Assembly (NCBI GenBank): GCA_013076295.1
Contig: RQOL01000861.1
Span: 3,286,001 to 3,350,000, forward strand
DNA length: 64,000 nt
Origin: Sanderia malayensis
Taxonomy: Eukaryota > Cnidaria > Scyphozoa > Semaeostomeae > Pelagiidae
Direction of reading: 5' to 3'
Below, in pieces: positions 1 through 64,000 of this stretch. The translations under genes and the position numbers were made by a program. Below the pieces are notes generated by a model. It was not told the DNA's origin. It was given only the letters and a program-made list of their open reading frames with translations, and made no database searches. How positions within the stretch are numbered: the first letter of the stretch is position 1; every line of letters begins with the position of its first letter.

Positions 1-2105
1 TTTGTCGCTCTTAGTTCTGCGATGCCTGCGAACTCGAGGCGTGTCTCCCCTCGGATCTTCTGCAGCACCAGACGTGCACAATTGTCCTGTATTTGAGCCC
101 TTTATCTTTCGACCAATGCCGCTGACAAATCCTGGAAAAAACACGGAAAACTGTTGCACCTCCTGGCCCAAGACAACACATCATTACATATGCAATGCTT
201 ACGTGGAGTAGCCGGGGGTCGATGACAATTCCTGCACATATATGCATACCTGAAATGGATCGACTTCTCCTACGCAGCCTGTGCTGTTTCTCACAGGCCG
301 CCCAATCCAATTCATCAGCTGACGATGTACTCATTGAGTTAGCCTCGTTTTCGATAGCATTGACTTTATCTATAATCTCATCACTGACTATTCCAATGAG
401 ATTGCTACTTCTGAAGAGAATATCGACGACTCTTGTTTGCTCCTTGTGATACTTGTCACAATCGCGGTCTTTGCTTGTGAACATCACATTCGGTGACAAA
501 ATAATGGCCAGGTTGTTAAGCGTCATTTTCGACTCTTGCGAATGCGATGCTACGTTTGAAATGAACTCGCACAGAAACTGAAGCACGCGCAGATTCGCAT
601 CGGGGATCAACAGGGATACGAGAAGCACGGATGTGATTTGTTCATTCAGTGTGTTCAGGTTGAGGCATTTTATGAAACTACCATGCAGTTGACTGGTCAA
701 TAATGCTTCGGGCAATTCTCGCAGAAACTGCTTCATTAAATTGGCAATGTCATGTGACTGTGATATGTCCAATGCACAGCTTCCGCCATTTTGAACTTGC
801 TCCTGACGATAAACAACACAGTTAGTATTAGCAGTGAACGTCAGTTAGTATAAGAAAACGTCATCTGTAGATTTTTATTATCAGCTGTTTTGGGTTGTGA
901 GTACACTGTGTTCTTACCCGTATTGTTCTCTGCCTTGCTAAAGAGCCTGACTTTCGAAACAGACCTTCTGTTTTTAGGTGAGGCTTCAAAAAGTTTACAG
1001 CTTCGACAAGAAATCTGAAATATTCAATGATATCTCAAAAATTAATAATATAAATAATGTGATAATTTTGATTATCATGATGCAAAACTCAATTATGGAA
1101 TTCAGAAATGTGTGTTGAGACATTAATTCTTGCAAAACGTTGATGCAACTTATGTAAATTTTGTCCAGTGTGAGATAGATAATCCCCCATCTCCCACAAA
1201 ACTTTATAAATACTGCTATATGCAATAATCATGCTCCATAAGCAGAATAAAACTCTATCTATCCAAATTTCTGATTCAAATTATTTGACCTACAATCAGC
1301 AGTGTTTATAGAAACAGCACATGATTGTGATTGCAAAAATTGCTGTCTGTTGAAAAATTTAAATGGTTGTGCTGTTTCTTTGCTAAACATCTGGAGAAAT
1401 TCCCATTTCCACAACAAAAGAAATGATTAAAGCCCAGTACCCTAGTTATGGTAATGAGAACTCTCTTTTTTTCTAGCAAAACATTTGAAAATGCAAAAGC
1501 GTATTTGATATCCCAATTGTTGGACAAATGAAGTTGTTGTTGCCCGATGAAAATATTCTATCACTCAAAAGGTTAGTTTTATGTTTTGTTTTTATTTTCA
1601 TAAATGACAGTTGGTAGAGAAGGTTTATTCTGCTTGCAATTGACATGTGTATATTTATAAACAATGATAAGAACGTAAAATAAATCATTACTTTGGAATG
1701 GGGCAATAGCAATCATCTCCAATGTTTACTGTTGGTAATTTTTCTAAACCAACACCAAACACTCCATCGCTTGAAGGATCGTCTTGCTATAACGACAGAG
1801 CAATACAATCAATTAGAAGGAGATTATGTTTTAGATTATAGTTGTTAAATTACCTGGCCAGGAATTTGACCAAATTAGATCTGGGAATTTGACGATCGAG
1901 ACCTTTGATTCGGTTAAACACCTCCTTGAACTGGCCTGGTCATGTGATGAAGCAAATGTTGTAAACAACTCAATTTTGATTAACCACATACCTGAATTTT
2001 GGAGGACTTTTCCTTTGGAATCTTTATTCCATAATCATCTTTTAATATTTTTCGCACAATTCTCCTGATCGCATCTCTGCAATCGAAATCAAATATGCTT
2101 TTCAT
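1..2105 (-). CDS. ARHGAP11A-like: ARHGAP11A-like Rho GTPase-activating protein, 5' part (runs off left edge)
   Basis: Exons (minus strand): 1992-2105, 1692-1786, 918-1014, 250-802 and <1-131; all junctions are GT-AG and phases join without a break, giving 330 codons so far. The protein starts at the ATG at 2103-2105. RhoGAP domain is about residues 50-260: the arginine-finger motif GLFRKSGS (Arg about 90), the motif KQFLRELPEALLT, and the helix NNLAIILSPNVM are all present. After the domain come a basic stretch RRRSRSISG and then FVSGIGRKIKG, which match the order and spacing I know from ARHGAP11A and not from most other RhoGAPs. RhoGAPs speed GTP hydrolysis by Rho-family proteins; ARHGAP11A acts on RhoA in cell division and migration. 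The rest of the C-terminal tail lies outside the window. Family call is firm; the ARHGAP11A subfamily is likely. Confidence 0.88.
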
Positions 2106-2684
2106 CCTTCGAGTTGAAACGCGATGTTTATCGGCCTGGTGATTGTGACCGAACACGGCCTAAGTTTGATTTTGCAGAGCAGGTTGAATGCTGTTCGATC
2201 ACTGCAAATCAGAGAAATAATTGCATTCCTGTACTCAAAGCAATTTTACGTCCTTGCAATCTTCTTTGTTACACTTTATGTCTTAAAAATATGAATCTGG
2301 CTGTCTAACTGTTGCACAGAAATTTGATATTTGAAGTGAACACTTCGCCTCCTTCTTTCTTTGTCAGTCGAAGAATCGAAAAAACGAACTTCCCTCCACA
2401 ATCGAATGGCGAGATTTGATTGGTCAGAATTTCAATACAGCTCAACCATTTTTTTTCATTATGAAATTTGGATGTGGAAACGCCATAATACTTTGTCTTC
2501 TTGGTTATACAACCCAAAAATACTTCCAAATTCAAAGATTGACAAAAATTAAGAAACTTTTCATGTTGGTCTAGCGTGCTTAGTTTTGCTTTTTGATCCT
2601 AGTCACATTCTACAAGATATTTTAGTTGTTTGCGATGGAATTTGCATTTCTTTTTGCTTCTCTATCCAATTATGTTTGGCATTA
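2106..2684. other. Upstream flank of the RhoGAP gene, no gene seen
   Basis: This is AT-rich sequence upstream of the RhoGAP start codon. It must hold the promoter and any 5' UTR, but I see no motif I can defend and no further coding exon on either strand. Confidence 0.5.
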
Positions 2685-2689
2685 ACAAC

Positions 2690-2770
2690 AAATTGTCAAC
2701 AATTTATCCTTGAGAGCTGAAAATTGTCTCAAAGTGATCAGTAGGTGCTAATTAGTAGGATTCCAATAGA
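2690..2770 (-). repeat. Inverted partial unit of the 184-bp satellite
   Basis: Read on the minus strand, this segment resembles part of the satellite unit that starts near 2942 (shared order: CCTACTAATTAG, then TTTGAGACAA, then TTTCAGCTCTC). It is diverged and lies opposite to the main array, so it and the segment near 3020-3100 form an imperfect inverted pair around the tRNA-like stretch. Confidence 0.6.
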
Positions 2771-2825
2771 TGCCTCCAGAACCTCTAAAGACTGGAGCTT
2801 ACGGCACCTTTATACAAGTGTGAAT

Positions 2826-2895
2826 GGTGAGCCTTATTGTTGAGGCTTCGGCTTGGCAGGCAAAAGATCGCGGGTTCGAATCCCGCACCAGCCAC
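2826..2895 (+). repeat. tRNA-like segment, probably a tRNA-derived SINE remnant
   Basis: The stretch ends in GCGGGTTCGAATCCCGC, a perfect T-arm with the polymerase III B-box, followed by ACCAGCC. Upstream is a possible D-arm (GCCT..AGGC). I cannot pair the 3' acceptor strand with a matching 5' strand about 70 nt upstream, and the anticodon arm is poor, so this is not a working tRNA gene. A SINE head or a decayed tRNA copy fits best. Confidence 0.45.
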
Positions 2896-2941
2896 AATGC
2901 CTAGTTGGTTGGCCCTCAGGGCTGGCTGCAACAAGTAAATT

Positions 2942-4418
2942 CTTTATGTATCCTCCATGAACGTTGAAATTTCAAAAATGACATTTTGAAATAGACTGAA
3001 ATCTGGGTAACAAATAGTCGAAACCTACTAATTAGGGCCTTCTCATCATTTTGAGACAAGTTTCAGCTCTCTAGGACAATTGGTTCAAAAGTTGCAAATT
3101 TCAAATCCTCGCAAGTACTGATATCTTTATGTATCCAGCATGAAAGTCGAAATTCGAGAGACCGAAAATCGAAATTCATTGAAATTTGCCTCACAAATAG
3201 TCAAAACGTACTATTTAGCGCCTTTTGATCACGTTGCAACAATTTTCAGCCCTCTAGGACAATTGGTTCAAAAGTTAAGAATTTCAAATCCTCGCGAGTA
3301 ATGAATACCTTTATGTATCCAGCATGAAAGTCGAATTTCAAGAGACCGAAAGTCGAAATTCATTGAAATTTGGCTCACAAATAGTCAAAGCGTACTATTT
3401 ACCGCCTTCTGATCACGTTGCAACAATTTTGAGCCCTCTGGGACAATTGGTTCAAAAGTTGCAAATTTCAAATCCTCGCAAGTACTGAATATCTTTATGC
3501 CAGCATGAAAGTCGAAATTCAAGAGACCGAAAATCGAAATTCATTGAAATTTGGCTCACAAATAGTCAAAACGTACTATTTAGGACCTTCTGGTCACGTT
3601 GCAACAATTTTGAGCCTTCTAGGACAATTGGTTCAAAAGTTAAGAATTTCAAATCCTCGCAAGTACTGAATATCTTTATGTATCCAGCATGAAAGTCGAA
3701 ATTCGAGAGACCGAAAATCGAAATTCATTGAAATTTGGCTGACAAATAGTCAAAACGTACTATTTAGAGCCTTCTGATCACGTTGCAACAATTTTCAGCC
3801 CTCTAGGACAATTGGTTCAAAAGTTAAGAATTTCAAATCCTCGCAAGTACTGAATAATCTTTAGCTATGTATCCAGCATGAAAGTCGAAATTCGAGAGAC
3901 CGAAAATCGAAATTCATTGAAATTTGGCTGACAAATAGCCAAAACGTACTATTTAGGGCCTTCTGGTCACGTTGCAACAATTTTGAGCCTTCTAGGACAA
4001 TTGGTTCAAAAGTTAAGAATTTCAAATCCTCGCAAGTACTGAATATCTTTATGTATCCAGCATGAAAGTCGAAATTCGAGAGACCGAAAATCGAAATTCA
4101 TTGAAATTTGGCTGACAAATAGTCAAAACGTACTATTTAGGGCCTTCTGATCACGTTGCAACAATTTTGAGCCTTCTAGGACAATTGGTTCAAAAGTTAA
4201 GAATTTCAAATCCTCGCAAGTACTGAATAATCTTTAGCTATGTATCCAGCATGAAAGTCGAAATTCGAGAGACCGAAAATCGAAATTCATTGAAATTTGG
4301 CTGACAAATAGCCAAAACGTACTATTTAGGGCCTTCTGGTCACGTTGCAACAATTTTGAGCCTTCTAGGACAATTGGTTCAAAAGTTAAGAATTTCAAAT
4401 CCTCGCAAGTACTGAATA
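2942..4418 (+). repeat. Satellite A, left block (unit about 184 bp)
   Basis: About eight head-to-tail units recur at 181-189 bp, as measured from the motif CAGCATGAAAGTCG (for example near 3141, 3325, 3506, 3690, 3879, 4063 and 4252). The first unit (2942-3125) is the most diverged, as expected at an array edge. Some units carry an extra TAGC insertion and are 189 bp. Short open frames here are repeat shadows. The array is cut at 4418 by the foldback transposon. Confidence 0.92.
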
Positions 4419-6249
4419 CCCAGTGGGCAAACAACGTTGCTACAACGTTGAAAAAACGTTGATGTCCAACGTTGTATCTACGTTGAAATTATGTTGGAAA
4501 TGAAAGTTTTTGTCAACGTTGAAGTTCAACGTTGACACAACGTTTGTGTTGCAACTATTTTTCAACGTTGATATTATGTTGAATCAACGTTTAATTAACG
4601 TTTTTTCCACGTACGTCCACCTAAAAGCATTCATTATTTATTTCACAATTTTTAGTTCAACATAATCCTCTCACAAGCTCATAATAGAGCTAAACTTATT
4701 TCGTGTATTTGGAACAGGGCAAGTTTCGTATAGATAAATAAAGACAAACTATACATTTGCAACAATTCATTGTAAATTCATCGTTCTATGTTTACACAAA
4801 AACTAAAAAAGTTCGTATACTTTTTTGAAACCAAATATTATCTTTACTTATTTTATTTCTTTCCACCATCTTTTCTAAGTCTTTCAACTTTCAGTAGTTG
4901 GCATTTGGCAAGAATGCTTTTAATTTCAGTTTCCATCGCTTTTCTCCTGGATATTGGAGAACCACAACTAGAAGAAAAGAGAATGCAAAATTTAATTCCT
5001 GACAAAGCTCAACAACGTGTTACTCGCAAATTTAACGGTTTTAAATAACTTCTAGTTCTGAAGCTATCAAGGAATGGCAATTGGAGAGTTGATGTTAATT
5101 AACACTTAAAAACATGATAGGCCTACCGAATAAAGTGCTTTTTGTTCTTTCTCTTTGTCAACTTCAACTGTGTAACGGCACTTTCAGTTTTAATTTCCTG
5201 CATAAATCAACCAAAATATTGGCATAAAATACCCTTACAAATGTAAACCCTTTTAATAATTATTTGCTTTACGATTATCAAATCATTAAAATTTGAATAA
5301 TTGATGTTCATAAAAGCTTGAAAATACAAGACTTACCAAATGAGTTCTTTGAAATATATTTTCTGTTGCAACTTTTGCTTTGCATTTTCTCCAAGTATCG
5401 AAGGAACCAAATGGTTGAGACTTTTGCAGAACACAGCTTTTAAGTTACAACGTTGTGTAACTTCACTCAAATATATTTTTCTCAGATGTTAGTAAATTTT
5501 TCTGCCAAGAAATACTTGTAATTTAAAGTTCGAACATTGAACTAACCGCCAAAAATCCCTCACTTCGAATCGAAACTCTGTCAAAAAGTGTAAAAGTTTT
5601 GTTGCTTGGAAACAAAAGAACAGTGCCTTCCATTTTCGAAGGCAAAACAAAAGGAAAGGCGGGAATAATTTGCGACATCGCAGAGGTTGTGTAAACATAG
5701 AAGGATGAATTTACAATTAATTATTGCAAATATAAAGTATTTTTATTCATCTACACAAAACTTGCGCTGTTCCAAATACACGGAAAAAGTTTAGCTCTCT
5801 TATGAGCCTGTAAGAGGGTTATGTTGAATCAAAAATTGGTGAAATAAATAATGAGTGTTTTGGGTGGACGTACGTGGAAATAACGTTGATTAAACGTTGA
5901 TTCAAGAACATAATGCGAACATTGAAAAATGGTTGCAAGAAAAACGTTGTCTCAACGTTGATCTTCAACCTTGACAAAAACTTGTCTTTAACTTTGCTTT
6001 CATAGCAATAGTTAACTTCTTTATCATATCAGAGTTATTCATTCACATCAAACTTCGCAATTCGATCAGTGTTAGAAAAATACTAAAATCTATTCAACGT
6101 TGATTCAACGTAGTATCAACGAAATATCTCAACGTTGTTTTCGGGTTGAGATATCGACGTTGATAAAACGTTGAACAGACGTTGATCAACGTGCTAACCA
6201 AATTTCAACGTCATATCCACGTTGAATCAACGACGCATTGCCCACTGGG
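4419..6249. mobile_element. Foldback DNA transposon with long inverted repeats and TA target duplication
   Basis: The element starts CCCAGTGGGCAA and ends TTGCCCACTGGG, and it is flanked by TA on both sides; removing it with one TA restores a normal satellite unit. The inverted arms are long: about 4419-4797 on the left pairs with about 5690-6249 on the right, which carries roughly 180 bp extra. The outer arms are crowded with CAACGTTG-type motifs, possibly binding sites for a transposase. The core (about 4800-5690) has only short open frames and no transposase I recognise, so the copy looks non-autonomous. TA duplication suggests a Tc1/mariner-, ISL2EU- or IS4EU-like mobiliser; the superfamily is unproven. 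Confidence 0.85.
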
Positions 6250-7610
6250 TATCTTTATGTATCCAGCATGAAAGTCGAAATTCGAGAGACCGAAAATCGA
6301 AATTCATTGAAATTTGGCTGACAAATAGTCAAAACGTACTATTTAGGGCCTTCTGATCACGTTGCAACAATTTTGAGCCTTCTAGGACAATTGGTTCAAA
6401 AGTTAAGAATTTCAAATCCTCGCAAGTACTGAATATCTTTATGTATCCAGCATGAAAGTCGAAATTCGAGAGACCGAAAATCGAAATTCATTGAAATTTG
6501 GCTCACAAATAGCCAAAACGTACTATTTAGGGCCTTCTGATCACGTTGCAACAATTTTCAGCCCTCTAGGACAATTGGTTCAAAAGTTAAGAATTTCAAA
6601 TCCTCGCAAGTACTGAATATCTTTATGTATCCAGCATGAAAGTCGAAATTCGAGAGACCGAAAATCGAAATTCATTGAAATTTGGCTCACAAATAGCCAA
6701 AACGTACTATTTAGGGCCTTCTGGTCACGTTGCAACAATTTTGAGCCTTCTAGGACAATTGGTTCAAAAGTTAATAATTTCAAATCCTCGCAAGTACTGA
6801 ATATCTTTATGTATCCAGCATGAAAGTCGAAATTCGAGAGACCGAAAATCGAAATTCATTGAAATTTGGCTGACAAATAGCCAAAACGTACTATTTAGGG
6901 CCTTCTGGTCACGTTGCAACAATTTTGAGCCTTCTAGGACAATTGGTTCAAAAGTTAAGAATTTCAAATCCTCGCAAGTACTGAATATCTTTATGTATCC
7001 AGCATGAAAGTCGAAATTCGAGAGACCGAAAATCGAAATTCATTGAAATTTGGCTGACAAATAGTCAAAACGTACTATTTAGAGCCTTCTGATCACGTTG
7101 CAACAATTTTCAGCCCTCTAGGACAATTGGTTCAAAAGTTAAGAATTTCAAATCCTCGCAAGTACTGAATATCTTTATGTATCCAGCATGAAAGTCGAAA
7201 TTCGAGAGACCGAAAATCGAAATTCATTGAAATTTGGCTCACAAATAGCCAAAACGTACTATTTAGGGCCTTCTGATCACGTTGCAACAATTTTCAGCCC
7301 TCTAAGACAATTGGTTCAAAAGTTAAGAATTTCAAATCCTCGCAAGTACTGAATATCTTTATGTAGCTATCCAGCATGAAAGTCGAAATTCGAGAGACCG
7401 AAAATCGAAATTCATTGAAATTTGGCTCACAAATAGCCAAAACGTACTATTTAGGGCCTTCTGATCACGTTGCAACAATTTTGAGCCTTCTAGGACAATT
7501 GGTGCAAAAGTTAAGAATATCAAATCCTCTTATGTATCCAGCATGAAAGTCGAAATTCGAGAGACCGAAAATCGGATTTCATTGAAATTTGGCTCACAAA
7601 ACGTTGCTGG
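6250..7610 (+). repeat. Satellite A, right block
   Basis: This continues the same array after the transposon, with about seven full units at a very regular 184 bp (motif positions near 6269, 6453, 6637, 6821, 7005, 7189, 7377). The last unit (from about 7544) is shortened and diverges after GGCTCACAAA near 7600. Confidence 0.92.
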
Positions 7611-8407
7611 TCACGGTGGAAATTATAAGCTAGGTTGCCTCGATTTGAGCGCCCTGTCAAATGAAAAGGAAAATCTCTGCGAAGTCTCCAAAGTCTTCTT
7701 GCTCTGGAGACAAGAGTTTGGAGGCTGCGAAGTTTCCACTTTTCCGGAGCATTGACCAAAAAAGGCGCTTTTCATCTCTCCGAAGTCTCCAGAAAATGGA
7801 TAGGATGAGGCAAAAAATGTTTCCAAAAGAATGCACCCGCACCCTGTGTGAAAAGGCGAAGGAATTCTCTGAGAAGGGAAGGGATTGTTTTCATTTCTAT
7901 TTTAGCTTTGAATCCTTGAGTCCTTGAATATCCATTTATTTGTACTAAATATTTCACGGTTTTTGTCTTTTGTTCATTTGATATACCGGCAGTTAAATTC
8001 TTTTCTTCCGCCCGAGGATTGCAAGTAAAGACGTCATCTTTAATATTTACCGGATTGACGGAATGTTTAGTAGGGTGGGGGGATGATTATGTTGTGACTA
8101 ATAACGCTAACTTTTTATTGGAGAAGATTTCCTTTTTCGCTCGTCACAATGTTTGAAATATTATTGTGTACTTCATACTAAAAGGTATTTGTCATTTTTC
8201 ATACGGACAACTTTTCGTTCTTACAACACAACTCTTGTACATGACACTGATTTATAAAGATTATCTTGCTTTGTTTACAATGCGCCGAGTATAGGTATGT
8301 TGTCATTGGTACATGACGTTTTGTCAATTTAGGCCAGAGAATCAATGGAACCGTGCAGACGTATAACTGTGATTTCATTTTGCCCTTTGTTAGGTACTTA
8401 GACAGTG
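7611..8407. other. Intergenic, upstream of RasGRP
   Basis: The stretch 7650-7900 is rich in short AAGTCTCC/GGAGACTT-type words and gives overlapping open frames on both strands with no recognisable domain; I do not call a gene. 7900-8407 is AT-rich and should include the RasGRP promoter and 5' UTR. An in-frame TAG at 8399-8401 precedes the RasGRP ATG. Confidence 0.45.
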
Positions 8408-11400
8408 ATGGGAAAAGGCGAAAATGATGATTTTGATGATGTCTCGTATGAGAAATCACCTCAAAATGGTGTTACTATCAGAGCTGCAAGCTTCCCGTTC
8501 TTGGTTAGAAGGTCTCTTCGCGATTTTGGTATGCAAAGTGTTTCATTTCACTTTTATTATCATCGCTTCAATTAGAATGGGTGATGGACACAGGAGAAGT
8601 GACATGCAGCACCCGATTTAACGATTTTTCGCACAAGTGAAAAAACGTAGTATCCAGGCTTTACTGAGGTCCGTTTTATAGAATTTCCGAGAATTTCAAA
8701 AGTCCACATCTTCGTGAGGATATATACCCCACCCACCCACGTTTAATCACATGTATGATGCATGTGCTAAAATGCATCGCGATGATGCAGTGATGCAAAT
8801 GACGAGTAATTTAATGTACTATTAATTTTTTCAGATGCTAATGGCCCTCTGGTAGAGCCGTGTGCATTCTCATCCGTCTTTTTTCTTACTTATCAATGGT
8901 ATCTTGAACCTGGGGAGCTCCTCTCAATGTACACTGATAGGTATGCATTCTGTTCATGATACAATAACTTCAATAGCCAGACTGCTATAAGTTTAACTAT
9001 TAAGATAGTTTCTTTCTGAATGTGTACAAGACAGTTTCTTTCTGATTAATAATCCTTGATAAGTCTTAACCTTGCAATAAGCTTATTGAGTGTGCAATCT
9101 CAAAAACATAATTCACTTTTTTCCAGGTACAGGCTAATATATATGTCAGATAAAGAACAAGAGCAGAACAAGAAGCTACAGATTTGTCAAGCAGTTAGGT
9201 GGGTTGTTTGCATATTTCATTGTAGCTTGGATCTTTAAAGATAGCACCACCAATCGTGTAATTTTTGCATTAGCAGCAACTGAAAACATTTGCTCATTCA
9301 TCCAATTATTTACTAATTGCATGCTTATGATTGTAGTTATTGGATAAACAATCACGGTTATGATTTCAAATCAAACCAAGATGTTCGCATGCAACTGCTC
9401 GAGTTTCAGGATGATGTTCAGAGTGATATCGGCAATGTTGGTGCTCAGTTGTTGGATATTGGCATTTGGTGAGTTATAACTCCTGTATTTCACTCACTCA
9501 CATGAAGTGGAATTGCAAGAGAATGAAGCGGCTATGGCCCCTGGCATGAGTTCTGGAGAGTTTGGAGGAACTCATGTTAGGGATGTCGGAGAGTAGTTGT
9601 GCAGGGGGCAAGTGTCCCTCTTTTCTTTTCTTAATGGGTCAATGTGCCTCTTTAATATATGAAACTGGGAGCAACGAAAATCAATAATACCAAAGCCTGC
9701 CAGCTACTACAAGATAATAAATATGCGATTCAGAATGAGGAGATGTGAAGAATTTGCATCTCCTCATAACATGTTTAATATATGTTAAGATATTTTTGAT
9801 GGCATTGTTAGTCAATTTAAAGGGCATGATCGCAAACGTTTTCCATAGGTACCCCACTCCTGACTTCCCAGTTTTTGGTCTGTTTGCTTTCATTTTCGGT
9901 CTTGATTGCCTTACGTTCCGAGTCGCCCCTGCCCTAACATTCATTTCTTTGCTGTGGTTTGTAGGAATTTAGCTTGACAGTTCTAGTCTGTCAGGTATAT
10001 AAGTCTGTCAGATGTGACATTATACATTGCTGTAATTTGTAGGAATGTGACCAGACAGTCAATGAAGCTGAAGCTAGATTTGAGCTCACAGAGAACTTTG
10101 TCGTTCACTGAGCTGAGCCCAAGGGATATAGCAGAACAGATAACTTATCTTGATTGGAAAGCAAGCAGTAAAATAAGTGTGAGTCAATTCACATCAAATC
10201 ATGTTTGGATTCCCTCGTTCCATTTTATTCCACCATTCCATTCCACTGTCGTTCCATCTAATTATTATAAAATGGTTTGATGAAGTAGTTATCTTGGCTT
10301 TTGTTAAGGGTATTGTGATATCTATTAAATTCAAACGTGTCTTTTGCAGTTTGTTGAGTGGAGAGACTACGCAAAGACCAGTAAGGCGAATCTGAGTCCA
10401 AATCTGCGAAACCTAATTGGGACTTTTAACAATACGTCTAAATGGATAGCTGCTATGGTTCTGCAGAAGACAACTCCAGAGGCCAGATCGAAACAAATGA
10501 AGAAATTTGTCCTTGTTTGCAGAGTGAGTATTTTGTATTTCCTTAATTGCATTTATCTTTCAGCACAACTCGGATCTAAATCACTGTACAGATTACGTGA
10601 ACAACTGCTGTCTCCCTAAGCAAATGGACAATTACTGTGGTGATAAGTGGCTGTTTTATTCCAGCATTTGAAAACCCTTGGCAATTACAATGGATTAATG
10701 GCCGTAATGGGCGGATTGTCACACAGTGTCTTGGAGAGGTTGAATAAAACAAAGGAACTCTTGTCAAATGAAGACAAATTAGTAAGTTTTTCATTTTCAT
10801 AAGATGATGCTTGAGTTTGATATAACTTTTTCTTCTTGAGTAATGAGCAAAATTCCCGCAAATGCAATTAAATACTTTTTAGATACATTCAAATCTGCAT
10901 AGTTCGAACTCGTGTGCTTCGAACTCTATTTAGTTCGAACGAAATTCTCCGTCCCTTCAAGGATCACTAATGAACCAACTCTTATTAAACAAACCTCTAT
11001 AATTCAAGCTTTTTATAAATCAAACATTTTCACGCTTCCCCAGGGTGCTCGTATTAGACAGAGTTGACTGTATTTACTTTTTTACTTTGAAGTATTTTTG
11101 CGCAGACGAAAATGTTACAATTTTTTTATTTTTTTTTCGCTCAGTTTATGAAGGAAGTACTAAATCTATTATCTTCAGATGGAAATTATAGTCAATACAG
11201 GAGTGAAATTGCACAATTTGATGGATTTTGTGTCCCAATAATGTAAGTAAAGTAAATTCTTAAGACGTCGTTGTTACTACTACCTTGTTGATGTATTCAA
11301 CTTTAATTTTATATTCTTTCCCTTTTATGTTTTGGGATTCAATTATCTGTTCTCCACAGAGGTGAGTAATTTTGTGAAATTTCTTCAGTGAATCCATAAT

Positions 11401-14400
11401 ACGTTGTCATTGTTGATTTTTTGAATTTTATTGCTGCATGGTCTTTTTCGCATTATCAGACCAATTGAATAAACGCCCACTTATGCTACCAACTTTTGAA
11501 ATAAGCCCCCCTTCGAATAATGGCCCCCTCGATCAGGCGCCCCCCGTTTAATCGAGGAGATACGGTTATTGCACTTGTCTGTATGAGATTTTCAGTGAAG
11601 AACATCTTTCTTTTTGCAATACAGGCGTGATAATGAAAGACATAATTTCGTTGGATACGGCTGTGCCAGATTTTTTGAACGAGAATGGAAGAAGACTTTG
11701 TCACTTCAAGAAAGTCTATCAACTGGCCAAGCTGCTGAAGAATTTCAAATGCATTGGGACAACTAAACCCCCGATCTTGCCAAAGGCAGATCTTGTCAAC
11801 ATACTGAGGGTAAGTCATGATCCAAAGACAATGGTTAGAGATCTCAATCTGTTACATAGATATATATACTACTACAATGCGTAATTTTAGTAGCCGTAGT
11901 GCCTCTTTTTGAAGTAGCAGATAAACAATATATACAGTAAACACCCGCATATAAGAACCAGTGAATTAAGAACCTTCCAGGCTGAAATGATCCCTGCTGA
12001 AAACAATAGAGGAGACAATAGGTTATTGTATTTGGACAATAGGCTGGATGCAGAATTCACAGGTTCTTATACGCGGGTGTTTACTGTATTGTTTTTTATA
12101 TTGAAATCTTATTTTTTTTATGTATAGGTGTCGTTACAGCCTCGATTCACCGAAGAAGAACTATACGAAATGTCACTGGAAAGAGAGCCCAGATGTCAAA
12201 CACCAACCGTAAGGCATTTTAGCTAAACCCACGCCAAAATACTTGCAGCACTGTAAACACATGCTTGTAAGATCTGTAGATTAAGAACCCACTGGGCTGA
12301 TATTTCTGCTTAAAACAATTAAAGATACAATGGGTTATTGTATTTAAATAATGAGCTGGATTCAAATTTCACACGTTCTTGTACTCAAGTGTTTATTCTA
12401 TGCTAACATCGATTCTTGATTATGAAGTCCTAAGTATTACATTAGATGTCAATACTGTTCATAATAATACTACCTTGTTTAATAGTTTATAATTCATTGT
12501 TTTTGTTTTACATTTTTAGACGTGTACATTACCTCGAGGCATCAAGTCGAAGCCAATGTTTGCTGAATGGGCTGCCGGTATCGATATTACACCAGATAGA
12601 GAGATAGTTGTTCGATACGTCGAACGAATGGTTGATGTATGTTATTGCTTCTCTGATTCTTTGATTCTTTGATTCTTTGATTCTTTGATTCTTTGATTCT
12701 TTGATTCTTTGATTCTTTGATTCTTTGATTCTTTGATTCTTTGATTCTTTGATTCTTTGATTCTTTGATTCTTTGATTCTTTGATTCTTTGATTCTTTGA
12801 TTCTTTGATTCTTTGATTCTTTGATTCTTTGATTCTTTGATTCTTTGATTCTTTGATTCTTTGATTCTTTGATTCTTTGATTCTTTTCTTTGATTCTTTG
12901 ATTCTTTGATTCTTTGATTCTTTGATTCTTTGATTCTTTGATTCTTTGATTCTTTGATTCTTTGATTCTTTGATTCTTTGATTCTTTGATTCTTTGATTC
13001 TTTGATTCGTTAATCACTGTGTAACTCTTGCTATTGTTTATTTGTAGGCAGTTTTTAAAGTGTACGATACTGACAAGGACGGCAGCATAAACCAAGAAGA
13101 GTTCAGATTAATTGCAACGAATTTTCCCTTCATTGACGATTTCACATTGATTGACACCAACTGGTATGTACATAGGTATTCAATGTGAATGCAATTGCGC
13201 CCATTGTGAATCTAATTTTTTAACTCTCGATTTTCTAAATATCTTGTATTTTATTGTTTCTATTAGTGACGAAAGCATCAGCAAAGAAGAAATGAGGAAT
13301 TATTTTATGAATGTCAACTCGCATGTAATGACACGAGATTTCGTTCATTCGTTTCAAGAGACGACAATCATAACACCCGTATTATGTGTTTACTGCACTG
13401 GCTATGTGAGTATATTTTCTTTCTTTCACGACCTTCTAATCGGCAACTAATGCCACTCGAGCGTAGCGAGGAGTTTTTAAAGGGAAGCTGTTACCTAAAG
13501 CTGATTGTCAAACCACAACAGAGCATTTGAGTCAGTGCAAAAAATAAGTGAACTCTACTGCAGATGAGGCAGGCAGGCTACGTCTCCGCTATTCTATTGA
13601 TTGATCACTCTACTTTCCTAAGTTGGTTTCTAATAATAGGTTTCTCATCGTTGGTATTGGTTTCTAATAAATATAATAAGAACTTTAAATGGCTTGAAAG
13701 GATGGGTTATATCATGCCCTTTTTAACCTCCAAAGGTTAATTAGATAATTTGATCCTTTCCGTTCTTCTAGCTCTGGGGATTGGGAAAATCTGCTTATAA
13801 ATGTAAAGGTAAGGGATTCTTGCTGGAGAGACATTATGATTAGTTGTTTGTTAATGGAGTCAAGAGCAGTAGGCCGCTTGAAATCAACCCTGATCTCCTT
13901 TTGTGTCGTAGAATGCCATATAATATGCCATAAAGACTGCAAAGACCACGTGGTTATGGAATGCCGGCAGAAGAATCATGTCCAATCTAAAGGCAAGCCA
14001 GACGTTTTAATTTAGAATAATGATATGATGATAGTGGTAATTATGCCGATTAATATTGCTGATGAAGTTGGTTGGTTAGTTTTAAAGATGCTTTATGATG
14101 TAAATTGTTGTTGCAGATAAGGCCAGTAAATCCAAAACGATCCGAAAAAGGATGAAGTTTTTGGAGCAGTCGTTTGGTGGGTCTACTGATTCACAGATTT
14201 ACCCTGCTATTGGTGCATCAACGTTAAAAACGTTGAATTCAATTGATAACGAACACTTCTTAAAGCTACAAGAACAGATGAAGAAGTTAGAAATGGTATT
14301 GATTTGCATGTTAAATTCTGTCCTTATAAACCGCATTGTCCATTGGTTAAATCTTGCAGGGTTGTATGTTTCCAGGGGAATTCCACCATGCCCTCTTGGC

Positions 14401-14839
14401 ACTCTGCGTATGTTTGCTCTGAATTGTTTTCTTGTTTAATTGGGTGCATGTGCTGCACTGAATTTAAGCCAGTGCATGTGCTGCACTGAATTTAAGCCAG
14501 TGCATGTGCTGCACTGAATTTAAGCTGCAGTCTAACAATGGATAACGATACCACCTAATGCAAGGAGTTCCATTTTTAAAGAGCTCGCAGTTCTAAAAGC
14601 TTTGTTATGCTTGAATTCATCTCTGTATTCCCATAACAGTTGTTTATGTTTCGATTTTTCCATTGCAGGAAAAATCGGTGCTCGAAGACGAGAACATGGA
14701 CTTGCGCACAAAGCTCCACGCTGCTCGAACAGACATAAGCAAACTGAAATCAGAAGTATCAGATCTGCAGAACCACAGTGTTTATTTCTCGCTGAAAAGA
14801 ATGGAAATGCTCAACATGCAAGTGCAGACAGACGTGTGA
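8408..14839 (+). CDS. RASGRP-like: RasGRP-type Ras guanine-nucleotide exchange factor, complete
   Basis: Exons: 8408-8528, 8835-8940, 9127-9198, 9337-9468, 10043-10178, 10350-10523, 10665-10781, 11145-11242, 11360-11361 (candidate 2-nt exon), 11625-11809, 12128-12208, 12520-12636, 13048-13163, 13267-13405, 13772-13808, 13912-13992, 14117-14295, 14669-14839. They give 687 aa with one open frame. Domains: REM about 25-145; CDC25-type RasGEF about 175-395 (LSPRDIAEQITYLDW, LMAVMGGLSHS); two EF-hand loops at about 454-465 and 483-494; C1 zinc finger 513-562 with every His/Cys ligand; C-terminal coiled coil. This order is diagnostic of RasGRP, which loads Ras/Rap with GTP in response to calcium and diacylglycerol. 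The C1 loop lacks the usual QG pair. The intron after 13992 has a GC donor. Confidence 0.93.
11360..11361 (+). other. Candidate 2-nt microexon (AG) of the RasGRP gene
   Basis: The exon ending at 11242 leaves phase 2 (AT), and the next clear exon, at 11625, starts GC GTG ATA. Joined directly the frame is lost. Between them, TCTCCACAG at 11351-11359 and GTGAGT at 11362-11367 are a good acceptor and donor separated by only AG. Including AG gives PIIGVIMKDIIS, which aligns without a gap to the PILGVHLKDLIS segment I know from RasGRP1. The alternative is acceptor use at 11595, which adds about 10 residues in frame. Confidence 0.6.
11935..12085. mobile_element. MITE with CAGTAAACACCCG inverted ends, TA target duplication
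   Basis: The ends CAGTAAACACCCGCATATAA and their near-exact reverse complement (TTATACGCGGGTGTTTACTG) enclose about 151 bp, flanked by TA on both sides. It lies in a RasGRP intron. The short length, CAGT ends and TA duplication fit a Tc1/mariner-type MITE. Related copies are at 12251-12398 and 30492-30641. Confidence 0.8.
12251..12398. mobile_element. Degenerate copy of the same MITE family
   Basis: It begins CTGTAAACAC and ends near AAGTGTTTATTC, with the shared internal order GATTAAGAACC, GATATTTCTGCT, GGTTATTGTATTT and GTTCTTGTAC. The ends are mutated and no clean target duplication remains. It is in the next RasGRP intron. Confidence 0.6.
12651..13009 (+). repeat. (TTTGATTC)n microsatellite, about 44 copies
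   Basis: A nearly perfect 8-bp tandem repeat of about 360 bp starts about 15 nt after the RasGRP donor at 12636. One imperfect unit occurs near 12880-12890. The minus strand is open through the whole run and would encode repeating KESKNQRI, but this is a repeat artefact. Confidence 0.97.
14443..14526 (+). repeat. 28-bp tandem repeat, three copies
   Basis: Three almost identical copies of GTGCATGTGCTGCACTGAAT plus TTAAGCCA lie in the last RasGRP intron. Each unit contains a small internal palindrome (GCATGTGCTGC). Confidence 0.9.
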
Positions 14840-15345
14840 AGATAAGTTTCAAACATGCGCTCTTGATTATTGTTGCCATTAATTTCCGAATGCACGCGTG
14901 CATGTTGAGTGGCATGTAGCTGCCCAGTTAATGCTTAAGGTGCACGCATTTGCTTTTTTGTACGACCACAAAGCACTCGCTGCTGTATTTTTACGTGGCA
15001 CGAGCATGATAAGCATGTAAACCACTCGCTGCTGTATTTTTGCGTGGCACGAGCATGATAAGCATGCAAACACACAAACAAATATTTATATATATATTAT
15101 ATTGCCGAACATATAAGTATTAATTTATTTTCTAAATGTCAGGGAGTTAATTAAAATAGTCTTAAATATTCTCATTTTTAAAATATTTTAAATGTATAAC
15201 CTATAAAGCTATTATAATCACGTCGCCATAAAATGTTGGCATTTAAATGATGTGAGCTTGTAAAATGAAAAATATCTATGAATTAATTCGACTAGCCACT
15301 TCAAAGTTATAGGGTATCAAGGGTCAATTAGTGGATATTTTCTTG
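14840..15345. other. Convergent 3' regions of RasGRP and the GT31 gene, with a 49-bp tandem pair
   Basis: This gap holds the 3' UTRs of two convergent genes. At 14972-15069 a 49-bp unit (containing CACTCGCTGCTGTATTTTT) is present twice in tandem with few differences. TTTATT near 15124 could be the AATAAA signal for the minus-strand gene. I see no gene here. Confidence 0.6.
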
Positions 15346-16815
15346 TTAGACCTCTCCGTATATTTCCCTGGAGTGGAATTCACTGTTAGTAATACGCCAT
15401 GTTGGTTCGTCTTTGCATGGCTTCATCTCAAACCGTAGCTCGATATAAAACTCCTGTACGTCGAAAACCTTGTTCGAAAATCTACACTTATCTTCGTATC
15501 GAGGAATATCAGGCACTGTTGTTATGTTTTGGTTTATCGTGTTTCTTCTAGCTTGCGTGACTTGCCAGTATTTTCTCATCGTCTTCGGGTAACTACCGTG
15601 CAATGCTAAGTAATGCCTGCATATGTCGATACCAATGTACGAGGCGTTGTGGTAACTAGTGGCCGAATGCACGATACGAGCATTGTCATAGAAGTAGGTG
15701 ACATTGAATTTACTATCAATCATCCATGCTGCAACTGCTTGGTCTCCATATGGATGGCAAGGTAATGATGAATTCAACTTCGATAATGCTTCTTCCACAA
15801 GATCTCTTGTCAATATCATCCAACCTTCATCCACTCTTACTATGTTCAGTCTGCAGTGAATGTAGCCCCAGTAAAGGCTGTTTTTCTGGCGATGGTGTAG
15901 TTCGTAGACAAGTCTTTCCAAGCACAGAAAGTAATCGTCATCAATGCGAAGGAAAAAATCGAATTTGTAATTTGAAGTCAGCCACTTCATCATCCATAAC
16001 AATCGAAGTGAAAAATTGTAGCCACCTGGTAAAAAGTTTACACGTATCATAATAAATCTAGCTTTGTTGATATTTATCTGATCATCTTTTTACATAATTA
16101 CGTATGCATTCTTTCTTTCATCACTAACACTATGTATATCTTATTTTTTTGTTGAGATTTTTATGAATCTATATCATAATCATATATAATTCATATCTTA
16201 TTTATATATACTTTGTTAATTTACAGGGGCATTTGGCTGTATACTGAAATCGAAGAGAAATCTTAGCTTGGATCAACAAAAGAAATCTTCATTCACTCCA
16301 TCATTATCTCCATGTAAGCATGTTTATATAGATAACATCGATAGACGTGTAATGATGAAATAACCCTTAAGCCTCCCTCCTCCATTCTTACCTTGATACG
16401 GCATGAATAGCATGTCGTTATATTTCTCGCTTTCGTTCATGACCTTCTCCTTGTCTTGTGAAGATAGTCGATCAGGACTGTCAGTGAAGAACTTGCATTC
16501 CACTATTCCCTTCTCAAAACTCTTACACAATGACATCCATGTTTGTCTGACGGCTCGCCGTCGCTTAAAATCTGTTACTTTGTTCAAAACTCCAACAAAA
16601 AGCAGCAAAGAACCATCCTCTACTTCTCCATGTTTCTCTGTATCGTTTTCCTTCAACAACGGATGCTGTCCTTGTATATTTCCTTGCTTGCACCACTTTG
16701 TGGACAATGAACTTAAGTTGTACTGCAATAACAACACGACAGATCCCATGAGTGCTATTATGGCAATTATCTTTGGCTTTTTTAATAACCCTGATGAAAT
16801 TAATTTCTGTACCAT
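15346..16815 (-). CDS. GT31-family beta-1,3-glycosyltransferase (galactosyltransferase-like), type II membrane protein
   Basis: Two exons on the minus strand: 16392-16815 and 15346-16025, joined CAAG|GTGGC in phase, giving 367 aa. The ATG at 16813-16815 gives a short basic cytoplasmic tail and one membrane helix at about 16-32 (IIAIIALMGSVVLLL), the usual Golgi anchor. GT31 signs follow: RRRAVRQTW near residue 90, the metal-binding LRIDDDYF (Asp 170-172), EGWMILTRDLVEEAL, and GDQAVAAWM where many relatives have an ED pair. There are several N-glycosylation sites. Such enzymes add a beta-1,3-linked sugar, often Gal or GlcNAc, from a UDP donor; the acceptor cannot be told from sequence. An acceptor site at 16855-16856 implies a non-coding 5' exon upstream. 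Confidence 0.85.
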
Positions 16816-18079
16816 CTTCACCTGCTCTAACTTCCAATATTCTTTGTCAGGATTCTGAAACAATGAATATCCAAGAACTGTTTCCAAAACAATTCCACAG
16901 CCACGCAAACTCAAATGATTTTTTTCTTCAAAAAGTAACATTGAAGCCTCTACGCCCTTTTTTCACGAATTTTCGTCATTTGTCGCTGGTATTTTTGCAT
17001 AAATTTCTATTCTCCTCTGACTTCTAACAAATTGCCGTCTGTTGAAACATGATTAATTAGCAACAAGCTCTCACGCAAGCACATGTCGGCCCACTTCTAC
17101 CCCTACTCCTCAATCTTTGTTCTCTCTAACCTAACTCATCTCGGCCAATAATTCCCTATCCAACACACACTGTGCGGCTGGCCTGTTTGGCGGTCACTGG
17201 GTTGGTTGGACTAGTGGCCCGACCAGTTGGCCGCTATGACCCGAAGTCAGTGGAATTAATTAGCTGCATTAAACTGGTGCCCCATTTCTTCATAAAATTT
17301 CTCACAGCGCAGTTTTCGTATCCTAGGAATGGGAAAATGAAGAGACTAAAGATAGAGGAAGAGAGAGCACAGTCTCGGTTTGAAGCGGAGACTAGGTAAA
17401 CGACGTAAGATCTTTTTTTTCAGCAGGTGTTAAGCTAATGTCCGGAATGGAATGGGTCCTTGGATACCTGTTTATTTCACTTGCTCAATTTTGTTTTGTT
17501 TGGCGGATGCTTGGCAATGGTTTTAGTATTTTGTGTGTAATCTATTTAAGTAGTAAAAGCTCTGTTAAGCCTCCGGGGATTATTTAATTTTTGTTGTGTT
17601 CCTGAAGGAGAAGTCATCGGAGAGAGAGTTTTGTTAGACAGGTGGAGGTTTAATAATATCATTAAGTAAGCTTCAGAAAAATGTTTCTGCAAGTCAACTA
17701 ACAACTTATTCTGATGAGCTTTTATAGTATAAGCGATCACAATTTCACCATTCTTTACAATCTCAAAAACAAGGGAGGCCTAATTCAAAGGGGGGGCTAT
17801 TAGAGAGGGGCTTAATAGAGTAAAGCTTTTAGTTACTTTCACTCGAAATCTGGCAGAATGATAAATTGTCAAAATTTCTTGGAAGAGATTGGGCAAGCAG
17901 GCTCGCTTTGTTTACAAAAATAAGCAAGCAAGACGTTTGTGTCGTTATGATGAGTTTTATTTCCACAGCACAAGCGTCTATTTTTTATGTTTTACTTGCG
18001 ATATCATTGTACCAAAGACAAACAATTTAACACCAGCACAGCAAAGCAAATAATCAGTCATATTTATTTCATTTTCATA
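16816..18079. other. Intergenic between divergent GT31 and ABCA genes
   Basis: The first 39 bases are 5' UTR of the GT31 gene. The rest should contain promoters for both genes. A short frame at 17172-17399 shows no domain and I do not call it. No clear repeat family is seen apart from purine-rich stretches near 17775-17820. Confidence 0.5.
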
Positions 18080-18087
18080 TGACGTCA
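18080..18087. promoter_or_regulatory. Perfect CRE-like palindrome TGACGTCA upstream of ABCA
   Basis: TGACGTCA, the full site bound by CREB/ATF factors, lies 172 bp before the ABCA start codon. A second near-match, TGACGTTA, follows at once (18088-18095). The position suits a promoter, but an 8-bp match can be chance; another TGACGTCA occurs in an ABCA intron near 33080. Confidence 0.35.
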
Positions 18088-18258
18088 TGACGTTACTTAT
18101 TTTGTTTCTAGGGCAACAGAGTAAAGTTAATAGCACTTAATCAGATGCAAACTCAAAGTGAGGCTAGAAGACCTGATTACTTCAGAGGAATTTAAAACTG
18201 CCTAATTGCGAAGTAGGCGAAGTGCGAAACGAAAGTTCTTGTCGTATGATCGAGGAAG

Positions 18259-21200
18259 ATGGCTCGTAGTTCAAGGCAACTGCGCCTTTTGCTTTGGAAA
18301 AACTTCATTTTGCAGGTAATTTTATCAGTTTATTATCAATGTCAAATAATCATTATTTTTCGCCAGTGGAAACATCTTAGCGCAAAAGTAAACAAGAACA
18401 AAGTTAGACTGAAATTAAACTGCAAACTAATGGGTTTACAACAATCATGTTGAAATTTTCTACATGGTTACACTTGAAACGCTACAAAAACTCTGATCGC
18501 ATGAAATTTCATTGGAAAAAATAATTTTACGAGGACTTTGTGAATGGAGAGACAATAAAAATTAATCAACAATTATCTTGAAGTACTTGATCAGATAAAA
18601 TATTTATACTTTTTGCCGTCTATGTATGGATGTATGAAAGTGAAGTCATATTTACTTGTTTCACAACTACAAGGTTATTTATATAAGGAACCTGCACGTA
18701 TGGACGAAACATTGAAAGACCCATAAGGGACTTTTATTTTTGAATATTTTTTGTCATTGCAAATAGTAACTGGGAATCGGGGGAGCCATTTCCTGTCAAA
18801 TCTTGCATAAAATATATATGCGACGTACAATGTTATTGTTTGCTTACTTGCAAATACCCTTGTATCATAGTCATAATTCCCCAAAAAAGCAAATTTATGG
18901 CACTCAATGTGCAGTTCAAACTAAGAAACTATCAAGGAATTTTCGGAACTTCGGTTTGATGATAAATGTATGTTAAAAAATATAGAATTCTAGGAACTAG
19001 GCCTTGTTGTAGGTTTCTTGTGCGTGAATCAACTCATCCATGCGCAAGAACAATGAATTTAGCATACGAAATCATTATTGAAAGAATTCGTATTTGTATT
19101 GAGGTATTCTTTAGAAATATTTGTTTATTGCGGTTGAATGGTGGTTGAATCGGTCGAGGAGAATCAATTTAAAGCGCTTTTCGACCTGAAAGAATATTCA
19201 TCTTGATAGTGAATTCAGCTTCGGTTGCATACAGTCTGTGGTCTTATGCAAAGTATAGACATCAGATTTCAGCATCGCAAGTAATACCAAGTGAAATGAT
19301 TATTTAGATTGCGTCAATACAAGGACCTGGCTTTTTATTTTTTTACGGGCAGGTTACAAGTCCGAAACGGAAATATCTTACCTATAGTTAAAAAATATAA
19401 CCTGTTAGTGTTTACTTCCATTAGAAATTGGTCTTACAAAACTGCATCGCAAACTAATAGCGTTATGTATATATAAGCAGAATATTAATTGGATATCATA
19501 ATAATGTGATGTAATATTAATATAGTATACAACCACAGAATATAGAATAGAAAATGGGTAACAATAGATTATAGAAGAAGGTATGATCATAGCTTTTTGT
19601 TTTTGTTACAGATTCGAAGACCGGTCGGAACCACGTTTGAAATTCTAGTTCCAGTTCTGTTAATGGCAATTCTTATTGTTGCAAGGTATCCATCGTATTT
19701 AATTTACAACTCTTGGGTAAGGCAAGGGTTTGGGTACACCATCTCACAAATTAATATTATGAAAATATTATTCTTATTTTTTTAAGGATTGGTTTGAAGA
19801 ACGAGGAGACAGTGAAATGTTTTTGTAAGTAGTGACAATAAAAATAAATGCGAATGAAATCTGCCTATTTTGGTTGCGGACCAAGACAAGGGACAAGTTC
19901 AATCCAACGTATTTTCTCTGTAATGCGGCTTACTACAACAGATAATTGTGGATGAAAGCAATATTTTGTGATAGAGAGGTGTCCGTAGCCATGAACTATT
20001 CATTAATTGAGAGTTTAGTCCCAGACCACTCTGATCTCAATAGGGACTTCCACTGGAGTATGTTAGGTCCCCTTACTTCTTTAAGTGAACTCTTGTTCAA
20101 TTAAGAACTCTCGATACTCACGAGAGTGGAGATTTACACCAATACTCTGAGTTTTGTGCTCTTGAAACTCAGAGTATTAGTTTAAATTGTTGCTTTTTTT
20201 GTCTTCTATTCTAAGGTCCGATGGATCAAACTAATATTATGGAGATATTTCCGTTGCAAAAGGAATTCGCTCATTAATGGATGTTTCTCAGAATTTCCCT
20301 TGCAGTTAATTAAGAGAAGTTTGTCTTTTCTTATTGCAGCCACTTTCTCACAGTTCACAGTGGAAAAGATAAACCCACTTAGAGGCAACACAATGTCACA
20401 TAAGCTGCAATTGAATAAGTTCAACAATGCAACACTCCTCGCTTACCACCCCGTGAAAAGCTGGAGTAAGTATCGTGTTTTATTTTATTTCAATTAAACT
20501 TTGTTCACAATAAGAATTATTGTTGCATTTTAGTAGAGGCGATATGAATACCATGTAAAATTGTTCTTTGCAGCCACTTTGATAATGCAAGATGTAGCTA
20601 CGACTCTCAAGCTTAAGGCCACCGGCGACAACATGAATGGACAACAATTTGAATCCGAATCGGCAGCCGCTATTGAAGCGTCTACATATTTTGGCAAATA
20701 TGCTGGAGGTATGAAAAGAGGCGTATAAGCATTGAAAGTTATTGAAGGGGTCTGTTCATATGAGCCGGCATACCGTGCCAGCTAACGGGGCGAGATCTCA
20801 ATTTCTCTCCAAGTCCTATACAAAGCTTGTTTTCTGTTCATATGAGAAAGCGGGCTGGTCCGCTAGGCGAGATCTCACTGGAGTACTGCCGAGATCTCGG
20901 CAAGCGGGCTGGAAATTCTCCCTATGAAAACTCCATTCTGCTTGCCGGACCTGAAATATCTCAACCACATATGCACATTCATTGTTTTCATGGACAATTT
21001 CTCAAGCGACAAATTTCATGTTACAGTTTCTATTTGGGCAGGCGGTACTGTATCTTGTCATGTAAACAGAACCCCTAGTGGGTCGGCTCGGTAAGCGGGC
21101 TCGTGTGAGCAGGCCTTAATCCACGAAAGCTATTAAATATGCATGAGTTCTCGCCCGTTCAATTATCCAATAGCTCACATTATCTTTTCACCAGAATCTG

Positions 21201-24200
21201 AATGCGATCCTACTCATGAATTTTTAACGGGAATTTGTGATTAATAGAGGGAAATGTTCTGCTTTTTGCTGTTGTAGTGACACATATTGTCGGTGGTGAC
21301 CTTGTTTTGAGGTATATTGTCTGCTGTTTCATGATAATTCACGAAAATCAATAATAATTAATGACTTGCTCTGTTTTTCAGCTGTCATCTTTGAAAACAC
21401 TGACGCATCTATGCCAAAGTTTGTCCGGTACAAAATTCGTCTCAGCCACCAATGGCAAGCCCAGCAGAATAACAGCAAAAGAGGAACCTGGAGGACCAAT
21501 CGGTTGTCTCCGTTCTTCGCTCAGCCTGGTCCCAGATCTCTTGGAAACCCGTATGTCTATTTCTCTGACACATGAATTTAAATTTAGCTACAATAATGGA
21601 CACACGTTTTTGGGACATCTGCTATCAACCCGTAAATGCCCTTTGCCGTGTGTTTTGTTCAATGTTGTTTTTTCTATCACATCCTTGTTGTAACAATGGA
21701 ATCTTAATATATTCTGGATTAATTCATTCACCACTCGTTATAACGGGATTTCATTGTAAGTAATTTTTGCCTGACTTGGGTGTGTAAAAAACGGACCATA
21801 GAACGTGGATCTTTTAATGTGCCCTGTTAAGAATGCTCTCCATTTGACCAGGCTTATCTCGTCTATTTTTTAGCACCTACGATTTCCTCTTTATGCCTTT
21901 GCAATATGCAATCGATAAGGCAATAACGAAGATACACACTAATAGCCTTACGTCACACACGGTGAACATATCACAGCCAAGAAATGCGAATGTAAGTCAA
22001 CTGTATTCTTCTTAATTCTTTTCCACTCTTTGTTCAATGTGCGCCCCTGCTTAATGGATACTATAAGTTCATGAGAAGAAAACACGTCTTGTTTTGAGCA
22101 ATGCCAGAAATATCTTTGGTTTCCTTACCAGTTCTGCGACCGATTAATGTCGACCTTTTTCGACTTTTTCATAATTATATTTGCACTATGTTGCATTGCA
22201 CAACATGTATTTAAGATATGGTCAACAGAACTTGCCGCTACTAACAGGATATTATTAATTGCACAATTCATCAGTTTTATCATTGATTATTTAACATCAG
22301 CATTTTTGTCTTTCAGCAATTCCCGTATCCTTCCTATCTTCAAGACCGATTCATTTCTGCTGTGCAGTCCCTTATGCCCCTATTGTTCACTCTTGCCTTC
22401 ATTTATACTGCAACAATGATAATAAAGGTTCGTCTTAATTCAAAGCCAATAATTACACTCAATTACTCAACTCTTACATTACTTTTACGATGCAGTGAAA
22501 GAAAACTCGAACTTTTGAAGCACAAAGATATTTTGCACAAAGTAAGCACAAATTTGATTCGCCTGAAATGCTGCATTACTATCATCGTGTCATTTTTTCA
22601 CCTGCAGGAACTTGTGGCCGAGAAGCAATACCGCTTGAAAGAATCTATGAAGATGATGGGCCTTTCCAACTGGGTACACTGGCTTGCTTGGTTCCTGAAA
22701 AATTTCCTTTTCCTAAGCATTTCCTGTATTCTATTGGCAATCCTTCTCAAAGTATGCTTCTCATCATCATTAGCCGATACAATTTTGCTTGTTTATTTTG
22801 ATTGTCATCTTCTCCGTCTTTGTCATCGTCATCATTAAATTACCTATTGTTTATATTTACTATTTTGGTTGTTTGTTCATTGAACATTTTGCTATTTATT
22901 TTCTTTTCTAGGTTGCCAGGATTTTCGAATTTACTCATTGGAGTGTTATTCTTGTTTTTCTTCTCATCTACGCCTTCTCTTCCATATTCTTCTGCTTCTT
23001 GGTCAGGTAGGTTGAAAAGCTGGGTTGAAAAATAACGTTTTTATTCAAAGAACGTGTGCATATAGTCAGCTTGTATAACACCACAAGTTAATTATTATAT
23101 TTACAAGTTTGCCTGCCTTGTTCTTGCGAGACATTGCGTATATTTTCTTGTTGTTATTTTCCAGCGTTTTCTTTACGAATGCAATACGAAGTATGCTGTT
23201 TGGGGCTGTGTTATGGTTTGGTACATATGCACCATATGCATCATTCGCTTCTCAAGCAACTTTCGAAGAAATGTCCAAGTAAACATGTGGCCTGCTATTT
23301 GTTCACCATCTATCTATGCTCTATAGAACCTAGATTTGTCGATTACCTATACCATTATCTATGAATTTGTCATTGATCTATCTATGTTCTATCTACCTAT
23401 CGATTTGTCGTTGAAATCTCGGGCTCCATAAAAGATAATATCTTGTACAAATACCAAATTCTCCCTGCAGATCGTCTAAAGCCGCTGCCTGCCTCCTTCC
23501 CAATACCTGCCTTGGAATCGCCGTTCAGATCATTACGAAATTCGAGGCTGCGCAAACTGGTGTCCAATGGAGCACATTCGCTGACCCACCCTCGGTAGAT
23601 GACAATTTCTCCCTTGCTGCTACAGTTCTCATGATGTTTGTACAAGCTTTCATTTGCTGGGTCTTAACTTGGTAAGCATCCATGTGCTTCGGTGCATTTT
23701 CTCAGTCCCACTCTTGTGATTTTATTTACCTTTCTTGTGTATATGAATCCTTCCATGCGCAGATTTTCGAGACAAAAACATCTTTAAATCCGGGGTGTTT
23801 CACAGCCAAAAGACTACCAAATACTAGAAGCTTCATTTTTTAATCAAACCGAAGACTCTAAATATGTCTTGTTAATAAAATCACTTTGGTAATCAAATAG
23901 TTTTGCGCGTCTAGTAATCATTTATTGTTGTTAATTATCTTTGCAGGTACATCGAGGCTGTGTTTCCTGGTGAATTCGGAGTTCCCAGGCCGTTTTATTT
24001 TCCTTTTACAGCCTCGTACTGGTGCGGATCGAAAGTTAACTCCAACCAGGTTGTCAGTGTTTACCCTTGAACTTTGGTTTTTGAACTCTTCACTTCTGAC
24101 CTTTGCTTGATACACTGCAACTAAAAAGGAATCCTGCGTATACCTCTGAATTCTCGTTTTCATTCGGAATGTTAATCACAAAATGTCACTCTTTTTCTGT

Positions 24201-27200
24201 CACAGATACATCCAAAAGATGGTGTGGAATTGGACCAGGTTGCCGAGCAAGAACATAACCCAGAAGTAGAAGAAGCCCCCTCAAACCACCCCGTCGGTGT
24301 TGACATACAGAACCTTCGAAAGGTTTTTAAGGTAAGGTTTCCTTTAGATGTCCACTGATGAATACTCGCATGTGCTTATTACTGTCAATATCTTATCACT
24401 ATTATTATTATTATTATCGATTTTTCAGAGCTCTAAAGGTAAGAAAGTTGCGGTAGACGGACTGTCGCTTCAGATATTCAAAGATCAGATAACAGCACTT
24501 CTTGGTCACAATGGAGCTGGTATGAAATGATCAGTTACTTTGCTCTATACCTCTTCAACACTTGACCAGCTCTTTCACTTTATGTTTCAACTGTGTACAT
24601 TTCAACCTGTCTGCACACATTACAACGTACATTGTATAATGTAAGCTGTGATGCTTGCGTTGCACGTTGTAATATGTGTAATGTGTACGTTGTAATGTGT
24701 GCACTCTCCTAGCAGTGCATTTGCTTAAATGTTGATCTTAAAAGCCCTTGAGACGTGAAGAGCCACTTAGTTGTTGTGTACCTGTCTAAGGTTGCTCCAT
24801 GCATAGTGGATGATGCAAGAAGTGTGGATTATTTCTTGTCAATGTGTACTGTCAATAACCTGGGATATTTTTATTCCAGGTAAAACTACGACAATGTCAA
24901 TGCTGACAGGACTGTTTACACCGAGTAGTGGCAGTGCTCACATAGGCAATAAGAGCATCCATACAGATATGGACTCGATAAGGGACAGTCTTGGCTTGTG
25001 TCCACAGCACAACGTACTTTTCGATCGATTGACTGTAAAAGAACACTTGCAATTCTTCATAGCTTTGCAGGTATGTTTCATAATGAATACATTGGCTTTT
25101 CTTATATATTGAAACTGTGATCAACTCTCTATGATAAGCTCTTACCGCTAAAAAAATGCAAGTAAAGACGTGAGTAAACCTTGCAGGAGTCATGAAAACA
25201 TCCTCATGTCACAAGAGTTTTAGTACAAGCAGAAAGGACAATAAGTTAGCAATCAAAGCCTCTGTAGCCATTAACTTCCTCTATTAAATGTCCTTGCTTT
25301 AATAACTCCCCTCCCCCCACAAAGTTGAATTAGCATCCTCTCTCCAATAAACCCCTACATAACATTTAAATGCATCAGGCATTTTATAGACTGAGCACCA
25401 TAGTTTTGCAAATATATAGCTTGAGGTTTTGCTTTCATCCGTGTAAATTTGGTTCTTGTTCATGTACAGGGACTTGGTGGACAAGCTGCTAAAACCAAGA
25501 TCAACGAAATGCTTGCTGACATTCAACTGGTCGATAAAAAAGATGAACAGTCTAGAACCCTATCTGGGGGAATGAAGAGAAAGCTATGGTAATACAGTGC
25601 TTTACGACGATCTTGCCTCTGTCTAATGATGCGATACGTATACCATTTTTGATTGTACCAATGACATTTTGACTGGCACTGGCTGTAACTACTCAGTTTT
25701 TAAAAGCTCGGAATAGTTTTCTGTTTGCTTACATTATGACTCGCTTGTTATCCAACGCTACTTCCTCACTTCACCATAGTTGTGCCATTGCTCTGATTGG
25801 AGAGCCGAACATCGTCTTCTTGGATGAGCCAACCAGCGGCATGGATCCATCGGCAAGAAGAGCCACTTGGGACCTTCTGCAAAAGCACAGAACAAATAAA
25901 ACGATTGTTCTCACTACGCATTTCATGTAAGCAAGACATCGCTCTACATTGATACTGGACTTACGCGATCTCAGCACACTGCATTGGCTATTTATTATTG
26001 TAATGACAACTGACTGTGTCTTGCTACTCCCATGGATATATTTTGATTATCCTTATATATTTTCTCATTATGATGCTTATTGCAGGGACGAGGCTGATTA
26101 CCTTGGTGACAGAATTGCTATAATGGCAGACGGGAAATTACGCTGTTGTGGCAGCTCATTGTTTCTCAAGAAAAGGTAACCCCTGTCTGCTTACTATATA
26201 CAACTGAACTTCCCTGTGGATTGTTATTTTTGACGGATGGTGCATCAATGTTTCCAGTAGACACATTGCTTTGACTCAAACACGATTGCATTATTTTTAC
26301 AGATATGGCGTTGGCTATCATATGACTATTGTTAAAGCTCCGGGATTTCAAGAGAATGAGGTGATAAATCTCATCACTACCAACATACCAAATGCAAAAA
26401 TGGTCAGCAATATCGGTGCAGAATTGGCCTATGTTTTGGAAGATGAGAGCTCCAAGCACTTCAAAGAATTTTTCACCATTCTAGAAGGTAATCGGTGCAA
26501 AATGGCTATGTTTATAAGATGATGTATTTTGACCAATCTTTATTAGATCAATTTATGTTTTTGTTTTTTTCTCGTAGAGCAACAAGAAAAGCTTGGTGTC
26601 AGTAGCTTTGGCGTCTCACTCACAACGCTGGAAGAAGTTTTTCTCAAAGTTGGCGAAGGATTCGATCAAGTGATCGATGAAGCGTGAGTTCAGCTAACTT
26701 TTCATCCTCCCTTCACTCTATCTTCACCCTCTCTTCACTCTATCTTCATCTTCTCTATTTTCACTCTCTTCGTTAAGCCTATCAATTGACCCCATTAATG
26801 CCTTTCACACCCATAATCATGATAGTAAGTTCAAGGTACGTTTATTTGATCTATAACATACTCAGGTATTTTCATTTGTTTTTAGGAATGAGGTACAAGA
26901 AAATGGTCCTGAAAATGGTCCTGATGTCAGTGTGCTTGTTGATGGTGAACCGGATAGCGGTATGAGCCCAGTTTTGTCTTATTTGCAGCTCTATTATCTA
27001 TTCACATATATCTCCTGCTAATATATCTCTTTAATATGACCCCTTTCTATCCGTCTTGCAATTTTGATTCTATATACACACATCTGCTAATATATACTTT
27101 TTTACGTTGAGCCAAACTAGCAGTCGTGTATCAATTTGTCTTGTTGTGCTGTATGATGTATTTGTGATAGGTCCATGATATTGTAAGGTCCAGCATGTTT

Positions 27201-30200
27201 TCTTTATCTTGAGGTGGGCTTTACATTGTTGCGAATCGCTATTGACTCGTACAATTCAACTTCAGATTTAGTTACTGGAGCAGCCCTTGGACTATTGCAC
27301 TTCAAGGCAATGTTCATCAAGCGATTCTTGAATTCATTGAGAGAAAAGAAGGCAATCATATCACAGATTCTCCTGCCAACGCTCATTACCATCTGTGGCT
27401 TGGCACTGGCAAAGAGCACACCAACACAGACTGAGGATCCTGCTCTTGTCATCAATCTGGCACAGCAGGGTTCTTCAAAGGATACTTTCTTTTCGTATAT
27501 GGCTGATTTTAGAGCAGTTCCCGACTCTAAGTTTCTCACAGTAAGTTACTGGCACTCGAATACACTCTTTTCATTAGACTTTAAACCATAGCATCCATTA
27601 TGCACTTTTAAATGACTGCTGTGATGACATCAGTTGCTATCCTCTTTGTTACTCTTTCTGTTTTGCTTGTTATCTGGTTCTGGCCACCGTACACGTCATA
27701 TGGTTTGCTTATTCAATATCTTGGTCTTTGCAGTATGCCAGAGAATACTACAAGAAGGTTAAAGTGACAGCAATTGACGTCAAATCATCGTCTATCAACA
27801 TCAAGAATCGTAACCAAAACGATAGTTTATTCGTCCATGGAAAATCCTACTCAATTTCACCTGATCTGGCAGAATGTTGTAAATACGAATACTTGGTGCT
27901 TAATTCCAAATGCAAAGCGGCGGTAACTGGTTTTTGTTTGATTTATTCATTCATTTCTTCATGCACCTGTAACTACAATAGGGGACAAAAGTCCCTGGGA
28001 CACCTGAAAATTTCATTGGATAATGCTATGCTTCTGCACACTTTGTTCCCTGTGAGTAGAATGCGACCCCACTCCCCCCGAACAATGTTGTTTTGTGCAC
28101 CAGTCTTTTCTCATCACTGGGCCAAAGGAATTCTCGCGATATTGAAAATAACCGCCCTTACAGACAACATTGTTTTGGGGGGAGGGGGATGAAGTATGCG
28201 TGTAAAACTTGCCAAAATCCTGGGTGTTCCAGGACTTTTATCCCCTATTGTAGATGTTTGACTACGACTAATGTCTCGATGTTTCTGTGACCTCAATTCA
28301 CCTGTGCGAGTGCTTGGTTTCTCAACAACAGCTTCCTTTACTTTACTTAAGGTGTACTCCCTTGAGGTTAACGTCTTTTGCATTCTTAAAAATGCATTGT
28401 TGTTGCTTATGAATCTAAAATCTCTTACAGCTTGCAACTAACAGCAAACTATGCAGCAACGTTAAATCATTTGGCTACACAAATTGCTCGTCTTGTTTGA
28501 ACATTACGTAAGCATGCTGGCTTTGATTGTTAACATCTTGTCCTTTCTGCTTGTACTAAAACTCTTGTGACATGAGGACGTTTTCATGACTCCTGCAAGG
28601 TTTACTCACGTCTTTACTTGCATTTTTTAGCGGTAAGAGCTTCGGTAAAAGCTGCCCAGTTCCAGTTTATTTCACACCTCTCCAAGATCCCGTTACTTTC
28701 TTCACTGAGGATCTATTGGAGAGAAGCAAAGGTCGCAAGGGCTTTTTCAAATCAAACGTTGCTGGCATTACTATAAAAGATGACGGGAACAAGGCCAATG
28801 TTGTCTCCTGGTTCAGCAATCAGGTATGCTTGCCTATAGAACAAAGCCTAGATTTATTGCCGTGATATTTCACTAGCAGTAGCCAGGGCCTCCATGATCT
28901 TTTTTATTCTCACAACTTTATGGGAGTAAAATAGTGCTTTGGCTACACGAAAGCGTTTTGAATACTTCCCAACTTTGCTTGCATGAACTATTGGTAATGG
29001 TGGTACTCTTAATGTACATGGCACGTTATTTGATATCATGCGATGTTATTATGTACTGAAAAACACATTCAATTGTATACAATGTGAGTTGTTGTGTCTC
29101 TTGAAGGCCTTGCACACCATAGCAGCTGCCTATTCTGCAGTAAATAACATAATACTGGCGTATCGGATGAACGACTCATCGTACGGAATGCAAGTAACTA
29201 ACCATCCTCTACCAAGAAACGCTCTTGAAAAGGTAATTACACTCGGCTCTTTGTGCCACCAACAACTCAGTGGCGTAGATAGAGGGGGTCAGTGGGCGAA
29301 AAAAACCTTGTAGAGCTAAAATGCCGTTTTGTCGTAAAATAAATATCTTCTGTTTACGTTTAGTTCCAGATAATTTCCTTATCTTATATTCATATTCTTG
29401 AAGAAACAAAAATGCTTGTTAAATTTTTGTCGGAAAATCTGAATTTTTCGCCCCCCCCCCCTATAAAATGTCCTATCTACGCCGTTGATTCAACTGAAAA
29501 ACAGTCAACGGCCTATTGGAAATGGCCGCGTTTTTATGCTACTGACTGGCATGGCTTGTACAGAGTATGTGATGCGATATTAATCTGCTTTCGTTGCCTT
29601 TACAGGTAGAAGTGGCTGCCTCGAACTTTGCTAATCTCACCTTGATCATCTTCCTCACCATGGCAATCTGCTTCATTGCAGCCAGCTTTGTCACGTTCCT
29701 TGTCGCAGAGAGAATGTCAAAGGTACGTTGATTCCGCGTGTTTGAGCATTAACGAATGCCCATCTGGAGCGCATATTTCTCCACGACCAATTTAGATAAG
29801 TCTATAGTCTTATGGGGATGAGATTTCTTCATAAACAGCTTCTGAAACTGATTACATATTTATCTGAAGCCATTAGAGCGCACTCATGTCAAATTACCTT
29901 GTGATATTCCCAGGCAAAGCATGTTCAATTTGTCAGTGGTGTCGGCTCTCTCAGCTATTGGACTGCCTCGCTTGCATGGGATTTCATCAACTTTCTCGTT
30001 CCCGCGGTTATACTTGTCATCCTCTTTGCTGCATTTCAACTTCCTGGATACACAGGAGCAGAACTAGGATACTTGACCGTCATGCTGGTATGTTCTGTAT
30101 TCATTTTATGTTTCAAATATTTTGAAATAGTGCGCAAATAACGCATTATAATGCAATACGACTACACGCTTGGAAGATACATCTGTCATATATCGTATTG

Positions 30201-33200
30201 TTTCAGTTTCTGTTTACAGTATACTAAAACTAGTGTACTGGATGCCAATTGAACTGAACTTGTTTCAGTTAATAATTGAGTATTCCTCTAGCTAACATTT
30301 TTACGCTGAAATATATTGTTTTTTTAGTTGTTCTACGGCCTGAGTGTTTTGCCGTTTGTCTACTGTTTGTCGTTCCTATTCTCGAATCCACTTATTGCTT
30401 ACTCAGTTGTATCATTGCTGCTTATGATAATCAGTCTGGTATGTATATTTTCCCTTTCTACCTTCATTTGCATTTATTTAGCCAAGTTATGCAGTAAAAG
30501 CCCGGATATATAAGAACCAATTGGTAAAGACCTTGCAAGGTGATATTTCTGCTCATAAAAATAGAGTCAATAATAGCTTATTGTGTTTTAACAATAGTCT
30601 AGATGTTAAAGTTGCAGGTTCTTATATGCGGGTTTTGACTGTAATCCTTTGAAGCGTCTCAATTTTTGAGATGCACGAGAAAGGCTTTAGAGTTGCCACG
30701 CAATGCCTTGAATGCATTGAACAGGACGTGACGCATGTTATTTGTTTTCTTCAGGCCATGGTCATTGGAGTGTTCGTTTGCAGAATTCCTATTCTTGGCT
30801 ACGAAAAAGAAGCAGAAATAATGCATCACGTCTTCTTACTATTCCCAACATACGCGTAAAAATAATTTGACATCTTTTTTGCTAGATATCCCTTAAGTAT
30901 CTTAAATATTATCTTTTCAAGTTTCCCTCATCATCTCTCTTAATCAACCGGGGGACCTGACCATGCAGTAACTTAATTGAAGATCCTTCGTGTAGCTTTG
31001 CTTTTCATTTTTTTCGTAGATTCCCGCAAAGTTTGATGGACATAGCAATAAACGCAGAGTACAGGAAATCATGTCAACCGTACGCCCTCTATAACACTCA
31101 ATTTTTTTTATTTTGTACTGCATTTGTTCCGAAAGGACTTTACGTCAATGCTCTTATTGCTATGCATTGGATGTAGTTATCTTATTGATGCAGTACGCAG
31201 TTATGTTTCAATCAACATCGTCTGGATTGGATATGTTGTTTTTATTGCAGTGCCCCGCAGATTTGCGAGTTTCAAGGTAAGAAATGGCACGAAAGTGCAT
31301 TGAACTGGGAGTATCCTGGCAGTGGCAAAGCTCTTCTTTACATGGCCATCGAATGCGTTGTATACTTCATCCTTATCATCCTCTTTGAGGTAATACATGC
31401 TGTATAACTTATCTAGTATATCAATGTTTTTAGTTGTTTGTATTTGGGAATTCATTTCGTTTTCATGCCACAATGGTTCAGGCATGTCAAAACTACGATG
31501 CCTGTTTTTTAGAAATTGAAATTCATAACATGCTATTATTTATTTATTTTTAGGAGAACTTCTTTTTGGGCAGCCTCTTTGCCAACAAAAACGAGCAAGC
31601 ATCTACACATGATGCGGTGAGCAAATTATCAACAGTAGCATAGCAACATTATATAAACCATCCAATCAACATCTAGAATGGTTGTAACGTACAACATAAT
31701 AGAAGATCTCCGATGTCCAATTGCAGCTATTACTCACTTGATGCTTTGAATTGATTGTTGAAGTTTCCTTCTAGGATGAAGACGTGAAGTTAGAGAGAAG
31801 ACGAATTGAACAAATGACTGATGATGATTATAAAAATGAAGCCGTTGTCATGAAAAATCTTACAAAGGTTAGAATAATCTTTTGTGATTTCATCCGCGAT
31901 TTGAAACGTAAAAGAAATCTCGAAAATGCCTTCCAGTTTATTCTCCAATATCCCAGTATACTGAGCCTTCGTAACAATTTGAATCACAGATTATTTTTAT
32001 CATTGCAGTGAAACGACATTCTAAAATTGCGATATAGTGTGATATTTATATATTTATATTACAGTCACAGCTTTTCCATTTTTAGATTTACAGTAGTAAC
32101 AATATGGTGGCAGTAGATCACCTTTCAATTGGCATTCCCAGAGCCGAATGCTTTGGACTACTTGGAGTCAATGGTATGTAAATAGTTTTTGCATTTTTTG
32201 GCAATGAAATTTCAAGCTCTTTTATCCTGGAGCTGTCTCATTATTGCTGAGTAGTAATATCGCGTGAAACTCTTAACTAACAACTTCCAAAGTCGTGTTT
32301 CTGAGGATGAAGTTGCAGTTGAGAAGTGCTGTTATCTGCCAGATCCTTGTCCTCGTTACACTTTCATTTTATTCAATTGTTTATATTTTTAATTTACAAA
32401 GGTGCTGGTAAGACAACCACGTTTGGGATGCTCACTGGTGAACACAGTATCACTCATGGCACTGCTTACCTCGACGGTTTCAATATTCAAATGCATCTTC
32501 GCGAGGTATTGGCATTTCCCTTTTAACGCTCGCACCATATTCATAAGTTTATTGAGTCAGGTTTACACTCAGTGTAGATTAAAGTTGGTTGGACCAGTCC
32601 AACTGAACAAGATGAATTAGTACCTAAGAACCTTTGATTGATAATTGTCTTTCAGGTTCAACAAAGAATTGGGTACTGCCCTCAGGTAAGTCATGCAGTA
32701 TTTGTATATAAAAGCATTAATTGCATTGTATTGAATTTTCGATAGATAAATTGAATTTTAATGTGATATTTAACGATTTTCTGCTTGCGCTATTCCAGTT
32801 CGATGCCTTGGTTGATAATCTCACTGGTCGTGAAATGCTGGAGATGTTTGCAAGACTACGTGGCATACCTGTAACGAGAATAAACACAGTTGTACGTACT
32901 GCCATTCAACAGTTGAACTTGACCAACTGGGCTGATAAGATGTGCGGAAATTACAGGTATGTGTCTCACTTAACCGCTGATCGCTAATGATACACATCAC
33001 TATTAGCATCAACATAAACGCAACAACAGCACCATAGACTGACGTCAAACACCGATCCAGTCTTGAGGAGTTCAGGACATGACGTCATGAATGAATACAT
33101 TTCGAAAGTATACTGCACTACAGTCAGGCTTTAATCATCTGTGTGTATCATATATGTATATCACTGTTTTTAGTGGTGGAAATAAAAGAAAGCTCAGTAC

Positions 33201-35731
33201 AGCATTGGCACTAGTGGGAAATCCTCCAATTATATTTCTGGTAATCTACGATGTTTTTGCTATATACTAAATGCCACTAAAGTGCATAGCTTTATGTCAA
33301 ATTCTCTGTTTCGTCCCAGTCTTTGCTATTATAGCATTTTCTGGTTGTCATGTTTTCCATGTCAGATGTTTTGCTACTGTATGTTGATGCATTCGCCATT
33401 GATTTGTAGGATGAGCCAACCAGTGGAATGGACCCCGCATCAAGAAGATTTTTGTGGAACACGTTAAGTGGTTTGTTGAACGAAAAAAGATCCATCGTCC
33501 TTACTTCTCATAGGTATGATCTTTTGGTTGAATTTAACGCCAGGTAAATCCTGGTACAGCCAAGAATATGCAATGCACTTTAAACAGACTCAACGCCACA
33601 TTAAAAGTCTAATTAACTCCCGGTACTTTACACGAGCAATCACTTTCTTAGACTGTGGCAATAAAATAACCATGCAGATATTTTTTGAATGATTTTAGAC
33701 TATAGTGTTTTGTTTCTCTTTTCATAGTATGGAGGAATGCGAAGCCCTGTGCACTCGTTTGGTCATCATGGTAAATGGACAATTTAAATGTCTTGGCAGT
33801 ATCCAGCATCTTAAAAGCAGGTATTTAGAATCTCGTAGCTTTTTCATGTAATATTACCAAAAGTCGTGACCTTTCTTTGTATTCCTAATCTGGAAAGTTA
33901 TTTATGTTCTTGCTACAAGCTGTATACCAGTGGGTAACAATTGAGCTGTAACTCTGATTTGTAATTTACATGCTGTTCATATTGTTTCGATAGGTATGGC
34001 CACGGTTTTACACTGCTTATCAAACTTGGCCAAAGCGACAGTCCTGCCGTTGACTCAGGTGAGTAATAAATTGATAAATAAATAAATAAATAAAAAATAA
34101 ATAGAAATATTTTTAAAATAAAACATAATTTGACTTGAGTTTCTGAAATTGAATAGATCTTTACTTGGCTGTAATAAAATTATAATTAACCCTAATCAAA
34201 TATCTTAATTCAATCGATCATATTGATTATATAATCATAAGCAATAAAATCCTAATCGTTAACATTGTAATAATTACGAGATAAATTTGATCAACCTTGT
34301 TTTAATCGTGTCTTAATTTACTACATGTTTCAGATAATAACATTAAAGTTAGGTCAATTAGCAATTTTGAGGTCCCTAATGAAGTTAATACAACCAACGA
34401 CCAACAGGAAGGTATTGTTACAACTGAACATTATTATTGCCTAAACTGTTATTTTAGACATTAATTTTAATTTTAATCTACCCATATTTATTCGAAGTAA
34501 ACAGACTAAACCCAATAGGCCCATGCAATGCGAGCAATGATAATAGACCAAATGAATTTCCTTTGATATGTTGCATTTACTTTTACATTCAAAGGTGCAG
34601 CAAATGTTGCTTACGACACTTCACCGCAAGATTCGAATATAGGGGAGCCAACAGTTAAATTTTCTAAATCAGAATCAGAAAGTGCTTCTTATCAGCGACC
34701 CGCGACTGCTTCAAATGTTCAGATGACAGATATGACCATTAAAGTGAAGGAGTTTGTGCAAGAACATTATCCTGGTGCTTTCCTCTTAGAAGATAGAATG
34801 GTATGAGCCTCACGCAATCTGTTCATCTTTGCTTTTTTTGTTAAAAGCTTGCTCTCAATGCTTTTTATAGATCACACAAAGATACCAATCATGCTATTAT
34901 AAGTGCACATGAACCAATCTTTTGTCATGATCATGTAAGGTACAATCTATAGTACATTCCTCTCCTTTTCAGGGAATGCTACAGTATCAAATCCTGAATG
35001 TTGATCTTAAATGGTCGTATATGTTTGGTCTGCTTGAAGAGAACAAACAAACTCTCGGCATTTCAGATTACAGTCTCAGCCAGACGTCACTCGAACAAGT
35101 TTGTAGATGCATTTCATAGCCTTTTTCTTTTGTATAGAAGCTTTCCATGCAGCGTACTTGCTAATTGGAGATATCTCTCGTGTCAGTCATATACTCGATC
35201 GAGTATATAACTGACACGATTATATATCTCTCCTATCCTCCAACTTTTACACTCTGTGCAGTGCACAAGCTAAGCTGCTTTATACACAATTGTCTTAACA
35301 AGTCTTTTTTATCATACCTTATGTTAACTGCTAATCATTTGAGCAGCGTTTTATACATGTATCTATACATATATATCTATACATATATATCTATACATAT
35401 ATATCTATACATATATATCTATATATATATATCTATATATATATATATCTATGTATATTTTCTTCTTGTTCATCATATCTAAACTCTCTGGTGCTACTTT
35501 TTGGGAAGTGTACTTTATCATTCTTTAAACACCAATCATTGTCTGTTGATACTGACAGACGACAACCTCCTTTTTAGAACTTTGGTGCATGTTATTTTGA
35601 TTATCTATGATTGGCTTTATTTCTGTGACTAATCAAAGTGCATTGGTTTTCAGGTTTTCATTAATTTTGCAAGGCATCAACACGACGAAGACAGGAGCTT
35701 CAAAAAACGAAGATGTTGTTGTCGTTGCTAA
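18259..35731 (+). CDS. ABCA3-like: ABCA3-like full ABC transporter, 47 exons, complete
   Basis: I place 47 exons from 18259-18315 to 35654-35731, all in phase, summing to 5529 bp (1842 aa; human ABCA3 has 1704). Ends of selected exons: 19612-19685, 20340-20465, 21382-21550, 22608-22751, 23471-23671, 24880-25070, 25780-25926, 27266-27540, 29107-29232, 29914-30087, 32402-32505, 33410-33513, 34973-35098. Each half has six membrane helices and one ATPase domain. NBD1: Walker A GHNGAGKTTT (about 560), signature LSGGMKRKL, Walker [16 protein letters not shown]2: GVNGAGKTTT (about 1470), [21 protein letters not shown]. The start has LLLWKN, the xLxxKN sorting motif of ABCA3, and [10 protein letters not shown] matches ABCA3 closely. 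Such pumps move phospholipids into lysosome-related compartments. Extra sequence follows NBD2, and the protein ends KKRRCCCRC. Confidence 0.93.
20141..20178. repeat. Perfect 14-bp hairpin in ABCA intron
   Basis: AATACTCTGAGTTT pairs exactly with AAACTCAGAGTATT across a 10-nt loop. It lies 162 nt before the exon starting at 20340. Confidence 0.9.
20747..21115. mobile_element. MITE-like element with degenerate inverted ends in ABCA intron
   Basis: The left end GGTCTGTTCATATGAGCC and the reverse complement of the right end (GGCCTGCTCACACGAGCCC) match well, continuing into CGGCATACCG / CGCTTACCG. The interior is GC-richer than the intron and repeats GAGATCTC and AAGCGGGCTGG words. I did not find a clear target duplication. 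Confidence 0.6.
24612..24703. repeat. Imperfect long hairpin in ABCA intron
   Basis: TGCACACATTACAACGTACA at 24612 pairs almost exactly with TGTACGTTGTAATGTGTGCA ending at 24703, with more partial pairing inside. It lies between the exon ending 24519 and that starting 24880. Confidence 0.85.
25137..25260 (-). repeat. Inverted copy of the intron/exon junction at 28519-28642
   Basis: This intronic segment is a near-perfect reverse complement of 28519-28642. It includes the complement of the acceptor TTTTTTAGCGGTAAGAGCTT, so about 12 nt of coding exon are also copied. The likely origin is an inverted duplication from the later intron into this one. Confidence 0.9.
27973..28253. mobile_element. 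MITE with CTACAATAGGGG inverted ends in ABCA intron
   Basis: Left end CTACAATAGGGGACAAAAGT and right end ACTTTTATCCCCTATTGTAG are near-perfect inverted copies about 281 bp apart. A second inverted pair inside (ACTCCCCCCGAACAATGTTG / CAACATTGTTTTGGGGGGAG) makes the whole element foldable into one hairpin. Target duplication is unclear. Confidence 0.75.
28519..28642 (+). repeat. Source copy of the inverted pair (ABCA intron plus start of exon at 28631)
   Basis: It covers nearly all of a 123-nt intron (28508-28630) and the first 12 nt of the next exon. The partner at 25137-25260 lies about 3.3 kb upstream in the opposite orientation. Confidence 0.9.
30492..30641. mobile_element. Third copy of the CAGTAAA MITE family
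   Basis: CAGTAAAAGCCCGGATATAT at the left and TATATGCGGGTTTTGACTG at the right are inverted, and the interior (GATATTTCTGCT, AATAGCTTATTGT) matches the copies in RasGRP introns. A TA follows the right end; the left TA has changed to TG. Confidence 0.75.
35179..35218. repeat. Near-perfect palindrome in last ABCA intron
   Basis: CGTGTCAGT at the left pairs with ACTGACACG at the right, and the centre TATACTCGATCGAGTATA is a perfect palindrome. Flanking GAGATAT / ATATCTC words extend it to about 58 bp (35169-35226). It lies between the exons ending 35098 and starting 35654. Confidence 0.9.
35352..35453 (+). repeat. (CTATACATATATAT)n microsatellite
   Basis: A 14-bp unit repeats about four times and decays into shorter CTATATATAT units. 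The long open frame across it is an artefact. Confidence 0.9.
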
Positions 35732-35954
35732 TAAGCAACGGTTTAATGGCGATGATGATTATGATTATGATGATGCTTGCTACGCTTCCAAGTATGTTAC
35801 CTTTTTTAATACAAGTACATTTACATTCAGTTGAATATTTTGTATAACGTGACTTTTCTCTCTCGTATCAATATTACAACAGCTTTAATCACAGCTCTAT
35901 GCTCATTGATTTAGTAATTTGTTGGCTTCGTTTTGTACAATTATTTATTTGTGT
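35732..35954 (+). other. 3' flank of ABCA
   Basis: AT-rich sequence after the ABCA stop codon, presumably 3' UTR. No clear polyadenylation signal stands out. Confidence 0.4.
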
Positions 35955-36870
35955 CATGCTTTTTTAATGTACCTTAGGCATAGAATCATTTCATAATCAT
36001 AAGATTAAGCTAGAGAGGAGACAAAGTCACACATTTTAATAAGTATATATGCAGTTATTAATTCAAATAATATGCAGTTATTAATTCATTTGAGAGGATT
36101 GCACGCTATTGCAAGATTCGTTTGCTTATAAGCATCAACACTTGCTGGCTGAGTTTAAAAGTAAGTAACAACGAAGATGTATTTAATCCATGTATTTAAG
36201 TTGTTGTATGTGTTCTAACATGGGGACAACCAATGCTTATTAAATTATATATGCTTGCTTGTGTTTTACACAATTTGCCTACTATGCCTCGTTTTCGTGC
36301 AGTTAGAACTCGTATTCGTTTGAGAATCTATCTCTCTATGTGGATGCTTTTGAACCAAGACCAAACGCTCCCCTCCAGCTGGTAATGCATGGCAGAGTGA
36401 GTTTGTAATAATTTATAATTAGCGAATTGATGAATAACGGCGCAGGTAAAACGCGGGTAATCTGCTAAAGGAGTAACAATGAATACAATGTTTTCAATGT
36501 GTTACTGCCTAAGTGATCCCGCAATAGTAATACAGTGGCATATAGTTGTATAGAATACTGCAAGAACAACAGGTTGGAGAGACATCCATGCGCCGATATG
36601 AATCGTGTCGTTCTAGGTTGATTCTTTAGGATGAGGCTCGTAAAGGCAAACCTCACAGCTGGGTTACATTGGTCTCACTCAATATGTTCGATTGAGGGTG
36701 AGGTGCTGCGAACGTTGCGTCGTGCTAGTTTCCAATGCTATTAACAGCGTGGTACATTACAGAGCGTAAAGATACCATTCAGCATTGCAACCACAATGTC
36801 ATTATCTTTTTATATCAATTATTTCAGACGATAACATAAAGTCAATAATTGTTGACAGGTAATGAAAACA
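35955..36870 (+). repeat. Dispersed repeat, copy 1 (after ABCA)
   Basis: About 355 bp (35955-36309) match 41365-41709 closely, including GCCTACTATGCCTCGTTTTC and GTATTTAATCCAT. Further short matches in the same order follow: ATCTCTCTATGTGGATGC (36325), ACGCGGGTAATCTG (36451) and ATATCAATTATTTCAG (36811). The middle parts differ between copies, so each has its own insertions or deletions. The family is not recognised. Confidence 0.7.
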
Positions 36871-37618
36871 AATTAATGCTTTCTGAATACTAAAACCACT
36901 TTTCTTATTCAATAACCTGTCGTATTCAACGGGACTCAATCGCCTCGTTTCGAATAAAACACTCAAATTGACTGCTTTTATTCAAGTCCAAGTTGCTACG
37001 CAAAACATTTAAACCATTCAGGGAACAGTGTCCATAAACTGATTGACTAGACACGGCATTCTTCTTTTAAGCTATCTTGTTCCAATTTATTTGTCGTACC
37101 CTTTAAAATACTGGTCCCCAAGCCAACCCCAATCGTCTTGCTCCCCTATTCTGGATGACTTCGTTGTAAAGGCGTGGCAGGTTGTTTTAAATTCTGATAA
37201 GCTTGACTTTGGTTTACAATGAAACCTAGCATTGTTGATGAAAGCCTGTTTTGGCTTTTTTTAGCAATCCCCTAATCAGCTCCATGCCTGCACAACAAAG
37301 TGATAATCGTTGCTTTTTGCCTTTCGCTCTATGTGGGACAACAAATATATCAGTATGGAAGCATCTATATCTGTTGTGTTATTGCACACTGTGCGTGAAG
37401 CTGAATTTGCTCCCATGTGTTATCAAAATTTCTATACAGGCCACCTGCCAATAAATTAATATTGTTGGAATTGCCGTTTTATAAGCAGCAAGAAATAACA
37501 AGGCTGACTTTGAAAAGCTTCGCTCGACCCTGTTTAATTGGATTTCTGCTGAAAAAGTGTCATACAACTTACGATTCACTCACCTCGCTGAAAAAGGAAT
37601 CTTTAATACTCATAGGTA
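36871..37618. other. Intergenic upstream of the glutamate receptor
   Basis: No recognisable exon or repeat. GGTAATG at 37615-37621 overlaps the receptor start codon and could instead be a donor of an undetected upstream exon, so the 5' end of that gene is less sure than the rest. Confidence 0.4.
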
Positions 37619-40600
37619 ATGGGGACATTTGACGCTATTTTGTTTTTAATGTGGCTTAATTACCTTGCAGTTCCACATTTTGCAGCTTCTGGCCATGTGA
37701 TTTACGGCATATTTCAAAGTGTGTCTTCGACTCAAACATTTAATACTGCATTACAACATCCTTTAATAGAAGGCAAATTGCTATCTTTGAACACAAATAA
37801 AGGTCTTTTCGACGTCTTGGATACAGTGGAAACTCTTCAGAAAGAGCTTATCCTGAATAAAAGAAAGGAAAAGACTGTTTTTACTGATCTGTCTGGATTG
37901 ACAGCTGGCATAATTGAAGAAGTTGTCACCAATGGAAGACGTAATGGTAATTTTGGAAACGTAAATTTCAATGATGACCTTAGCGAAATAAATCAGGTAA
38001 TTTTTTTTACAATATTATCAATGTTACATGGTGTCATGCTTTCACCATATTGTCGTTAAAAAATTGTTTCAGTTTCGGGGATAAAAGTGTAAATGCGTGT
38101 TATATTTTCCTCGGGTGCATGATCCAAGCGTTTTGTTTCTGTTCCAATATCAACAGATTTTGTGTTACACTTTGTCCTTTTTTTTCTTCACTACAGGCAT
38201 TAATCAAGCATAATTTTGTCATTGATAAACTTCTGACATTCATTGACGACCTCAACACTCCTCCAAAAAGCGTTGCTCTTGTAGTGGACGAAAGTGAATC
38301 AGGACAACGTACTTTGGAGAGAATAATCAGGAAGTATTTGCAACAACAACAGAATGGTGTATCACAAATATCGACGTTTGAAGTGGTGTCAGAGGGACAG
38401 TCGAGCAAATCTCTGATGAGCCTTAGCAACTTTGAAAGCACTATAGTCATAATAGATGTGGAAGGAAAACAGGCCACGAAATTTCTTACAGAATCAAGGG
38501 AAGTTGGTTTGTCTGGCCAGAAGGGTATATTCTCTTGGATGTTCTTCAAAAGAGCCAAGGAAGACATAAAGAAGATCTGCTCTCGGCCTGGTGGGAATTT
38601 TTTACTTTTCGAATACAACCAGACTTCAAGTGGATCTGAATTCATCTTAAACACGATCCTACCATGCCAAAACAATACCTTAAAGTTGTCGAAAACATCA
38701 ACATACAGTTACTGCTCAAGGAATAACTCAAGGTAAGCATTTAAGGGCTTGATTTCATTAATTTGTTTTAATCTTGATCATTGTTCACGAAAATTACAAA
38801 TTTACTTCAAGTGATATTCTGGTCCTTCTTTCAAAATCATTCATGTAGTTTTCTTGATGTTTGTTGCAATAAGGAGTCCCGTTGCATAAAGACCACAATT
38901 AAAATAGTGTTAATTTATTTTTCTATGTCTCCCATAGGATGGAACCGGAGTTCACTTGTTCCCACTTTTTTGTCTCTGTTCTATGCCCCTTTAATGCATA
39001 AAAACTTTCCCAATTTGGGAATATGTCACGTGTGATGCCCTTTTAATTGTAGTGCCCCCCACACACACTCTTTGGTACGTTCCTTTTTTTCTCTAGTACA
39101 TGTTTCGATCATTTTTCTTAGCATCAATCAAGTTGATGTATACAAACTATGGACTGGTAAGAATGAGAACAGTTGGGTGGCTTTGCAAGTTCAAAATCCT
39201 GCAAAGATGGCGACCTTTTACACACATGAAGATAGAAACCCCCTCTGGCCTAAACTGAGGGTAGCTATTGCCTCTTCTTATGAGCCGTGGATAATGGTTG
39301 TTGATTTTGACAAGACGCATCAGTCTGAAACGCAATGTGGTCTTGGGGGCAGATATGGCTATCGATATGCGAACCAAGAGTCAAATGATACAATACCGAT
39401 CTGTGCCTATGGGTTGGCTATTGATATACTGAAAGAATTGGAAAAACAGCTAGAGTTCGTGGGTCTTGTGCATGTTTCAAAAGACGGCTTGTATGGTTCT
39501 TATAACGAAACAACTGGAATAGCAACGGGGGTAATTGGCGAGATCGTGAACGATCGCGCAGATTTATCTATGGATCTGATGGAAGACTCGACACGTTCTA
39601 AAGCAGTTCAGTTTACGACTTCTCTTGCTGTCACCGACAACTCGTTGGCCTATATGCAGAAGGACAAGTACAACTCCTCGGTGTTTGGCCCGTTTCACGC
39701 TCACCTCTGGGTGGCGGCACTCATGTGCACTGTTTTCTACATGCTTTTCGTGTGGCTCATGGAGAAAATTGCTCCAGACATTCGACAGAGGGAGCGTAGT
39801 GCAGAAGGTCTCGATGGAGAAAAGCAAACAGAAACTTTTGATCTTCCGGAGAGTATGAACTACGTTTGGGGGATATTTTTCAGCGGAGAGATTATCGATC
39901 GAAAGCCGAAATCGTTCGGTAATCGTGTCGCGCTGATCGCCCTCGCTTTTTTCTCCATTCTCATTATCTCTGCCTATTCTGCCAATTTGATAACATTTTT
40001 TGTTGTGCTGGACGATACGCCGCTTGTCTCAGGCATACACGATGAAAAGGTTTGTTGACTGTATTTCCTTGGGGCCAGCAGAGAAAGATCGCGATTGATC
40101 AAGATTAAAATTTTTAAATTTCAAAATCAAAATATTTTCTATGTTCCAGCTTATTGGTGCAGGGAGCAATCTCAGAACCGGAGTTGTAAAGGGAACAGCT
40201 ATTTCACATTTTTTGGAGTTTAACAAAAATGATCCACGATTGAGAGAACTGTATAAAAGATCAAAAGCCTGTAGTTCATTCTCTGAATGTGTAAATCTGC
40301 TAAAAAATGGGTGAGAAGTTCTAATTCATCTGCTCTTTATAATCTACTCTCCTGAGATAACTTGACTCATTTGCGAGTTATCTTTCAAAGTATATCCCCT
40401 CTTATAAGCAATTTAGCAGATCTTATTTGCTTTAGATCTTCTTTTTTGTCACAGATTACACTTTTGTTGTAATTTCTTTTCAGTTATAGGTTCTTCTAAT
40501 ATTTAGATATTTAGACACAGTGATCACCAAATCCTATTTTTTAACTTCCAGACGACTAGATGTAATTTTTTCGGATACATATTCACTGAAAAACCAAATA

Positions 40601-40956
40601 GCCAATGACAAGAGTTGCTCTTTGAAAATCATACCAATGGCAAGCAGTGCACGAAGCATTGGCATCGTATTTCAGAAGGGCTCAACATGGCGACAGAGAT
40701 TGAACGGGGCTGTCATTGACATGATCGCTTCAGGTATGACAGACAAGTTATTTAACACTTGGTTTTTTGATAAGGCTTGCACGAAATCCATGCCGTATTT
40801 CCAAATCGGTATCAGTGAAATGGTCCCTGTTTTCTATTGGTTGTCTTTGGAGTGGCTGCTTGCGTCTGCATAGCTATGCTTCTGGCCGTTTGGACTTTAT
40901 TGATTAAGTACAACGCAAGAAGAAGGAGAACTGTTACTCTTGAAGCAAGTCCTTGA
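37619..40956 (+). CDS. GRIN-like: NMDA-type ionotropic glutamate receptor, frame broken before last membrane helix
   Basis: Exons: 37619-37996, 38197-38732, 39122-40049, 40150-40310, 40552 onward. The N-terminus looks like a signal peptide (LFLMWLNYLAVPHFAASG), followed by a poorly conserved amino-terminal domain. Ligand-binding lobe S1 starts near residue 349, with the carboxylate-binding Arg (EDSTRSKAVQF, about 463). Then M1 (about 500-518), pore loop (WGIFFSGE, about 554-561), M3 with SAYSANLITFF matching the SYTANLAAF gate motif, and lobe S2 with the ligand Asp in VIFSDTYSL. FFVVLDD and SGIHDEKV recall GluN1. The frame as read stops at 40873. Shifting by one base in the T run near 40830 opens a good M4 helix and a basic tail, ending at 40956. 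This is a recent mutation or a homopolymer sequencing error. Confidence 0.82.
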
Positions 40957-41364
40957 GTTTCAGAAGTCAATACGTCAAAATAATCGTACTATGATGGATG
41001 TACTATAATGTAAAAATACAAGACATGCTTTCAAGTTCAACAATTTGCCTCACATCAATTGACCAATCAGGTCGTTCGAAACATTTTCACCTGATACACC
41101 ATGATGGATTACGTTTCTTTCTCACCTGACTCATAAACATAATATTTAGCAAAGAACAAAAATTTAGAAATAATGTTTGAAAAGGACAAAATTACATCAT
41201 TTTTGTTCAATTTTTTACATGTGCACCACCGCAATTTTTGCACGTAAAAGTAACCATAGTCTGGCTCATGTTATCTTTCATCATTTTTCTGAATTGATTC
41301 TTCCCCGAAACATTCCTTTTGGCAAAGGATATCAGTGGCCAAAAGGACCCAATTGTTTCTTTGC
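40957..41364. other. 3' flank of the glutamate receptor
   Basis: AT-rich sequence after the receptor, presumably 3' UTR. I see no gene in it. Confidence 0.4.
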
Positions 41365-42696
41365 GTCGTGCTTTTTTAATGTACTTTAGCCATAGAATCA
41401 TTTCATAATCATAAGGTTTAACTAGAGAGCAGACGAAGTCACGCATTTGAATAAGTATATATGCAGTTATTAATTCATTGGAGATGATTGCACGCTATTG
41501 CAACATTCGTTTGCTTGTTAGCATCAAAACTTGCTGGCTGAGTTTAAAAGTAAGTAACGACGAAGATGTATTTAATCCATATATTTAAGTTCCTGTATGT
41601 GTTCTAACATTAGGACAGCCAATGTTTATCTAATTATATTTGCCTCATTGTGTTTTGCACAATTTGCCTACTATGCCTCGTTTTCGTGCACCTATAACTC
41701 GTATTCGTTTTTGGTATTGTATTTAGTGTTGGGCTCTGTGTAGAAAGATGTATAATACTACTGTGAATACTTTACAGAGTTGTCGTTTTTTTAGTGGCCC
41801 TTGTCGTTTATACTTCAGCATTGAAGCCAAACCAGTCCTGTTCATGACATGGTAGGATTGCATTATTAACATGACTTGTTTAGCTTTATGCAGTTGCTTG
41901 CTTTTCAAGTTTTGCTTGTCACCTACTGGTAACATTGTTTGCTTTGACTTTTTCAAAGGTTGTTTGTCTTGTTTGTCCATTCTCTTGGATGGACAAACAT
42001 GCCATGTCTTGTCCATTATGTCTCTCTATGTGGAAGCGTTTGAAAGATGTCAGCAAAATCTCTAGCGGACTGGTCAACGGGACCAAATCATGCGACAATC
42101 TTCGGCAAGACTTACCAAGTTTACTCCTTGGGCAGAAGAGAGGAAAGACCTCTCAGTTTAATCGTTAATCATTGCAAGGACTACAGGCCCTTGAAAACAG
42201 GTAATCTGTAACTTCATTCAATACTTTACATGATTGATGCTTCAACTGTTGATTACTATTTCTCTATTTATTTCTCTATCTATTACTATTTCTCTATTTA
42301 ACTGTTGACACTCTATTTATTCTATAGCTTACATTTCAGGCCTACTCTTCGTTGCTAATTATGCCTATATAAATCCTTCCTTTAGTGGTTTATAACTTAA
42401 CCTCCTAAATCGTATGGAACAGTTACGATTTTGTTTTATTCTTCCAGACAGATCAACTTGCGTGTGGGTGATGAATTGGCACTTGAGTACGAAGCATTGA
42501 TTGGTCTATAGAGGATGACTACGCTATTGCAGTCATTGTCATTAAAGGGAGATAGCTTCTAGTAGGACTGGCATTCCGCAAGTGATTTATAGCTGGGAGA
42601 ATAGATTCGATCTTGCCATACGCGGGTAATCTGTTTATATCATTATATCAATTATTTCAGGCGATAACACAAAGTCAATTATCGTTGATACCTAAT
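41365..42696 (+). repeat. Dispersed repeat, copy 2, ending at the retrotransposon
   Basis: 41365-41709 matches 35955-36309. An interior block absent from copy 1 follows (about 41715-42015), then ATGTCTCTCTATGTGGAAGC (42018), ACGCGGGTAATCTG (42620) and TATCAATTATTTCAGGCGAT (42646). The match to copy 1 runs up to CTAAT at 42696, where the retrotransposon begins. A perfect hairpin GTTTGTCCAT..ATGGACAAAC sits at 41971-41998. Confidence 0.7.
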
Positions 42697-43226
42697 TAAT
42701 TATTCACTCGTACCGCAGAGAATCGCAAGAACAAGCCATTGCGTTATGCTTTGAATCATCATCATCATCATAATAATATTCATCACAATCATAATTTACA
42801 ACATAGTCATCTTCATCATCATCATAATTTACAACATAATTGTTAGGTAAATTACGTAAATATATCAATGATGTTATACATAAATTAAAAACAGTTAATT
42901 ACGATATTGTGGGCGGTGTAGGAAACGCATTTGCAAGGAACCAAGTGCGAGCGGAGGGGCAGGGACGCTGTCCCTGACTCGGAATTTACGGACGCTGTCC
43001 GTTTTGTTTTGACATATTTTGCGATGGGGTACGCGAGGCCCCTGGCTTTTTATAAGGTACGCGAGGCCTTGCCATTAATTTGTACGGGGTACGCGAGGCC
43101 CCGATTCGAAACCATAACGAGGTACGCGAGGCCCCGTTGAGCCTAATACTTTACTGATTTGTATCAGTATAGGTTATTGATGTGCTATTCCGAGTTTTTG
43201 TGATATGAAGTGTTTGCACTTTTGCC
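42697..43226 (-). repeat. Split direct repeat A, outer copy
   Basis: 530 bp, apparently identical to 43755-44284. It contains CAT-rich microsatellite, two hairpins with GCT loops (CAGGGACGCTGTCCCTG, CGGACGCTGTCCG) near 42958-42993, and four spaced copies of GGTACGCGAGGCC at about 43027-43133. Confidence 0.95.
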
Positions 43227-43346
43227 AGTTCCTGCAAAGTTTGGCGTCTCAGATGCATTGCGACTTTCAATTAATCAGGTGGTTCGTGAGAGGTAGCTCG
43301 TAGAACCTTGGATATGCCTCTATCGGTGGATAGGGAGGTGGGCGGG
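43227..43346. other. 120-bp single-copy spacer inside the retrotransposon end
   Basis: It separates the outer A repeat from the inner B repeat and has no second copy in the element. No open frame of note. Confidence 0.7.
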
Positions 43347-43754
43347 TAAATTTTTGTTTCCTTGATTTGCTTGGCAACTATGTATATGTTGCTTTGTTTG
43401 TAAATTGTTGCCCTTTGAGGGCTTTGCATTGTCTTATAAAGGGAGTATTTTGCGTGGTGATTCGCTTAATTTGATTGGCTTGTCGCTGGTTAGCTTGCTG
43501 TGTTGGGAGCTCTGATTGGTTTATTGTGCTTGTCACTTTCATCAAGCTGAGATTAGATACAGGCAGCATCGCTATGCGTGATATTTTCGATTGGTGCCAG
43601 ATTAAAATACCTTGCCTGTGTCAAGTAATCAACGCACCCTTGGTGCGGCCCTGTTAATTTTGGTTGTTGATTAGCATCAAAAAAGAGTCACGCAATATGA
43701 GAAATCCGTGCCTAATTAACTAAAGTTAATAAATTTCATGTATTAACTAACATT
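43347..43754 (-). repeat. Split direct repeat B, inner copy
   Basis: 408 bp, apparently identical to 48105-48512. It abuts repeat A directly at 43754/43755 (ACATT|TAATT), the junction expected between the inner repeats of a Ngaro-type element. Confidence 0.95.
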
Positions 43755-44284
43755 TAATTATTCACTCGTACCGCAGAGAATCGCAAGAACAAGCCATTGC
43801 GTTATGCTTTGAATCATCATCATCATCATAATAATATTCATCACAATCATAATTTACAACATAGTCATCTTCATCATCATCATAATTTACAACATAATTG
43901 TTAGGTAAATTACGTAAATATATCAATGATGTTATACATAAATTAAAAACAGTTAATTACGATATTGTGGGCGGTGTAGGAAACGCATTTGCAAGGAACC
44001 AAGTGCGAGCGGAGGGGCAGGGACGCTGTCCCTGACTCGGAATTTACGGACGCTGTCCGTTTTGTTTTGACATATTTTGCGATGGGGTACGCGAGGCCCC
44101 TGGCTTTTTATAAGGTACGCGAGGCCTTGCCATTAATTTGTACGGGGTACGCGAGGCCCCGATTCGAAACCATAACGAGGTACGCGAGGCCCCGTTGAGC
44201 CTAATACTTTACTGATTTGTATCAGTATAGGTTATTGATGTGCTATTCCGAGTTTTTGTGATATGAAGTGTTTGCACTTTTGCC
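43755..44284 (-). repeat. Split direct repeat A, inner copy
   Basis: 530 bp, same content as the outer copy, including the hairpins and the four GGTACGCGAGGCC motifs. It lies just downstream of the recombinase ORF on the coding strand. Confidence 0.95.
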
Positions 44285-44428
44285 CACAAATTGCGTCCAG
44301 CGATTGCCCATAAAAACGAGTTTTTTTTTTTTGATAGCATTATGAATAGTGTCGCAAATTGTTTGTCGTATGCGTGTTAATGTAAGCAACGTAGAATGCT
44401 AATTGAAATATATAAGAGAAACTATAAT

Positions 44429-45439
44429 TCAGGAACCAGTAAGTTGTTTGGACGCAGCGTGTAGCTGCAAAATCGGAAGCTCGATGTAACGCTTGAAGCA
44501 GTCTGATGACCACCTACCCAGAGTCTGGATAAGCCAGTGGGGCATGTTGGCCGCAGCGGCAGCCGTCGCAGCCCCCCGTCTGAAGCTGTGACTAGCAAAC
44601 TCGTCAGGGGGTAGGCCCAGCTGCTTTAAAAGGGACCTAAGTTCAGCTGTAAATCGGTTTCGAGTTAGGGGTTGCCCGGACCTGAAAATGAAAAGTGGGC
44701 CGCCAGGGGGTGGGGAGCGGGACAAGAGGTATGCTTGAAGCGAGCGCACAGCACAGACAGTGGAGTTGGTTAGTCCTATATGGATGTACAATCCTTTTTT
44801 AAACGGGTCTGTTTTAGACCGTTTTACAAACAGTGAAAGACTCTGGGCGGTGTGCAAGTCCGGATAAAACGAAACATCGGAAACAGAAAGATGCACGTCG
44901 GGATTAAAGTCTCTGTCGCACGTGAATTCACTAATTCTAAGAAACCCTAGGAATGCTGTGCAAAATGAGGCCCATATCATTTTGTTATCAAAATCACGTG
45001 CAGTGTCCGGCTGAAGCAGCCTGTAAAATCTTTGGAGATGTGAAAGTGATATGGGTCTGCGAATGCGTGTGTGAGATCCCTTGAAACGTTTTATGCCTCG
45101 AAGAATATATTGAAGTTGACAGAAGTCTTTCAAATTACAAGTAAAACCGTGTTGTAAATGGAAGTCTCTCACTGCCGCCAGATACATAGTTATTGTGTCA
45201 TGTGAGACGGTTTGGGCCATGTGAGTAGCAAAATAACATAAAGTGATTTCGTCGGCGGGCAGAATACCTTGAAATTCGTGAACTTTGAATGCGTAGCAAA
45301 AATTAAGAAACTGTTTGACCCCCGAGCGGTATGAGTCTTGTGTGTTTTTGGCGAGTGAACAATCTTGAAAAAGGTGTAGCAAAGGCGTTAGAGGTGCGAA
45401 ATTTCCTCCGGCAGCTGTTGAGGCAGGGGGTCTGCCCAT
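44429..45439 (-). CDS. Tyrosine recombinase of the DIRS/Ngaro element
   Basis: Uninterrupted 336-aa ORF. Catalytic residues of the tyrosine recombinase family are in place: Arg about 168 in LGFLRISEF, HxxR at about 284-287 in HSFRRGA, a Trp near 310 in LGRW, and the nucleophile Tyr about 318 in FKRYIEL. The N-terminal half (about 30-120) resembles the core-binding domain. It joins the reverse-transcribed circle to the genome. Its start overlaps the end of the RNase H frame by about 50 bp in another frame. As this ORF is intact, the protein could still be made if transcribed. Confidence 0.9.
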   Translation of the reverse strand: MGRPPASTAAGGNFAPLTPLLHLFQDCSLAKNTQDSYRSGVKQFLNFCYAFKVHEFQGILPADEITLCYFATHMAQTVSHDTITMYLAAVRDFHLQHGFTCNLKDFCQLQYILRGIKRFKGSHTRIRRPISLSHLQRFYRLLQPDTARDFDNKMIWASFCTAFLGFLRISEFTCDRDFNPDVHLSVSDVSFYPDLHTAQSLSLFVKRSKTDPFKKGLYIHIGLTNSTVCAVRSLQAYLLSRSPPPGGPLFIFRSGQPLTRNRFTAELRSLLKQLGLPPDEFASHSFRRGAATAAAAANMPHWLIQTLGRWSSDCFKRYIELPILQLHAASKQLTGS

Positions 45440-46712
45440 GGAGCCAACTGTCTGAAACGATCGACCTGGAAACGTGATAGAGAATCAGCTATTTCGTTTT
45501 TTGCTCCCGGGATGTGTTTAGCAAAAAAATAGAAATGATATTGCATAGTGAGAAGCGTTAGGTGACGAACCAGGGCCATCACCTTAGGGCAAGGGGAACG
45601 TTTTGAGTTGATTATATAAACAACAGACTCATTATCGCAGTAAAAGTAAATCCTTTTCGTAGACCAGCGTGGTGCCCAAATAAGACAGGCCATAACAATA
45701 GCATACAACTCTTGCCACGCGATCGAAATGCCTTTTGTCCCAAGAAGTTGTTTTGGTAGCCAACGGCCCTGAAACCATTCGGTGCCGAAAATTCCGCCAA
45801 AACCTAAACTCCCCGAGGCATCAGTGTATAAATTTAGATCAAAAGAGTTTTCCCAAAGGCGGTTGAGAAAAAAGGCCTTACCATTCCAATTGTCTAAAAA
45901 ATTCTGCCACATCTTAATATCTTCACGAAATGCCCAGTCAATTTTATATGGTGGTGCGGCTGTTTGGCACCACGTGTCAAAGAAATGATTCGTTGTAGGA
46001 ATGCCCGGCCTGGGGGAATGACCTTGCAGGCAAAATTCAAAGTGCCAATCAGGGATTGTAATTCTACCAAAGTAGTGGATTTTTTGCTGTGCCAATGCAA
46101 CAGATCAGCCCGAAGATGGTTTAATTTGTCCTGAGGCAAACGTGCTTCCATTTTGTCGGAATCTAAAATTATGCCTAGGAATTCCAGCACAGTTGAAGGG
46201 CCTTCTGTTTTGCCGGAGGCCAGCGGGGTATTCAATAAGTCGAAAGTAAGCATCATACTACGAAGGCTGATCTTACAACTTTGGTCAAACGGGGATCAGG
46301 ATCTTTTGGTTCGATAATCAAGAAATCGTCGAGAAAGTGTGCTACGTATGAAATTGCACACTTATGTTCCAGTATCCAGTGAACCGCGGTAGCATATTGA
46401 TTGAAGAGAAAAGGAGCGCTGCGTAGGCCAAAAGGCAAGAATTTTTCAAAATAGAAACCCCCGTTCCAGTGCATACCCAATAATTCCCAGTCGTTTGGAT
46501 GGACTGGAATTAGACGAAAGGCAGATTCGATGTCTGTTTTAGCCATAAATGAACCGGGCCCGAGACGTTGAAGCTCTGCAATGGCTTCATCGATTGTTAC
46601 ATATTTTAAAGAATACGAGTCCTTGTCAATGAAAGAATTGATCGAATCCCGGATTTCGGATAAGACAAATGAAATATTGTGCGGAATTTTTCGGAGCGTT
46701 TTTTCGGAACTA
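45388..46712 (-). pseudogene. Reverse transcriptase/RNase H region of the DIRS/Ngaro element, frame-broken
   Basis: Pieces in three frames together cover RT and RNase H. The RT start motif follows SPLG of the Gag frame at about 46712, then a shift near 46640-46665, then MAKTDIESAF and the active-site HFLDDFLII (46546-46270), then a shift near 46256-46275, then EFLGIILDSD (46256-45960), then a shift near 45930-45960. The last piece has RNase H with its acidic residues: LYTDASGSLG, WQELYAI, CDNESVV and GAKNEIADSLSR. The element's own copy of RT is thus probably not made as one protein, unless some shifts are sequencing errors. Confidence 0.85.
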
Positions 46713-48068
46713 CCCCAGGGGGGAAACTTGCAGGTTTGGAAAGGGCGGCGCTGAGAAAGGGCCCGCTGTGCGTCCTAGGGCAACCTCTTTGTTAAGATTT
46801 TCGGTAATTTTGTCCGGGTGAAGTAAAGCAGTGGGGAGATTCGGAGAACGTCTGGGTGTTCTAGGGCCGTTGTAGCCAATTGAGACACCCTCCCGGAGGC
46901 CGGTACACAGGTCAGAGACAAAAAAACGATCAGGATAGGTGTCCAAAGCGAGTTCTAAATTAACAACATTAATACTACTCAACGGCTTTAAAATACTAGA
47001 AAAAGAATTATGAGCGTTGTCCAGAACCGGGGTTGAGGGTGCATCTGTTTCCAACATGCTTTCCCCCACAGCCCGGTCTGTTGCAAACATGTTTAAAGCG
47101 GCAGGTAGCCTCGTTACAAAAGCGTTCGGTGTTAAACTTACGGCATACGTCGTCCCTTGTTGCCGCAAGGGATTTACTACTAAAGGGTCCTTTGTTAAAA
47201 TACGTTCATCTTGTGGGCCGGCTGTAAACGTCATTAACCAAAGTTGTTGGTCGATCCTTCCCCAGTCTATCGTCCGGTCGTTGGCAGCCTTGGCACGAAA
47301 CTTGCGGTCGTAGAGCAACCAACCCAAGTGGTGGAAATGAAAGGCCGCATAGCGAATTGTCTCCAAATACGAAAACAATTCAACACCCCTTGCCGGGAAT
47401 TTTGAGGCGAGAATTTTGGAATACACTATAAACGCATCAGTCCACTCTTCGATGCGGGTGATGGGCTTGGCGGCTGTCCCCTTAACCAATTTCAGGTCAT
47501 TATCATCCCCCATGCAAATTGAAAACTTTTGTAATGCCGGTGGGGATACTTTATGGACGTTCTCAGGCACTAATTTCGACAATTCAAAAAACTCACCGCT
47601 CTGGATCTGCCTGACGAGGCTGCTTGAAATCTCCGGTGAGAAGGCATTTATGGTGTGCGTGGCCGGCATCGGTGGGGCTGAACTGCTTGGAAGATGTGAC
47701 GTTTCGAGTGAAACTGGCTGCGGCGTACTGGCTGGGACATCTGTCTGTGGAGGCTTGTTAGCGGTCATCAGTTCACGGACGATGGTAGCCAGAGAACCCT
47801 CTATTGCAGTTTGGACGATTTGGCCCAACTCAATAGGGTTGAGAGCGTTGGAAGCCACTGCTCCTGGATGCTCTGCTGAAGCAGTCGATGCTGACGAGGA
47901 CGGTCCAGGTACGGCAGGTCCAGGCATTACTGCGAATGCTGGTTCTGTGGTGGACGCTTCCATGTTGGCTTCGATTGTACCACTGGGCCACGAACTAGCA
48001 GTAGTCACTGCTGTAGATGGTCGCGTACTTCTTCGTATGCTGTGTTTACTGGACTTGCTTTTAGGCAT
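46710..48068 (-). CDS. Gag-like protein of the DIRS/Ngaro element
   Basis: Uninterrupted 452-aa ORF. The first 150 residues are Ser/Thr/Pro/Ala-rich and look disordered, with a basic start (PKSKSSKHSIRRS). The middle (about 145-310) has the pattern of DIRS-type Gag: SGEFFELSKLVP, ITRIEEWTDAF, FHHLGWLLYDRKFR, then WGRIDQQLWLM. The C-terminus reads PPFPNLQVSPLG and then a stop, but this motif normally leads straight into RT, so the stop may itself reflect a 1-nt shift near the C/G runs at 46714-46723. It should form the particle that packages element RNA. Confidence 0.8.
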   Translation of the reverse strand: MPKSKSSKHSIRRSTRPSTAVTTASSWPSGTIEANMEASTTEPAFAVMPGPAVPGPSSSASTASAEHPGAVASNALNPIELGQIVQTAIEGSLATIVRELMTANKPPQTDVPASTPQPVSLETSHLPSSSAPPMPATHTINAFSPEISSSLVRQIQSGEFFELSKLVPENVHKVSPPALQKFSICMGDDNDLKLVKGTAAKPITRIEEWTDAFIVYSKILASKFPARGVELFSYLETIRYAAFHFHHLGWLLYDRKFRAKAANDRTIDWGRIDQQLWLMTFTAGPQDERILTKDPLVVNPLRQQGTTYAVSLTPNAFVTRLPAALNMFATDRAVGESMLETDAPSTPVLDNAHNSFSSILKPLSSINVVNLELALDTYPDRFFVSDLCTGLREGVSIGYNGPRTPRRSPNLPTALLHPDKITENLNKEVALGRTAGPFSAPPFPNLQVSPLG

Positions 48069-48104
48069 CTTACCTAGCTTTCGTTCAGATTATGAATGTT
48101 TGCT

Positions 48105-48512
48105 TAAATTTTTGTTTCCTTGATTTGCTTGGCAACTATGTATATGTTGCTTTGTTTGTAAATTGTTGCCCTTTGAGGGCTTTGCATTGTCTTATAAAGG
48201 GAGTATTTTGCGTGGTGATTCGCTTAATTTGATTGGCTTGTCGCTGGTTAGCTTGCTGTGTTGGGAGCTCTGATTGGTTTATTGTGCTTGTCACTTTCAT
48301 CAAGCTGAGATTAGATACAGGCAGCATCGCTATGCGTGATATTTTCGATTGGTGCCAGATTAAAATACCTTGCCTGTGTCAAGTAATCAACGCACCCTTG
48401 GTGCGGCCCTGTTAATTTTGGTTGTTGATTAGCATCAAAAAAGAGTCACGCAATATGAGAAATCCGTGCCTAATTAACTAAAGTTAATAAATTTCATGTA
48501 TTAACTAACATT
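48105..48512 (-). repeat. Split direct repeat B, outer copy
   Basis: 408 bp, the 5' end of the element on the coding strand. It should carry the promoter. The Gag ATG lies 36 bp further in. The outer edge at 48512/48513 meets the satellite AAAAGATAACAC directly. Confidence 0.95.
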
Positions 48513-51500
48513 AAAAGATAACACTTATTCCTACAATTTACACCAACAAAAATTTACTTTTCTTCCCGCAACCTACACAAATCAAAATGAAGATTCATTG
48601 CCACAATTTGCGCATGATTCCACGTCAATTCAGCGAAAACAAATTGTTATACACTTTTAGTTACTCTTCTCAGTAATATTAACATTCATTCCCACAATTT
48701 ACACTAATAAAACATAACACTCATTCCCGCAATTTACACCAATAAAAATTAACTTTTATTCCCGAAACTCACACTAATCAAAATTAAGATTCATTCCCAC
48801 AATTTGCGCATGATTCCACGTCTATTCTGCGAAAACAAATTGTTATACACTTTTAGTTACTTTTTTCAGTAATATTAATATTCATTCCCACAATTTCCAC
48901 GAATAAAAGATAACACTCATTTCCACAGTTTACACTAATAAAAACTAACTTTCACTCCTACAATTTACACCAATAAAAATTAACTTTTGTCCCCGCAACT
49001 TACACTGATCAAAATTAGGATTCATTCCCACTATTTGCGCATGATTCCACGTCAATTCAGCGAAAACAAATTGTTATACACTTTTAGTTACTTTTTTCAG
49101 TAATATTAACATTCATTCCCACAATTTACACTAATAAAAGATGACACTGATTCCCGCAATTTACACAAACAAAAATTAACTTTTATCCCCGCAACTTAAA
49201 CTAATCAAAATTAGCATTCATTCCTACAATTTGCGCATTATTCCACGTCAATTCAGCGAAAACAATTGGTTATACATTTTTAATTACTTTTCTCAGTAAT
49301 ATTAACATTAATTCTCACAATTTCCACGAATTTGCGCATGATTCCACGTCAATTCAGCGAAAGCAAATTGTTATACACTTTTAGTTTCTTTTTTTTATAA
49401 TATTAACATTGATTCCCACAATTTACACTAATAAAAGATAACACTCATTCCCACAATTGACACTAATAAAAATTAACTTTCATTCCCACAATTTACACCA
49501 ATAAAAATTAACTTTTACTCCCGCAACTTACACTAGTCAAAATTAGGATTCATTCCCACAATTTGCGCATGATTCCACGACTATTCAGCGAAAACAAATT
49601 GTTATACACTTTTAGTTACTTTGTTCAGTAATATTAACATTCATTCCCACAATTTCCACGAATAAAAGATAACACTCATTCCCACAGTTTACACTAATAA
49701 AAACTACCTTTCACTCCTACAATTTACACCAATAAAAAATAACTTTTATTCCCGCAACTTACACTGATCAAAATTAAGATTCATTCCCACAATTTGCGCA
49801 TGATTCCACGTCAATTCAGCGAAAACATACTGTTATACACTTTTAGTTACTTTTTCTGTAATATTAACATTCATTCCCACAATTTCCACGAATAAAAGAT
49901 AACACTCATTCCCACAATTTACACTAATAAAAATTAACTTTCACTCCTACAATTGACACCAATAAAAATTAACTTTTATTCCAGCAACTTACACTGATCA
50001 AGATTAGGACTCATTCCCACAATTTGCGGATGATTCCACGTCAATTCAGTGAAAACAAATTGTTATACATATTTAGTTACTTTTTTCAGTTATTTTAACA
50101 TTCATTCCCACAAATTACACTAATAAAAGATAACACTCATTCCCACAATTGACACTAATAAAAATTAAGTTTCATTCCCACAATTTACACCAATAAAAAT
50201 TGACTTTTATTCCCGCAACTTACACTGATCAAGATTAGGACTCATTCCCACAATTTGCGCATGATTCCACGTCAATTCAGCGAAAACAAATTGTTATACA
50301 CTTTTAGTTACTTTTTTCAGTTATTTTAACAATCATTCCCACAATTTACACTAATAAAAGATAACACTCATTCCCACAATTTACACCAATGAAAATTTAA
50401 CATTTGCTCGCGCAACTGACACTAATCAAAATTAGCTTTCCTTCCCATAATTTGCGCATGATTCCACGTCAATTCAGCGAAAAGAAATTATTATACACTT
50501 TTAGTTACTTTTTTCAGTAATATTAACACTCATTGCCACAATTTACACTAATAAAAGATAACACTCATTCCCACAATTTACACCAATGATAATTTAACAT
50601 TTACTCCCGCAACTGACACTAATCAAAATTAGTTTTCCTTCCCACAATTTGCGCATGATTCCACGTAAATTCAGCGAAAAGAAATTGCTATACACTTTTA
50701 GTTACTTTTTTCAGAAAAATTTACATTCATTCCCAAAATTTACACTAATAAAAGATAACACTCATTCCCACAATTTACACCAATGAAAATTACCTTTTAT
50801 TTCCGCAGCTTACACTAATCAAAATTAACATTTATTCCCACATTTTGCGCTTGATTCCACGTCAATTCAGCGAAAACAAATTGTTGTGCACTTTTAGTTA
50901 CTTTTTTTCAGTAATATTAACATTAATTCCCACAATTTACACTAATAAATGATAACGCTCATTCCCACAATTTACACCAATGATAATTTCACATTTACTC
51001 ACGCAACTGACACTAATCAAAATTAGCTTTCCTTCCCACAATTTGCGCATGATTCCACGTCAATTCAGCGAAAAGAAATTCTTATACACTTTTAGTAACT
51101 TTTTTCAGTAATATTAACATTCATTCCCACAATTTACACTAATAAAAGATAACACTCATTCCCACAATTTACACCAATGATAATTTCACATTTACTCCCG
51201 CAACCTACACAAATCAAAATGAAGATTCATTGCCACAATTTGGGCATGATTCCACGTCAATTCAGCGAAAACACATTGTTATGCACTTTTAGTTACATCT
51301 TTCAGTAATATTAACACTCATTGCCACAATTTACACTAATAAAAGATAACACTCATTCCCACAATTTACACCAATGAAAATTAATTCTCATTCCCGCAAC
51401 TTACACTGATAAAAATTAACATTCATTCCAACAATTTGCGCATGATTCCACGTCAATTCAGCGAAAACAAATTGTTATACACTTTTAGTTACTCTTTTCA

Positions 51501-54500
51501 GTAATATTAACATTCATTCCCACAATTTGCGCATGATTCCGCGTCAATTCAGCGAAAGCAAATTGTTATGCACTTTTAGTTACCTTTTTCATTCATATTA
51601 ACATTCATTCCCACAATTTACACTAATAAAAGATAACACTCATTCCCACAATTTACACAAATGAAAATTACCTTTTATTTCCGCAACTTACACTAATCAA
51701 AATTAACATTTATTCCCACATTTTGCGCATGATTCCACGTCAATTCAGCGAAAACATATAGTTGTGCACTTTTAGTTACTTTTTTTCAGTAATATTAACA
51801 TTCATTCCCACAATTTACGCTAATAAAAGATAACACTTATTCCTACAATTTACACCAACAAAAATTTACTTTTCTTCCCGCAACCTACACAAATCAAAAT
51901 GAAGATTCATTGCCACAATTTGCGCATGATTCCACGTCAATTCAGCGAAAACAAATTGTTATACACTTTTAGTTACTCTTTTCAGTAATATTAACATTCA
52001 TTCCCACAATTTACACTAATAAAACATAACACTCATTCCCACAATTTACACCAATAAAAATTTAACATTTACTCCCGCAACTTACACTAATCAAAATTGA
52101 CATTCATTCGCACAATTTGCGCATGATTCCGCGTCAATTCAGCGAGAGCAAATTGCTATGCACTTTTAGTTACCTTTTTCATTCAAAATTAAATCAAATC
52201 AAAAATCAAAATTAACATTTATTCCCACATTTTGCGCATGATTTCACGTCAATTCAGCGACAACAAATTGTTGTGCACTTTTAGTTATTTTTTTTCAGTA
52301 ATACTAACATTCATTCCCACAATTTACACTAATAAAAGATAACACGCATTCCCACAATTTACACCAACAAAAGTTTACTTTTCTTCCCGCAACCTACACA
52401 AATCAAAATGAAGATTCTTTGCCACAATTTGCGCATGATTCCACGTAAATTCAGCGAAAACACATTGTTATGCACTTTTAGTTACCTTTTTCATTCATAT
52501 TAACATTCATTCCCACAATTTACACTAATGAAAGATAACACTCATTTCCACAATTTACACCAACAAAAATTTACTTTTAATCCCGCAACTTACCCCAATC
52601 AAAATTAGCTTTCCTTCCCCCAATTTGCGCATTATTCCACGTCAATTCAGCGAAAAAAAAATTCTTATACACTTTTAGTTACCCTTTTCAGTAATATTAA
52701 CATTCATTCCCACAATTTGCACTAATAAAAGATAACACTCATTCTCACAATTTACAGCAATAAAAATTAACTTTTATTCCCGCAACTTACACTAATCAAA
52801 GTTAACATTCATTCCCATAATTTGCGCAAGATTCCACGTCAATTCAGCGAAAACAAATTGTTTTGCACATTTAGTTACTTTTTTTCAGTAATATTAACAT
52901 TCATTCCCACAATTTACACTAATGAAAGATAACACTCATTTCCACAATTTACACCAACAAAAATTTACTTTTATTCCCGCAACTTACACCAATCAAAATT
53001 AGCTTTCTTTCCCCCAATTTGCGCATGATTCCACGTCAATTCAGCGAAAAGAAATTCTTATACACTTTTAGTTACCCTTTTCAGTAATATTAACATTCAT
53101 TCCCACAATTTACACTAATAAAAGATAACACTCATTCTCACAATTTATAGCAATAAAAATTAACTTTTATTCCCGCAACTTACACTAATCAAAGTTAACA
53201 TTCATTCCCACAATTTGCGCAAGATTCCACGTCAATTCAGCGAAAACAAATTGTTTTGCACATTTAGTTACTTTTTTTCAGTGATATTAACATTCATTTC
53301 CACAATTTACACTAATAAAAGATAACACTCATTCCCACAATTTACACCAATGAAAATTACCTTTTATTTCCGCAGCTTACACTAATCAAAATTAGCATTT
53401 ATTCCCACATTTTGCGCATGATTCCACGTCAAGTCAGCGAAAAGAAATTCTTATACACTTTTAGTTACCCTTTTCAGTAATATTAACATTCATTCCCACA
53501 ATTTACACTAATAAAGGATAACACTCATTCTCACAATTTACAGCAATAAAAATTAACTTTTGTTCCCGCAACTTACACTAATCAAAGTTAACATTCATTC
53601 CCACAATTTGCGCATGATTCCACGTCAATTTACCTAAAAAAATTGTCATACATTTTTAGTTACTCTTTTCAGTAATATTAACATTCATTCCCACAATTTA
53701 CACTAATAAAAGATAACACTCATTCCCACAATTTACACCAATAAAAATTTAACATTTACTCCCGCAACTTACACTAATCAAAATTGACATTCATTCGCAC
53801 AATTTGCGCATGATTCCACGTCAATTCAGCGAAAACAATTTGTTATGCATTTTTAATTACTTTTCTCAGTAATATTAACATTAAATTTCACAATTTCCAC
53901 GAATAAAAGATAACGCCCATTCCCGCAACTTACACTAATCAAAATTAACATTCATTGCAACAATTTGCGCATGATTCAACGTCAATTCAGCGAAAACAAA
54001 TTTGTTATGCACTTTTAGTTACTTTTTTCAGTCATATTACCATTCATTCCCACAATTTACACTAATAAATGATAACACTCATTCCCACAATTTACACCAA
54101 TAATAATTTAACATATACTCCCGCAACTTACACTAATCAAAATTGACATTAATTCCCACAATTTGCGCATGATTCCGCGTCAATTCAACGAAAGCAAATT
54201 GTTATCCACCTTTAGTTACTTTATTCAGTCATATTACCATTCATTCCCACAATTTACACTAATAAAAGATAACACTCATTCCCACAATTTACACCAACAA
54301 AAATTTACTTTTCTTCCCACAACCTACACAAATCAAAATGAAGATTCATTGCCATAATTTGCGCATGATTCCACGTCAATTCAGCGAAAAAAAATTATTA
54401 TACACTTTTAGTTACTTTTTTCAGTAATATTAACACTCATTGCCACAATTTACACTAATAAAAGATAACACTCATTCCCACAATTTACACCAATGATAAT

Positions 54501-57500
54501 TTAACATTTACTCCCGCAACTGACACTAATCAAAATTAGTTTTCCTTCCCACAATTTGCGCATGATTCCACGTAAATTCAGCGAAAAGAAATTGCTATAC
54601 ACTTTTAGTTACTTTTTTCAGAAAAATTTACATTCATTCCCAAAATTTACACTAATAAAAGATAACACTCATTCCCACAATTTACACCAATGAAAATTAC
54701 CTTTTATTTCCGCAGCTTACACTAATCAAAATTAACATTTATTCCCACATTTTGCGGTTGATTCCACGTCAATTCAGCGAAAACAAATTGTTGTGCACTT
54801 TTAGTTACTTTTTTTCAGTAATATTAACATTAATTCCCACAATTTACACTAATAAATGATAACACTCATTCCCACAATTTACACCAATGATAATTTCACA
54901 TTTACTCCCGCAACTGACACTAATCAAAATTAGCTTTCCTTCCCACAATTTGCGCATGATTCCACGTCAATTCAGCGAAAAGAAATTCTTATACACTTTT
55001 AGTAACTTTTTTCAGTAATATTAACATTCATTCCCACAATTTACACTAATAAAAGATAACACTCATTCCCACAATTTACACCAATGATAATTTCACATTT
55101 ACTCCCGCAACCTACACATATCAAAATGAAGATTCATTGCCACAATTTGCGCATGATTCCACGTCAATTCAGCGAAAACACATTGTTATGCACTTTTAGT
55201 TACATCTTTCAGTAATATTAACACTCATTGCCACAATTTACACTAATAAAAGATAACACTCATTCCCACAATTTACATCAATGAAAATTAATTCTCATTC
55301 CCGCAACTTACACTGATAAAAATTAACATTCATTCCAACAATTTGCGCATGATTCCACGTCAATTCAGCGAAAACAAATTGTTATACACTTTTAGTTACT
55401 CTTTTCAGTAATATTAACATTCATTCCCACAATTTGCGCATGATTCCGCGTCAATTCAGCGAAAGCAAATTGTTATGCACTTTTAGTTACCTTTTTCATT
55501 CATATTAACATTCATTCCCACAATTTACACTAATAAAAGATAACACTCATTCCCACAATTTACAGAAATGAAAATTACCTTTTATTTCCGCAACTTACAC
55601 TAATCAAAATTAACATTTATTCCCACATTTTGCGCATGATTCCACGTCAATTCAGCGAAAACAAATTGTTATACACTTTTAATTACTTTTTTCAGTAATA
55701 TTTACATTCATTCCCACAATTTACACTAATAAAAGATAACACTCATTCCCATGGTTTACACTAATAAAAACTAACTTTCACTCCTACAACTTACACTAAT
55801 AAAAATTAACTTTTGTTCCCGCAACTTACACTAATCAAAATTGACATTAATTCCCACAATTTGCGCATGATTCCGCGTCAATTCAACGAAAGCAAATTGT
55901 TATCCACCTTTAGTTACTTTATTCAGTCATATTACAATTCATTCCCACAATTTACACTAATAAAAGATAACACTCATTCCCACAATTTACACCAACAAAA
56001 ATTTACTTTTCTTCCCGCAACCTACACAAATCAGAATGAAGATTCATTGCCATAATTTGCGCATGATTCCACGTCAATTCAGCGAAAAGAAATTATTATA
56101 CACTTTTAGTTACTTTTTTCAGTAATATTAACACTCATTGCCACAATTTACACTAATAAAAGATAACACTCATTCCCACAATTTACACCAATGATAATTT
56201 AACATTTACTCCCGCAACTGACACTAATCAAAATTAGTTTTCCTTCCCACAATTTGCGCATGATTCCACGTAAATTCAGCGAAAAGAAATTGCAATACAC
56301 TTTTAGTTACTTTTTTCAGAAAAATTTACATTCATTCCCAAAATTTACACTAATAAAAGATAACACTCATTCCCACAATTTACACCAATGAAAATTACCT
56401 TTTATTTCCGCAGCTTACACTAATCAAAATTAACATTTATTCCCACATTTTGCGCTTGATTCCACGTCAATTCAGCGAAAACAAATTGTTGTGCACTTTT
56501 AGTTACTTTTTTTCAGTAATATTAACATTAATTCCCACAATTTACACTAATAAATGATAACACTCATTCCCACAATTTACACCAATGATAATTTCACATT
56601 TACTCCCGCAACTGACACTAATCAAAATTAGCTTTCCTTCCCACAATTTGCGCATGATTCCACGTCAATTCAGCGAAAAGAAATTCTTATACACTTTTAG
56701 TAACTTTTTTCAGTAATATTAACATTCATTCCCACAATTTACACTAATAAAAGATAACACTCATTCCCACAATTTACACCAATGATAATTTCACATTTAC
56801 TCCCGCAACCTACACAAATCAAAATGAAGATTCATTGCCACAATTTGCGCATGATTCCACGTCAATTCAGCGAAAACACATTGTTATGCACTTTTAGTTA
56901 CCTCTTTCAGTAATATTAACACTCATTGCCACAATTTACACTAATAAAAGATAACACTCATTCCCACAATTTACATCAATGAAAATTAATTCTCATTCCC
57001 GCAACTTACACTGATAAAAATTAACATTCATTCCAACAATTTGCGCATGATTCCACGTCAATTCAGCGAAAACAAATTGTTATACACTTTTAGTTACTCT
57101 TTTCAGTAATATTAACATTCATTCCCACAATTTGCGCATGATTCCGCGTCAATTCAGCGAAAGCAAATTGTTATGCACTTTTAGTTACCTTTTTCATTCA
57201 TATTAACATTCATTCCCACAATTTACACTAATAAAAGATAACACTCATTCCCACAATTTACACAAATGAAAATTACCTTTTATTTCCGCAACTTACACTA
57301 ATCAAAATTAACATTTATTCCCACATTTTGCGCATGATTCCACGTCAATTCAGCGAAAACATATAGTTGTGCACTTTTAGTTACTTTTTTTCAGTAATAT
57401 TAACATTCATTCCCACAATTTACGCTAATAAAAGATAACACTTATTCCTACAATTTACACCAACAAAAATTTACTTTTCTTCCCGCAACCTACACAAATC

Positions 57501-60500
57501 AAAATGAAGATTCATTGCCACAATTTGCGCATGATTCCACGTCAATTCAGCGAAAACAAATTGTTATACACTTTTAGTTACTCTTTTCAGTAATATTAAC
57601 ATTCATTCCCACAATTTAGACTAATAAAACATAACACTCATTCCCACAATTTACACCAATAAAAATTTAATTAATCAACCACTAATCAAAATTGACATTC
57701 ATTCCCGAAATTTGCGCATGATTCCGCGTCAATTCAGCGAAAAAAAAATTCTTATACACTTTTAGTTACCCTTTTCAGTAATATTAACATTCATTCCCAC
57801 AATTTGCACTAATAAAAGATAACACTCATTCTCACAATTTACAGCAATAAAAATTAACTTTTATTCCCGCAACTTACACTAATCAAAGTTAACATTCATT
57901 CCCACAATTTGCGCAAGATTCCACGTCAATTCAGCGAAAACAAATTGTTTTGCACATTTAGTTACTTTTTTTCAGTAATATTAACATTCATTCCCACAAT
58001 TTACACTAATGAAAGATAACACTCATTTCCACAATTTACACCAACAAAAATTTACTTTTATTCCCGCAACTTACACCAATCAAAATTAGCTTTCTTTCCC
58101 CCAATTTGCGCATGATTCCACGTCAATTCAGCGAAAAGAAATTCTTATACACTTTTAGTTACCCTTTTCAGTAATATTAACATTCATTCCCACAATTTAC
58201 ACTAATAAAAGATAACACTCATTCTCACAATTTATAGCAATAAAAATTAACTTTTATTCCCGCAACTTACACTAATCAAAGTTAACATTCATTCCCACAA
58301 TTTGCGCAAGATTCCACGTCAATTCAGCGAAAACAAATTGTTTTGCACATTTAGTTACTTTTTTTCAGTAATATTAACATTCATTCCCACAATTTACACT
58401 AATAAAAGATAACACTCATTCCCACAATTTACACCAATGAAAATTACCTTTTATTTCCGCAGCTTACACTAATCAAAATTAGCATTTATTCCCACATTTT
58501 GCGCATGATTCCACGTCAATTCAGCGAAAAGAAATTCTTATACACTTTTAGTTACCCTTTTCAGTAATATTAACATTCATTCCCACAATTTACACTAATA
58601 AAGGATAACACTCATTCTCACAATTTACAGCAATAAAAATTAACTTTTGTTCCCGCAACTTACACTAATCAAAGTTAACATTCATTCCCACAATTTGCGC
58701 ATGATTCCACGTCAATTTACCTAAAACAAATTGTCATACATTTTTAGTTACTCTTTTCAGTAATATTAACATTCATTCCCACAATTTACACTAATAAAAG
58801 ATAACACTCATTCCCACAATTTACACCAATAAAAATTTAACATTTACTCCCGCAACTTACACTAATCAAAATTGACATTCATTCGCACAATTTGCGCATG
58901 ATTCCACGTCAATTCAGCGAAAACAATTTGTTATGCATTTTTAATTACTTTTCTCAGTAATATTAACATTAAATTTCACAATTTCCACGAATAAAAGATA
59001 ACGCCCATTCCCGCAACTTACACTAATCAAAATTAACATTCATTGCAACAATTTGCGCATGATTCAACGTCAATTCAGCGAAAACAAATTTGTTATGCAC
59101 TTTTAGTTACTTTTTTCAGTCATATTACCATTCATTCCCACAATTTACACTAATAAATGATAACACTCAATCCCACAATTTACACCAATAATAATTTAAC
59201 ATATACTCCCGCAACTTACACTAATCAAAATTGACATTAATTCCCACAATTTGCGCATGATTCCGCGTCAATTCAACGAAAGCAAATTGTTATCCACCTT
59301 TAGTTACTTTATTCAGTCATATTACCATTCATTCCCACAATTTACACTAATAAAAGATAACACTCATTCCCACAATTTACACCAACAAAAATTTACTTTT
59401 CTTCCCGCAACCTACACAAATCAAAATGAAGATTCATTGCCACAATTTGCGCATGATTCCACGTCAATTCAGCGAAAACACATTGTTATGCACTTTTAGT
59501 TACATCTTTCAGTAATATTAACACTCATTGCCACAATTTACACTAATAAAAGATAACACTCATTTCCACAATTTACACCAATGAAAATTAATTCTCATTC
59601 CCGCAACTTACACTGATAAAAATTAACATTCATTCCAACAATTTGCGCATGATTCCACGTCAATTCAGCGAAAACAAATTGTTATACACTTTTAGTTACT
59701 CTTTTCAGTAATATTAACATTCATTCCCACAATTTACACTAATAAAACATAACACTCATTTCCACAATTTACACCAATAAAAATTTAACATTTACTCCCG
59801 CAACTTACACTAATCAAAATTGACATTCATTCCCGAAATTTGCGCATGATTCCGCGTCAATTCAGCCAAAGCAAATTTTTATGCACTTTTAGTTACCTTT
59901 TTCATTCATATTAACATTCATTCCCACAATTTACACTAATAAAGGATAACACTCATTCCCACAATTTACACCAATGTAAATTACCTTTTATTTCCGCAAC
60001 TTACACTAATCAAAATTAACATTTATTCCCACATTTTGCGCATGATTTCACGTCAATTCAGCGACAACAAATTGTTGTGCACTTTTAGTTATTTTTTTTT
60101 CAGTAATATTAACATTCATTCCCACAACTTACACTAATAAAAGATAACACTCATTCCCACAATTTACACCAACAAAAATTTACTTTTCTTCCCGCAACCT
60201 ACACAAATCAAAATGAAGATTCATTGCCACAATTTGCGCATGATTCCACGTAAATTCAGCGAAAACACATTGTTATGCACTTTTAGTTACCTTTTTCATT
60301 CATATTAACATTCATTCCCACAATTTACACTAATGAAAGATAACATTCATTTCCACAATTTACACCAACAAAAATTTACATTTATTCCCGCAACTTACAC
60401 CAATCAAAATTAGCTTTCCTTCCCCCAATTTGCGCATGATTCCACGTCAATTCAGCGAAAAGAAATTCTTATACACTTTTAGTTACCCTTTTCAGTAATA

Positions 60501-63500
60501 TTAACATTCATTCCCACAATTTACACTAATAAAAGATAACACTCATTCTCACAATTTACAGCAATAAAAATTAACTTTTATTCCCGCAACTTACACTAAT
60601 CAAAGTTAACATTCATTCCCACAATTTGCGCAAGATTCCACGTCAATTCAGCGAAAACAAATTGTTGTGCACATTTAGTTACTTTTTTTCAGTAATATTA
60701 ACGTTCATTCTCACAATTTCCACGAATAAAAGATAACACTCATTCCCACAATTTACACTAATAAAAATTAACTTTCACTCCTACAATTGACACCAATAAA
60801 ATTTAACTTTTATTCCAGCAACTTACACTGATCAAGATTAGGACTCATTCCCACAATTTGCGGATGATTCCACGTCAATTCAGTGAAAACAAATTGTTAT
60901 ACATATTTAGTTACTTTTTTCAGTTATTTTAACATTCATTCCCACAAATTACACTAATAAAAGATAACACTCATTCCCACAATTGACACTAATAAAAATT
61001 AAGTTTCATTCCCACAATTTACACCAATAAAAATTGACTTTTATTCCCGCAACTTACACTGATCAAGATTAGGACTCATTCCCACAATTTGCGCATGATT
61101 CCACGTCAATTCAGCGAAAACAAATTGTTATACACTTTTAGTTACTTTTTTCAGTTATTTTAACAATCATTCCCACAATTTACACTAATAAAAGATAACA
61201 CTCATTCCCACAATTTACACCAATGAAAATTTAACATTTGCTCGCGCAACTGACACTAATCAAAATTAGCTTTCCTTCCCATAATTTGCGCATGATTCCA
61301 CGTCAATTCAGCGAAAAGAAATTATTATACACTTTTAGTTACTTTTTTCAGTAATATTAACACTCATTGCCACAATTTACACTAATAAAAGATAACACTC
61401 ATTCCCACAATTTACACCAATGATAATTTAACATTTACTCCCGCAACTGACACTAATCAAAATTAGTTTTCCTTCCCACAATTTGCGCATGATTCCACGT
61501 AAATTCAGCGAAAAGAAATTGCTATACACTTTTAGTTACTTTTTCAGAAAAATTTACATTCATTCCCAAAATTTACACTAATAAAAGATAACACTCATTC
61601 CCACAATTTACACCAATGAAAATTACCTTTTATTTCCGCAGCTTACACTAATCAAAATTAACATTTATTCCCACATTTTGCGCTTGATTCCACGTCAATT
61701 CAGCGAAAACAAATTGTTGTGCACTTTTAGTTACTTTTTTTCAGTAATATTAACATTAATTCCCACAATTTACACTAATAAATGATAACGCTCATTCCCA
61801 CAATTTACACCAATGATAATTTCACATTTACTCACGCAACTGACACTAATCAAAATTAGCTTTCCTTCCCACAATTTGCGCATGATTCCACGTCAATTCA
61901 GCGAAAAGAAATTCTTATACACTTTTAGTAACTTTTTTCAGTAATATTAACATTCATTCCCACAATTTACACTAATAAAAGATAACACTCATTCCCACAA
62001 TTTACACCAATGATAATTTCACATTTACTCCCGCAACCTACACAAATCAAAATGAAGATTCATTGCCACAATTTGCGCATGATTCCACGTCAATTCAGCG
62101 AAAACACATTGTTATGCACTTTTAGTTACATCTTTCAGTAATATTAACACTCATTGCCACAATTTACACTAATAAAAGATAACACTCATTCCCACAATTT
62201 ACACCAATGAAAATTAATTCTCATTCCCGCAACTTACACTGATAAAAATTAACATTCATTCCAACAATTTGCGCATGATTCCACGTCAATTCAGCGAAAA
62301 CAAATTGTTATACACTTTTAGTTACTCTTTTCAGTAATATTAACATTCATTCCCACAATTTGCGCATGATTCCGCGTCAATTCAGCGAAAGCAAATTGTT
62401 ATGCACTTTTAGTTACCTTTTTCATTCATATTAACATTCATTCCCACAATTTACACTAATAAAAGATAACACTCATTCCCACAATTTACACAAATGAAAA
62501 TTACCTTTTATTTCCGCAACTTACACTAATCAAAATTAACATTTATTCCCACATTTTGCGCATGATTCCACGTCAATTCAGCGAAAACATATAGTTGTGC
62601 ACTTTTAGTTACTTTTTTTCAGTAATATTAACATTCATTCCCACAATTTACGCTAATAAAAGATAACACTTATTCCTACAATTTACACCAACAAAAATTT
62701 ACTTTTCTTCCCGCAACCTACACAAATCAAAATGAAGATTCATTGCCACAATTTGCGCATGATTCCACTTCAATTCAGCGAAAACAAATTGTTATACACT
62801 TTTAGTTACTCTTTTCAGTAATATTAACATTCATTCCCACAATTTACACTAATAAAACATAACACTCATTCCCACAATTTACACCAATAAAAATTTAACA
62901 TTTACTCCCGCAACTTACACTAATCAAAATTGACATTCATTCCCGAAATTTGCGCATGATTCCGCGTCAATTCAGCGAAAGCAAATTGTTATGCACTTTT
63001 AGTTACCTTTTTCATTCAAAATTAAATCAAATCAAAAATCAAAATTAACATTTATTCCCACATTTTGCGCATGATTTCACGTCAATTCAGCGACAACAAA
63101 TTGTTGTGCACTTTTAGTTATTTTTTTTCAGTAATACTAACATTCATTCCCACAATTTACACTAATAAAAGATAACACGCATTCCCACAATTTACACCAA
63201 CAAAAGTTTACTTTTCTTCCCGCAACCTACACAAATCAAAATGAAGATTCTTTGCCACAATTTGCGCATGATTCCACGTAAATTCAGCGAAAACACATTG
63301 TTATGCACTTTTAGTTACCTTTTTCATTCATATTAACATTCATTCCCACAATTTACACTAATGAAAGATAACACTCATTTCCACAATTTACACCAACAAA
63401 AATTTACTTTTAATCCCGCAACTTACCCCAATCAAAATTAGCTTTCCTTCCCCCAATTTGCGCATGATTCCACGTCAATTCAGCGAAAAAAAAATTCTTA

Positions 63501-64000
63501 TACACTTTTAGTTACCCTTTTCAGTAATATTAACATTCATTCCCACAATTTGCACTAATAAAAGATAACACTCATTCTCACAATTTACAGCAATAAAAAT
63601 TAACTTTTATTCCCGCAACTTACACTAATCAAAGTTAACATTCATTCCCATAATTTGCGCAAGATTCCACGTCAATTCAGCGAAAACAAATTGTTTTGCA
63701 CATTTAGTTACTTTTTTTCAGTAATATTAACATTCATTCCCACAATTTACACTAATGAAAGATAACACTCATTTCCACAATTTACACCAACAAAAATTTA
63801 CTTTTATTCCCGCAACTTACACCAATCAAAATTAGCTTTCTTTCCCCCAATTTGCGCATGATTCCACGTCAATTCAGCGAAAAGAAATTCTTATACACTT
63901 TTAGTTACCCTTTTCAGTAATATTAACATTCATTCCCACAATTTACACTAATAAAAGATAACACTCATTCTCACAATTTATAGCAATAAAAATTAACTTT
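48513..64000 (+). repeat. Satellite B: modular tandem array with higher-order repeats (runs off right edge)
   Basis: The whole stretch is one array. The long module begins GCGCATGATTCCACGTCAAT and runs about 93 bp; between long modules lie three or four short ones of about 34 bp with the pattern ATTCCCACAATTTACAC..AATAAAA. Unit lengths are therefore about 196 or 231 bp (long-module starts near 48610, 48806, 49037, 49233, 49565, 49796, 50026, 50257, 50454). Larger repeats are layered on top: about 1.70 kb (54160-55860 with 55860-57560), 5.09 kb (about 52650-54340 with 57740-59430) and 10.83 kb (about 50007-53165 with 60841-64000). Open frames at 54163, 55813 and 59251 are shadows of these copies. 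No genes seen. Confidence 0.95.

Follow-up and report, generated by a model that had tools for sequence, protein, structure and literature searches.

The RasGRP gene of the jellyfish Sanderia malayensis raises the question of how two clear coding exons, numbered 8 and 9, are joined across a 382-nt interval when their direct fusion breaks the reading frame. The paper on the genome of this species includes aligned RNA-seq data (PMC7305137). The gene lies within a 64-kb stretch of DNA that was analysed as a whole (hereafter the window), and its product has the RasGRP domain order: REM (RasGEF_N), CDC25 (RasGEF), EF-hand and C1. The closest solved structure is RAS guanyl-releasing protein 1 (4l9m; E 3.4e-101), and a C-terminal helix is predicted from the structure model of P0001, a public S. 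malayensis gene model. The introns of the gene were recovered by spliced alignment of relative proteins (Table 1). No second RasGRP locus was present among 11 own-genome matches, no Rfam family reached the gathering score in positions 8000-15200, and RNA folding of the interval between exons 8 and 9 was ordinary (z -0.47).

Table 1. Features of the RasGRP gene around the exon 8/9 joint, in window positions (slashes mark splice sites)
Feature	Position	Strand	Description
RasGRP coding span	8408..14839	+	possible start ATG to stop; 18 coding exons including the 2-nt one
Exon 8	11145..11242	+	phase 2 end, ..CCA ATA AT (..PI + AT)
Intron 8a	11243..11359	+	117 nt; donor AAT/GTAAGT at 11243; weak acceptor TTCTCCACAG/
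Proposed 2-nt exon AG	11360..11361	+	finishes ATA (Ile), opens GGC (Gly)
Intron 8b	11362..11624	+	263 nt; very strong donor AG/GTGAGT; acceptor CAATACAG/
Interspersed repeat within intron 8b	11467..11566	+	55 further genome matches
Optional 29-nt extension of exon 9	11596..11624	+	acceptor 11596; residues EEHLSFCNT; used in P0001
Exon 9	11625..11809	+	first two bases are the last two of the Gly codon (phase 1)

When exon 8 was joined directly to exon 9, the product was frameshifted and met a stop inside exon 9. The initial annotation had reported this break and proposed that an isolated AG dinucleotide in the interval is retained as an exon. Indeed, inserting these two bases recovered the frame and gave PIIGVIMKD, which aligns without a gap to the RasGRP family, as had been claimed. 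The joint then reads PIIGVIMKDIISLD, and the restored motif, PIIG, is conserved in the CDC25 domain as PI(I/L)G. The RasGEF domain scored 148.3 bits with AG, compared with 135.7 bits for P0001, which carries nine extra residues. The dinucleotide is flanked by canonical sites on both sides (CAG/AG/GTGAGT).

We then examined the strength of these sites. Acceptors were compared with 46 references, namely an initial matrix of 15 from RasGRP and 31 introns from four protein-kinase-C-like loci (57 found; those with at least nine local matches kept, 26 dropped). The donor at 11362, described as good in the initial annotation, is among the strongest, scoring at or above 44 of the 45 reference donors. 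The acceptor at 11360 had also been called good and proved to be weak: only 2/46 reference acceptors score at or below it in the leave-one-out comparison, and 30 of 178 unused AGs in RasGRP introns score as high. The corresponding counts were 17/46 for acceptor 11596 and 13/46 for acceptor 11625. The consensus YAG-NN-GTRAGT occurs once in the window, counting both strands, against 0.97 occurrences expected from shuffles, and the probability of finding it by chance inside the 382-nt interval is about 0.003. Every other 2-nt AG..GT pair in the window is weaker at one or both of its sites. Bare AG-NN-GT pairs without the consensus also produced a frame-restoring 2-nt exon, with equal alignment score, in 16 of 200 shuffled introns; therefore, the weight of the argument rests on the consensus context.

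Frame can be restored in other ways. Fifteen cassettes in the interval do so and leave exons 8-9 without a stop, and the AG cassette has the highest combined site score (10.4; next 4.9). Six upstream acceptors are further options, three of which are open (11557, 11560 and 11596). Five alternative donors (three open, all weak) and two acceptors within exon 9 (both open, both weak) were rejected. Fair splice sites were found for only two of the frame-restoring options, 11596 and the 2-nt AG.

Acceptor 11596 had been named from the outset as the alternative, with about 10 added residues. A single intron, 11243-11595, would leave the frame open and lengthen exon 9 by 29 nt (PII-EEHLSFCNT-GVIMKD), placing nine residues, not 10, before the Gly. 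This acceptor outscores both 11360 and 11625, and it is used by P0001, the only gene model of S. malayensis found and the closest (95%) of 23 proteins found, among which there was no transcript of this species. In the predicted P0001 structure the insert falls in a loop before a helix, with pLDDT below 50 at residues 322-327; the fold appears to permit the insert, so this structure was set aside as a means of excluding it. However, P0001 drops the exon 13912-13992, which adjoins a GC donor, and has lost most of its C1 match (21.4 bits, under the cut-off of 26.5, versus 44.6), and is therefore unlike a transcript copy. The 29-nt extension also contains the pyrimidine tract of acceptor 11625 (13/16).

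Spliced alignment of relative proteins bears on the same choice. With flat site scores, the AG exon was chosen for all 13 proteins and was the sole exon of 12 nt or less in nine of these alignments; blocking its donor cost 10 score units in 13/13. A separate run picked the AG exon for 8/8 proteins, a subset of the same 13. At high intron costs (20, 25 and 30) the aligner instead favoured 11596 for all three proteins tried.

Conservation was read from protein models of relatives; a single scan of viral_contigs and another of genome_contigs returned no DNA of the relatives' locus. Models were tested for a contiguous PIxG motif. This test was preferred over an initial ungapped test, which caught natural length differences of 1-2 residues upstream of the motif and flagged 2/12 transcript-like, 2/2 sponge and 12/144 bilaterian-type proteins, with length differences explaining most of the last group. 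By the motif test, the exon 8/9 joint was broken in 8 of the 15 cnidarian RasGRP models derived from genomes, compared with 2 of the 144 proteins that were bilaterian-type or unnamed (Fisher P 3e-8, treating related sequences as independent). Most of the eight broken models carry other breaks too, and P0018 (Stylophora) and P0019 lack exon 8 altogether. Six cnidarian models that bear NCBI-style names show no gap at the joint. The Nematostella model P0016 is ungapped there and has R in place of G. PIxG is contiguous in every one of the 12 transcript-like proteins taken as cnidarian, and in one of them, P0003, PIIGVIMKD is identical; none has an insert, which argues against the nine residues added by acceptor 11596.

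A second line of evidence came from the Porites lobata model P0099, which corresponds to exon 8 read in the +1 frame and spliced straight to exon 9 (2 fits in 2892 window-and-frame tests, both at one site). Since the wrong-frame exon 8 abuts exon 9, Porites would also be two bases short here, a frame gap for which acceptor 11596 does not account. We consider splicing to 11596, perhaps species-specific or in a minor isoform, to be improbable. A hemichordate model, P0141 of Saccoglossus, is likewise broken at this joint and carries an 11-residue, 35-nt patch (35 mod 3 = 2). Judged from these models, the same gap seems common to corals and sea anemones, and the broken hemichordate model hints at a yet earlier origin. 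A 2-nt exon that predates the Cnidaria-Bilateria split, kept in jellyfish, stony corals, sea anemones and at least one hemichordate, is a tentative proposal that we hold as rather doubtful, and it is from the protein models that we infer conservation at the DNA level.

Two other arrangements could supply the missing bases. A single GT-AC intron, 11243-11622, would keep the AG immediately before exon 9, and its mRNA would be identical to that made with the 2-nt exon, so that cDNA alignment alone cannot separate the two. However, such an intron requires a non-canonical 3′ splice site and makes CAG/AG/GTGAGT a 0.3% coincidence, and the bases at its would-be end seem to vary (AC here, TC-like in Stylophora P0018 and CC-like in Saccoglossus P0141, as read off by hand from the broken models); we regard it as very unlikely. 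Long-read assemblies err most often by small indels, and the interval might really be one ordinary intron, with two bases missing from the assembly at the exon edge. This loss would need to coincide precisely with the joint and to have happened in Porites as well, and it would leave the CAG/AG/GTGAGT site unexplained, making assembly error hardly credible.

The reading of the initial annotation is the best explanation and is strengthened by the relatives: on sequence grounds, AG is very probably a constitutive 2-nt coding exon between two short introns, a conclusion that is supported, short of proven. Each intron would be recognised through intron definition, and since a 3′ splice-site complex and U1 do not fit together on two bases, the introns would be removed one after another. 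Because donor 11362 is very strong and acceptor 11360 weak, intron 8b would leave first, by a modest preference; AG would then be joined to exon 9 and the weak acceptor would meet an exon of normal size. The opposite order would work too, with removal of intron 8a recreating a strong donor (TAG/GTGAGT). Skipping of AG results in the frameshift and stop described above, and its inclusion would therefore be required for a working exchange factor; both inclusion and the order of splicing are what we infer. The suggested resemblance to a recursive-splicing point holds as an analogy, and the site is not a zero-nt ratchet point: two bases separate acceptor and donor and are needed in the mRNA, and the introns of 117 and 263 nt fall within 382 nt in total, with no long intron.

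Neuronal microexons of animals are for the most part neural and regulated, with lengths divisible by three. They are tiny like the AG exon, whereas the latter is obligatory for frame. Closer parallels appear in the literature. The 1-nt exon of Arabidopsis APC11 was proven with cDNA and minigenes, a version artificially set to 2 nt underwent correct splicing in Arabidopsis but not in rice, and Guo and Liu favour intron definition with stepwise removal (PMC4674806). Plant VPS55 has a 1-nt exon, proven by cDNA, with GTRAGT donors (PMC8831610). Both resemble the AG exon in being frame-essential, overlooked by annotation and bordered by canonical splice sites, and the plant cases are long conserved; they are, however, 1 nt, from plants and cDNA-proven, whereas the jellyfish case is 2 nt, from an animal and known from sequence. 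Fusarium CYP621A has a 1-nt exon visible in 18 reads (PMC12940212). As in RasGRP, the phases at a conserved motif do not match, a mini-exon is added and database models are wrong at the joint; in contrast, it is 1 nt, is found in one fungal genus plus close names and has DNA aligned in all members, whereas the spread of the RasGRP exon across Cnidaria rests on gene-model errors. Drosophila ratchet points and Ubx microexons also have a near-touching acceptor and donor, with the donor recreated after the first intron, but ratchet points, most of them within long introns, leave nothing behind in the mRNA (PMC8605326). Nelson and Syed refer to earlier work for 2-5 bp exons in Arabidopsis, Drosophila and humans (PMC12940212). 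A literature search, conducted largely short of full texts, returned no 2-nt animal exon.

Exons of one or two bases probe what the spliceosome needs: nothing binds the exon itself, and recognition must therefore come from the introns, with stepwise removal. Within the literature examined, conserved ultra-short exons were previously described in plants and Fusarium. If the AG exon is common to jellyfish, corals and anemones, it would provide an animal case open to experiment in Nematostella or Exaiptasia, and would account for the single point at which many of their RasGRP models are truncated or patched. Shared with corals and sea anemones, it would rank among the smallest and most ancient exons put forward in animals; if older than the Cnidaria-Bilateria split, it would be the smallest deeply conserved animal exon, hidden in public gene models. 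A common breakpoint across the gene models of many species, together with intact transcripts, offers a cheap, general flag for exons that gene finders miss.

The RasGRP exons were assembled by hand and then checked by spliced alignment of relative proteins; the closest solved structure to the encoded protein is RAS guanyl-releasing protein 1 (4l9m). All introns placed with the relatives P0003 (17/17) and P0002 (16/16) coincided with those of the hand model, and with the other 11, remoter proteins 11–14 hand-model introns were among the 14–23 placed. As the initial annotation had claimed, direct joining of exon 8 (ending CCA ATA AT) to exon 9 (starting GC GTG ATA) shifts the frame. The shifted frame runs into a stop inside exon 9. 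Insertion of AG does mend the frame, giving CCA ATA ATA GGC GTG (PIIGV), ungapped against the RasGRP family. Acceptor 11596, the alternative without a 2-nt exon, also leaves the frame open, but at the price of nine extra residues, rather than the ten or so estimated initially.

Features of the RasGRP locus and its surroundings (positions within the window)
Feature	Positions	Strand	Remarks
184-bp repeat arrays upstream of RasGRP	2997-4420; 6250-7600		7.7 and 7.4 copies; look like one and the same repeat
RasGRP coding region	8408-14839	+	REM, CDC25, EF-hand and C1 domains
Intron 8a	11243-11359		
Candidate 2-nt exon (AG)	11360-11361		between exon 8 (ends 11242) and exon 9 (starts 11625)
Intron 8b	11362-11624		
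Interspersed repeat in intron 8b	11467-11566		55 further matches to parts of it, 75-95% identical, in the 184,004,477 bases (918 contigs) of genome searched
8-mer repeat in a RasGRP intron	12645-13008		~46 copies of TTGATTCT
Exon for second half of C1 domain	13912-13992		GC donor at 13993 (AAG/GCAAGC)
Open frame, weak galactosyltransferase match	15346-16089	-	arranged tail to tail with RasGRP; PF01762, E 5.6e-5
Nested tandem repeats, satellite-like	48512-64000		~15 kb; periods e.g. 35, 197, 393; continue past window end

Such a site is not expected by chance at this place. The pattern YAG-NN-GTRAGT occurs once on both strands of the 64-kb window (0.97 expected), and the chance of finding it inside the 382-nt exon 8/9 interval is ∼0.003. 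No other 2-nt AG..GT pair on either strand of the window had both sites as strong, and by site score the AG cassette was the best of 15 that restore the frame (10.4 versus 4.9). The flanking consensus matters, because with bare AG and GT an equal 2-nt patch was possible in 16 of 200 shuffled introns. We expressed site strength as the number of reference sites (45 donors, 46 acceptors) scoring at or below the site in question. Donor 11362 (GTGAGT) is good, as initially judged (44/45), and donor 11243 reached 37/45. The acceptor before AG had been called good as well and proved weak: only 2/46 reference acceptors score at or below 11360, compared with 13/46 for 11625 and 17/46 for 11596. Of 178 unused AGs in RasGRP introns, the number that equal or exceed the score of an acceptor was 30 for 11360, 11 for 11625 and 6 for 11596, the last count including 11596 itself. 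The weak acceptor is the chief point against the 2-nt exon.

With flat costs for GT/GC..AG introns, the spliced aligner placed the 2-nt exon for 13/13 relative proteins, eight of which gave it in another run as well. It was the sole exon of at most 12 nt in nine of these alignments; the further tiny exons with P0012 (one), P0013 (one), P0005 (two) and P0007 (three) are probably patches. When the donor of the 2-nt exon was blocked, 11 proteins moved to acceptor 11596 and two to another joint, each losing a score of 10. For the three proteins tried, the 2-nt exon was kept at intron costs of 5, 10 and 15, and 11596 was taken at 20, 25 and 30.

Acceptor 11596 is the one used by the public Sanderia malayensis gene model, P0001. 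This model, however, also lacks the exon with the GC donor, and the score of its C1 domain drops from 44.6 to 21.4 bits, under the cut-off of 26.5. The corresponding segment is absent from the Stylophora (P0018) and Orbicella (P0019) models too; gene finders therefore fail at two hard places in RasGRP, which makes P0001 poor evidence of the transcript. With the segment missing from all three models, this GC-AG intron may be one that cnidarians share. AlphaFold modelled the nine extra residues as a low-confidence loop before a helix, so that structure does not settle the choice.

We then compared the joint, which encodes the conserved CDC25-domain motif PIxG, in 182 relatives from three protein searches, two of which were cut at the 120 best matches (out of 134 and 1482). 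The proteins were grouped according to name, contig size and similarity; nine that fell in none of the groups below were excluded. Among the matches listed, PIxG was contiguous in 12/12 unnamed transcript-like proteins (on 1.8–4.6 kb contigs with long open frames, taken to be cnidarian by similarity), 7/15 cnidarian genome models, 2/2 sponge proteins and 142/144 bilaterian or unnamed proteins, a class mixing genome models and transcript-like proteins. The excess of broken models among cnidarians (8/15 versus 2/144, matches listed) gives a Fisher P of 3e-8, with kinship ignored. P0001 has an insert at the joint; in P0004 (a Rhopilema match), P0025 (Actinostola) and P0110 (Acropora) exon 8 ends too soon and exon 9 follows; P0018 and P0019 miss exon 8 and pick up at GIQLKDL; P0099 (Porites) begins at the joint and P0106 (Desmophyllum) stops at PIL. 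Most are also broken elsewhere, and the exon 8/9 joint is the break common to all eight. Six of the seven unbroken cnidarian models carry NCBI-style names, as does broken P0019; the seventh, Nematostella P0016, reads PILRIQ, with R where other motif-bearing proteins have G or A.

Residues 1–13 of P0099 can be read as exon 8 (NDAAYNGFHIPI and two further bases), translated in the +1 frame and running directly into exon 9, on the assumption that the first two bases of exon 9 are G and one other. When all codings were searched, this combination of frame and start could be solved, compared with 0/7 other combinations tried, and 2892 window-and-frame tests on the Porites-like transcript protein P0014 gave two fits, both at that one site. 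P0014 itself has PILG at the joint. Taken together, the direct-joint fit and this PILG indicate that the coral mRNA holds two bases missing from the direct joint, in the same place and phases as in the jellyfish. Judged by hand, an exon 9 with G and one other base at its start would also suit the truncated ends of P0004, P0025 and P0110, and an exon 8 read on into a GTAA donor would suit the stop of P0106 at PIL. Outside Cnidaria, the Saccoglossus model P0141, which is flagged as low quality, has FKIPIF-SNYNSTKPGTP-GVHLKD at the joint. Its patch of 35 nt, like the 29-nt patch of the Sanderia malayensis model, leaves a remainder of 2 on division by three; another hemichordate, Ptychodera, has PILG. 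The partial rotifer protein P0118 starts near the joint, and other Rotaria proteins are intact. The Saccoglossus and rotifer models hint that the 2-nt gap may be older than Cnidaria.

Introns 8a and 8b are both short and could be defined as introns. They would be removed stepwise, since two bases cannot carry both machineries simultaneously; Guo and Liu argued for such removal in APC11, a 2-nt version of whose exon was spliced correctly in Arabidopsis and not in rice (PMC4674806). The strong donor of the second intron would favour its going first, as in a potato case cited in that paper, and the weak acceptor 11360 would then adjoin a normal exon. The exon could act as an on-off switch or be constitutive, putatively the latter because skipping shifts the frame into the stop in exon 9.

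One-nt exons have been reported in plants (PMC4674806, PMC8831610) and Fusarium (PMC12940212), which also cites exons of 2–5 bp in Drosophila and humans. In the result lists of our literature searches, no 2-nt exon of an animal appeared. The candidate jellyfish RasGRP exon would join the plant and Fusarium cases as an ultra-short exon, and what is notable about it is its apparent spread across Cnidaria.
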